A stretch of DNA of 35,874 nucleotides, taken from NCBI GenBank assembly GCA_014805015.1, contig JAAUYQ010000049.1:1-35874 (forward strand), written 5' to 3'. Of the stretch, positions 1 to 35,874 are shown one piece after another. The position numbers were made by a program, and so were the translations under genes. Position 1 is the first letter of the stretch. Each line of letters starts with the position of its first letter. Under the pieces are notes generated by a model. The model did no database searches, had not been told where the DNA came from, and worked only from the letters and a program-made list of their open reading frames with translations. This DNA comes from Clostridia bacterium. Lineage in GTDB: Bacteria > Bacillota > Clostridia > Christensenellales > Christensenellaceae.

Positions 1-56
1 ACGGCTCCATCCAATGAATCCAGCCAGATTATGGGCATCAGATTCTAAAAATTTCC

Positions 57-98
57 CGCAACCGCTTTCGATTCGTCGGTCGCGTCGTGGGGGTTGCG
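57..98. terminator. Possible bidirectional terminator hairpin
   Basis: CGCAACC at 57-63 pairs perfectly with GGTTGCG at 92-98. On the plus strand the stem is followed by TTTAGTTTTT, and on the minus strand by GGAAATTTTT. The loop is long (28 bases), which weakens the call. It lies 19 bases past the stop of the small minus-strand ORF at 118-222, so it could end the toxin-antitoxin transcript. No gene is seen in 1-117. Confidence 0.3.
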
Positions 99-117
99 TT
101 TAGTTTTTCAATGAACC

Positions 118-222
118 TCAATCCTCGTCATGTTGCGCCAGCAAAACTTCGACCTCTGCCGCTGACACCCTCGGGAACGCTTTATTGTTCCGATTCATAG
201 TCTCTAGATGATCAGCAATCAT
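118..222 (-). CDS. Small ORF (34 aa) following the GNAT-like gene, in the same frame
   Basis: This ORF reads from an ATG at 222 to a TGA at 118-120 and gives 34 residues, ending in an acidic stretch (LLAQHDED). It is in the same frame as the acetyltransferase gene, which stops with TAG at 259-261. The twelve codons between that TAG and this ATG are also open, so the two could once have been a single longer protein. No good Shine-Dalgarno sequence precedes the ATG; only CCAGG lies two bases away. It may be a real small gene, a read-through extension, or the remnant of a longer C-terminus. No family is recognised. Confidence 0.25.
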   Translation of the reverse strand: MIADHLETMNRNNKAFPRVSAAEVEVLLAQHDED

Positions 223-258
223 GTCCTGGCCTTCAACAATGTAGCCTTTCCAGAGGTG

Positions 259-1188
259 CTATTTCTCTTCGCCGTACGTTTTTGTCTTCTCCGCAGACTG
301 AATCAAGGCCTGCCAAGCTTCTATCCGATTCTGCCGCAACGCACTAATTGGCTGAATCATGCTATGGCACTTAAAGTCGTACGCCGGCTTCAGAACGTAA
401 AGATCATGGAGAGGTTCGAATCTAAGGGCGTGCATGTAGTAGTCTACCAGTTTGTATACGGGCTGAGACTCTTCGTCAGATTCGCAGAAGTTAGAATCAA
501 AAGGTTCCGGTTCCGCCGGAGTATTATCTGCTGCAAACAAGTAAAGGTACTGTGCTCCAAGCAGCTTCGAAATCTGAAGGACCAGCTCAACGATAATTTC
601 CCAGAAAATCCCGAAGCCAAGTGAAATGTTGTCTTGCTGTCTTGTGTCTTCGTATGCTTCATTGCGGCACCAGTGCGTCAAAACGATACCAGGTGACGTT
701 GCCGCAACGTACTGTGCGCTAGTTGGATCAGGGTCCTTTGCTATGCGATCCAAATGGTATTTAAGCCCTTGATAGGCTTTTTTCACACGTTCCAAATCTA
801 CGTCTTGTTCGCGTTCAAAATACTCCATAATATAGGGGATACTGTCCTCGGCATCGTTCTGCAGAGCATCTTCGCAGATATCGAGGAGTTCTTTTTCCGC
901 CTTAGTCAGACCCCTATATTCGGGAAGCTTCAAACTGTACAACAGGCCTGCTTTTAGTCCGAAGTAGGCAGCTATCTCGTTCGTAGACGCATCTCGAACG
1001 AGATATACTCTCGTCACACCTGCCTCATCATCCGCCCAAGCATCTTCTCTAAGATATCCAGCCAGCCATTCTCCGTGTTCCGTTCCTGTGAACGTCTTGA
1101 TAGCTTCCAGGTTCTCCTTTTTCTCTCTTAGTGCTTCGACATAGAATCGTTCTTTGAATCCTTCGCGCTGCCTCTTCAGGTCACTCAT
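259..1188 (-). CDS. GNAT-like acetyltransferase, probable toxin of a Panacea toxin-antitoxin pair
   Basis: The protein has 309 residues. It shows a split GNAT-like pattern. An N-terminal strand pair near residues 55-85 (TRVYLVRD, then IAAYFGLKAG) matches the substrate-side strands of TacT-type toxins. After a helical insertion comes PGIVLTHW, then GFGIFWEIIVE near residue 190, where the acetyl-CoA loop and helix normally sit, then GAQYLYLFAAD and DYYMHALRFEP, the usual GNAT end. The ATG at 1188 has a good AGGAGG five bases upstream. It lies 80 bases downstream of a Panacea-domain gene, and Panacea (PanA) proteins are known antitoxins paired with many toxin types. The target (for example an aminoacyl-tRNA) is not visible. 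Toxin activity is inferred from fold and context; the canonical Q/RxxGxG motif is degenerate. Confidence 0.6.
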   Translation of the reverse strand: MSDLKRQREGFKERFYVEALREKKENLEAIKTFTGTEHGEWLAGYLREDAWADDEAGVTRVYLVRDASTNEIAAYFGLKAGLLYSLKLPEYRGLTKAEKELLDICEDALQNDAEDSIPYIMEYFEREQDVDLERVKKAYQGLKYHLDRIAKDPDPTSAQYVAATSPGIVLTHWCRNEAYEDTRQQDNISLGFGIFWEIIVELVLQISKLLGAQYLYLFAADNTPAEPEPFDSNFCESDEESQPVYKLVDYYMHALRFEPLHDLYVLKPAYDFKCHSMIQPISALRQNRIEAWQALIQSAEKTKTYGEEK

Positions 1189-1229
1189 GCAGCCTCCTCA
1201 TGGTCCATAGCTTGTTGAGCAAATAAACA

Positions 1230-1262
1230 GGACCTGTGCAGTTCTTATCCGTGCACAGGTCC
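1230..1262 (-). terminator. Perfect 11-bp hairpin between antitoxin-like and toxin-like genes
   Basis: GGACCTGTGCA (1230-1240) and TGCACAGGTCC (1252-1262) form a perfect 11-base stem with an 11-base loop. On the coding (minus) strand it is followed by TGTTTATTTGC, a T-rich but interrupted tract. It starts seven bases after the Panacea gene's stop codon and lies 42 bases before the GNAT gene's start. It could be a leaky terminator or RNA-stabilising element that keeps toxin expression below antitoxin expression (inference). Confidence 0.5.
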
Positions 1263-1268
1263 CTTTCA

Positions 1269-1736
1269 CTATGCAGTGCGTGCTTCCAGATCTCTCCGGA
1301 GTTTCTCGCGGGCTGCATCTAAGCGAATATCCAATAGGCTAAGTGGCCTCGACCCATTCTGATCCTGTGTAAGACCCTCCCGAGCGTTACGCCAAGAGTA
1401 CTCGCCATGCGACAACAGGCTCAGTTTCCAAGGCGACAGCTTCTTGTAACGGTCATACACAAATTGGATCATGTCAGCCGCTTCCTCGCTGATCTCTTCG
1501 GACGGTCCCTCAAATAAGACTCCGTGAGCGTAGGCATTTCGTACATACCGAATTACCGGCCCATACTTCCAGCCTTCAAACTCGTCCTCGAACATAGGTT
1601 CGCCGGTTCTCAGCAGTGATTCACGCTGCACAAAATACAGCAGCTTATGCAGCCGCATTTCGTCGATCCGCTCACCATCATTGTCAGCCTGATACAATCT
1701 GTTTAACCTTTTGGCTACGTCCTGTACCCGTTCCAT
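1269..1736 (-). CDS. Panacea (DUF4065/SocA-like) domain protein, probable antitoxin
   Basis: The protein has 155 residues and is recognised by the Panacea signature. After an N-terminal helix come RLHKLLYFVQ (about residues 28-37), GEPMFEDEFEGWKYGPV (about 46-62), and VRNAYAHG. This is the standard spacing for the DUF4065/SocA antitoxin domain. PanA proteins neutralise diverse toxins by direct binding. The ATG at 1736 follows GGAGGA with a short spacer, and the gene reads into the downstream GNAT-like gene. An operator-like palindrome lies 55 bases upstream, fitting autoregulation. Phage-derived Panacea proteins such as GepA-like are an alternative role, but the paired neighbour favours a toxin-antitoxin unit. 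Confidence 0.85.
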   Translation of the reverse strand: MERVQDVAKRLNRLYQADNDGERIDEMRLHKLLYFVQRESLLRTGEPMFEDEFEGWKYGPVIRYVRNAYAHGVLFEGPSEEISEEAADMIQFVYDRYKKLSPWKLSLLSHGEYSWRNAREGLTQDQNGSRPLSLLDIRLDAAREKLRRDLEARTA

Positions 1737-1790
1737 GGCATCCTCCTTCTCTCGAAATCAAATAGACGACAGTTCAACAGTATGTCGCCC

Positions 1791-1818
1791 TGTCAATATA
1801 ATTATATCAGTATTGACA
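1791..1818 (-). promoter_or_regulatory. Operator-like palindrome upstream of the Panacea gene
   Basis: TGTCAATA (1791-1798) and TATTGACA (1811-1818) form a perfect 8-base inverted repeat around an AT-rich centre. On the minus strand the centre holds TATAAT (1806-1801), a candidate -10 box, but no good -35 is found at the proper distance. The arms also read TTGACA on each strand. The AT-rich island is unlike the GC-rich surroundings. It may be the autoregulated promoter of the antitoxin-toxin unit. Confidence 0.4.
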
Positions 1819-1861
1819 CTAGAACGCATCTGTGGTATGTCGTACTTTTCGGAGGCGGCCT

Positions 1862-1921
1862 TGCGCATACGTCCTCCATTGAGGGCATATGCGCAGGACC
1901 GCCCCAGAGCGTATCCTGCAT
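1862..1921 (-). promoter_or_regulatory. Two overlapping hairpins downstream of the dockerin-like gene
   Basis: TGCGCATA (1862-1869) pairs with TATGCGCA (1888-1895). Inside it CCTC (1873-1876) pairs with GAGG (1881-1884), giving one long stem with a CATT loop and a single mismatch. A second stem, GCAGGA (1893-1898) with TCCTGC (1914-1919), overlaps the first and would compete with it. There is no T-tract on either strand, so this is not a classic intrinsic terminator. It begins 58 bases beyond the end of the upstream secreted-protein gene. Nothing else is seen in 1737-1978 apart from the operator-like repeat. Confidence 0.4.
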
Positions 1922-1978
1922 AAGCGAGTTGGAGGTCAGGAGCAGGCAACGTGCCGTGCCCCCGACGTCCTGCTCGTA

Positions 1979-4900
1979 TCAGCCCCGACGGACAATCGGC
2001 TCGCCGGTGGCGTCAGTCAGAATCCAGGCCATGCGCACAAGGTCTGAGATATCCACAAAACCGTTGCCGTTGAAGTCAGCGGCTGCAAGGTACGGTCCCG
2101 TGAGCGCGCGAGTACCGTTGAGGTCCTGCGCGGCGCGGACGATCTGCGCAATGTTCATGATGCCGGTCCCGAGCACGTCACCCATCACAACAACCGTGGT
2201 GTCGATCAGAACGGTGCCGTCCTGCGCCGTCACAACAACATGCATACCGGTTGCAATGGGGTCGGTCGGAACGGCCGGCTGACCAGTTGCCCGAAGCACC
2301 TGATACGACGCACCCTCGGGCACATTAAACCAGCGCCGCATGGCGGCCACGCGGTACACCGTGTCTTCAGTTGAAACCGGGACGCCGGCAAGCACGGGAC
2401 CCTCCACGCTCAGCGATTCGGTCACATATACCTGCACAGGCGCCGACGGAATCGGCTGAATCGGATTCACCTGCCCCGGATCATCAGAAGGCGAAGCAGA
2501 AGCACTCGGCTGAGCGGACGGCTCGCCGCTTGGAGATGCGCTGGGCTGAGCAGACTGACTGCTGCTTGGGACCGCGGAGGGCGCGGTCGATGCACTGGCG
2601 CTGCCCGACGGAACTGCCGATGCAGAAGCACTTGCGCTGGCACTCGCTGACACAGATGCGCTCGCAGACGGGCGGGCGCTTGCACTTGCACTGCCGCTTG
2701 GCTGCGCGGACGGGTTTACAGACGGGCTGGCCGAAGCGGTCACACTTGCCGATGCGCTCGCTGACGCACTGGCGCTCGCACTTGCGCTGGCACTGCTGCT
2801 TGGCTGCGCGGAAGCCGTACTGCTAGGACTGCTGGACGGGCTGACGGAAGCACTCGGGCTGCTGGATGGGCTCGCTGACGCACTTGGACTGCCGGAAGGC
2901 TCCGGAGAATCCGACGGTCCCGGCTCGCTGCTTCCATCAACTTCAATACTGATGCCATCCGAGGCAATCCGCACTGTGTCGCTCACGACGTAAACGGTCA
3001 CATCCACTGTGCCGGCGGCGTCCGGAATAAAGATGAGCATATTGCCATTGCCTTCGGCTTCCACGCCGTTAATCTCCCAGACATAGGTTGTACCCTCTGG
3101 GTACGGTGTTGTTCCTTCCGGCGCGGAGCAGGTGACTGTCACAGACTCGCCTGCCTGCGGCTCTGCCGGCGTGAAAGAGAGCTGCGCATCATATACTGCA
3201 GTGGATCCTGCCACGGTCAGCGTAATCGATCCGCTCACAAGTATGTCGCCGTCCTGCATCACAGAAGCTGCAACCTCGTACGAGCCGGGTACGTTTGCGA
3301 CGAAAGTGAACAGGTCCCCTGTCTGATCCTGCGGCTCGCCGTTTACAGACCACTGGATCACAGCATCATCCGGCAGTGTGTCGCCTGTCGGCACTGCAAC
3401 AACTTCGACCGGCTGCCCGATCTCGGGGTTCGTGGTCGAAGCAGAGACTGACAGTGCGTAGTGCGTGCTGCTGCCAACGTTCACGGTGAGCTGTGCCATA
3501 GCGGCCGGGATGTTGTCACTGGAACTTTCAAACACAGTGCAGATAATGGAATAAGTGCCGTCCTCCTGCGGGGTAAACCGGAGCGTGTCTGAAATAGTGC
3601 TCTGGTCTTCATCGTTCACCGTCCACTGGTAAATGGCACCCGCAGGCAGACGGTCGGCACCGCTCGACTCAGCTTTCACAGTGATTTCCTGTCCGGCCTG
3701 CGGATTCTGCGGCTCGGCTGAAAGTGTGACCGCATAGTTCATATCCCTGCGGGCAACAACAATCTGCGTCTGAGCTGACGTGATTTCCGTACCCTTGTCC
3801 ATCACGCTTACGGCCACGGTTACCGTACCGCCCTGTGCAGGAGTGAACGTCATCTCGGCCGTCTTGCTGTCCTGCGTTCTGCCATCCACCTTCCAGGCGT
3901 ATGAAACGCCATCCGGGAAACTCCCATCAAAGGCAGAGCAGGTCACCGTGACTGGCGAACCGGCAACGGGCGCGTTCGGGCTGTACGAGAGCGCCGCACT
4001 GTAAAGAATGTCTGCTGTCAGCCGCAGCTCGGCTTTGCAGATTTCCGTGCCATCATTTGCAACGGTAACAGCAACCACGTAGGTGCCGGCCTTGTCCGGC
4101 GTGAACTGCAGCGACGCACCGGATGCGCGTACGGCCTGGCCGTTTACCGTCCAGCGGTATTCGGCACCAGATGGAATGCTGGTCGTGCCGGCACTGATGC
4201 AGTCCACTGTTACCGGGCGGCCCACAATCGGCGTGCGTGTCCGTGATTCGAGCAGAACGCGGTAATCACAGACAGGTACAGTCAGTACCGCAGCCTGCGA
4301 GAGGTCATAGGTCGCACCTGTGATATCTGTCAGAACGTAACTGCAGGTCACCGTGTAGGTCGAGGCCGGAACCGTGAAAGCACAGGACAGGCTGTCGGCG
4401 CTGATGACCGGCTCACCGTTGATGCCGCTGACAGTCCACACTGCCTTGGCGCCATCCACGCTGCAGGCCGGAACCGTGTATGTGATGGTCGTGCCGGCAA
4501 TCGGGGTCACGTCTGCTGTGACAATCGGGGCCGGAAGCCTCGTTGGCGTGAACGTGGCCGTGCCGACGTTCGAGACAGAACCGCCGGCGTCGTTTGTGAA
4601 CCATGCGCTCACTGTGTACGGCGCTGCTTTCAGCACCTGGAACGTGCAGGTGTCACCGGTGCTCTTCCAGTCATTTACCTGCTGCCCGTCCACGGCTACG
4701 CCCCACTGCAGCGTGCCGGCAACCGGCGTGTTTACGGTCGCTTTCGCCGTGATCGTCTGCCCCAGGGATGGGACCTGCTCCGGCAGTTCAACCGTGACCA
4801 CCGGGCTGTTCTTGTCAATCGGCACAACCGTGATGCCGCCCGAGCGGGAGATGCGGTAGTCCTGCTGCGGCAGAACAAGATATGCCTCAACCGGCACCGG

Positions 4901-6520
4901 ACTGATCACGTCCTTGCCGTCCGCATCCTTCAGCGTGAATGTCAGCGTCGTGCCATCTGCCTGCGCTCCCGGCCACTCGGCGGCCGGCTTGCCGTCAATC
5001 GTCCATACAGGCATCGTTCCGTGCGGGACCCCATCCGGCAGCACAGCCGTGACGCGGACGGTGCTGCCTTTGACAATCTCCGTTTCAGCACTGTCGGTAT
5101 TGACGGCGCTGAGGGACGGAGCCTGGTACAGAACAGCCGAGAAGACCGCCATGTCGCTTGCGATGGTGCTGCCGCTCTTATCGAGGATGAACACCTGCAC
5201 TTCATAGGTGCCGTCTTCACTGACCGGCAGCTGAGTCTCCATTTTGCCGTCTGCGTCCGTCCGCTTCTGGCTGTTCACAAGCCATTCGGCGGTGCATCCG
5301 TCCGGCCACGTCTGATAAATGCCGCCCTCTTCGGGGACAATATCCGATGCTGTCAGCGTGATCGTGTCACCCACCATGCAGCGGTCATCCGCAAGCGGCT
5401 GGCCCTTGGCATCGCGGACCTGAATCTCCACATTGTATCCGGTCGCCTCTGTAACAGAGATGAGCGCTGTGCCCGTAATCTGAATCACTTTGTCATCTTC
5501 GCCCATCGTGACTGTGCAGGTAACGTTGTAGTCACCCTCGTCCGCAATCTGAATGGACTGCAGGTCGAGGCTCAGGCCGGATGCTTTCGATGCTGCGTCC
5601 TGCAAAGCCGTGAGGCTTGCACCGGTCGGCCCGGAAACGGACCACTTCACCTCCGGTTTTCCTGCCGGCCATACCGGCGATCCATCCGACCACGATGCTT
5701 CGATCAGCGGTCCGTTGTCACCCTCTTTGCGGGCAATCGGCTGCGTAAGCTCAAGCGCCGTTCCGAGCAGGTTAAAGTCTGCAGATGCCAGAAGCGGGGC
5801 CTCAAAGCTCTCGTCGTCTGGATCGAGCGGCCCCCCGTAGACAGAAGCTGTATACACGGCTCTCTGTCCGGCTTCCGGCGCTGTTTGCACCGGCAGGCTG
5901 AGGCCGTCTTCGCCGCTCCCGTCTTCGGCATCCGGGAGTTCTTCGCCGTTCAGCGTCCAGACTGCCGGATATGGCGTTCCGGCTTCATCGACCGGAGCAA
6001 GCCCGTTCAGCCAGGACGCTTCGAGCGTCACCGCCTTGCCCGCTGGGACGCTCGCTGGGTCATTCTGCGTGCTGGCCGGCATTGCATGCAGCTTTGCCTC
6101 CGTGCCGGACACGGTAAACGCGGCGTACTTCGTGGACGACCCGTCTGTCGCCGTGCAGATATACTCTGCCGGACTGCCGGGAACCGGCACGATCAGGGCT
6201 GCTGCAGATGCGCTTCCTGCCGGGACGCTTTTCAGCGCCTCAACGGCTTCGCCGTCCGCTGTCCAGGTGTAGGTCCAGTCTCCGCTCTCTTCTGCCGCCG
6301 GCACAGCCAGCACCGCATAGGATCCGGCTGCCCAGGCAGGGTTCTCTGAAGGCGACTCCTTGGCGGCCGTTTCGGTTTCTGCCCAGCCGTCCGCTGTAAG
6401 TCTCAGCGGAACAGGTTCCGGGCTGCTGCCGGACGCGTCCTCCGCCAGGACCGGGACTGCCATGGACAGCAGAAAGACGGCTGCTGTCAGGATGGATAAT
6501 GTTCTTCTGAATTTCTTCAT
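1979..6520 (-). CDS. Secreted protein with Ig-like repeats, Ser/Ala/Pro linker and dockerin-like C-terminus
   Basis: This 1513-residue protein begins with a typical signal peptide (KKFRR, a hydrophobic core, and cleavage near VLAED). Residues about 60-1180 are Ig-like or PKD-like units. The clearest tandem copies, about 750-1180, share AG-x2-VTV-x-C-S, a central Y-x-W-x-VNG and FTP-x3-GTY. Residues about 1190-1350 are a Ser/Ala/Pro-rich linker. The last 65 residues look like a type I dockerin: a degenerate loop (GDVLGTGIMNIAQIVRAA) and a clear calcium-type loop (ADFNGNGFVDISDLVRMA). Dockerins bind cohesins on scaffold or surface proteins. No sorting signal or catalytic domain is seen. It is the last of three secreted-protein genes on this strand. 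A role in surface attachment or mating contact is inference. Confidence 0.75.
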   Translation of the reverse strand: MKKFRRTLSILTAAVFLLSMAVPVLAEDASGSSPEPVPLRLTADGWAETETAAKESPSENPAWAAGSYAVLAVPAAEESGDWTYTWTADGEAVEALKSVPAGSASAAALIVPVPGSPAEYICTATDGSSTKYAAFTVSGTEAKLHAMPASTQNDPASVPAGKAVTLEASWLNGLAPVDEAGTPYPAVWTLNGEELPDAEDGSGEDGLSLPVQTAPEAGQRAVYTASVYGGPLDPDDESFEAPLLASADFNLLGTALELTQPIARKEGDNGPLIEASWSDGSPVWPAGKPEVKWSVSGPTGASLTALQDAASKASGLSLDLQSIQIADEGDYNVTCTVTMGEDDKVIQITGTALISVTEATGYNVEIQVRDAKGQPLADDRCMVGDTITLTASDIVPEEGGIYQTWPDGCTAEWLVNSQKRTDADGKMETQLPVSEDGTYEVQVFILDKSGSTIASDMAVFSAVLYQAPSLSAVNTDSAETEIVKGSTVRVTAVLPDGVPHGTMPVWTIDGKPAAEWPGAQADGTTLTFTLKDADGKDVISPVPVEAYLVLPQQDYRISRSGGITVVPIDKNSPVVTVELPEQVPSLGQTITAKATVNTPVAGTLQWGVAVDGQQVNDWKSTGDTCTFQVLKAAPYTVSAWFTNDAGGSVSNVGTATFTPTRLPAPIVTADVTPIAGTTITYTVPACSVDGAKAVWTVSGINGEPVISADSLSCAFTVPASTYTVTCSYVLTDITGATYDLSQAAVLTVPVCDYRVLLESRTRTPIVGRPVTVDCISAGTTSIPSGAEYRWTVNGQAVRASGASLQFTPDKAGTYVVAVTVANDGTEICKAELRLTADILYSAALSYSPNAPVAGSPVTVTCSAFDGSFPDGVSYAWKVDGRTQDSKTAEMTFTPAQGGTVTVAVSVMDKGTEITSAQTQIVVARRDMNYAVTLSAEPQNPQAGQEITVKAESSGADRLPAGAIYQWTVNDEDQSTISDTLRFTPQEDGTYSIICTVFESSSDNIPAAMAQLTVNVGSSTHYALSVSASTTNPEIGQPVEVVAVPTGDTLPDDAVIQWSVNGEPQDQTGDLFTFVANVPGSYEVAASVMQDGDILVSGSITLTVAGSTAVYDAQLSFTPAEPQAGESVTVTCSAPEGTTPYPEGTTYVWEINGVEAEGNGNMLIFIPDAAGTVDVTVYVVSDTVRIASDGISIEVDGSSEPGPSDSPEPSGSPSASASPSSSPSASVSPSSSPSSTASAQPSSSASASASASASASASASVTASASPSVNPSAQPSGSASASARPSASASVSASASASASASAVPSGSASASTAPSAVPSSSQSAQPSASPSGEPSAQPSASASPSDDPGQVNPIQPIPSAPVQVYVTESLSVEGPVLAGVPVSTEDTVYRVAAMRRWFNVPEGASYQVLRATGQPAVPTDPIATGMHVVVTAQDGTVLIDTTVVVMGDVLGTGIMNIAQIVRAAQDLNGTRALTGPYLAAADFNGNGFVDISDLVRMAWILTDATGEPIVRRG
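2483..2936 (-). repeat. Ser/Ala/Pro-rich low-complexity coding repeat
   Basis: This stretch encodes a linker of SAS, SPS and QPS units with short GC-rich near-repeats such as GCACTTGCGCTGGCACTC. It is inside the dockerin-like protein gene and separates the Ig-like part from the C-terminal domain. It should be prone to slippage and length variation. Confidence 0.7.
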
Positions 6521-6552
6521 GCGCGTTCGTTTCTCCTTTCATGCGCGTTCGT
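6518..6552 (-). repeat. Direct repeat duplicating the start-codon region
   Basis: CATGCGCGTTCGT occurs at 6518-6530 and again at 6540-6552. On the minus strand each copy ends with an ATG. The inner copy is the start of the 1513-residue protein. The outer ATG, 22 bases upstream and out of frame, precedes a GGAG that then serves the inner start with a longer-than-usual spacer of about 12 bases. Confidence 0.5.
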
Positions 6553-6663
6553 CGTTTCTGCTGCCTCTCGTCAATGTTTCTGCTTGCGCATCTTTAACCT
6601 CCAACTGGTGAGTTCCCCAGAATCTCAAGTGATTCTGCGCACAGGACCTTGCTGAAAGTCCCC

Positions 6664-6692
6664 TGCGCAGGACCACGCAGTCAGTCCTGCAT
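6664..6692 (-). repeat. Repeated hairpin unit between secreted-protein genes
   Basis: GCAGGAC (6667-6673) and GTCCTGC (6684-6690) form a perfect 7-base stem. The unit TGCGCAGGACC...TCCTGCAT is also found at 1890-1921. Both copies sit about 60-70 bases downstream of the stop codon of a large secreted-protein gene. A smaller inverted repeat, AGAATC/GATTCT (6619-6636), lies nearby. Function is unknown; regulation or mRNA 3' end protection are options. Confidence 0.4.
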
Positions 6693-6704
6693 TCTGCCGG
6701 CAGC

Positions 6705-6733
6705 AAAAAAGGAGCCGCATTCCTGGCAGCTCC
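6705..6733 (-). terminator. Intrinsic terminator of the 765-residue secreted-protein gene
   Basis: On the minus strand GGAGC (6733-6729) pairs with GCTCC (6715-6711), followed directly by TTTTTT (6710-6705). It lies 27 bases after the stop codon of the BspA-repeat protein. The same stem sequence followed by T6 recurs at 13051-13082. Confidence 0.75.
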
Positions 6734-6759
6734 CCCTCGCTTATCGGCGTTTGTTCCTT

Positions 6760-9057
6760 CTATTTCACAGCAATGTCCAGCGAAGCCTGCAGCTTGTGGC
6801 CGCTGTTCTCGTTCGTGTTTGCTCCCTGCAGCTTAAACGATGCGCTCTCGCCGCTGGCTGCTGTCACGCGGTAGCTGTAGACAATCTCACTGCCGGTTTC
6901 ATGACCGACAAGGATGATCTGCTTCTCGCCCGACATGTCGAACGTACCGGTTGCCTCGTGACCGACATATTCAAGGCCGGATGTCTTAATCCAGCCGTCT
7001 ATCCCTTCTGTGGGCGAATAGACAAGGACTTTAACGATGTCCCCGCTCTTCGCTTCTCTTGGACCACTCACATACAGACCCGAGTCCGGGATCTCTGCAT
7101 CCGGGTCCGTCTGCACTTCGAGCGTCTGGCGGCGGAACGGCTCCGTACCGCTATCGATCTTCAGCTGGTCGCCGGTGATGCGGTACCGGATGTAATACTG
7201 GCCGCCTGCCATTTTCTTATCCGGTGTCACTTTGAGGCTGACCCCGGCCGTGCCCGAACCGTCCTTACCGGCTGTGAACGTCTCAGAGGCAGATGCGCCG
7301 GCTGCAGTGTGCGTTTTCGCGTCCATCAGGTCGGCTGTGAGCGTGTAGGTGCCTTCGTCAAGGCCTGTATAGCTTACAGACGACGGAAGCACGGTTTCCC
7401 TGCCGGTCAGAAGCACGCGGCCTGTGCCGTTTTCAAGGCCGCCCCTGCCGGTGAGGATCTTCGCTTTCTGGTCCGGATCCTGGTACGGCATTGGGTACTT
7501 TTCCGGACGGACGAACATGGTTTCGTCCTTCGCGCTGTAGTACTGCGCGCCCTGTCCGTCACCGATTTCGTCCACGCTGTACTTCACGTAGATTTCCTGG
7601 TCCGTGTACTCTTCCGGCAGATGCAGCGTAAAGAAGAAGCGCTTCACTGCCCGGCCATTTCTGATATCGCTGCCGGAAACATATGCGTCGGAGCGGTATA
7701 CGCAGCCGAATCCGTCTGATGCAGTGCCGTATTTGCCCTGTACGTCTGCAGTAACGCGGTATTCTCTGCCCTCTTCCGCCTCGAAGGTTACCTGCACAGG
7801 CATGCCGAAATAGGCATTTGCCTGCAGCTTCGGCTGCGCGCAGGCAAGTCCGGTTTCCTCTTCAATGATCCGGAAGCTGCGCTCAGAGGTCTCTGTCTCC
7901 GGCTCCGGCGCCGGCGTCACGGTCAGCACTTCGTCCGAGCGGTCTGTGCGGCTCAGCAGATCACCATTCAGCCACATCTCATAGCGCAGGAAATACTCGT
8001 TTCCAGCTTCGTCCCCTGCCGGGATGTACTGGAAGATAAGTTCATCTCTCTGCACATAATGGTTCAGCACAATGGTTTTGCCGACGTCGCCGTACGCGTC
8101 CTGCACGTTCACGGTCCGGCCGTCACCGAGCCTCTTCATCAGCAGCGCCTTGAAGATGTAGTCCTTATCGTCCATCGGCAGTTTGCTGTAGCCGAACACA
8201 ATGCGGATCTTGCTGGTCTGCTCCGCCGGCATCTCGCGCGCTGCGCCCGATGACAGGCCTGTGTAGTGTTCGTCAAGGGCCGGCTGCTCGCCCTGCGGCT
8301 GCTCCGTGTCCGTGCTGTCGATCACAGCATCCGCATCCAGGCTGTAGGAGATGTCATCCTGCTTTTCCTGGGCCATGATGCTCTGCGAGTTTTCCTGCTG
8401 CAGCTGTTCACTGCTCTCGTCCGGATCGCTTTCAAAAGATTCGGCCGGCTCGGCTGACCCAGAAGCAGTCTCTTCCGGCCTGGATTCATCCGGCTCAGAA
8501 ACGGATTCTGACTCTTCCATCTCTTCTTCCTGCCGCGCATACGGCGAAGCGGATTGTTCCGCGCTCATTCGCGCAGCGCTCTTCTCCGGCCTCGTCACAA
8601 GGCTCAGAGATCCATCCGTGCAGCGCAGAACGCCGCCGGCCGTGCCGTTATACATGGCGGCCCACTCGGCAAGCGTGCCGTCAAAGCGGATCTCGCCAAA
8701 GGTGCTCTTTGCAAAGGCATCCTCGTCAATGGTGCCGATGCTGGCGGGAAGCTCAAGCACATCCACGTCCCAGTCTTCAAAGGCATAGGGGCCTATGGCC
8801 TTCACTTCTGCTCCCTGCACCGTCTCCGGCACCGTGACTTCGCCGGCTGTCCGGATGCCGGTCACGGTTGCTGCGCCGTCCCGGATCTCGTAGCACACTC
8901 CGTGAAGAATTAAAGTGTCTGCCTGGGATTGCACGAGCGCTGCTCCCGCAGACGCATTCGGCGGCGGCGATTCCTTGGCAAGTGCCGGCGCCATGCAGCC
9001 GAGCATGAGGGCGCCGGCGCACAGGGTTCCTGTAAGCCGTCTGGCTAAATGTTTCAA
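6760..9057 (-). CDS. Secreted protein with BspA-like leucine-rich repeat and VaFE-like domain
   Basis: The protein has 765 residues. An N-terminal signal peptide (KHLARRLTGTL, hydrophobic core, PALAKE) is followed at about 50-145 by a BspA/LRR_5-type repeat unit: IGPYAFEDW, LELPASIGTIDEDAF, then IRFDGTLAEWAAMY. An acidic, Ser/Glu-rich low-complexity stretch follows at about 165-265. The rest is beta-rich, and near residue 555 carries a VaFE-like unit (VSYTGLDEGTYTLTADLMD). No wall-sorting signal or transmembrane end is visible, so it is probably released or held non-covalently. The start is TTG with AGGAGGT about 11 bases upstream. BspA-like repeats are common in surface adhesins. Adhesion is the likely role, not proven. 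Confidence 0.7.
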   Translation of the reverse strand: MKHLARRLTGTLCAGALMLGCMAPALAKESPPPNASAGAALVQSQADTLILHGVCYEIRDGAATVTGIRTAGEVTVPETVQGAEVKAIGPYAFEDWDVDVLELPASIGTIDEDAFAKSTFGEIRFDGTLAEWAAMYNGTAGGVLRCTDGSLSLVTRPEKSAARMSAEQSASPYARQEEEMEESESVSEPDESRPEETASGSAEPAESFESDPDESSEQLQQENSQSIMAQEKQDDISYSLDADAVIDSTDTEQPQGEQPALDEHYTGLSSGAAREMPAEQTSKIRIVFGYSKLPMDDKDYIFKALLMKRLGDGRTVNVQDAYGDVGKTIVLNHYVQRDELIFQYIPAGDEAGNEYFLRYEMWLNGDLLSRTDRSDEVLTVTPAPEPETETSERSFRIIEEETGLACAQPKLQANAYFGMPVQVTFEAEEGREYRVTADVQGKYGTASDGFGCVYRSDAYVSGSDIRNGRAVKRFFFTLHLPEEYTDQEIYVKYSVDEIGDGQGAQYYSAKDETMFVRPEKYPMPYQDPDQKAKILTGRGGLENGTGRVLLTGRETVLPSSVSYTGLDEGTYTLTADLMDAKTHTAAGASASETFTAGKDGSGTAGVSLKVTPDKKMAGGQYYIRYRITGDQLKIDSGTEPFRRQTLEVQTDPDAEIPDSGLYVSGPREAKSGDIVKVLVYSPTEGIDGWIKTSGLEYVGHEATGTFDMSGEKQIILVGHETGSEIVYSYRVTAASGESASFKLQGANTNENSGHKLQASLDIAVK

Positions 9058-9087
9058 GATTACTGTTTACCTCCTTACTCTGGGTCT

Positions 9088-9104
9088 GCCCGGCCGCGCC
9101 GGGC
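9088..9104 (-). promoter_or_regulatory. GC hairpin just upstream of a ribosome binding site
   Basis: GCCCGGC (9088-9094) and GCCGGGC (9098-9104) form a perfect 7-base stem with a 3-base loop. It lies about 15 bases upstream of the AGGAGGT that serves the TTG start at 9057. No T-tract follows it. It might affect translation or stabilise the transcript. Confidence 0.35.
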
Positions 9105-9161
9105 CTGAACGAGCCGCAATCAGAAAGCGGCCCGCGAAAACCGCAGACTTCTGCAGCTTTC

Positions 9162-9180
9162 GCAGACCGCCTTGGTCTGC
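9162..9180 (-). terminator. Hairpin after the wall-anchored protein gene
   Basis: GCAGACC (9162-9168) and GGTCTGC (9174-9180) form a perfect 7-base stem with a 5-base loop, 26 bases after the stop codon of the sortase-anchored protein. A T-tract is lacking on the minus strand, so it may be a weak terminator or RNA 3' stabiliser. Confidence 0.35.
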
Positions 9181-9205
9181 GCAGAAATGTATCTTCTGTA
9201 CGTGT

Positions 9206-12200
9206 CTACCTTGTTCTGAGTTCCCGGCGGCGGAGGATCAGCACGGCCGCCGCTGCGGCTGCGCCCCCTGCACAGATCCATATGTACAGCGCAAGGTTTG
9301 TATCGTCGCCTGTCTTGGCAATCGGCCCCTTGTCCGCTTCTGGGTACGTCTGACCGGTACTGGCCCAGCCGCTCCCGGACCCGGACGTGCTGCCATAGCT
9401 GGTACTGCCGCCTGTGGTTCCGCCCGACGTGCTGCCGCCTGTGGTTCCGCCGCCTGTTGTCCCGGCGGACTGCGACGCTGAAGGGACCGGCGAAGGAGTC
9501 GGCGTCACTGCGGAGACAGTGAGTCTCTGCGCACTGTCGTCCGTGCTGGTCTTGCCGGTCAGCACATCGCCTTTGTACAGTTCGGCCTGCACGATCAGCT
9601 GCCGTCCGGCAAGTCCGCTGGTATCAATCGGAATATTGACATCCACGCTGCCGGTACCGGTAGAGCTTGAAATCGCAGCCCTTGCCGTGATCTGCTGTCC
9701 GTTCACTGTCAGGACCTGCATGGTCCCTGCATCCAGTACGTTCACGACGGCGCTGTAGGCTACATTCGGCTCAACGCCTTCGTACGTGATCGTCTCCTTA
9801 ATCAGAGCGCCGCTCTGGCAGGGCAGCGTCTTGGTCCCGGCAGCCGATGATGCACTCCCCGTGAGTTTCAGTGTCACAATGGACAGGTTCGACGTGCCCT
9901 CGGAGGGCTGCGCCGAGCGGGTGATGACCTTGCCGTCTCCGGCAAGCAGCGTCAGCATGGCTCCTGCCGGCTGCGCTTCGAGATCCCGTGCGTCAAAGCT
10001 GAACGTAACCGGTACGCTGCCGTTTACGAGCTTTGAGCCCGCATCCCGCGTAAGTCTGACCGTGCCGGCATCCTGCGCCTCTTCGTTCGGCGAGAACGTC
10101 ATTACGGCCTCAATCGCTTTGCCGTCCGCGGCCAGGATGGCCTCTCCCGTCTTCGGGTTCATCAGCTTCGCCTGGATCGTATAGCTCTCGCCGGACTCAA
10201 GACTGTAGAAGTGCGCCAGGAGTGTTGCACTGGTCTGACTGGATGCACCCGGCACCGCAAAGACTGTCTCTTCCACAAAATCGCCCGCTTCAATGCGAGG
10301 CGTGCTCTCTGCCGGCTCTGCAGTGGCGCTCGGTGCGCTGCTTGGCCTGGTGCTCGGCTTCACGCTCTGTGAAGCGCTCGCGCCTGCACTCGGCCGGCTG
10401 CTCGCTGCCGCAGATGCTGAAGCAGACGGACTGGTGCTCGGCACCTGGCTCGGAGCCAGCGACGGCTGCGTGCCTGGCAGGCCAGAAGCAGAGGCAGAAG
10501 CTGAGGCAGACGGCTTCGGATGCATCGGGTCATAACCCGGATCCTCTGCGCCGCACCGGCTGCAAACGCCGTCAACGTATCTGTGACCCAGCGCGTCCAC
10601 TTCATTGTCTATATATGCTGTACCGCAGTGGATGCAGGAGAACAGCGTATAGCCCTTGCGCGTGCAGTCTGCCGGCACGAGGATGTGGTCGAACGAGTGA
10701 TCTTTCGTAAATACCTCGTCTTCGCTCAGTTCTGTCTGCGCGTCCGCATCCTGGTACAGCTTGCCGCAGTTCTCACAGCGGAAATGGGCGATGTTGCCCG
10801 CCCGGTCTTCCCGCGGCGGCACCACATCCACGGCTGTCAGATTGTGACCAATGGCCGGGACCACGGTGTCAATATATGTGTCACCGCAGTGCCAGCAGAT
10901 GTGTGCCGTGTAACCGTCCGCATCACATGTCGGGGGCGTTTCGTACGCTTCGTAGCTGTGGCCGGTCTTCTCAATCTGCACGTCCTCCAACGCCAGCGGG
11001 CTTGTCCCCTGGGCATCTGAGAACCGCCCGTCACAGCGTTTGCAGTGGTAGTGGTCGTGCCAGCCGAAGTCTTCGTGGGAAGCCGCCGTTTCCGCTATCT
11101 TCTCCATCTGGTGTCCGAGTGCCGGCCCCGTCTCGGATGCCGTCTCGTGCAGGCACACGGTGCAGGTCCGCAACATCCGCGCCGGTTCTGTGCAGGTTGC
11201 CGCTGTGCTGGTCTGCGTGAACCGGTGCGCATGTGCCCTGATGATAATGTCGTCGTCCGCCAGCGGGTTCACGGCAGACTCTGACTGATACTTGCCGCCG
11301 CACTTCTCGCAGATGCCGTAGGCAAGGTGACCGTCTTCCGTCTCGGTGGCTTCCTTGTACGGAACCATCGACATTTCGTGTCCGACCGGATCGGTCCAGT
11401 CAGACAGGAAGACCTTGCTGTCCGGGTCACCGATGGGAATGTTAATCGTGTAGCCTGGTGCGGTACATGTCGGCTCTACGACCTCCTGCTCATACTGACC
11501 CTTGGTAGGAAGAAGCAGCACGTCGTTTATGCTGATCTGCTGCATGCCGCGGCTGTCCGCAAACAGCGCGCCGCATCTGGTGCATTCCCAGTACTCGATA
11601 TTGCCCGGTTCCTCGGCAGTAGGTTCCACCCGGTCATAGTGCGTGAGGCTGTGCTGCGTGAAAGTGAAGGCCGGAGACGTCTGCGTGTCGCCGCAGTTCC
11701 GGCATGTCCTGACAAGCTGCTGCAGCTGTCCGCAGGCTGTGTCCACTTTCTGTTCTTCGCCGTAATCATGGCCGGTCGCCGGGATCGTGAGTTCAGCGAG
11801 CGCCAGTTCATCGTGGCCGTTGCTGTCTGCAAAGTACCCGCCGCAACCGCCGCAGTAGTACACCGCCTTACGGCCGTCCGTTTCGCACGTAACTGGAAGC
11901 TCCGCCAGGTACTTGATCTGGTGATCGCCGTGTCCGTCGCGTTTCCAGTCAACCTGTGCGTGGACTGTCTTGCTGTCAATGTCCTGCGCTCCGCTGAGGT
12001 CAAACGTCACGGTCTTTGAACCGGATCCTTTCGAGTCTGTGTCTGAAGTCCTGTCTTCCGGAGGCTCAAAATCCCCCATCGAGAGAAGCGTCAGACTGGC
12101 CGGCTCTGCACCCTCTATGGCATTACCGTCCTGGTCCACGAGCGTCAGCGTCAGACTGTACTCGCCGTTTCCCTTGTGGTGACCGTTCTTGTCATCCGGT

Positions 12201-12847
12201 CCTGTCTGGTTATGCACGGACACGTACAGGTCCCGGTATGACAGCGGCAGCGTTACTTCCGTGTCGCCTGAAGACAGCCTTTTGCTGCCGGTCGTGAACA
12301 CCGGGTCCACAATTTCCGTGATGCTGTTTAGGTGGCTCTCGTCCGTCTGCAGGTCCACGTCCTTGCAGACCTCCTGCATGGTGTCACCGTCAAGAACCCG
12401 GAACCACACGGTAACAAAATGGTCCTCGGGATTAAGGTCACTGCCGTCAAACTCGAACATAACGTCCTGCGAAACGCCCGAGCCTGCTGATACGAACGGC
12501 TGATAGGCAACAATCTTGCTGCCTCCGGATGACTGGTCCTTGACCGGCTCCGGTCCGTCGTCGCCGTCCATGTTCATCAGAGTGCCTTCAAGGATGTACT
12601 CCCTGCCGACCTCAAGGCCGTCGTAGACAGCACCTGCAAGGATGTTCAGATTATCCCCGCGGTACAGTTTCTCCGGCAGGATCCACTTAGCGTCCACGTC
12701 CGGCGTTATTTCATCGTATACGGCTGTGTCACCTGGTCCTGTATCGGCTGCGGCCAGTGCCGTACTGCTGCTGAGCGGCAGCGCACACGCCGCCGCCAGC
12801 GTCAGCCCCATGGCAAAGGCCCCCAGCCGCCTGAATCTGTGTTTCAC
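9206..12847 (-). CDS. Sortase-anchored surface protein with VaFE-like domains and Cys-x2-Cys modules
   Basis: The protein has 1213 residues. A signal peptide (RRLGAFAMG core, ALAAAD cleavage region) leads to an N-terminal VaFE-like unit (YDGLEVGREYILEGTLMN). Residues about 330-780 hold repeated modules with paired CxxC motifs (CGGCGG, CRNCGD, CEKCGG, CWHCGD, CENCGK, CSRCGAED) alternating with GHxY or GHxL. A Ser/Ala/Pro linker follows near 780-840, then two more VaFE-like units (one with ITYEGVEPNVAY) and a Gly/Thr/Ser-rich wall-spanning segment. The C-terminus has IAKTGD, a hydrophobic helix and a RRRELRTR tail: a sortase signal in which I replaces L and A replaces the P-x pair's usual first residue. 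The GTG start overlaps the TGA of a short leader ORF. It is the first gene of the three-gene secreted set. Confidence 0.75.
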   Translation of the reverse strand: MKHRFRRLGAFAMGLTLAAACALPLSSSTALAAADTGPGDTAVYDEITPDVDAKWILPEKLYRGDNLNILAGAVYDGLEVGREYILEGTLMNMDGDDGPEPVKDQSSGGSKIVAYQPFVSAGSGVSQDVMFEFDGSDLNPEDHFVTVWFRVLDGDTMQEVCKDVDLQTDESHLNSITEIVDPVFTTGSKRLSSGDTEVTLPLSYRDLYVSVHNQTGPDDKNGHHKGNGEYSLTLTLVDQDGNAIEGAEPASLTLLSMGDFEPPEDRTSDTDSKGSGSKTVTFDLSGAQDIDSKTVHAQVDWKRDGHGDHQIKYLAELPVTCETDGRKAVYYCGGCGGYFADSNGHDELALAELTIPATGHDYGEEQKVDTACGQLQQLVRTCRNCGDTQTSPAFTFTQHSLTHYDRVEPTAEEPGNIEYWECTRCGALFADSRGMQQISINDVLLLPTKGQYEQEVVEPTCTAPGYTINIPIGDPDSKVFLSDWTDPVGHEMSMVPYKEATETEDGHLAYGICEKCGGKYQSESAVNPLADDDIIIRAHAHRFTQTSTAATCTEPARMLRTCTVCLHETASETGPALGHQMEKIAETAASHEDFGWHDHYHCKRCDGRFSDAQGTSPLALEDVQIEKTGHSYEAYETPPTCDADGYTAHICWHCGDTYIDTVVPAIGHNLTAVDVVPPREDRAGNIAHFRCENCGKLYQDADAQTELSEDEVFTKDHSFDHILVPADCTRKGYTLFSCIHCGTAYIDNEVDALGHRYVDGVCSRCGAEDPGYDPMHPKPSASASASASGLPGTQPSLAPSQVPSTSPSASASAAASSRPSAGASASQSVKPSTRPSSAPSATAEPAESTPRIEAGDFVEETVFAVPGASSQTSATLLAHFYSLESGESYTIQAKLMNPKTGEAILAADGKAIEAVMTFSPNEEAQDAGTVRLTRDAGSKLVNGSVPVTFSFDARDLEAQPAGAMLTLLAGDGKVITRSAQPSEGTSNLSIVTLKLTGSASSAAGTKTLPCQSGALIKETITYEGVEPNVAYSAVVNVLDAGTMQVLTVNGQQITARAAISSSTGTGSVDVNIPIDTSGLAGRQLIVQAELYKGDVLTGKTSTDDSAQRLTVSAVTPTPSPVPSASQSAGTTGGGTTGGSTSGGTTGGSTSYGSTSGSGSGWASTGQTYPEADKGPIAKTGDDTNLALYIWICAGGAAAAAAVLILRRRELRTR
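10303..10523 (-). repeat. Ser/Ala/Pro-rich coding linker
   Basis: This low-complexity part of the wall-anchored protein gene has the same SAS/KPS/QPS character as the linker at 2483-2936. The shared composition suggests that the two secreted proteins exchanged or share linker modules. Confidence 0.5.
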
Positions 12848-12906
12848 GTCCCCCTCCTTTCCGGCGTCTCTGCGCCTGCAGTCGTGTCTCTCTGTTTCTC
12901 CGGCAT
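12844..12906 (-). CDS. Leader ORF (20 aa) coupled to the wall-anchored protein gene
   Basis: An ATG at 12906 is preceded by a near-perfect Shine-Dalgarno, AAGGAGG, with a spacer of about 8 bases. The frame runs 20 codons to a TGA that overlaps the GTG start of the 1213-residue protein (GTGA). The peptide begins MPEKQRDTTAG and ends ERRGT. The downstream gene's own GGAGG lies inside this leader, so ribosomes translating the leader would cover or open it. Translational coupling is the likely role. Confidence 0.5.
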   Translation of the reverse strand: MPEKQRDTTAGAETPERRGT

Positions 12907-13050
12907 GCGCTCCACCTCCTTATGGCCGGCACACGGTTTTTTCATCTGAAGCACATGCCGTCAAGGGCTTGTGCGCTGCTTATGCTGGTGCCTGTGCGGC
13001 ACTGCCAAAAACGCTTCCCGAAGTGCTCTTGGCAGCGGCGCGAAGACATG

Positions 13051-13082
13051 AAAAAAGGAGCCGCACGTCATTGTGCTGCTCC
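13051..13082 (-). terminator. Intrinsic terminator of the 132-residue zinc-ribbon membrane protein gene
   Basis: On the minus strand GGAGC-A-GCAC pairs with GTGC-G-GCTCC around a short loop (13082-13057), followed by TTTTTT (13056-13051). It lies 28 bases after the stop codon. The rest of 12848-13110 holds only the leader ORF and its upstream region. Confidence 0.8.
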
Positions 13083-13110
13083 TGCAGAATTTTCTGTATC
13101 TGGTTGTCGC

Positions 13111-13509
13111 TTAGTTTACTTTGGTCCCGCAGTTCGGGCAGAAGGCCGCGCCGTTCTTGAGCTGCGTGCCGCAGCTGGGGCACACAGGCGGTCCGAATGG
13201 TGCCGGCTGCGCTCCCTGGGATGATCCGCTAAGCCGCTGCAGGCTGCCCTCCATTCGCTGTACGTTTTCCGTAAGCTGCGCGAACGCCGCGTAGAACAGG
13301 CACTGCACATAGGAAACGAGAATCATGACGCCCCCACCCAGAATAAGGGCCCATCCAACCGCTCCTTCAATGCCTGTACTGTAGTACGACGATCTGGCCT
13401 CAGCTAGCATGGCAATGCCCAAAATAATCATAATGACGCCGAGGATCAGCAGTATCCAGAACACGATCTGGACAATGGACATGATCTTCCGGCCTGCATT
13501 GTTAAACAT
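13111..13509 (-). CDS. Small membrane protein with C-terminal zinc ribbon
   Basis: The protein has 132 residues with the start at the ATG at 13509, preceded by GGGGGAAG. A longer reading to 13620 would overlap the upstream gene and is not favoured. Two hydrophobic helices lie at about 10-35 (IVQIVFWILLILGVIMIIL) and 52-78 (AVGWALILGGGVMILVS). A short linker follows, then a C-terminal zinc ribbon with CPSCGTQLKNGAAFCPNCG. It starts 28 bases downstream of the multi-membrane protein gene and ends at a strong terminator, so the two probably form one transcript. The same ribbon type ends the divergent gene at 14777. Function unknown. Confidence 0.75.
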   Translation of the reverse strand: MFNNAGRKIMSIVQIVFWILLILGVIMIILGIAMLAEARSSYYSTGIEGAVGWALILGGGVMILVSYVQCLFYAAFAQLTENVQRMEGSLQRLSGSSQGAQPAPFGPPVCPSCGTQLKNGAAFCPNCGTKVN

Positions 13510-13537
13510 ACTTCTTCCCCCTTTTTCAATTTGATAT

Positions 13538-14659
13538 CTATTGCGGCAAATACCGGAAATTCCCAAACACAACCTCGCAGAAACCGTAGCTTCCCTTCGT
13601 TTCCTGAAGCTCAATCTCAAGGCTTTGTGTTCCGGAATCTAAGGCTACATCCACAGGCTCAATCTGCTCAACCTCCATCCAATCCAGAACGGTTTCTCGT
13701 CCGCTGGGCTGCTGTCGGAATGTGACTTGATACGTCCCGTATTTCTCCGACGCATCTGCCATACCAGACGTACCGTCGGCGGACAGAAGGCACGCAAACC
13801 TAACGGCATCCGTGGGTACAGATATAGTCGCCGAAGCAGTTCGTGTCTCATTAGCTAGTGCCAAATATCCCTTTATGGTCATGCCAAAGCCATTAACATT
13901 CACGCCGTTTACACGAAGGTGTGAGTTCTCGAATAAGAAGGCTCTTTGCCATTTATTTAAGTACAGCACTTTATCAGGATCATTCAGCACTCGGAGACTG
14001 CGCATTGTGTTCTTGGACGTTTCTTCATCTTGCTCAATGGCATCAACCTCTGCACGCCTCTCAATGGACGCGACGCGTTTCTCTTCCATACGTTCGTTGA
14101 TCTGCAAGAGACCTTTGCCCGGGAGATTGTAGAGCACTGCCCAAGTGAAGTACAGCGTAATTAAAATGCAGCTTGCAGCGAAAATTGCACCTACAACAGC
14201 CAGTCCGTTTTGTCCTTCCATGAACGTAGATGCGATGGAGCCAAGCGCATACAAATATCCAACGACTGCACAGATCCACATGACTATTTCGCCCCATGAC
14301 TTGAACTGGCCAAAATAGTACAGAACTGCACCCACTGCAACATAGCCGAGTACGTAAATAATTGCTCCTGCTCGGAAGGCGTGACCAATCAACCAACAAA
14401 ACAATACAACGGCACCAAACGCGCCCAGTGCCTCTGCGACGAGTTTGTCTGCCTCGAATCCTTGTTCGTAAGCAACTGTAATATGCCACACAGCCAAAAA
14501 TGCTGCCGCACCCAAGCTGACAAAATAACCCGGTCCACAATGGAACTCGTGTTCGGTCTCGCTTAATTGCTCAGACTCTGCGTTCAGCTCTGCGTTAAAC
14601 GCAGCCTCACGGGCAACATTGCGAATAGCTTCCTCGACATCCCAGCGATCTAAAGACAC
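13538..14659 (-). CDS. Multi-pass membrane protein with possible NPCBM-like C-terminal domain
   Basis: A GTG start at 14659 is chosen because GGAGGGG lies 5-7 bases upstream; an ATG at 14692 lacks a good site. The protein has 373 residues. About six hydrophobic helices fill residues 40-190. A charged helical stretch follows (ERMEEKRVASIERRAEVDAI). The last 130 residues look like a beta-sandwich with HLRVNGVNVNGFGMTIKGY and SLEIELQE...CEVVFGNFRYL, similar in layout to NPCBM sugar-binding domains, although this match is only by eye. The gene looks less GC-rich than its neighbours, suggesting separate transfer. It is divergent from 14777 with a 117-base gap. Confidence 0.65.
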   Translation of the reverse strand: MSLDRWDVEEAIRNVAREAAFNAELNAESEQLSETEHEFHCGPGYFVSLGAAAFLAVWHITVAYEQGFEADKLVAEALGAFGAVVLFCWLIGHAFRAGAIIYVLGYVAVGAVLYYFGQFKSWGEIVMWICAVVGYLYALGSIASTFMEGQNGLAVVGAIFAASCILITLYFTWAVLYNLPGKGLLQINERMEEKRVASIERRAEVDAIEQDEETSKNTMRSLRVLNDPDKVLYLNKWQRAFLFENSHLRVNGVNVNGFGMTIKGYLALANETRTASATISVPTDAVRFACLLSADGTSGMADASEKYGTYQVTFRQQPSGRETVLDWMEVEQIEPVDVALDSGTQSLEIELQETKGSYGFCEVVFGNFRYLPQ

Positions 14660-14745
14660 CTTTTCCCCTCCAGCCATGAAATGATGCATCAAGCGTACAA
14701 CGCCGGACGGATTGCGCGCAAGGCTTTCCCGTGCTGTGCCGCTCT

Positions 14746-14753
14746 GCTACAAT
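14746..14753 (+). promoter_or_regulatory. Extended -10 promoter candidate
   Basis: TGCTACAAT at 14745-14753 is a good extended -10 element (TGn plus TACAAT). No strong -35 is seen 17 bases upstream (TTTCCC), as is usual for extended -10 promoters. Transcription would begin near 14760, just before the ribosome binding site of the plus-strand zinc-ribbon protein. Confidence 0.4.
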
Positions 14754-14776
14754 GCCTGCGAAAGGGGAAAGACAAT

Positions 14777-15562
14777 ATGGGCACGTTTGATAAAATCAAG
14801 AGTTTCGTCAGTGATACCGCCGGCTCGGTGCAGCAGGGCGCGGCGCAGCTTAAACTCGACAGTCAGATACGCCAGCTGAAAAAGGACATTGACCGCCAGT
14901 ATTCTGCGCTGGGCCGTCACTACTTCTCTAAGCACGCCGAAGACACGGAGGGCGAATACGCCGGGTACCTGCAGAACATCCGCAGCATGAAGCTGCAGAT
15001 TGAAACAATAGAGCAGGAGATCCGCGACCTCAAAGGGGTGAAGATCTGTGAGGCCTGCGGCCGTGAGATTGAGACCGCTTCCATGTTCTGCACCTACTGC
15101 GGAGCCAAACAGACGCCCCAGGAAGGATGCTGCCCGAACTGTGGCGTCCGCCTTGAAGAGGGCGCCAGGTTCTGCACAAACTGCGGACACTCGATTGCTC
15201 CCGCACAGCCGGCCGAGGCCGCTGCACAGCCGGAACAGCCGAGGCCAGCCGAAATGGCAGCTGCCGCCGAGCCTACCTTCAGCCAGTCTGCGGCCGCAAT
15301 GGATCGGGAAACCGCTGATGCGCCGGAGCCTGCTTCGGAAGAGCCGGCCGAGGCCGCAGCAAACAGCGCCGAGACGGATACAGAGGCGAGAGAATCATCT
15401 GCCGGAACCATTACGCCGTCCGTGCTCACAGCTGAACCGGAACCTGCCGCTGAACCGGCAAGTGAGCCGGCGCCTGAGCCTGCCCGCTTCTGTGAGCAGT
15501 GTGGCACGGAACTGAAGAGCGGCGCAGCGTTCTGCACAGAGTGTGGATCAAAAGTGCATTAA
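14777..15562 (+). CDS. Cytoplasmic coiled-coil protein with three zinc ribbons
   Basis: The start is the ATG at 14777, after GGGG with a 9-base spacer. The 261-residue product begins with a charged helical region (about 5-85; DSQIRQLKKDIDRQ, KLQIETIEQEI) likely to form a coiled coil. It continues with two zinc ribbons, CEACGREIETASMFCTYCG and CPNCGVRLEEGARFCTNCG (about 90-140), a long Ala/Glu/Pro-rich linker, and a third C-terminal ribbon, CEQCGTELKSGAAFCTEC. It is the only clear plus-strand gene. It is divergent from the membrane-protein pair and shares their ribbon type, so the three may work together (inference). Function unknown. Confidence 0.8.
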   Translation: MGTFDKIKSFVSDTAGSVQQGAAQLKLDSQIRQLKKDIDRQYSALGRHYFSKHAEDTEGEYAGYLQNIRSMKLQIETIEQEIRDLKGVKICEACGREIETASMFCTYCGAKQTPQEGCCPNCGVRLEEGARFCTNCGHSIAPAQPAEAAAQPEQPRPAEMAAAAEPTFSQSAAAMDRETADAPEPASEEPAEAAANSAETDTEARESSAGTITPSVLTAEPEPAAEPASEPAPEPARFCEQCGTELKSGAAFCTECGSKVH

Positions 15563-15567
15563 CGATT

Positions 15568-15592
15568 GGCCCCGCTGTGGGCCTTTTCTTTT
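15568..15592 (+). terminator. Intrinsic terminator of the plus-strand zinc-ribbon gene
   Basis: GGCCC (15568-15572) pairs with GGGCC (15579-15583) around a 6-base loop, followed by TTTTCTTTT. It starts five bases after the stop codon. Confidence 0.8.
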
Positions 15593-15623
15593 GTCCGAAG
15601 CAGAGTCGTACCCGCCTGTATCC

Positions 15624-15884
15624 CTACAGGCCTGCAAAGGTCATCTGCCCCGGCGGGGTCGCCGGCTTCTGTCTCTTCGGCCTGCTCAGCACTTCCTCGA
15701 GAACGCCGTCTATGGCGAGCCGTGCCGATACATGGCCCCGCACCAGCGGCCGGCTGCAGCCATGCTGCCATGCGCAGTACTGGGCTGTCTCGTTCAGCGT
15801 GGCGGCCGGATCGCCCCGGATCCAGCTATGCGCTTCGTCTACTGCGCTCCGCACCGCCTCGTCTGTAATGAGTGGATACAGCAT
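15624..15884 (-). CDS. Hypothetical 86-residue protein
   Basis: An ATG at 15884 follows GGAGG at a proper distance (GGAGGAACAG). The product has 86 residues and is probably soluble and helical, with no recognised domain. It is the last gene of a tight minus-strand operon, only 17 bases after a membrane-protein gene. Its stop faces the terminator of the convergent plus-strand gene. Confidence 0.6.
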   Translation of the reverse strand: MLYPLITDEAVRSAVDEAHSWIRGDPAATLNETAQYCAWQHGCSRPLVRGHVSARLAIDGVLEEVLSRPKRQKPATPPGQMTFAGL

Positions 15885-15901
15885 CTGTTCCTCCCTTCTG
15901 C

Positions 15902-16381
15902 TTATGCACCGATAATTGTCCGGAGCACAATGACCCGTGCTGCCCAGGTGGCTGCCAGTCCGAAGAGCAGCAGCCCCATGAAAAAGCGGATCATCCGTCT
16001 GTTTCTGCGCACGTCATTCTCGCACGCGTCTGCAAGCAGCCGGGCCTGTTTGCTTCCGCCTTCCGGCGACAGTGACCGCGCCGTACGGCGGGCGTTATCG
16101 GCCAGCTCCGCGTCATTCTGCAAGCCCATCAGACTGAGGATGGGTGCAAACATGACCGCCGACTGTCCCCACAGATTAAGCTGCAGGGCCGGGAGCAGCG
16201 GCCGCCACAGCGGATCGCCCGGCGGCACATACATCTCCGGTACGCCGTACAGAAAGATCAGCGAGGCGCAAACAGCAAGCATGCCGTACATGATCCGGCT
16301 CCGTCCGCTTTCTTCAAGATCCATGGCCGCCTGCGACAGCCGCTTCTGCACAATACGCAGGTCGCTTGCCTGCTCTGCCAT
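15902..16381 (-). CDS. Hypothetical membrane protein (159 aa)
   Basis: The start is the ATG at 16381, preceded by AAGGAGGG and four bases; the longer form from 16405 would overlap the upstream gene more. Hydrophobic segments lie near residues 35-50 (MLAVCASLIFLYGV), 70-90, and 135-158 (IRFFMGLLLFGLAATWAARVI). The middle is charged and probably cytoplasmic. No family is recognised. It begins 11 bases after the stop of the J-like membrane protein, with its ribosome site overlapping that stop, so the two are surely co-transcribed. Confidence 0.65.
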   Translation of the reverse strand: MAEQASDLRIVQKRLSQAAMDLEESGRSRIMYGMLAVCASLIFLYGVPEMYVPPGDPLWRPLLPALQLNLWGQSAVMFAPILSLMGLQNDAELADNARRTARSLSPEGGSKQARLLADACENDVRRNRRMIRFFMGLLLFGLAATWAARVIVLRTIIGA

Positions 16382-16392
16382 TTTCCCTCCTT

Positions 16393-17136
16393 TCAACCGG
16401 CACACATGGCCGGAGCCATAAGCGTCAGCAGCACGCTAGCGAGAAGCACCCACCTCGTCTGCACTGCCTTCCTGGTCGGCACTGTCACCGCCGGAAGCAC
16501 GGAAGCGAGCATAACTGCCGCGCCAAGACCGGCCATGATCCAGAAGATCCATGGCCGCAGTCCTGCGGGAATAAGGCTCCCGTACCGCCAAAGCAGCAAT
16601 ACCGCGCCAGCGCCAAGAATCATCCCGCCTATGCTCTGCAGCATCTTCGAGACCAGCGCCATGACAGCAAAGCTGCCTGCCCACACGCCGAGCACAGCAG
16701 CGGTCAGTGCACCGCCAGTGCTGCCCTGCACCGTAAAAACCACGGCGGCGAGGATCGCGGCTGCGGCTGCAACGCACAGCTGCAGATTCACGAGGAAATA
16801 ACTGACGCGTCTGCCGGTAATGGTATATGGATGCAGCGCCGCTTCCGTAAGCGCCCGCTCCCGCCTGCTCCGGCGCAGATCCGTCAGCCACTGACGAGAG
16901 CCTGCGCGGCGGGCCGGCGGATCAGTGTCCAGCGCGGCCCCGGATTCGGCAGCTGCGGCATCAAACACCCAGCCGCGGCTTTGCATAATGTCCGTGAACG
17001 CACACTCAAGAACCTGCTGTGCGGCACGGTTGCCCTCCGCTTGGCGCCAGGCATCCGCATACGCCTGCATAACCTCCGCGTCGTCCGCGTCCGCCGGCAC
17101 CCCGAGCATCCGGTATTTCTGCTCCACGTTAATCAA
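16393..17136 (-). CDS. Membrane protein with J-like N-terminus
   Basis: The N-terminus (EQKYRMLGVPADADDAEVMQAYADAW) has the layout of the first helices of a J domain, but the HPD motif that activates Hsp70 is absent, so this is a degenerate J-like module. After a charged linker (about 75-100) there are about six hydrophobic helices. The start is taken as TTG at 17136, overlapping the end of the preceding small gene; no clear ribosome site is seen. An ATG at MLGVPA is an alternative. It is part of the tight operon 17634 to 15624. Function unknown; membrane scaffold is a guess. Confidence 0.6.
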   Translation of the reverse strand: MINVEQKYRMLGVPADADDAEVMQAYADAWRQAEGNRAAQQVLECAFTDIMQSRGWVFDAAAAESGAALDTDPPARRAGSRQWLTDLRRSRRERALTEAALHPYTITGRRVSYFLVNLQLCVAAAAAILAAVVFTVQGSTGGALTAAVLGVWAGSFAVMALVSKMLQSIGGMILGAGAVLLLWRYGSLIPAGLRPWIFWIMAGLGAAVMLASVLPAVTVPTRKAVQTRWVLLASVLLTLMAPAMCAG

Positions 17137-17299
17137 ATATGTGCAGCATCAGGCGCAAGGCTTCGTGCTGCTCCCAGGCGCTGATAAACCGGAACAGGAG
17201 AGCCGCCGCTGCCACGCAGAGCGCACAGCCAAGCAGACACATCCAAATTTCCTGTTGGTCTGCATCTTTTCTTGCCGCCGAGCGCGCTTTGCGTGTCAC
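17129..17299 (-). CDS. Small single-pass membrane protein (56 aa)
   Basis: A GTG at 17299 overlaps the TGA of the upstream gene as GTGA, the usual mark of translational coupling. The product starts with a basic stretch (TRKARSAARKDAD), then has one hydrophobic helix (CLLGCALCVAAAALLFRFI) and a short tail. A longer frame up to 17479 exists but lies inside the upstream gene. The end overlaps the TTG start of the next gene by eight bases. Confidence 0.5.
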   Translation of the reverse strand: MTRKARSAARKDADQQEIWMCLLGCALCVAAAALLFRFISAWEQHEALRLMLHIFD

Positions 17300-17634
17300 G
17301 ACAGCACCATATCGGCTGCCGGCAGGCCAAAAGCACGTCTGCATACGGCGCTCATGCGCTCCGGGAAGGTGCGCACGGTGCCGTCCTCTTCCCGGACACC
17401 GACAATGGACGCAAGGCCGCGCTCGGCGGCTGCGGCCAGGGCAACGGCGGCCAGCTTGTATACCGCAATCTCGCGGCACTCGCGGGGCCGCTCACCGCGC
17501 TCAAACGCTCTGCCCACGGCTCCGTCCGGACAGCCGAGAAGGCCGCTCAGCACTGCCGTTACCGAGCCGTTCTCGTAACACACGAAGTGCAGCCCACTTG
17601 CGTCCTCGACAGCCGTAAATCCAAGTCTTCCCAC
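17296..17634 (-). CDS. Hypothetical 112-residue protein, first gene of a membrane-protein operon
   Basis: A GTG at 17634 follows GGGAGGTG at an ideal distance. The product is alpha/beta-like, with FVCYENGSVTAVLSGLL near the start, then REIAVYKLAAVALAAAAERG. It has no Cys pairs, signal peptide or recognised motif. It heads five tightly packed genes (to 15624). It lies 59 bases after the Rad52-like gene and may be co-transcribed with it. Confidence 0.6.
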   Translation of the reverse strand: MGRLGFTAVEDASGLHFVCYENGSVTAVLSGLLGCPDGAVGRAFERGERPRECREIAVYKLAAVALAAAAERGLASIVGVREEDGTVRTFPERMSAVCRRAFGLPAADMVLS

Positions 17635-17693
17635 GTTTCACCTCCCTAAAGCAGCGAACGCCCCGGTTTCCCGAAGCGTCTGCCGCACTTGTC

Positions 17694-18467
17694 TTAGTTT
17701 GCCTGCGCCTTTCGGACGTTCTTCGCATGTGCCCTGCATGTCTGCAGCGCCTCTTCTGCCTGCTGCCTTGTAAGGTCCTGCAGCCGCGTCACCTTGTACC
17801 GGTCAAAGATACGGAGCATCGGCACGTTCCCTTCGGCCGCCGCCATCTCAATAGCCTGCGCCATCCTGTTCGGGTCGTACGAATCCTGCGGCGGCCTGCC
17901 CTGCTGGGATCCCTGGGGCGCCGAATACTTGTTTTCCGGGTCGTTCTCAAAGTACACAGAAGCTCCGACGCCAAGTGACTTGCAGACAACGGAGATAGCG
18001 TCCGTGAGTGCCTTCTTGTGCGCGTCCGTATCGAGCATGAGGCCGTTTCTGTCCTTCGCCACCAGCTTTGCACTGCCGATTCCCGTAATCGGCTCCGACC
18101 AGCCGCCGTCCGGCAGCCTGTACTTGAGCTCAATCGTGAGCAGCAGAAGCATCTCGTCATGCACCTGCAGCCGTTCCTCGCCTGTGATCTGATAGATCCA
18201 GCCGATACCGCACGGTCCGAACAGTTCTGTCAGCTTCTTGATGCGCCACATGCCGTTGATGCCGCTCATGCCTCTGAGCCGTCCGCCGTCAATCTTCTTA
18301 ATGGCTTCGTCCGGGACTTTCTGCACCGCATCGTACACGCGCCGGTTATATTCTGTGGGCGACTTATACTGATCGGGGCTGCCGGCAAGCACGCCCGCTC
18401 CAGCCTGCGTCTTTACTTCCTGCTCTGCGGCCGCTGCCGCGCCTGTCTGCTTATTGTCCTTATCCAT
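17694..18467 (-). CDS. Rad52/Rad22-like (Sak-type) single-strand annealing protein
   Basis: The protein has 257 residues. After a variable N-terminus (1-35) comes the Rad52-type core: AIKKIDGGRLRG (about 54-65), MWRIKKLTELFGPCGIGW, GIGSAKLVAKD, and DAHKKALTDAISVVCKSLG (about 145-165) followed by ASVYF. These proteins form rings that anneal complementary single strands, and mobile elements often carry one for recombination or repair during transfer. The C-terminal tail is Gln/Ala-rich. The start ATG at 18467 follows AAAGGCGG. No SSB or exonuclease partner is seen nearby. Confidence 0.8.
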   Translation of the reverse strand: MDKDNKQTGAAAAAEQEVKTQAGAGVLAGSPDQYKSPTEYNRRVYDAVQKVPDEAIKKIDGGRLRGMSGINGMWRIKKLTELFGPCGIGWIYQITGEERLQVHDEMLLLLTIELKYRLPDGGWSEPITGIGSAKLVAKDRNGLMLDTDAHKKALTDAISVVCKSLGVGASVYFENDPENKYSAPQGSQQGRPPQDSYDPNRMAQAIEMAAAEGNVPMLRIFDRYKVTRLQDLTRQQAEEALQTCRAHAKNVRKAQAN

Positions 18468-18563
18468 GGTCTGACCGCCTTTCGCTCACATTCACCACTC
18501 GCAAACTTCCGTGTCTGTTTGCTTGGCCTATCCGTACCGGCACGGCCGTCCCGGAGCGCGGGG

Positions 18564-18590
18564 GCGGGTGAGCGGTCAGCGAACACCCGC
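18564..18590 (-). promoter_or_regulatory. Intergenic hairpin upstream of the Rad52-like gene
   Basis: GCGGGTG (18564-18570) and CACCCGC (18584-18590) form a perfect 7-base stem with a 13-base loop in the 217-base gap between the acidic-protein and Rad52-like genes. No T-tract lies on the minus strand; GCTTTT follows on the plus strand. It could attenuate transcription between the two genes. Confidence 0.3.
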
Positions 18591-18684
18591 GCTTTTCCGG
18601 GCAAGGCATGTGCCGGTAGGATGAAGGGCCAGCTTCAGACTTCTGCTCGTCTGTTTCTCTTCGTCTTTTTTTTGCGCCGTCGGC

Positions 18685-19542
18685 TCACCAGCCGCCTTCG
18701 TCCTCCAGGAGGATTGCCTCGTCTTCTTCGCCTTGGCCTTCTTCGTCATCATCCGAGCCGTCCATATCGTTGTCGTAATCAGATTCGTCCGGTTCCGAGT
18801 CTTCTGACGTCAGCTCAGACTGCGTGTGCAACTCTGCATTCATGAGGTCCTGTGCATCGGCCAGTATTTCATTCTTGTCGAGACTGTCCAGCGAACCGCC
18901 ACGCAGCACTGCACGGCAGACCCAGACAGCCAGAAGCTGCTGAGCATCTTCGAGCATCGAGCACAGCTCAGCGTCAGCGAACGGGTGGTCATTGTCGAGA
19001 ATAACGACGCCGCTCAGGGATTCCTTCTCGGCAGTCTCTATGAGGTCATCCTCGATCAGTGCATCCAGCGTGTCACTGATCTCTGTCTGCAGCTTCACAA
19101 TGTCACTGCGGACAGGACGGTTCAGATTCTTCAGGACTGCTTCAAGATGCTGCGCCAGTATCTCGCGCTGCGGTGTTTCGCGGTCATATACCGGCAAGTC
19201 TATCCCGGCCGCTTCACAGATAAGACTGCGCATCAGCCAGCCGGCGTCCTCGTCATCGAGTGCCATTACCCAGGCATAACGCTTTTTTGCCAGGTCGAAG
19301 AAAGAACCCCGCAGGGACAGCGGCCCCGGACCGCTCTTGTCGAGCCGGGCAGCGAGATCGAGTGAGATCGGGTACAGATCACGCGGAAGTTCCGGGGCAT
19401 AGTCTTCGCGGCAGAGCAGGCCGGTAATCTTCTTCGAGACCTTGCCAAGCCGTTCGTCGCTCATGCCGAGCAGCGGCGTGAATCCGCCGCTCAGACCGCT
19501 TGCCAGCACGTTTCTGTACGTCGTTGTGCCCTTGTTCTTCAT
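18685..19542 (-). CDS. Hypothetical protein with very acidic C-terminus (285 aa)
   Basis: No family is recognised. Residues 1-215 look globular and mainly helical. Residues about 225-285 are dominated by Asp, Glu and Ser (EPDESDYDNDMDG, DDDEEGQGEEDEAI), a tail often seen in proteins that mimic nucleic acid or bind basic partners. The ATG at 19542 overlaps the TGA of a three-codon ORF that carries the ribosome site. It lies between the conjugation operon and the Rad52-like gene, so a role in DNA processing for transfer is possible but not shown. Confidence 0.7.
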   Translation of the reverse strand: MKNKGTTTYRNVLASGLSGGFTPLLGMSDERLGKVSKKITGLLCREDYAPELPRDLYPISLDLAARLDKSGPGPLSLRGSFFDLAKKRYAWVMALDDEDAGWLMRSLICEAAGIDLPVYDRETPQREILAQHLEAVLKNLNRPVRSDIVKLQTEISDTLDALIEDDLIETAEKESLSGVVILDNDHPFADAELCSMLEDAQQLLAVWVCRAVLRGGSLDSLDKNEILADAQDLMNAELHTQSELTSEDSEPDESDYDNDMDGSDDDEEGQGEEDEAILLEDEGGW

Positions 19543-19550
19543 CGGTGCAT
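19539..19550 (-). promoter_or_regulatory. Three-codon upstream ORF overlapping a start codon
   Basis: ATG-CAC-CGA-TGA (19550-19539) has AAGGAG four bases upstream, and its TGA overlaps the ATG of the acidic protein (ATGA). The main ATG is itself about 12 bases from that site, so initiation there may depend on ribosomes ending the Met-His-Arg ORF. Confidence 0.4.
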
Positions 19551-19563
19551 TTTTCTCCTTGTG

Positions 19564-19722
19564 TTATCCCTGCGGCTTTCCGTCAGGGGCCAGTAGCTTC
19601 GGCGCTGTGCGCCCATCTTCTAAGGGCAAACGGTAGTTCTCTCCCCGATGCCTCTTCGCTTGAACAGGCGCCGGACAGCTGTTATTTGTCCCGCTTATGC
19701 CGCATTTCGTGTTTTTGAGCAT
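19564..19722 (-). CDS. Possible small protein (52 aa) after the conjugation operon terminator
   Basis: The frame opens at an ATG just beyond the T-tract of the terminator and ends with TAA eight bases before the ribosome site of the next gene. The product is basic with Pro/Lys-rich parts (RGENYRLPLEDGR, PKLLAPDGKP). The GGAG of the terminator stem lies 10 bases upstream and could serve as a ribosome site. No family is recognised. It fills most of the 289-base gap between annotated genes, but it could be chance. Confidence 0.35.
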   Translation of the reverse strand: MLKNTKCGISGTNNSCPAPVQAKRHRGENYRLPLEDGRTAPKLLAPDGKPQG

Positions 19723-19723
19723 G

Positions 19724-19746
19724 AAAAAAGCACTCCGAAGAGTGCT
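19724..19746 (-). terminator. Strong intrinsic terminator of the conjugation operon
   Basis: On the minus strand AGCACTC (19746-19740) and GAGTGCT (19735-19729) form a perfect 7-base stem closed by a stable TTCG loop, followed by a T-tract (19729-19724). It is about 85 bases after the stop codon of the NlpC/P60 gene. Confidence 0.9.
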
Positions 19747-19831
19747 GGGTGCGTTGCTTGATTGTTTGTGGGTTCTGCTTGGGCGGATCAGTGTATGGCT
19801 GACCGCGTATTTGGCGTTCTCGACACGGCTT

Positions 19832-22800
19832 TTACATCCATCGGCCGTGGACTCTGATATCTACGACCTTCCTTCCGTACCAGCCTTTTGCCATGAGATC
19901 CGGGTTGCATACTCCGCTGGCTTCCCATTCAACAAGGGAGTATCCACCGGATTGCTTATGGCCCCAGTAGCTGCCTTCAGTATAGTCGTTGTATTTGGTG
20001 TGCCTGTCTTGTCCCTTTTCGTCTAGTGTTATGGCGGGAATCTGTATGCCGCCCTCCAGTATGATCGTGATGCGGTATCCTTCACTGCATACTCTTTCCG
20101 GCGACACTGCAACAAGGTAACATCCGTCCATAACGGCCAGGTGACCGTCAAACTGTGCGCCCCTTGCCAGCCACTGCTGATAGATCTGACCGGACAGACC
20201 TGTCCAGCTTTGATCATATATGCCCGTGTACTCTCCGCAGATGCCGCTCTGAACAAAATCGTCGGTTACTGGGTGCGGGTCATCACCTGTCAGTATCTGT
20301 CCCTGCGCGTTCATGGGGGTCAGTGATCCGTCCCATGTGAACTGCGTTGAGCTGATCAGGCGCGCCACGGCAATTACCTTGTCAGGGTTCTGAACGAATT
20401 CGCGATAGACGACGTGATGTGCAGATGAGGATGCCTCGTACACAGAATTGTTACCCGCATAGATCCCGACATGCGACGTGTTCTCGTGCTGTCCGTTATA
20501 ACCATTCAGCGACCAGAAGATAACATCGCCGGGCTGCCAGGACGAGATATCAACCGGACCATTAGATTTGTGCCAGAACGTCAGTCCCTGCTCGTCACAC
20601 CACTGATGCTCCGCTCCAGAGGTGGTATTGCCTCCGAAATCGACGCCAAACGCTTTGAACACGCGATAAACGAACGACGAGCAGTCTGCATACCCAGTAG
20701 CCATGCGCAAATTAACGTCCTGGCTGTATATCCACCCGACATATTTTTGGCATTCCTGCAACACTGCGCCAGCTGAGCCATAGGGCAGTATGCCCATGAT
20801 GTTGCTGTAATTATATGAGCCGCCTGCCTGCTCAAAGGTCATGCCCAGTATCTCCATGATCGGATCTGCAAGCACTTCCCACAGGAGCCTCGCCTTCTCG
20901 CTCGGCGGCTGTATCCAGTCGTGCAGAAGCTGGATCGTGTCGTCGTCGTAGCCGAACTCGTCTTTCACGTACTGGTCGTGCAGCTTGTAGTTGTGCACGC
21001 AGAGGATAACGTCGCGCTTGGTTCCCACGACTACTGTTTCGCCGGTCGGGTTGCCGTCTGCGTCAAGAACAGGTTCGGTAATATCGGTTTCGTATACTGT
21101 CGGCGGCTGATCTATCACGTTCATCCGCAGGTAGATCTCGCGGATTGCGTCGATCTGCGTGGCGTCAATCTTGTCGATTGGCTTTTCGCCGTGCGTGTCA
21201 AACGCTTTCTCCCACGCGTAGATCGCAAGCACATCGAGGAAGTTGTCAATCATTTCCCCATCGTCCGAGTCGTTCCACCGTATCCAGCAGTTCAGCTCGT
21301 CCTTGGGACCTGTCATGCTCTGGTAGTAGCTGAGGACGCTGCTGTATTCTTCATTTACGTCTTCCTCGAAGTCTGATCTCAGCGACTTCCACATGTTGCC
21401 GATGCCTTCTGCGTCTTCCTCGCGTATCAGTCCGCCGATGCCGGCGACATCCACGGACTCGCCGCTGGCGAAGGAGAAAACTGAACTGAGCATGGTCAGC
21501 AGTACGATAACAGCCAAAAAGCCCGCAACGGTGCTGAACCACTTCAGCATGGGCGTCTTAATGATCTCTGTGCGGGCGTTCAGCGAAAACAGGCCCTTAC
21601 CGGCATTTCCCGCGGCAGACTGGGCGGCCTTTTTCTGCATGGCCTTCTGTGCCTGCTTCTGGGCCGCCTTCCTCGATGCCGCTTTCTGCGTCAGCTTCTT
21701 TGCGTTGGCGGCTTTCTTTGCCGTGTCCGCCGCTTTCGTCAGCGAAGCCTTACTCTGCGCCGCCTGCTCAAGTACTTTCTTCTGCCGCGCCTTACTGAGC
21801 ATTTCCCGCATCTTGAAGTTCTTTACGACTTCCTTGGCGGACGGCAGGTCGCGGCTGACACCCCTCGCCGGCGATGCGTCTCTCGGACGCACTCCCTTCA
21901 GGATGTTTTCTGCCTGTTTGGCAGCAGCCTTGTCGAGCCGCTTCTGCTTCAGCAGATTCGACGCTCCCTTGACGGCACCGGCAGCAGCGTCCCTGCCGGC
22001 TTTTTTGATTCCCTCTTCCAGCTTCTCGGCAACCTTGCCCTCGGCAGATGTTGCCGGACCGACTCCGGACGCACTCTTCGGTGCATCGAGAACTGCGTCC
22101 GCGCCGGCTTTCAGTGTCTTGCCGGTTCCCTTGAGCGCCGCTTTGCCGACGTCGGCCCCTGCCTTTTTGGCAAGCGCACCCGCGCCGTGTCCGGTCTTTT
22201 TCAGTACGCCGCCGAGCACGCTGCCGCCAGTGGGCTGCGCCGGCCGCATAACGCCAGAAGCCGAAGCAGTCCCGGCTCCGGCTCTCTCAGCCTGTAAGGC
22301 GGCTGCCTGGTTTCGTGCCAATCGCAGCGTTTCCGTGCGTTTTGCCTGGCGCCGCTTCTCCCAGCCCTTGGCAATCATCCGGGCAGCCATCTTACGCGCC
22401 CGGTCATTATTTGTCTTTAGCTGGTCAGCCATCCGGTCAATGACCGCGCCTTCGGCGTTGCCGTTCTTTGCTTCAACCGATGCTGTCTTTTTGAGGTCGC
22501 TTGCGAGTCCCTTAACGGCGGAAGCTGCAGTCGCCAGCCCGGCAATCTCACGGGCACGGCGGACCTGTCTCTTCTCCTGCCGCTCTTCGGCGGTCATAGC
22601 GGATGACTTGCCTGTACCGGACTTCTTCGTGGACTTGCGCCGCATCTGCGTCCGGACCGCGGCCGTCCTTGCCTGCGCTGCTGCACCCTGCAGTGCTGCG
22701 CCCTGCGCGGCTGTCTGCGCGGTCCCGGATGACCCCGGCTGCGCTGCCGAGGCAGCCGCTTTGCGCCGGATCGGATCGGCGGGCTTATTAAAGTCGGGCC

Positions 22801-24229
22801 GGTCAAGGAGCTGCGACTGCAGCTGTCCCTTGGCCGCGGCCTGCCGCTTGCGGAAGTTTGCAATGGCAGCACGTTTGCTCTGCTGCACCTGCCGCGGCGT
22901 TGCCGGCTTTTTCCCCGTTCTGCTGATATCATGACTTGAGCGGATCTGCTGATGGTCATGCAGATGCCGCACGCCATGAATGCTGCGTGCTCCTTCCTCA
23001 GAGGGTTTGCCCGACAGCAGCTGCCGCGGTGTTGCCCGCACATGCCGGTGGTCCGGATGCACTGCACTCTTGGCAAGCCTGCTGTCTTCGCGCCGGACTG
23101 TCTCATGGACCTTCTGTTTGCCGTGGGCACTTTTGGCCGTGAAGTCCGTGGTCTGTCCGGTTGCATAGGCCTTAGCCTCGACCGGGCGTACCGCTTCCGG
23201 CTCCGGCTGCTTTAACCGTGTGCGTTTTGGCTTCTCTGTTTGCAGCGCTGCATCGGATGTCAGTACGGACGCGGCCAGCGCCTCTTTCTTTACCTGGTCT
23301 GCCTGCGTTTTTCGCTGTCTGGTCTGGTTCTTTACCGATTCATGCCGGATCTGTTTCTTGAGGTCCTTCGCCCCTGGCTGCCCGGCAGCTGTCTTCTTCT
23401 GCGCAGTCTGCCGGCCCCGGCTGTGCGTGCCGCTTGCCTCAGCCAGCTTCTCGCGCTTCATGCTGAGGTCCACTTTGCGCTGCAGTCCGGTGCGGCCTTG
23501 CGCCGTTTCTCCATCCGGCTTTGATTTTGCCGGTTTCTTCTTTTTCTTCTTCAGCTTGTCTGTTGAAGCAGAGGCCGGAGCGGCCGCCTGCTGCGGCTGC
23601 TGGTACTGAGTCGTGCCGCTTTTGTGCGTGTGTGCGCTCTCGGCCTGCTGCTCGCGCTTTGAGCCGAGATCCACGAAGCGCTCAAGGCGGCTTCCTGTAT
23701 GCGCGGCGTCATTCCCGTGAAGACCGGCTGCCTGCTCATGGACGCCCTGGGCCTCCTGGTGCAAACTGATACTCTGCTGGTGCAGGCTTTCCTCGGCCGC
23801 GGCATCCGCCTCGTACCGGGTTTTCGCTGCCTCTTTCTGCACGTTCATGGCGGTCTGGCGGCGTATCTGCATCTGCTCGTCCGTCTGCCTGCGCATACCG
23901 CGGTTTTCGCCGTAGTTCTGTGTGCCGCGCGCATTGATGGAACGCAGCTCTGACAGGCCCCGCCCCTGCCGCGCCTGGTTGCCTATAACCGGCGCTTCAC
24001 CGGCAGACAATGACGATGCTGCGTGCGGCTGCACGTTCTCTCTTGCCCTGCGTTCGGGTCTGCCTGCGTCTGTGTTACTCTGCCTTACTGCTTCCTGCCC
24101 CGCCCCGGCCGGCGCAGCGTGCGTGCTGTGCGAGGATGACTGACTGAGTTCCCTCGGCGTCGATCCCGGCGGCCGGTTGTAGCTGCCGCCGCCGCGGGGC
24201 GTATGGCCGGTGCTTCCCTTCTGCGCCAT
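19832..24229 (-). CDS. Very large NlpC/P60 cell-wall hydrolase of the conjugation system
   Basis: The protein has 1465 residues. Residues 1 to about 890 are hydrophilic, basic and rich in Lys, Ala, Gln and Arg, with coiled-coil-like stretches and no signal peptide. One transmembrane helix lies near 897-920 (WFSTVAGFLAVIVLLTMLSS). An extracellular linker follows, then an NlpC/P60 domain at about 1146-1296 with catalytic Cys in GYADCSSFVYR, His in SHVGIYAG, and a third polar residue near SSSAHHVVY. A C-terminal domain of about 170 residues has no clear match. Such enzymes (VirB1-like; compare Tn916 Orf14 and CTn CD1107-type proteins) open peptidoglycan for the channel. The ATG follows GGAGG with about nine bases between, 31 bases after virB4. 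The long cytoplasmic part is unusual for a hydrolase. Confidence 0.8.
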   Translation of the reverse strand: MAQKGSTGHTPRGGGSYNRPPGSTPRELSQSSSHSTHAAPAGAGQEAVRQSNTDAGRPERRARENVQPHAASSLSAGEAPVIGNQARQGRGLSELRSINARGTQNYGENRGMRRQTDEQMQIRRQTAMNVQKEAAKTRYEADAAAEESLHQQSISLHQEAQGVHEQAAGLHGNDAAHTGSRLERFVDLGSKREQQAESAHTHKSGTTQYQQPQQAAAPASASTDKLKKKKKKPAKSKPDGETAQGRTGLQRKVDLSMKREKLAEASGTHSRGRQTAQKKTAAGQPGAKDLKKQIRHESVKNQTRQRKTQADQVKKEALAASVLTSDAALQTEKPKRTRLKQPEPEAVRPVEAKAYATGQTTDFTAKSAHGKQKVHETVRREDSRLAKSAVHPDHRHVRATPRQLLSGKPSEEGARSIHGVRHLHDHQQIRSSHDISRTGKKPATPRQVQQSKRAAIANFRKRQAAAKGQLQSQLLDRPDFNKPADPIRRKAAASAAQPGSSGTAQTAAQGAALQGAAAQARTAAVRTQMRRKSTKKSGTGKSSAMTAEERQEKRQVRRAREIAGLATAASAVKGLASDLKKTASVEAKNGNAEGAVIDRMADQLKTNNDRARKMAARMIAKGWEKRRQAKRTETLRLARNQAAALQAERAGAGTASASGVMRPAQPTGGSVLGGVLKKTGHGAGALAKKAGADVGKAALKGTGKTLKAGADAVLDAPKSASGVGPATSAEGKVAEKLEEGIKKAGRDAAAGAVKGASNLLKQKRLDKAAAKQAENILKGVRPRDASPARGVSRDLPSAKEVVKNFKMREMLSKARQKKVLEQAAQSKASLTKAADTAKKAANAKKLTQKAASRKAAQKQAQKAMQKKAAQSAAGNAGKGLFSLNARTEIIKTPMLKWFSTVAGFLAVIVLLTMLSSVFSFASGESVDVAGIGGLIREEDAEGIGNMWKSLRSDFEEDVNEEYSSVLSYYQSMTGPKDELNCWIRWNDSDDGEMIDNFLDVLAIYAWEKAFDTHGEKPIDKIDATQIDAIREIYLRMNVIDQPPTVYETDITEPVLDADGNPTGETVVVGTKRDVILCVHNYKLHDQYVKDEFGYDDDTIQLLHDWIQPPSEKARLLWEVLADPIMEILGMTFEQAGGSYNYSNIMGILPYGSAGAVLQECQKYVGWIYSQDVNLRMATGYADCSSFVYRVFKAFGVDFGGNTTSGAEHQWCDEQGLTFWHKSNGPVDISSWQPGDVIFWSLNGYNGQHENTSHVGIYAGNNSVYEASSSAHHVVYREFVQNPDKVIAVARLISSTQFTWDGSLTPMNAQGQILTGDDPHPVTDDFVQSGICGEYTGIYDQSWTGLSGQIYQQWLARGAQFDGHLAVMDGCYLVAVSPERVCSEGYRITIILEGGIQIPAITLDEKGQDRHTKYNDYTEGSYWGHKQSGGYSLVEWEASGVCNPDLMAKGWYGRKVVDIRVHGRWM

Positions 24230-24260
24230 GGGCGCTCCCTCCCTTCCCTGCCCTTACGGG

Positions 24261-24656
24261 CTACGCTGTCTTCTGCAGCGGTATTACGTTCTGCGCACTC
24301 TGTGCCCTCGCTTCTTCCTGTTCTGCCTTCTGCACCTGCGCCACCTCGTCGAGCTTGGTTGTCGCCACGCGGTACAGGTTCGTGTTCTTACTGATTGTTG
24401 CATCCAGCGGAATGATGGTTTTGCCGGCGCGCATAAGGCCGTGCCCCGGTTCTGCCCGGTGCAGGAACCCCTGCTGATCGTCGGACAAGCCAAACAGTTC
24501 CTGGGCGCCTTCGCGGTCGTCCGCGCTCATGCCCATCATAAAAACAAACTCCGAGTTGGACATCATCTCACGTCCCTTCTCGGAGTCTTTTACTGCGTTC
24601 AGCGACTGTGTGATTCCAGTCGGAAGGCCGCCGTATTTCCTGCATCGTTTCCAAAA
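24261..24656 (-). CDS. virB4: VirB4-like conjugation ATPase, second exon
   Basis: This exon supplies the last 131 residues of VirB4. It opens with FWKRCRKYGGLPTGITQ, the conserved motif that follows Walker B in VirB4/TraE proteins, then NSEFVFMMG and a 100-residue tail. An apparent ATG start inside it (at 24566) is not the real start. Spliced onto the exon at 27180-29222 it gives EYLWG-FWKRCRKYGG with no gap or frame change, for a total of 812 residues, normal for the family. The stop is 31 bases before the NlpC/P60 gene. Confidence 0.85.
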   Translation of the reverse strand, partial: FWKRCRKYGGLPTGITQSLNAVKDSEKGREMMSNSEFVFMMGMSADDREGAQELFGLSDDQQGFLHRAEPGHGLMRAGKTIIPLDATISKNTNLYRVATTKLDEVAQVQKAEQEEARAQSAQNVIPLQKTA

Positions 24657-24716
24657 GTAGGGTAAGCACCCAGCGCCTTACCGGGTTGCCCCGGCAGGTT
24701 TCCATGTACTCCCCTC

Positions 24717-24753
24717 CAAACCGGACGTACATGTCTCGATGTATCCGGCTTTC
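24717..24753 (-). ncRNA. Domain V of the virB4 group II intron
   Basis: The hairpin has an AGC triad at its 5' side (AAAGCCGGAT), the opposite strand GTCCGGTTT, a two-base AC bulge, and a GAGA tip. The base pair closing the tip is C opposite C here, whereas the sister intron has a proper G-C pair. Confidence 0.8.
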
Positions 24754-24763
24754 CAGATATTAC

Positions 24764-26590
24764 CTAGTCAAGTCTTCCAGCATGCAAGTCCCGGTGGCAT
24801 TTGGGGCAGAGCGCCATGGTCTTGCGGTTCCGCTCGATCATTTTACGCTCCCACGCCTTTTTGCCCTTGAGGTCCTTGAGTTTTCTTACGTGATGTATTT
24901 CGATTTCTTCGCTTTCAGCGCCGCACCACTCACATTTCCCAGCCTGCAGCCTGTCGAGAAGACTGGTCCGCGCCAGGGTCCACAATACCTTGTCTTCCTG
25001 GTACGGATCCTTCTTTGACACGGCAAACGGGTCGTGCGCGAAGCCCTGGTTGTAGAAGACGGCCTTTTTGTGCTGGCCTTTTGCAGTCTCATACTGGACC
25101 GCAAAGTCCTTGCCGTCCCGGTACTTCTTTACGATCTTCTTGATCGTTGTGCGGTACTTAGCCGCAAACGTCTTATACATGCTGTACTTCATCACGTAGC
25201 GGAATTTGGACAGCACGCTCGCATTGTTTGCCAGCCGATAATAGTTATACAGCTCGCGAATTTCTGCGTTATAGCGGCTCAGGATCTCCAAGTCATCCAA
25301 GTGCAGCAGATACGATCTTTTGGTGGGTTCATAGACTTCTTTGCCTTCCACCATTTTGATCTTCAGTGCGCCGTAACCCTGCAGCTTCTTCACCCATACT
25401 TCATGCGGTATGTACAGCGCAATCGTGCCGGAGCGGGGCCGCTTGCGGACTCCCAGTGCGTTCTTCTCCGTGTTCTGGCTGTACGTGGTTGTTACGGCGT
25501 ATCCCAGGAAATGCGCGAAGTCCCGTCCGTGCGTGATCAGCGTCTTTTCTTCGCTCATGTCCAGTTTGAGAGTCTGTTTCAGAAACTCTTCCACAGTCCT
25601 CTTTACGTATTCCGCGTCCTTGCGGCTTCCAATGACGCCAATAAGAAAGTCATCGGCGTAGCGCACATACTGAACGCGTTTGTAGTTCGGGTCCGCTGCG
25701 TCTTTGACGGGCAGTTTAGAGCGCAGCTGCCTGAGCTGCTTTATCTCTTTGATCCGCGCCTTGATCTCACTCGCATTGATCTGGTCGCGGTCATCGTCCA
25801 AAGCCTTGCTCAGCTTACGGATCTTCCGGTTATACGCCTGGTATTCCGGGTTGTCTCTTCTGACAGTGCCGCAGTCGTATTCTTTCTTGAAGTCCTGCAT
25901 AAACTTGTCAAGTTCGTGCAGATAGATGTTGGAAAGAACCGGACTGATAACAGAACCCTGCGGCGTTCCCGAATAGGTGTTGTGGTACTCCCACTGTTCC
26001 ATGTATCCGGCTTTGAGAAACTTCCAAAGCAGATCAATGAACCTTCCGTCGTCTATTCGCTTGCTTACAAGATTCGCAAGCACATGGTGGTCAATATTGT
26101 CGAAGCACCCTTTGATGTCTCCCTCTATGAACCACTTCGTGCTTTTGAAGCCCTTCTGCATTTGACTCAGGGCTGTATGGCAGCTTCTGTCAGGGCGGAA
26201 GCCATGGGAAGTATCCAGAAACGTCGGTTCCCATATGGCTTCCAGGATCATCCGCATTACTTCCTGCACGAGCTTGTCTTCAAATGCAGGAATGCCTATC
26301 GGCCTCGTTTCTCCGTTTTTCTTGGGAATGTAGGTCCGTCTGGCAGGGGCCGGATGATAGCTGTAGTTTTTCATGGACTCGATCAGGTCCATGATGCGTT
26401 TTTCGTTCATCCCGTCGATGGTCTTGTCATCGGTGCCGGGGGTCAGATTCCCCTGCCTGCCACTGATCCTCGCGTAGGCCAGCAGGTAGAACCTTGGGTT
26501 GTAGAAATTCCGGTACAGGCGCTTGAACCTGTAGCTTTCATCGCATGCTTTTGAACTCAAATGGTTCAAAACTTCATTTGGATCTCTCAT
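24764..26590 (-). CDS. ltrA: Group II intron reverse transcriptase/maturase with HNH endonuclease
   Basis: The protein has 609 residues from the ATG at 26590, chosen by homology to the sister intron protein, which starts at the same point; GGAGG lies very close upstream. The reverse transcriptase domain (about 80-400) shows GIPAFEDKLVQE, the TSHGFRPDRSCH region, GDIKGCFDNIDHH, SGTPQGSVISPVLSN and the catalytic YVRYADDF. A maturase (X) region follows. The C-terminal HNH domain has CEWCG, EIHHVRKLKDLKG and CPKCHRDLH. Together these promote splicing and retrohoming by target-primed reverse transcription. The open frame continues to 26821, but that part lies in intron RNA structure. It looks intact and functional. 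Confidence 0.9.
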   Translation of the reverse strand: MRDPNEVLNHLSSKACDESYRFKRLYRNFYNPRFYLLAYARISGRQGNLTPGTDDKTIDGMNEKRIMDLIESMKNYSYHPAPARRTYIPKKNGETRPIGIPAFEDKLVQEVMRMILEAIWEPTFLDTSHGFRPDRSCHTALSQMQKGFKSTKWFIEGDIKGCFDNIDHHVLANLVSKRIDDGRFIDLLWKFLKAGYMEQWEYHNTYSGTPQGSVISPVLSNIYLHELDKFMQDFKKEYDCGTVRRDNPEYQAYNRKIRKLSKALDDDRDQINASEIKARIKEIKQLRQLRSKLPVKDAADPNYKRVQYVRYADDFLIGVIGSRKDAEYVKRTVEEFLKQTLKLDMSEEKTLITHGRDFAHFLGYAVTTTYSQNTEKNALGVRKRPRSGTIALYIPHEVWVKKLQGYGALKIKMVEGKEVYEPTKRSYLLHLDDLEILSRYNAEIRELYNYYRLANNASVLSKFRYVMKYSMYKTFAAKYRTTIKKIVKKYRDGKDFAVQYETAKGQHKKAVFYNQGFAHDPFAVSKKDPYQEDKVLWTLARTSLLDRLQAGKCEWCGAESEEIEIHHVRKLKDLKGKKAWERKMIERNRKTMALCPKCHRDLHAGRLD

Positions 26591-26855
26591 GTCCTCCGCA
26601 ATGTATCCATCTTCTGTTTTGTTAATATCCTGCCGCCCTTCGCCATGCGGCCGGCTTTCCCGACCCCGGACTACTATGGCGGCTCCGTTGCCATGCCAGA
26701 TATTCAGTACCTCTGCACATAGCCGTTTCCGGCTTTCCGGTTTAGGCAATCCTCGGTTAGAGCCATGAGAAAAAGCGTGCTGTGATGTCGGACCGGACGT
26801 TCGCCCGTTACTGCGCGCCACAGTTGGAACACTGCAGACATTCCTGCAAGCAACC

Positions 26856-26861
26856 TGGGGC
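26856..26861 (-). other. Candidate EBS1 of the virB4 intron
   Basis: On the minus strand this reads GCCCCA, complementary to the last six bases of the 5' exon (TGGGGT) with one G-T wobble. It lies 318 bases from the intron start, matching the EBS1 candidate of the sister intron (325 bases). Confidence 0.5.
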
Positions 26862-27179
26862 TTTTGCTGCTTGCTGCAGTGTGCAGCACGTTAGTCATCG
26901 TGTACTGCTGGCTACCGTAGACCTCCTTGGACTGTCCTTCAGGCAGTTTAGCTTTGATCCTTGTTCACAGCGTTACGTCTTGCTGTTCAGTCGCCGAATG
27001 GATGACTCTTCTGACTTACAGCTTTATATCGGCATGCTATGGTCCCCTTCCGGGTTTCCCCTCCGGGTAAGCCGACTGACGATAAGGGGAGTTTCCTCAT
27101 GAATGTCTTTCCTTACTGCCGTGCTGATGGCAGATTTCTCATGCTCCGTACGGCCCATTCAGGCCGCTTCCGAGCGCAC

Positions 27180-29222
27180 ACCCCAAAGGTATTCTTGTGT
27201 TTGTGGGTAATTGAGTAAAGTCCAGATCTCGTCGCACCATACCCAGGTATGAATGCCGGCATTTCGGTTGCGTGCCACGCGCCGGTCAATTTCATCGAGC
27301 ACAACCATCATGCCAAGGTCACGCATCTGCGGCGACAGGTCCTTGATGTCGAAACACACGATCCGGTTGTCGATGTTGACGTTGGTCGGCTGTGCGAATG
27401 TGTTGAGTGATCCGGTTGTGTAGATCTCCATGGCGAGCGCCACTTCATGGGCCGCCGCTTCCGGCTGCTGCATCAGTTCTTCATACAGTGTCCGAAGCGT
27501 TGGGGCCGGACTTCCCGGTGTCTGCTGATGCCGCGAAAGCACCGCATATACGCACCGGTCGAGCACGGATCTCTGCGCGCCGTTCATCATGCCGCGCATC
27601 ATCAGGTCCGCCGCACCGCTGACAACGCCGCACTTCAGTGTGACCGCATCGTCGCCGGCGTCAAAGTCACGGCTGATGTCCATGAGGTTGATGTGCTGCT
27701 TGGATTCCGCAGAAATATGGATGACCTGGCCGTTCAGCCATTCCACGACGCGCGAATATTCACCGTCGGGATCGAGAATGATCATGTCGTCATTCGTCGC
27801 GAGGTACACCGAATACATCTCCGACTTTGCAAGAACGCTTTTGCCGCCGCCTGCGTCTCCAACAATGAATCCATTGCCGTTCTTGTACCGCATCCTGTCC
27901 ATCATAATGAGATTACGGCTGATCTCATTGCATCCGTACACAATCCCGCCCGGTTCAAAGATTTCCTTGGTGCGGAACGGTACAATGAATGACGCATTCT
28001 CAGATGATATGATGCGGCGCTGACCGACGAGCTCCAATCCGTAAGGAAGCGCGGTGTTGAGCCCGTACTCCTGACGGAACCGGAGAATCCCGATGTCAGC
28101 ACCTTTGCCTTTGCCGGTTGACTGGATTGTGTTGGTGTCCAGGTCAAGCTGTTCAAGAGAATCAGCCATGTGGATGATGACGACCTGCGCAAGAACAAGT
28201 CTTTGATCCTCTTTATTTATTATGTCGAACATGTAATCACATGTCTCGCGTTCTTCTTCAAGGTGTCTGGGGATGGCGGCGTTCCAGTTTCCTTCCTTGC
28301 CGCTGTTCACCGTTCTCTTGCGGATATCGCCTTCCACCTTGTCCTTGTGCCGGTTGATGATCTTGAGGGCCTGGTCCTTTGCCATGGCAACGTAATCGGC
28401 CGTCACGATCATCTCCCTCGGCATGTTCATAATGTCGCTGATCAGCGTGTCATCCATGTTTGTCGGGAAGTCGCGAATCATCAGAGCACGGCCGTAGCGG
28501 TCATCAATGCGGAAGTAGCTGCCGCCGGGGTGAAACTCAATCCCGTCGGGCGCAATCTTGTCCGCCCACATGCGCTTGTTGTTGGCCGGGTTCTGCTTCT
28601 TCAGCTTCTTCTTTTCCTTGGCTGACAGCTTCATCTCGTCCACGTCCTGCCGTTCCCAGAGAGCGCCGGGCCGCAGGAACCGGCTCAGTGTTTCCAGCCG
28701 GTCATCCGCGTTCTGCCGCTTTGCCTTTGTTCCCAGCGCATTAAAATCGCGGAACAGGTTGTCCTGCATCCTACTAAACCAAATGGCTGCATGATCTTTG
28801 GAGTCATGCACGCCGCTCAGCACGAGGATGCGGTCGCGGTGGATATGGTTGTCGCCCTTGATGGCACGCTCCCAGTTGATCTCGTTGAGTTCTTCCCGGA
28901 GCGGATCCTTGCTGTCACCCTGCATCTTCAGATCAATCGCCTGGTGCAGCTTGTCCTCGTCCTCAAGCCGGTTGATGACGACGACCTTCATCTCGACGTC
29001 AGAAGCAACCGACTTAATGATCTCTTCGTATTTCAGCAGTATGTCTGCCTGGTTCTCTTCACTGGTTGCCGTATAGTTCGTGTCGTCAATGGCGTACGCG
29101 CACGAATATACCCGGCCGTGCTTCATCATCCCGTCCGCATACACTTCCTCAATAGGAATGCTTTTCTGCGTCGTTTTCGGATTCCTGTACACGACCGGAG
29201 CTGCATGTGTCTGTTTCGCCAT
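27180..29222 (-). CDS. virB4: VirB4-like conjugation ATPase, first exon
   Basis: This exon encodes residues 1-681 of VirB4 (TcpF/TraE-like), the cytoplasmic ATPase that powers assembly of the type IV secretion channel. The N-terminal part (1-430) is the VirB4 domain. Walker A is GDAGGGKSVLAK near residue 440, and Walker B is WVWCDEIW near 667, followed by TLLNYPQTQEYLWG up to the splice point. The ATG at 29222 follows GGAGG by four bases and is 18 bases after the PrgI-like gene. Without splicing the frame adds VRSEAA and stops at 27159, losing the conserved TGITQ motif. It is an intron-split but otherwise intact gene. Confidence 0.9.
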
Positions 29223-29240
29223 GCATCCTCCTTGTCTCTT

Positions 29241-30734
29241 CTACTGTCCTGCCCGGCGCCTCCTGTAGTCGCCCGGCTCGCGTGATCTGCCGCCCTGCAG
29301 CGGAATGATCTTGCGCTCCTGGCGCATCGTATTCATCAGGCGCTCCTGCATACGCCGGTTTCTTGCTGCCGATGCCAGCGCTGCGGTTCTGTCCGGCTGC
29401 CGTTTCGGTTCCGGCTCAGCTTCCGCCTGCGGCTCTGCTGGGTCTTCGTCTTCCGGCATCTCTGCCGCCGCGGACGTAACGGGATCAGCGTCAGCCTCCG
29501 AACCAGCGGGGATATCCTCCGGCTCGGCCGCTGGGTTTTCTTCTGCACTTTCCTGCATCTGCACGGGGCGCCTGTAAGCCGTCTGATCGTCCGCGCCGGC
29601 TGCCTGCACAGTAAGCATCTCTTCCTCCGTGACATCCTGCTCAGCCGGATCTGAACCGCCGTATGGCTGATCGTCCGTACCGGAGGCCTGCACTGCCAGG
29701 ATCTCTTCTGCTGTGACATCTTCTTCAGCCGGATCTGAGCTGTCCTGCGGCTCTGCCGCCACGGCAGTGTCCGTCCCGCCCTGCGGGGTGCTGGGCGCGT
29801 AAGGTGCCGGGCCGGCTTCATTCACTTCTGCCGGCATATCAGCCGGTGCCGCAGTGACTGCGCCGTCCGTTGCCGCACTCACTGTTTCTCCCTGCGGCTC
29901 TGCAGCTGACGGCTCCGCCGCTGCCGGCTGAGCGCTGTAGCCGCTGCCGTTGCCGCCTCCAGCATCGCGCCAGTCCTGATCCGGCTTGTCATATCCAATA
30001 CGCCTGTAGTCCACACTGTTCTCCTTGTTTGCCTCGGCAGGTTCTGTGTCCTGCACTGCCCCTGGCTGCGCTTTGAGTTTCCGGCGGCCTGCGCCCGAAG
30101 CCTTTGCCGCAGCCCTTGCGGCTTTTGCCTCTTTTGTCTGCGCCCGGTTCTGCTCTTTGATCTGGCGGTTATACGCCTTGCGTCTCTGGCTTTCCGCCTT
30201 CCGGATCTGCCTGGGCGTCATGCCCTCGGCTTCCTCCGGCGACAGCATCCAGGGTTCCGTATCCTGCACCGTGACTTCCATGGCTTCTTCTGCCGATGCG
30301 CTTATCTGTCTTGCCATCTCTCCCCCGTCGGTTATATCTGGACTGCCGGCTGTCTGGCCGTCTTGTTCTTCATCCGTGAGATAATCAGCGGGGCGGAAGC
30401 ATGTCCGCCCGCCGATCTCTCCGCGCCACAGGAAATCATAGACAATATTGTCCGATTCATAGTGACGCGTGATTGGATTCGTGAAGTGGGAGTCCCACCA
30501 CGCTTTAATGTACTTTTCCAGCGGGATACCTTCCGGCTGAAAGAAACCGAACATGATGATCGCAAAGCCGACCAGCATAGGTACGACCTGCGGGACAGGC
30601 AGCAGATACGATCCGAGCAGAATGACTGCGCCCCCGAGGATTCCGAAAACAGTCTGCCGGGGACTCATGCCGAGGAAAAAATTCTCGGTATATTTCGAGA
30701 TGTCCGCTACAAAGCGGGTCTGCATTTTTCTCAT
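29241..30734 (-). CDS. PrgI/VirB3-like membrane protein with long disordered C-terminal extension
   Basis: The protein has 497 residues. The first 115 match the PrgI family: RFVADISKYTENFFLGMSPR, then two adjacent transmembrane helices (VFGILGGAVILLGSYLL and VPMLVGFAIIMFGFF), then EGIPLEKYIKAW. PrgI-type proteins act like VirB3 next to VirB4. Family members are usually about 110-130 residues. Here a further 370 residues follow: a basic stretch (RQIRKAESQRRKAYNRQ) and long acidic Ala/Glu/Pro-rich repeats containing paired units DPAEEDVTAEEILAVQA and DPAEQDVTEEEMLTVQA, then a basic end. It lies between the TrbL-like gene and virB4. Confidence 0.8.
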   Translation of the reverse strand: MRKMQTRFVADISKYTENFFLGMSPRQTVFGILGGAVILLGSYLLPVPQVVPMLVGFAIIMFGFFQPEGIPLEKYIKAWWDSHFTNPITRHYESDNIVYDFLWRGEIGGRTCFRPADYLTDEEQDGQTAGSPDITDGGEMARQISASAEEAMEVTVQDTEPWMLSPEEAEGMTPRQIRKAESQRRKAYNRQIKEQNRAQTKEAKAARAAAKASGAGRRKLKAQPGAVQDTEPAEANKENSVDYRRIGYDKPDQDWRDAGGGNGSGYSAQPAAAEPSAAEPQGETVSAATDGAVTAAPADMPAEVNEAGPAPYAPSTPQGGTDTAVAAEPQDSSDPAEEDVTAEEILAVQASGTDDQPYGGSDPAEQDVTEEEMLTVQAAGADDQTAYRRPVQMQESAEENPAAEPEDIPAGSEADADPVTSAAAEMPEDEDPAEPQAEAEPEPKRQPDRTAALASAARNRRMQERLMNTMRQERKIIPLQGGRSREPGDYRRRRAGQ

Positions 30735-30736
30735 GC

Positions 30737-31822
30737 TTATCCTGCCCCCACGATTTTCTGTGATATTTGATCCGCGCCGCGCGTGATGCTGGCTAGCAGC
30801 ACAACCTTCACGGCGATATTTATGCCCCAGGTAACAGTCGGCTGGAACAGGCGTACGGCATCCACGTCGTCCGGGTCCGCTCCGCCAAAGAGATTCGCAA
30901 TGTTCTGCGCAGCTTCCTCAAGGCCTGGGAAAAGCGAGCTCTCGTCAACCATAGATGCTGTGAAAACGATGACTGCAATCGCAATCACGCTCACTTCCAG
31001 GCATACCGCAAACCAGTTCTTGAGGAAGTGTTTGCCTATGTCCTGTGTTTCCGATCCGGCGAACGTCGCCAGCGGTATCGGTGCAATGGCCGCATATATA
31101 TACATCTTGAAGAAGCGCAGCGCCAGCGTCACGACCACAACAAGGCCGCAGCAGAACACAACGATCCATACTGCAACCAGTGCAATCAGCGGCACCAGCA
31201 TCTGCAGGAACATCCAGATCTTTGAGAGCCAGTTCGCATCGTTCATGGCCTCGCCAAAAGCGGTATACGATTGTTCAAGTCCGGCCGGCAGCAAGGCGCC
31301 GCTGTTTGCGTATCCCATCTGCGCCATGATTGTGTCGTTGATCCGTGCGCAGATAAGCAGGATCGTTTCCATCAGGCCAAAGCTGACCTCGATAATTGCA
31401 TAGATCAGCATGAAGCGGACAACCCATGACATGACCTCCCGTGCATCAATCTTGTGAAGCCCGTCCACATGCCGGAAGAAAGAGATAGCCCACAGTATGA
31501 GCATGATGCCGACAGCTATCGGCTTGAGGCCGCTGCTTCTGCCGGCGGCACCGTCTGTACCGTGTATCTTTTGCGTAATCTCCCAGCCGTTTGCACTCCA
31601 CTGGTCCGGTGTCTGGGTTATCAGGGTCGTGGCAGTCTGGAGGAATGTGCCCCACATGCCGACAATATTCTGCGCTACATCAAGCAGTATGATCCCGCTG
31701 CTTGATGCGTCGGCATCTTCATCAGCATCGTCATCTCCCGGATCCGCCAGCACTCCCGCCGGCAGCGCCAGCAGGATAAGCAGAGCAATAAGCAACGCCG
31801 TGATCTTCTTTGTTTTACTCAC
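30737..31822 (-). CDS. TrbL/VirB6-like channel membrane protein
   Basis: The start is the GTG at 31822, preceded by AGAGG and giving a normal signal peptide (SKTKKITALLIALLIL, cleavage after GVLA); the frame is open up to an ATG at 31864. The mature part has an acidic stretch (DDDADEDADAS) and about six transmembrane helices, including GIMLILWAISFFRHVDG, IALVAVWIVVFCCGLVVVV and CLEVSVIAIAVIVFTASMV. The order of genes (after the pilin-like gene, before PrgI and VirB4) is that of Tn1549/CTn-type elements and supports the VirB6 role in the inner-membrane channel. Confidence 0.8.
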   Translation of the reverse strand: MSKTKKITALLIALLILLALPAGVLADPGDDDADEDADASSSGIILLDVAQNIVGMWGTFLQTATTLITQTPDQWSANGWEITQKIHGTDGAAGRSSGLKPIAVGIMLILWAISFFRHVDGLHKIDAREVMSWVVRFMLIYAIIEVSFGLMETILLICARINDTIMAQMGYANSGALLPAGLEQSYTAFGEAMNDANWLSKIWMFLQMLVPLIALVAVWIVVFCCGLVVVVTLALRFFKMYIYAAIAPIPLATFAGSETQDIGKHFLKNWFAVCLEVSVIAIAVIVFTASMVDESSLFPGLEEAAQNIANLFGGADPDDVDAVRLFQPTVTWGINIAVKVVLLASITRGADQISQKIVGAG

Positions 31823-31888
31823 GGCGTGCCTCTGTGACCTCAGCTGTTCCCATCGCATATGCACCGGCTCTCCGCCCGCTCATAGAGC

Positions 31889-31935
31889 AGGCTGCGGCCG
31901 GCTTTCCCTCCTTTCGGCGCGGGGGGCCGCAGCCT
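31889..31935 (-). promoter_or_regulatory. Perfect 11-bp hairpin upstream of the TrbL/VirB6-like gene
   Basis: AGGCTGCGGCC (31889-31899) and GGCCGCAGCCT (31925-31935) pair perfectly. On the coding strand the 25-base loop exposes AAAGGAGGGAAAG, a strong Shine-Dalgarno-like run. A 22-codon open frame (ATG at 31880 region) follows the hairpin and overlaps the GTG start of the next gene. The hairpin may set the expression ratio between pilin-like and channel proteins. Nothing else is seen in 31823-31970. Confidence 0.4.
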
Positions 31936-31970
31936 CCCGCAAGTCTTCCGTATCTCATGCAGTATCAGAC

Positions 31971-32456
31971 TCAGGAGCCGGAGCGGTCGAAGTTGATAAG
32001 GTTGTCGATGTCGTCGCCGGTAACAGCCTCAATGACGAATCTGACCGAAACCGCAATGGCACCGCCAACGATCGCCATGATTGCTTTGCTCTTCTGCGAA
32101 TCGTCATGGCTCTGCATGGAGATCGCAAGCGACAGAACACCAAATGCAATGAAGCAGATGCCGACGCCCATCAGCAGGTTCAGAAGGAAATTCGTCGTGT
32201 TCTTTACAACTTCAGTAGCGTCGGGTGTTCCGCCGCCGCCGCCGCTTGCACCGGCTGTGACAGCTGCCGTCATCGTACCGGAGAAAGCACCGGTCATAGC
32301 TGTAATCAGCTTGCCTTTGCGCCAGTTTTCGGCTGCCTCGTCCGGGATAGCTGCGTCGAGCACAGCCTGGGCCTGTTCTGCCTTGCGCCGGAAGAAACCG
32401 CCATGCAGCTTCTTCTCGCGCTTCTCAAGCGTGGATCTTGTCAGTTTGGGGATCAT
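31971..32456 (-). CDS. Maff2/VirB2-like small membrane protein
   Basis: The protein has 161 residues. A charged N-terminus (KLTRSTLEKREKKLHGGFF) is followed by a Gly-rich hinge (GASGGGGG) and two transmembrane helices (FLLNLLMGVGICFIAFGVLSLAI and AIMAIVGGAIAVSVRFVIEAV). This fits the Maff2/TrbC-type protein found between virD4 and the TrbL gene in Gram-positive elements and thought to be VirB2-like. Its ATG overlaps the virD4 stop as ATGA, with AGGAG just upstream. The N-terminal extension is longer than in most Maff2 proteins. Confidence 0.75.
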   Translation of the reverse strand: MIPKLTRSTLEKREKKLHGGFFRRKAEQAQAVLDAAIPDEAAENWRKGKLITAMTGAFSGTMTAAVTAGASGGGGGTPDATEVVKNTTNFLLNLLMGVGICFIAFGVLSLAISMQSHDDSQKSKAIMAIVGGAIAVSVRFVIEAVTGDDIDNLINFDRSGS

Positions 32457-32899
32457 TCACTTCTCCTTTCTCCCTGGTTCTGGTTATGTGAAGACTGCAG
32501 GTTTGCCGAAAGCTGGTTTGCCTGCGATCTTGTTAAACCGCCCTGGTAGACTTCGCCGTCACTTTCCAGCGGATACTCGAACATCAGCATTTCCTGCTGC
32601 ATGCGCTCAAGCTCCGCTTTCTCCGCGTCATTTATTCGGTTGAAATTCTGCGTAAATGTGGGCGCGCCGCCCATGGCGATTTTTTTGAAGTTAGGGTGCT
32701 TGGTGATGTTGTACTTGTCGTCGATGACGCCGTACTCACCGCGCACCATGACAATGCACTTGTCGTCCGGAAGTCCGCGCACCTCGCCTTTGGTCATGAG
32801 GTCGCGGCCCGATACTTGCTCGTTCTCGGAAAAACTGCTTCCGCTTTTGCCGCCGGTACGTATCTTGATGGTTTCTTTATCGAGCGCTTCACTCAGGTA
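32453..32899 (-). CDS. virD4: VirD4 coupling protein, last exon
   Basis: This exon encodes the C-terminal 148 residues of VirD4. It begins YLSEALDKETIKI, which directly continues NEAFTWK from the exon at 35419-35600, the normal family order (T-x-K-Y-x-S-x-L-x-K-E-T). It then carries GRDLMTKGEVRGLPDDKCIVMVRGEYGVIDDKY, typical of the VirD4/TraG C-terminus. The ATG seen farther upstream at 33004 lies in intron domain V and is not a real start. It ends with ATGA overlap into the pilin-like gene. Confidence 0.85.
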   Translation of the reverse strand, partial: YLSEALDKETIKIRTGGKSGSSFSENEQVSGRDLMTKGEVRGLPDDKCIVMVRGEYGVIDDKYNITKHPNFKKIAMGGAPTFTQNFNRINDAEKAELERMQQEMLMFEYPLESDGEVYQGGLTRSQANQLSANLQSSHNQNQGERRSE

Positions 32900-32959
32900 G
32901 TAGGGTAAGTACCCGGCGCCATTTCCGGGTTGCTCCGGCTGGTTTCCATGCACTCCCCC

Positions 32960-32997
32960 CCAAACCGTACGTACACGTCTCCGTGTATACGGCTTTC
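32960..32997 (-). ncRNA. Domain V of the virD4 group II intron
   Basis: The hairpin has an AGC triad (AAAGCCGTAT), the opposite strand GTACGGTTT, an AC bulge, and an upper stem ACACG/CGTGT closed by a GAGA tetraloop. All pairs are intact. Confidence 0.85.
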
Positions 32998-33004
32998 CAG
33001 ACAT

Positions 33005-34822
33005 TCAGTCGAGTTTTCCTGCATGTAATTTGTCGTGGCACTCTCGGCACAAGGCGATAGTTTTACGGTTTCGCTCGATCATGCGGCGTTCCCATGCCTT
33101 TTTGCCTTTGAGGTCCTTGAGTTTGTGGACGTGGTGCATTTCGATGTCATCTGTTTCTTTTCCGCACCATTCACACTTGTGTGCTTTAAGCCGATCTATC
33201 AGGCTTGTACTCGTGTCGTGCAGCACAGGTGTTCTGTCCGGGTTCTGGTCATTGATCCTGGTATTGCGGACAAAGCCCTTGTTGTAGAACACTGCTGTGT
33301 TCTTCTTTCCGGTTTTCGTCTCGTACTGCACCGCAAAATCTTTACCCATTCGGTATTTGGCCTTGATTTTGCTGATAGTGGTTCTGTATTTTCCGGCAAA
33401 TGTCTTGTACATGCTGTACTCCATGACGTAAGCAAACTTGCTGAGCACGCTGACGTTATTTGCCAGTCTGTAGTAGTTGTACAGTCCCCGGATTTCCGAG
33501 TTGTATTGACTCAGAATTTCCAGGTCGTCGCGGACTTGGAGTGCAGGCCGGTGTACCGGCTCGTATACTTCTTTTCCGTTGACATACTTAATCTTGAGTG
33601 CGCCATACCCGAGGAGTCTTTTGACCCACGCGCTTTTTGGAACCTGCAGCAGCACGTTCCCAGAGAAGGCGCGCTTGGCTACGCCATCTTTGTTCTTTCT
33701 GATGCCATTGTCGTTCCGCGTTGAAACTTCGTAGCCCAGAAATCTTGCGAAGTCGTGCCCATGAGTGATGAGCGTTTTTTCATCACTCATTACGAGGTGC
33801 AGTTGCTCCTTGAGGAACATCCCAATTTCGCTCTTGATTTTGCGGGCATCCTCTTTGGATCCGATGACTCCGATTAGGAAGTCATCTGCGTAGCGCACAT
33901 AGTTCAGCCGTCTGAAGTTTGGATCGTATGGATCCTGCGAGGGGAGCGCATTTCTCCGATTGGTGAGATCTGCGATTTCGTCCCGCTTTGCCTTTATTTC
34001 GGCAGGTGTCCAGACGGCTTCGTTGGTTTTCAGTTCTTTTTGCGCCGCTCTCACGGCGCGGGCCAGCAAGTCATATTCATGGTTATTGGCTCGTCTCTTG
34101 CCTGACCAGAACTCTTCTGCGGTGTTAGTCACAAATTTGTCCAATTCGTGCAGGTAGATGTTAGCCAGTACCGGGCTCACAATTGAACCCTGTGGTGTGC
34201 CAGAATACGTCCCGACTCGCCGCCAGTCATCCATGTACCCTGCCCTCAGCATTTTCCACAGCAGATCAATGAATTTTTCGTCATCAATCCGGCGTCTTAC
34301 GAGGTCAATGAGCACGTGGTGGTCGATGTTATCGAAGCAGCCCTTGATATCGCCCTCGATGAACCACTTGGTTCCTTTGAAGAGCTTTGTGACTTGCGCA
34401 AGAGCGATATGGCAGCTTCTTTCCGGCCTAAAGCCATGAGAGCAGTCGAGAAACAGCGGTTCCCAGATGGCTTCAAGAATCATCCGAACGATTTCCTGTA
34501 CCATCTTGTCTTCGAACCCTGGCAGACCCAGTGTCCTTGTTTTTCCGTTGTCCTTTGGTATGACCACCCTGCGCGCTGGCTTCGGTCGGTAACTTAGGTC
34601 TCGCATGTTTGCGATCAGCTTTTCTATACGCTTCTCGCTCATGCCGTCGATTGTGAGTCCGTCTGCGCCGGACGTCATGGCCCCGGCATTCTTGCTCAGA
34701 TGACTGTAAGCAAGCAGGTAGAACTCAGGATTGTAGAGATATCTGTACAGTCTGCTGTACTTGTAGCTCGGGTTACACGCATGTTTCCCCAACTGTTCCA
34801 AAACATACTCAGGATTTTGCAT
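33005..34822 (-). CDS. ltrA: Group II intron reverse transcriptase/maturase with HNH endonuclease
   Basis: The protein has 605 residues. The ATG at 34822 follows GGGGAGGAG. It has the same layout as the virB4 intron protein: GLPGFEDKMVQE, CSHGFRPERSCH, GDIKGCFDNIDHH, SGTPQGSIVSPVLAN, the active site YVRYADDF, a maturase region, and HNH motifs CEWCG, EMHHVHKLKDLKG and CRECHDKLH. The two proteins are clearly homologous along their whole length yet differ at many positions, so they are not recent copies. It should drive splicing of its own intron and retrohoming. Confidence 0.9.
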   Translation of the reverse strand: MQNPEYVLEQLGKHACNPSYKYSRLYRYLYNPEFYLLAYSHLSKNAGAMTSGADGLTIDGMSEKRIEKLIANMRDLSYRPKPARRVVIPKDNGKTRTLGLPGFEDKMVQEIVRMILEAIWEPLFLDCSHGFRPERSCHIALAQVTKLFKGTKWFIEGDIKGCFDNIDHHVLIDLVRRRIDDEKFIDLLWKMLRAGYMDDWRRVGTYSGTPQGSIVSPVLANIYLHELDKFVTNTAEEFWSGKRRANNHEYDLLARAVRAAQKELKTNEAVWTPAEIKAKRDEIADLTNRRNALPSQDPYDPNFRRLNYVRYADDFLIGVIGSKEDARKIKSEIGMFLKEQLHLVMSDEKTLITHGHDFARFLGYEVSTRNDNGIRKNKDGVAKRAFSGNVLLQVPKSAWVKRLLGYGALKIKYVNGKEVYEPVHRPALQVRDDLEILSQYNSEIRGLYNYYRLANNVSVLSKFAYVMEYSMYKTFAGKYRTTISKIKAKYRMGKDFAVQYETKTGKKNTAVFYNKGFVRNTRINDQNPDRTPVLHDTSTSLIDRLKAHKCEWCGKETDDIEMHHVHKLKDLKGKKAWERRMIERNRKTIALCRECHDKLHAGKLD

Positions 34823-35087
34823 GGCGCGTTACGCTCCTCCCCTTTTCTGTACTGGTCCAATGTCCTGCCGCCCTTCGCCATGCAGCCGGCTTTCCCGGCC
34901 TCGGACTACTACGACGGCTCCGTTGCCATGCTGGGTATTCAACGCCGACGCGTATAGCCGTTTGGCGGCATCCCAGTTTAGGCAATCTCCGTTTAGCTGG
35001 TGAGAATAGCTTGTTGCGGTGTCGGATCGGATTTTCGTCCGTTACCACCCACTGTGGTTGATTACTGCAGATGCAATGGACCGCGCG

Positions 35088-35093
35088 TGGAAA
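35088..35093 (-). other. Candidate EBS1 of the virD4 intron
   Basis: On the minus strand this reads TTTCCA, a perfect complement to the last six bases of the 5' exon (TGGAAA). It is 325 bases from the intron start, in the same surrounding sequence as the EBS1 candidate of the virB4 intron (flanked by CTGCAG-containing stems). Confidence 0.6.
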
Positions 35094-35418
35094 TATCGCG
35101 CTGCCCTGCAGTACACGGCGACAGTCACCTTTCGCCGTCAGCTTCACTAGACCCTCTTGGACTGTCCTTCAAGCAATTCAGCCTTGGTCCTCATCCGCAA
35201 CCTTTTATCTTGCCGTTCGGTCGCACGTGGTGACTCCGAGACTTACGGCTTTTCCGGCATGCTACCGTCCCCTTGCAGGTTTCCCCTCAGAGTGAGCCGG
35301 ATGATAATAAAGTGGGGCAGAGGCCCCGGTTGCATCTTTTCTTTACTGCCTTGCCAGGGCAGGATTCTCAGCCAGCCGCGGGCCTGTGCTGCTTGCGCAG
35401 CGGCCCTTGCGGACGCAC

Positions 35419-35600
35419 TTTCCACGTAAACGCCTCGTTTCCGCCAAGATAGATTAAAGAGTCGCAATTGCCTGCAATTGACTCCCAATCTTTCTCATAT
35501 AGCTTCTTCAGCTGTGTCATGTTCTGAAGAAAGATGTTGATGGATATTTCGTACTTCCGGCAGGTAGCCAGGACCTGCTCGAAGCTGTCTGGTACAGCAA
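35419..35600 (-). CDS. virD4: VirD4 coupling protein, internal exon
   Basis: The exon of 182 bases encodes about 61 residues from AVPDSFEQVLATCRKYEI through INIFLQNMTQLKKLYEKDW and NCDSLIYLGGNEAFTWK, the conserved core after Walker B of VirD4 ATPases, which pump relaxase-bound DNA into the channel. The family consensus before this point is DEFANVALPDEF. With one base from the missing upstream exon, the first codon here becomes V, giving NVAVPDSF. The apparent ATG at 35688 lies in intron sequence. Walker A and B are beyond the window. Confidence 0.85.
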
Positions 35601-35648
35601 ATAGCGATAGGTAAGCGTTTGATCTGATCTCCGGCTTTTCCCCCGCTC

Positions 35649-35684
35649 TACACCGTGCAAGCGCCTTTCGGCGCACACGGCGTG
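35649..35684 (-). ncRNA. Domain V-like hairpin of the third intron
   Basis: CCGTGT and GCACGG form the lower stem (with a T-G wobble), a TT bulge sits on the 3' side, and GCGCC/GGCGC closed by GAAA form the upper stem. The triad position reads CGC, a known alternative to AGC in group II introns. Confidence 0.65.
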
Positions 35685-35742
35685 CCATCGTCTGCAGGCT
35701 TATCGCCTGGGCGATGATCTCAGATGATGTGAAACAAAAAGA

Positions 35743-35874
35743 CTATTCGCGTTCAGTGCCGCCGGTACTCTTCCCGCTGCTCTTCCGCGATTTTTCGTAG
35801 GCTGCCCGTCCCTCCGGCGTGTAGGGCACATGATCGCGCTTCTTGTAGTGCGGCGCTTTGGTCTTGACGTATGC
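35743..35874 (-). CDS. C-terminal end of a protein encoded in the third intron (partial)
   Basis: Only the last 43 residues are in the window. They are strongly basic, with HYKKRDHVPYTPEGRAAYEK and a Lys/Ser/Gly tail ending TERE. The position just before domain V is where intron-encoded reverse transcriptases end. A basic C-terminus is compatible with a DNA-binding domain, but no HNH motif is visible. The identification as an intron-encoded protein is inference from position alone. Confidence 0.45.
   Translation of the reverse strand, partial: AYVKTKAPHYKKRDHVPYTPEGRAAYEKSRKSSGKSTGGTERE

Follow-up and report, generated by a model that had tools for sequence, protein, structure and literature searches.

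A putative reverse-transcriptase-dead maturase apparently kept for splicing in a virD4 gene divided by three group II introns of two families

How can a virD4 gene that is cut by a group II intron at its Walker B region still provide a coupling protein for conjugation, and what keeps such an intron in place when its protein has lost the motifs of a mobile element? The locus that raises this question lies at the right-hand edge of the stretch of DNA analysed here (the window, 35,874 nucleotides, positions 1-35874 of contig C49), which belongs to a genome of 2.70 Mb in 102 contigs. The window takes in no more than the final ~274 nt of this intron, and from these an initial annotation proposed that virD4 is interrupted at this point by an intron unlike the two others nearby. 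The contig extends to 186,558, with the remainder of the intron on C49 up to 37985, and its next 20 kb (L012, C49 35000-54999; adding 34999 to an L012 position gives the window coordinate) overlap the window by 875 bases that are identical in both. Many N positions are scattered over the DNA that follows, the first of them one base past the window's end.

The surroundings of the conjugation genes have features of their own. At 1979-12847 the minus strand of the window codes for three proteins of 1513, 765 and 1213 aa, all large, putatively surface-located and with linkers rich in Ser/Ala/Pro; T-Q ester bond domains occur in two of them and Ig/PKD-like repeats in one. The conjugative element possibly carries them as cargo. 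An IscB-like protein in which an RRXRR domain (PF14239, 153 bits) is combined with HNH is also encoded on the minus strand, upstream of the tra genes (L012 8338-9840, C49 43337-44839).

Read across the contig, virD4 consists of four exons separated by three group II introns of two unlike families. All four exons are on the minus strand: exon 1 (C49 40120..39229, 892 nt) and exon 2 (C49 38381..37986, 396 nt) outside the window, and within it exon 3 (35600..35419, 182 nt), which begins just past Walker B (AVPDSF...NEAFTWK), and exon 4 (32899..32453, 447 nt including the stop, YLSEALDKETI...). Joined, they make 1917 nt in a single frame with one stop, and the intron junctions fall in phases 1, 1 and 0, in that order. 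The predicted product of 638 aa is assigned by profile match to the VirD4-like coupling proteins of the CD1115 family (NCBIfam NF045973, 409.8 bits, cut-off 250). Contig C32 of the same genome carries an intronless virD4 paralogue, 60% identical to spliced virD4, and the alignment of the two is gap-free at all three junctions, with MDA-K-SDL here and MDA-T-SAL in the paralogue at exon 1/2, DEFAN-V-AVP (AVPDSF) and DEFAN-V-GRP (GRPMNF) at exon 2/3, where the spliced codon is G|TT, and FTWK-YLSE and FTWR-YLSE at exon 3/4. This lack of gaps settles both the junction at 35601/35600 and the 182-base exon (35419..35600) that the initial annotation had placed between two unlike introns, here introns 3 and 2; the upstream exon, which it expected to end in DEFAN plus one G, is seen to do so on the extension of C49. 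A nested twintron was considered and rejected, introns 2 and 3 being kept apart by coding exon 3. The Walker A motif of VirD4, encoded in exon 1 (C49 39229-40120 = L012 4230-5121), reads GGSGTRKST, with Arg in place of the Gly ahead of Lys in the GGSGxGKT of other relatives. Decay was rejected as the cause; the motif is a subfamily trait, since the intronless paralogue (C32 588-2288, L068) carries it in identical form.

The element that cuts the gene at Walker B, intron 3, is a full group II intron of 2385 nt on the minus strand (C49 37985..35601, of which 35601..35874 lie in the window), with core, domains V and VI, EBS/IBS and an encoded protein. The domain V-like hairpin with a CGC triad, first noticed from the letters alone, is borne out by an Rfam match to DV/DVI (RF00029, 35601-35685, minus strand, 49.8 bits, gathering 40) and by the fold of the same segment (z = -2.69), in which the DV hairpin bears the triad and is capped by a GAAA loop, while in the DVI helix an A bulges out at 8 nt from the 3' end. 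Intron domains are likewise present upstream, where the D1D4-5 core is found at C49 37717-37918 (RF02004, 119 bits, gathering 34.5). The intron runs from 5' GGGCGAU to 3' CUAUCGCUAU; a GTGCG-like 5' end had been anticipated, and the actual GGGCG is a near match that departs from GUGYG at position 2, the 3' end being AU.

What the initial annotation did not foresee is a further intron upstream, which makes intron 3 the middle of three in virD4. Intron 4 (C49 39228..38382, minus strand, 847 nt, outside the window) is ORF-less, with its core at 38963-39170 (RF02004, 176.2 bits) and DV/DVI at 38382-38466 (RF00029, 54.8 bits, gathering 40), the latter also folding with triad and bulged A; its ends, 5' GUGCGAC and 3' CUAUCACUAU, fit the GUGYG/AY rule as GUGCG...AU. 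Introns 3 and 4 are the only RF02004-family introns in the whole assembly. They are 58.7% identical and are paired in an RNA tree (support only 0.80, long branches), and a derivation of intron 4 from intron 3 by deletion is conceivable. An alignment of 20 family members served to locate EBS1 and EBS2, taken as those columns in which every intron is complementary to its own exon; with these columns, the own site of each of the two introns ranks 1 among 1907 positions of spliced virD4. The EBS1-IBS1 pairing of intron 3 is weak, at 4 of 6 pairs, and its RNA has the lowest scores in the family (D1D4-5 119 against 148-196 bits, DV 49.8 against 52.5-65). The claim that intron 3 differs from introns 1 and 2 holds at the level of families, the latter two sharing a family unlike that of introns 3 and 4. 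Intron 2 (32900..35418, minus strand; RF00029 61.7 bits; phase 0; 5' GUGCG) encodes IEP2 (33005-34822, minus strand, 605 aa), a reverse transcriptase with YADD, maturase and HNH (Pfam RVT_1, Intron_maturas2, AI2M-like_HNH). Intron 1 (24657..27179, minus strand; RF00029 51.9 bits; phase 0; IEP1 within ORF 24764-26821) lies in virB4, and its junction there, ...LWG|FWKRCRKYGG, agrees with the intronless virB4 paralogue on C32.

The protein of intron 3, IEP3 (C49 37311..35743, minus strand, 522 aa, with its C-terminal end in the window at 35743..35874), corresponds in part to the reverse transcriptase (RT) gene that had been predicted to the right: the reading frame is of the RT family, but its product is, by its motifs, catalytically dead and endonuclease-less. 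It scores 44.5 bits with RVT_1 and 152.5 bits with a group II RT/maturase model, under the cut-off of 300, and Pfam returns no maturase domain, though the X core aligns. The motif A region reads SFKLQDVMKEI against DIDIKGFFDNV in relatives, so that both motif-A aspartates are gone; KKDSxGGG stands against KGTPQGG, the PQG motif being gone as well, and YADS against YADD; and in the alignment with relatives the C-terminus stops before En, leaving no HNH endonuclease. Full-length relatives retain motif A, PQG, YADD and HNH, and those relatives in the same alignment that have no HNH (L031 and the first ORF of L032) are truncated reading frames. Because these motifs are missing, and given established knowledge of RT catalysis, the sequence puts the loss of reverse transcription in IEP3 beyond reasonable doubt; with neither the motif A and YADD aspartates nor HNH, intron 3 lacks the marks of a mobile intron. 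Conserved residues are kept at 34/50 in the fingers, 1/12 in motif A, 19/27 in RT3a-4, 17/25 in RT5-7, 10/13 in X, 5/7 in D and 2/30 in En, and motif A differs from the rest at p = 5e-5. An AlphaFold model of IEP3 (mean pLDDT 69.9) has its best matches among group II RT/maturase structures, a weak support, the alignment rows behind the model being active relatives.

The branch that leads to IEP3 is long, at 2.0 changes/site against 0.27 and 0.47 in its neighbours (4-7 times longer), and its frame has no stop over 522 codons; in a neutral simulation the probability of finding no stop in IEP3 is ~0.01 already at 0.05 substitutions/site. The ambiguous positions of the assembly give a further view of constraint. 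Scattered single Ns, 296 in the 20 kb, occupy L012 876-5780 and 14000-20000, with none between. Inside genes most of them occupy third codon positions: the counts by codon position are 5/6/24 for IEP3 (p = 2e-5) and, for exons 1-2 of virD4, 8/4/35 (p = 1e-8). Over the ribozyme portions of the RF02004-family introns (3 and 4) their share is 1.3%, against 1.2% at codon positions 1+2 and 6.2% at third positions; none falls inside motif A or YADD of IEP3. Masking at random would not be expected to track codon positions in this way, and we read the Ns as polymorphic or uncertain calls that look like strain polymorphism. Constraint on the exons of the interrupted virD4 is an indirect sign of splicing, and IEP3 is constrained as a protein. 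It is apparently an RT-dead maturase kept for splicing, just so that virD4 stays spliceable.

The IEPs closest to IEP3 in the tree (support 91/93) are those of genomes G170 (L028) and G154 (L029), whose introns are inserted at the same virD4 codon as intron 3 (DEFGT|L... and DEFAN V|ALPEDF). Both are RF02004-type introns, and EBS2, CGAAU, is identical in intron 3 and the G154 copy; their IEPs, however, retain the DIDIKGFFDN, YADD and HNH that IEP3 is without, and the G170 copy, unlike intron 3, is a fusion of two introns. Tree and insertion codon place intron 3 in a site-specific virD4 lineage, and among its members only the copy in this genome has lost the RT and endonuclease motifs. In samples of 18 to ~400 genomes that covered the ranks of family, order, class and phylum, and likewise within the taxonomic families to which G154 and G170 belong, no closer RT-dead relative came up above 44% identity. 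Contigs of genomes and viruses yielded no RT-dead sibling, and neither did plasmids and phages, where all matches were below 60% identity; across these samples IEP3 is a single case of an RT-dead member.

Several observations on this intron family stand apart from the case of IEP3. In G170 (C72, L028; also L101) virD4 seems once to have had two same-family introns, at TDPKG| and DEFAN|V, which have become a single element whose IEP frames are fused into one of 828 aa, the intervening exon being absent. An intact RF02004-family intron also splits a virD4 of Enterococcus faecium (L066, NZ_LR135359.1 10090-18616), a gene that lies between PcfB and Maff2; the insertion is at another codon (after ...LAPFD), and the plasmid table has no annotation for the pieces of the gene. 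The locus analysed here shows that virD4 of such conjugative elements is a repeated intron target. Family introns with a readable host frame (L012, L014, L028-L030, L032-L035, L038, L056-L061, L064) are nearly all in phase 1, at ~13 independent sites in different genes, where chance would give one third, and a host frame that enters the canonical 5' end in phase 1 encounters a UAA six codons in. A literature search for a reported preference of bacterial group II introns for one phase brought up nothing relevant.

The explanation that we favour, and consider likely, is that introns 2, 3 and 4 are spliced, that intron 3 is immobile, and that IEP3 is a pure maturase selected via conjugation. Intron 3 would have originated as a retrohoming element homing to its virD4 site, and the insertion of its nearest relatives at the same codon speaks in favour of this. 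With the RNA-binding RT fold and domain X kept, IEP3 would act as a maturase alone, in cis on intron 3 and probably in trans on the protein-less intron 4, while intron 2 would be spliced with its own IEP2; the three introns would then leave the virD4 transcript, to give the 638-aa coupling protein. Selection would retain IEP3 even with mobility gone because an unspliced virD4 would block conjugation. It may nonetheless be that the splicing of intron 3 is weak or decaying, as its RNA score, GGGCG end and 4/6 EBS1 pairs suggest, and the intronless virD4 on C32 could make the intron-bearing copy dispensable. The wider claim, that one gene here holds a splicing-only intron lineage in which an immobile, RT-dead and endonuclease-less maturase serves both its own intron and an ORF-less sibling, seems to us evenly poised.

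The main rival is slow decay with the C32 T4SS in reserve: intron 3 and IEP3 would be dying, virD4 would be without a full product, and conjugation would proceed via the intronless T4SS of C32 or would have been lost. Such a process would fit the long branch of IEP3, the degenerate intron 3 RNA with its low score, GGGCG end and weak EBS1, and the presence of intronless virD4 and virB4 on C32, but it sits poorly with 522 codons free of stops, with the third-position bias of variants in IEP3 and the virD4 exons, with intron RNA that carries fewer variants than third codon positions do, and with virD4 exons that are all in frame and precisely joined. We think it unlikely, though deserving of attention.

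It is also conceivable that introns 3 and 4 splice without IEP3, alone or with another protein, and that IEP3 has been retained for a different role. Maturases are usually specific to their own type of intron, and IEP1 and IEP2, which have intact motifs and are encoded in the same element, lie on a far-off branch of the tree; moreover, the residues that IEP3 has kept belong to the parts that bind intron RNA, the fingers and X. Some ORF-less bacterial introns do self-splice (C.te.I1; PMC4424553), and we regard splicing independent of IEP3 as improbable here. The multi-intron gene or the odd IEP3 might finally be ascribed to an assembly chimera of strains or of intron copies, given that 296 scattered Ns in 20 kb are mixed or uncertain calls; yet with only two family introns in the assembly there is nothing to collapse with, the lost motif A and YADD contain no Ns, junctions and EBS pairing are site-specific, and the N sites follow codon structure, all of which makes a chimera very hard to credit.

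The closest precedent is O.i.I2, the one bacterial intron with an RT-degenerate IEP named in a 2015 review (PMC4424553); a literature search, with most subscription papers outside its reach, found no later bacterial case. Like intron 3, O.i.I2 lies in a cellular gene and has an IEP without YADD and other RT motifs, an open frame and a presumed maturase. It is of the ML class, whereas intron 3 is of the RF02004/HNH family and lies in a conjugation gene, which it shares with an ORF-less sibling, and IEP3 is also without endonuclease. An ORF-less intron is known in the virD4 of the conjugative plasmid pAW63, where virD4 is reported to be functional (PMC1196294, PMC9673590). That plasmid (B.th.I1/B.th.I2) has one intron in virD4, in contrast to the three of two families here, and a reverse transcriptase/maturase is how its B.th.I1 protein has been described, while the sole same-family protein here, IEP3, is RT-dead. 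Bacterial IEPs that act in trans on ORF-less relatives are known (PMC4424553). MatK, of the trnK intron, and the plant nMAT proteins have, like IEP3, lost RT motifs and kept domain X; they are retained for splicing and serve more than one intron (PMC4424553), as is proposed for IEP3. They are, however, organellar or nuclear, and MatK is unalignable in RT0-4 whereas IEP3 can be aligned along its full length. An RT-degenerate bacterial IEP is thus already known from O.i.I2, and what is new is an IEP both RT-dead and endonuclease-less, set beside an ORF-less sibling in a gene that three introns from two families interrupt.

The passage from retroelement to splicing-only introns with a shared protein is a central question in how spliceosomal introns arose, and hardly any bacterial intermediates are known. 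The virD4 locus is a compact case, bringing together an apparent RT-dead maturase, an ORF-less sibling and a third intron of another family, and it has its comparisons built in: other species carry intact relatives at this codon, and an intronless paralogue in the same genome serves as a control. If the wider claim above holds, bacteria would have here a counterpart to MatK and to the step towards trans-acting splicing factors.
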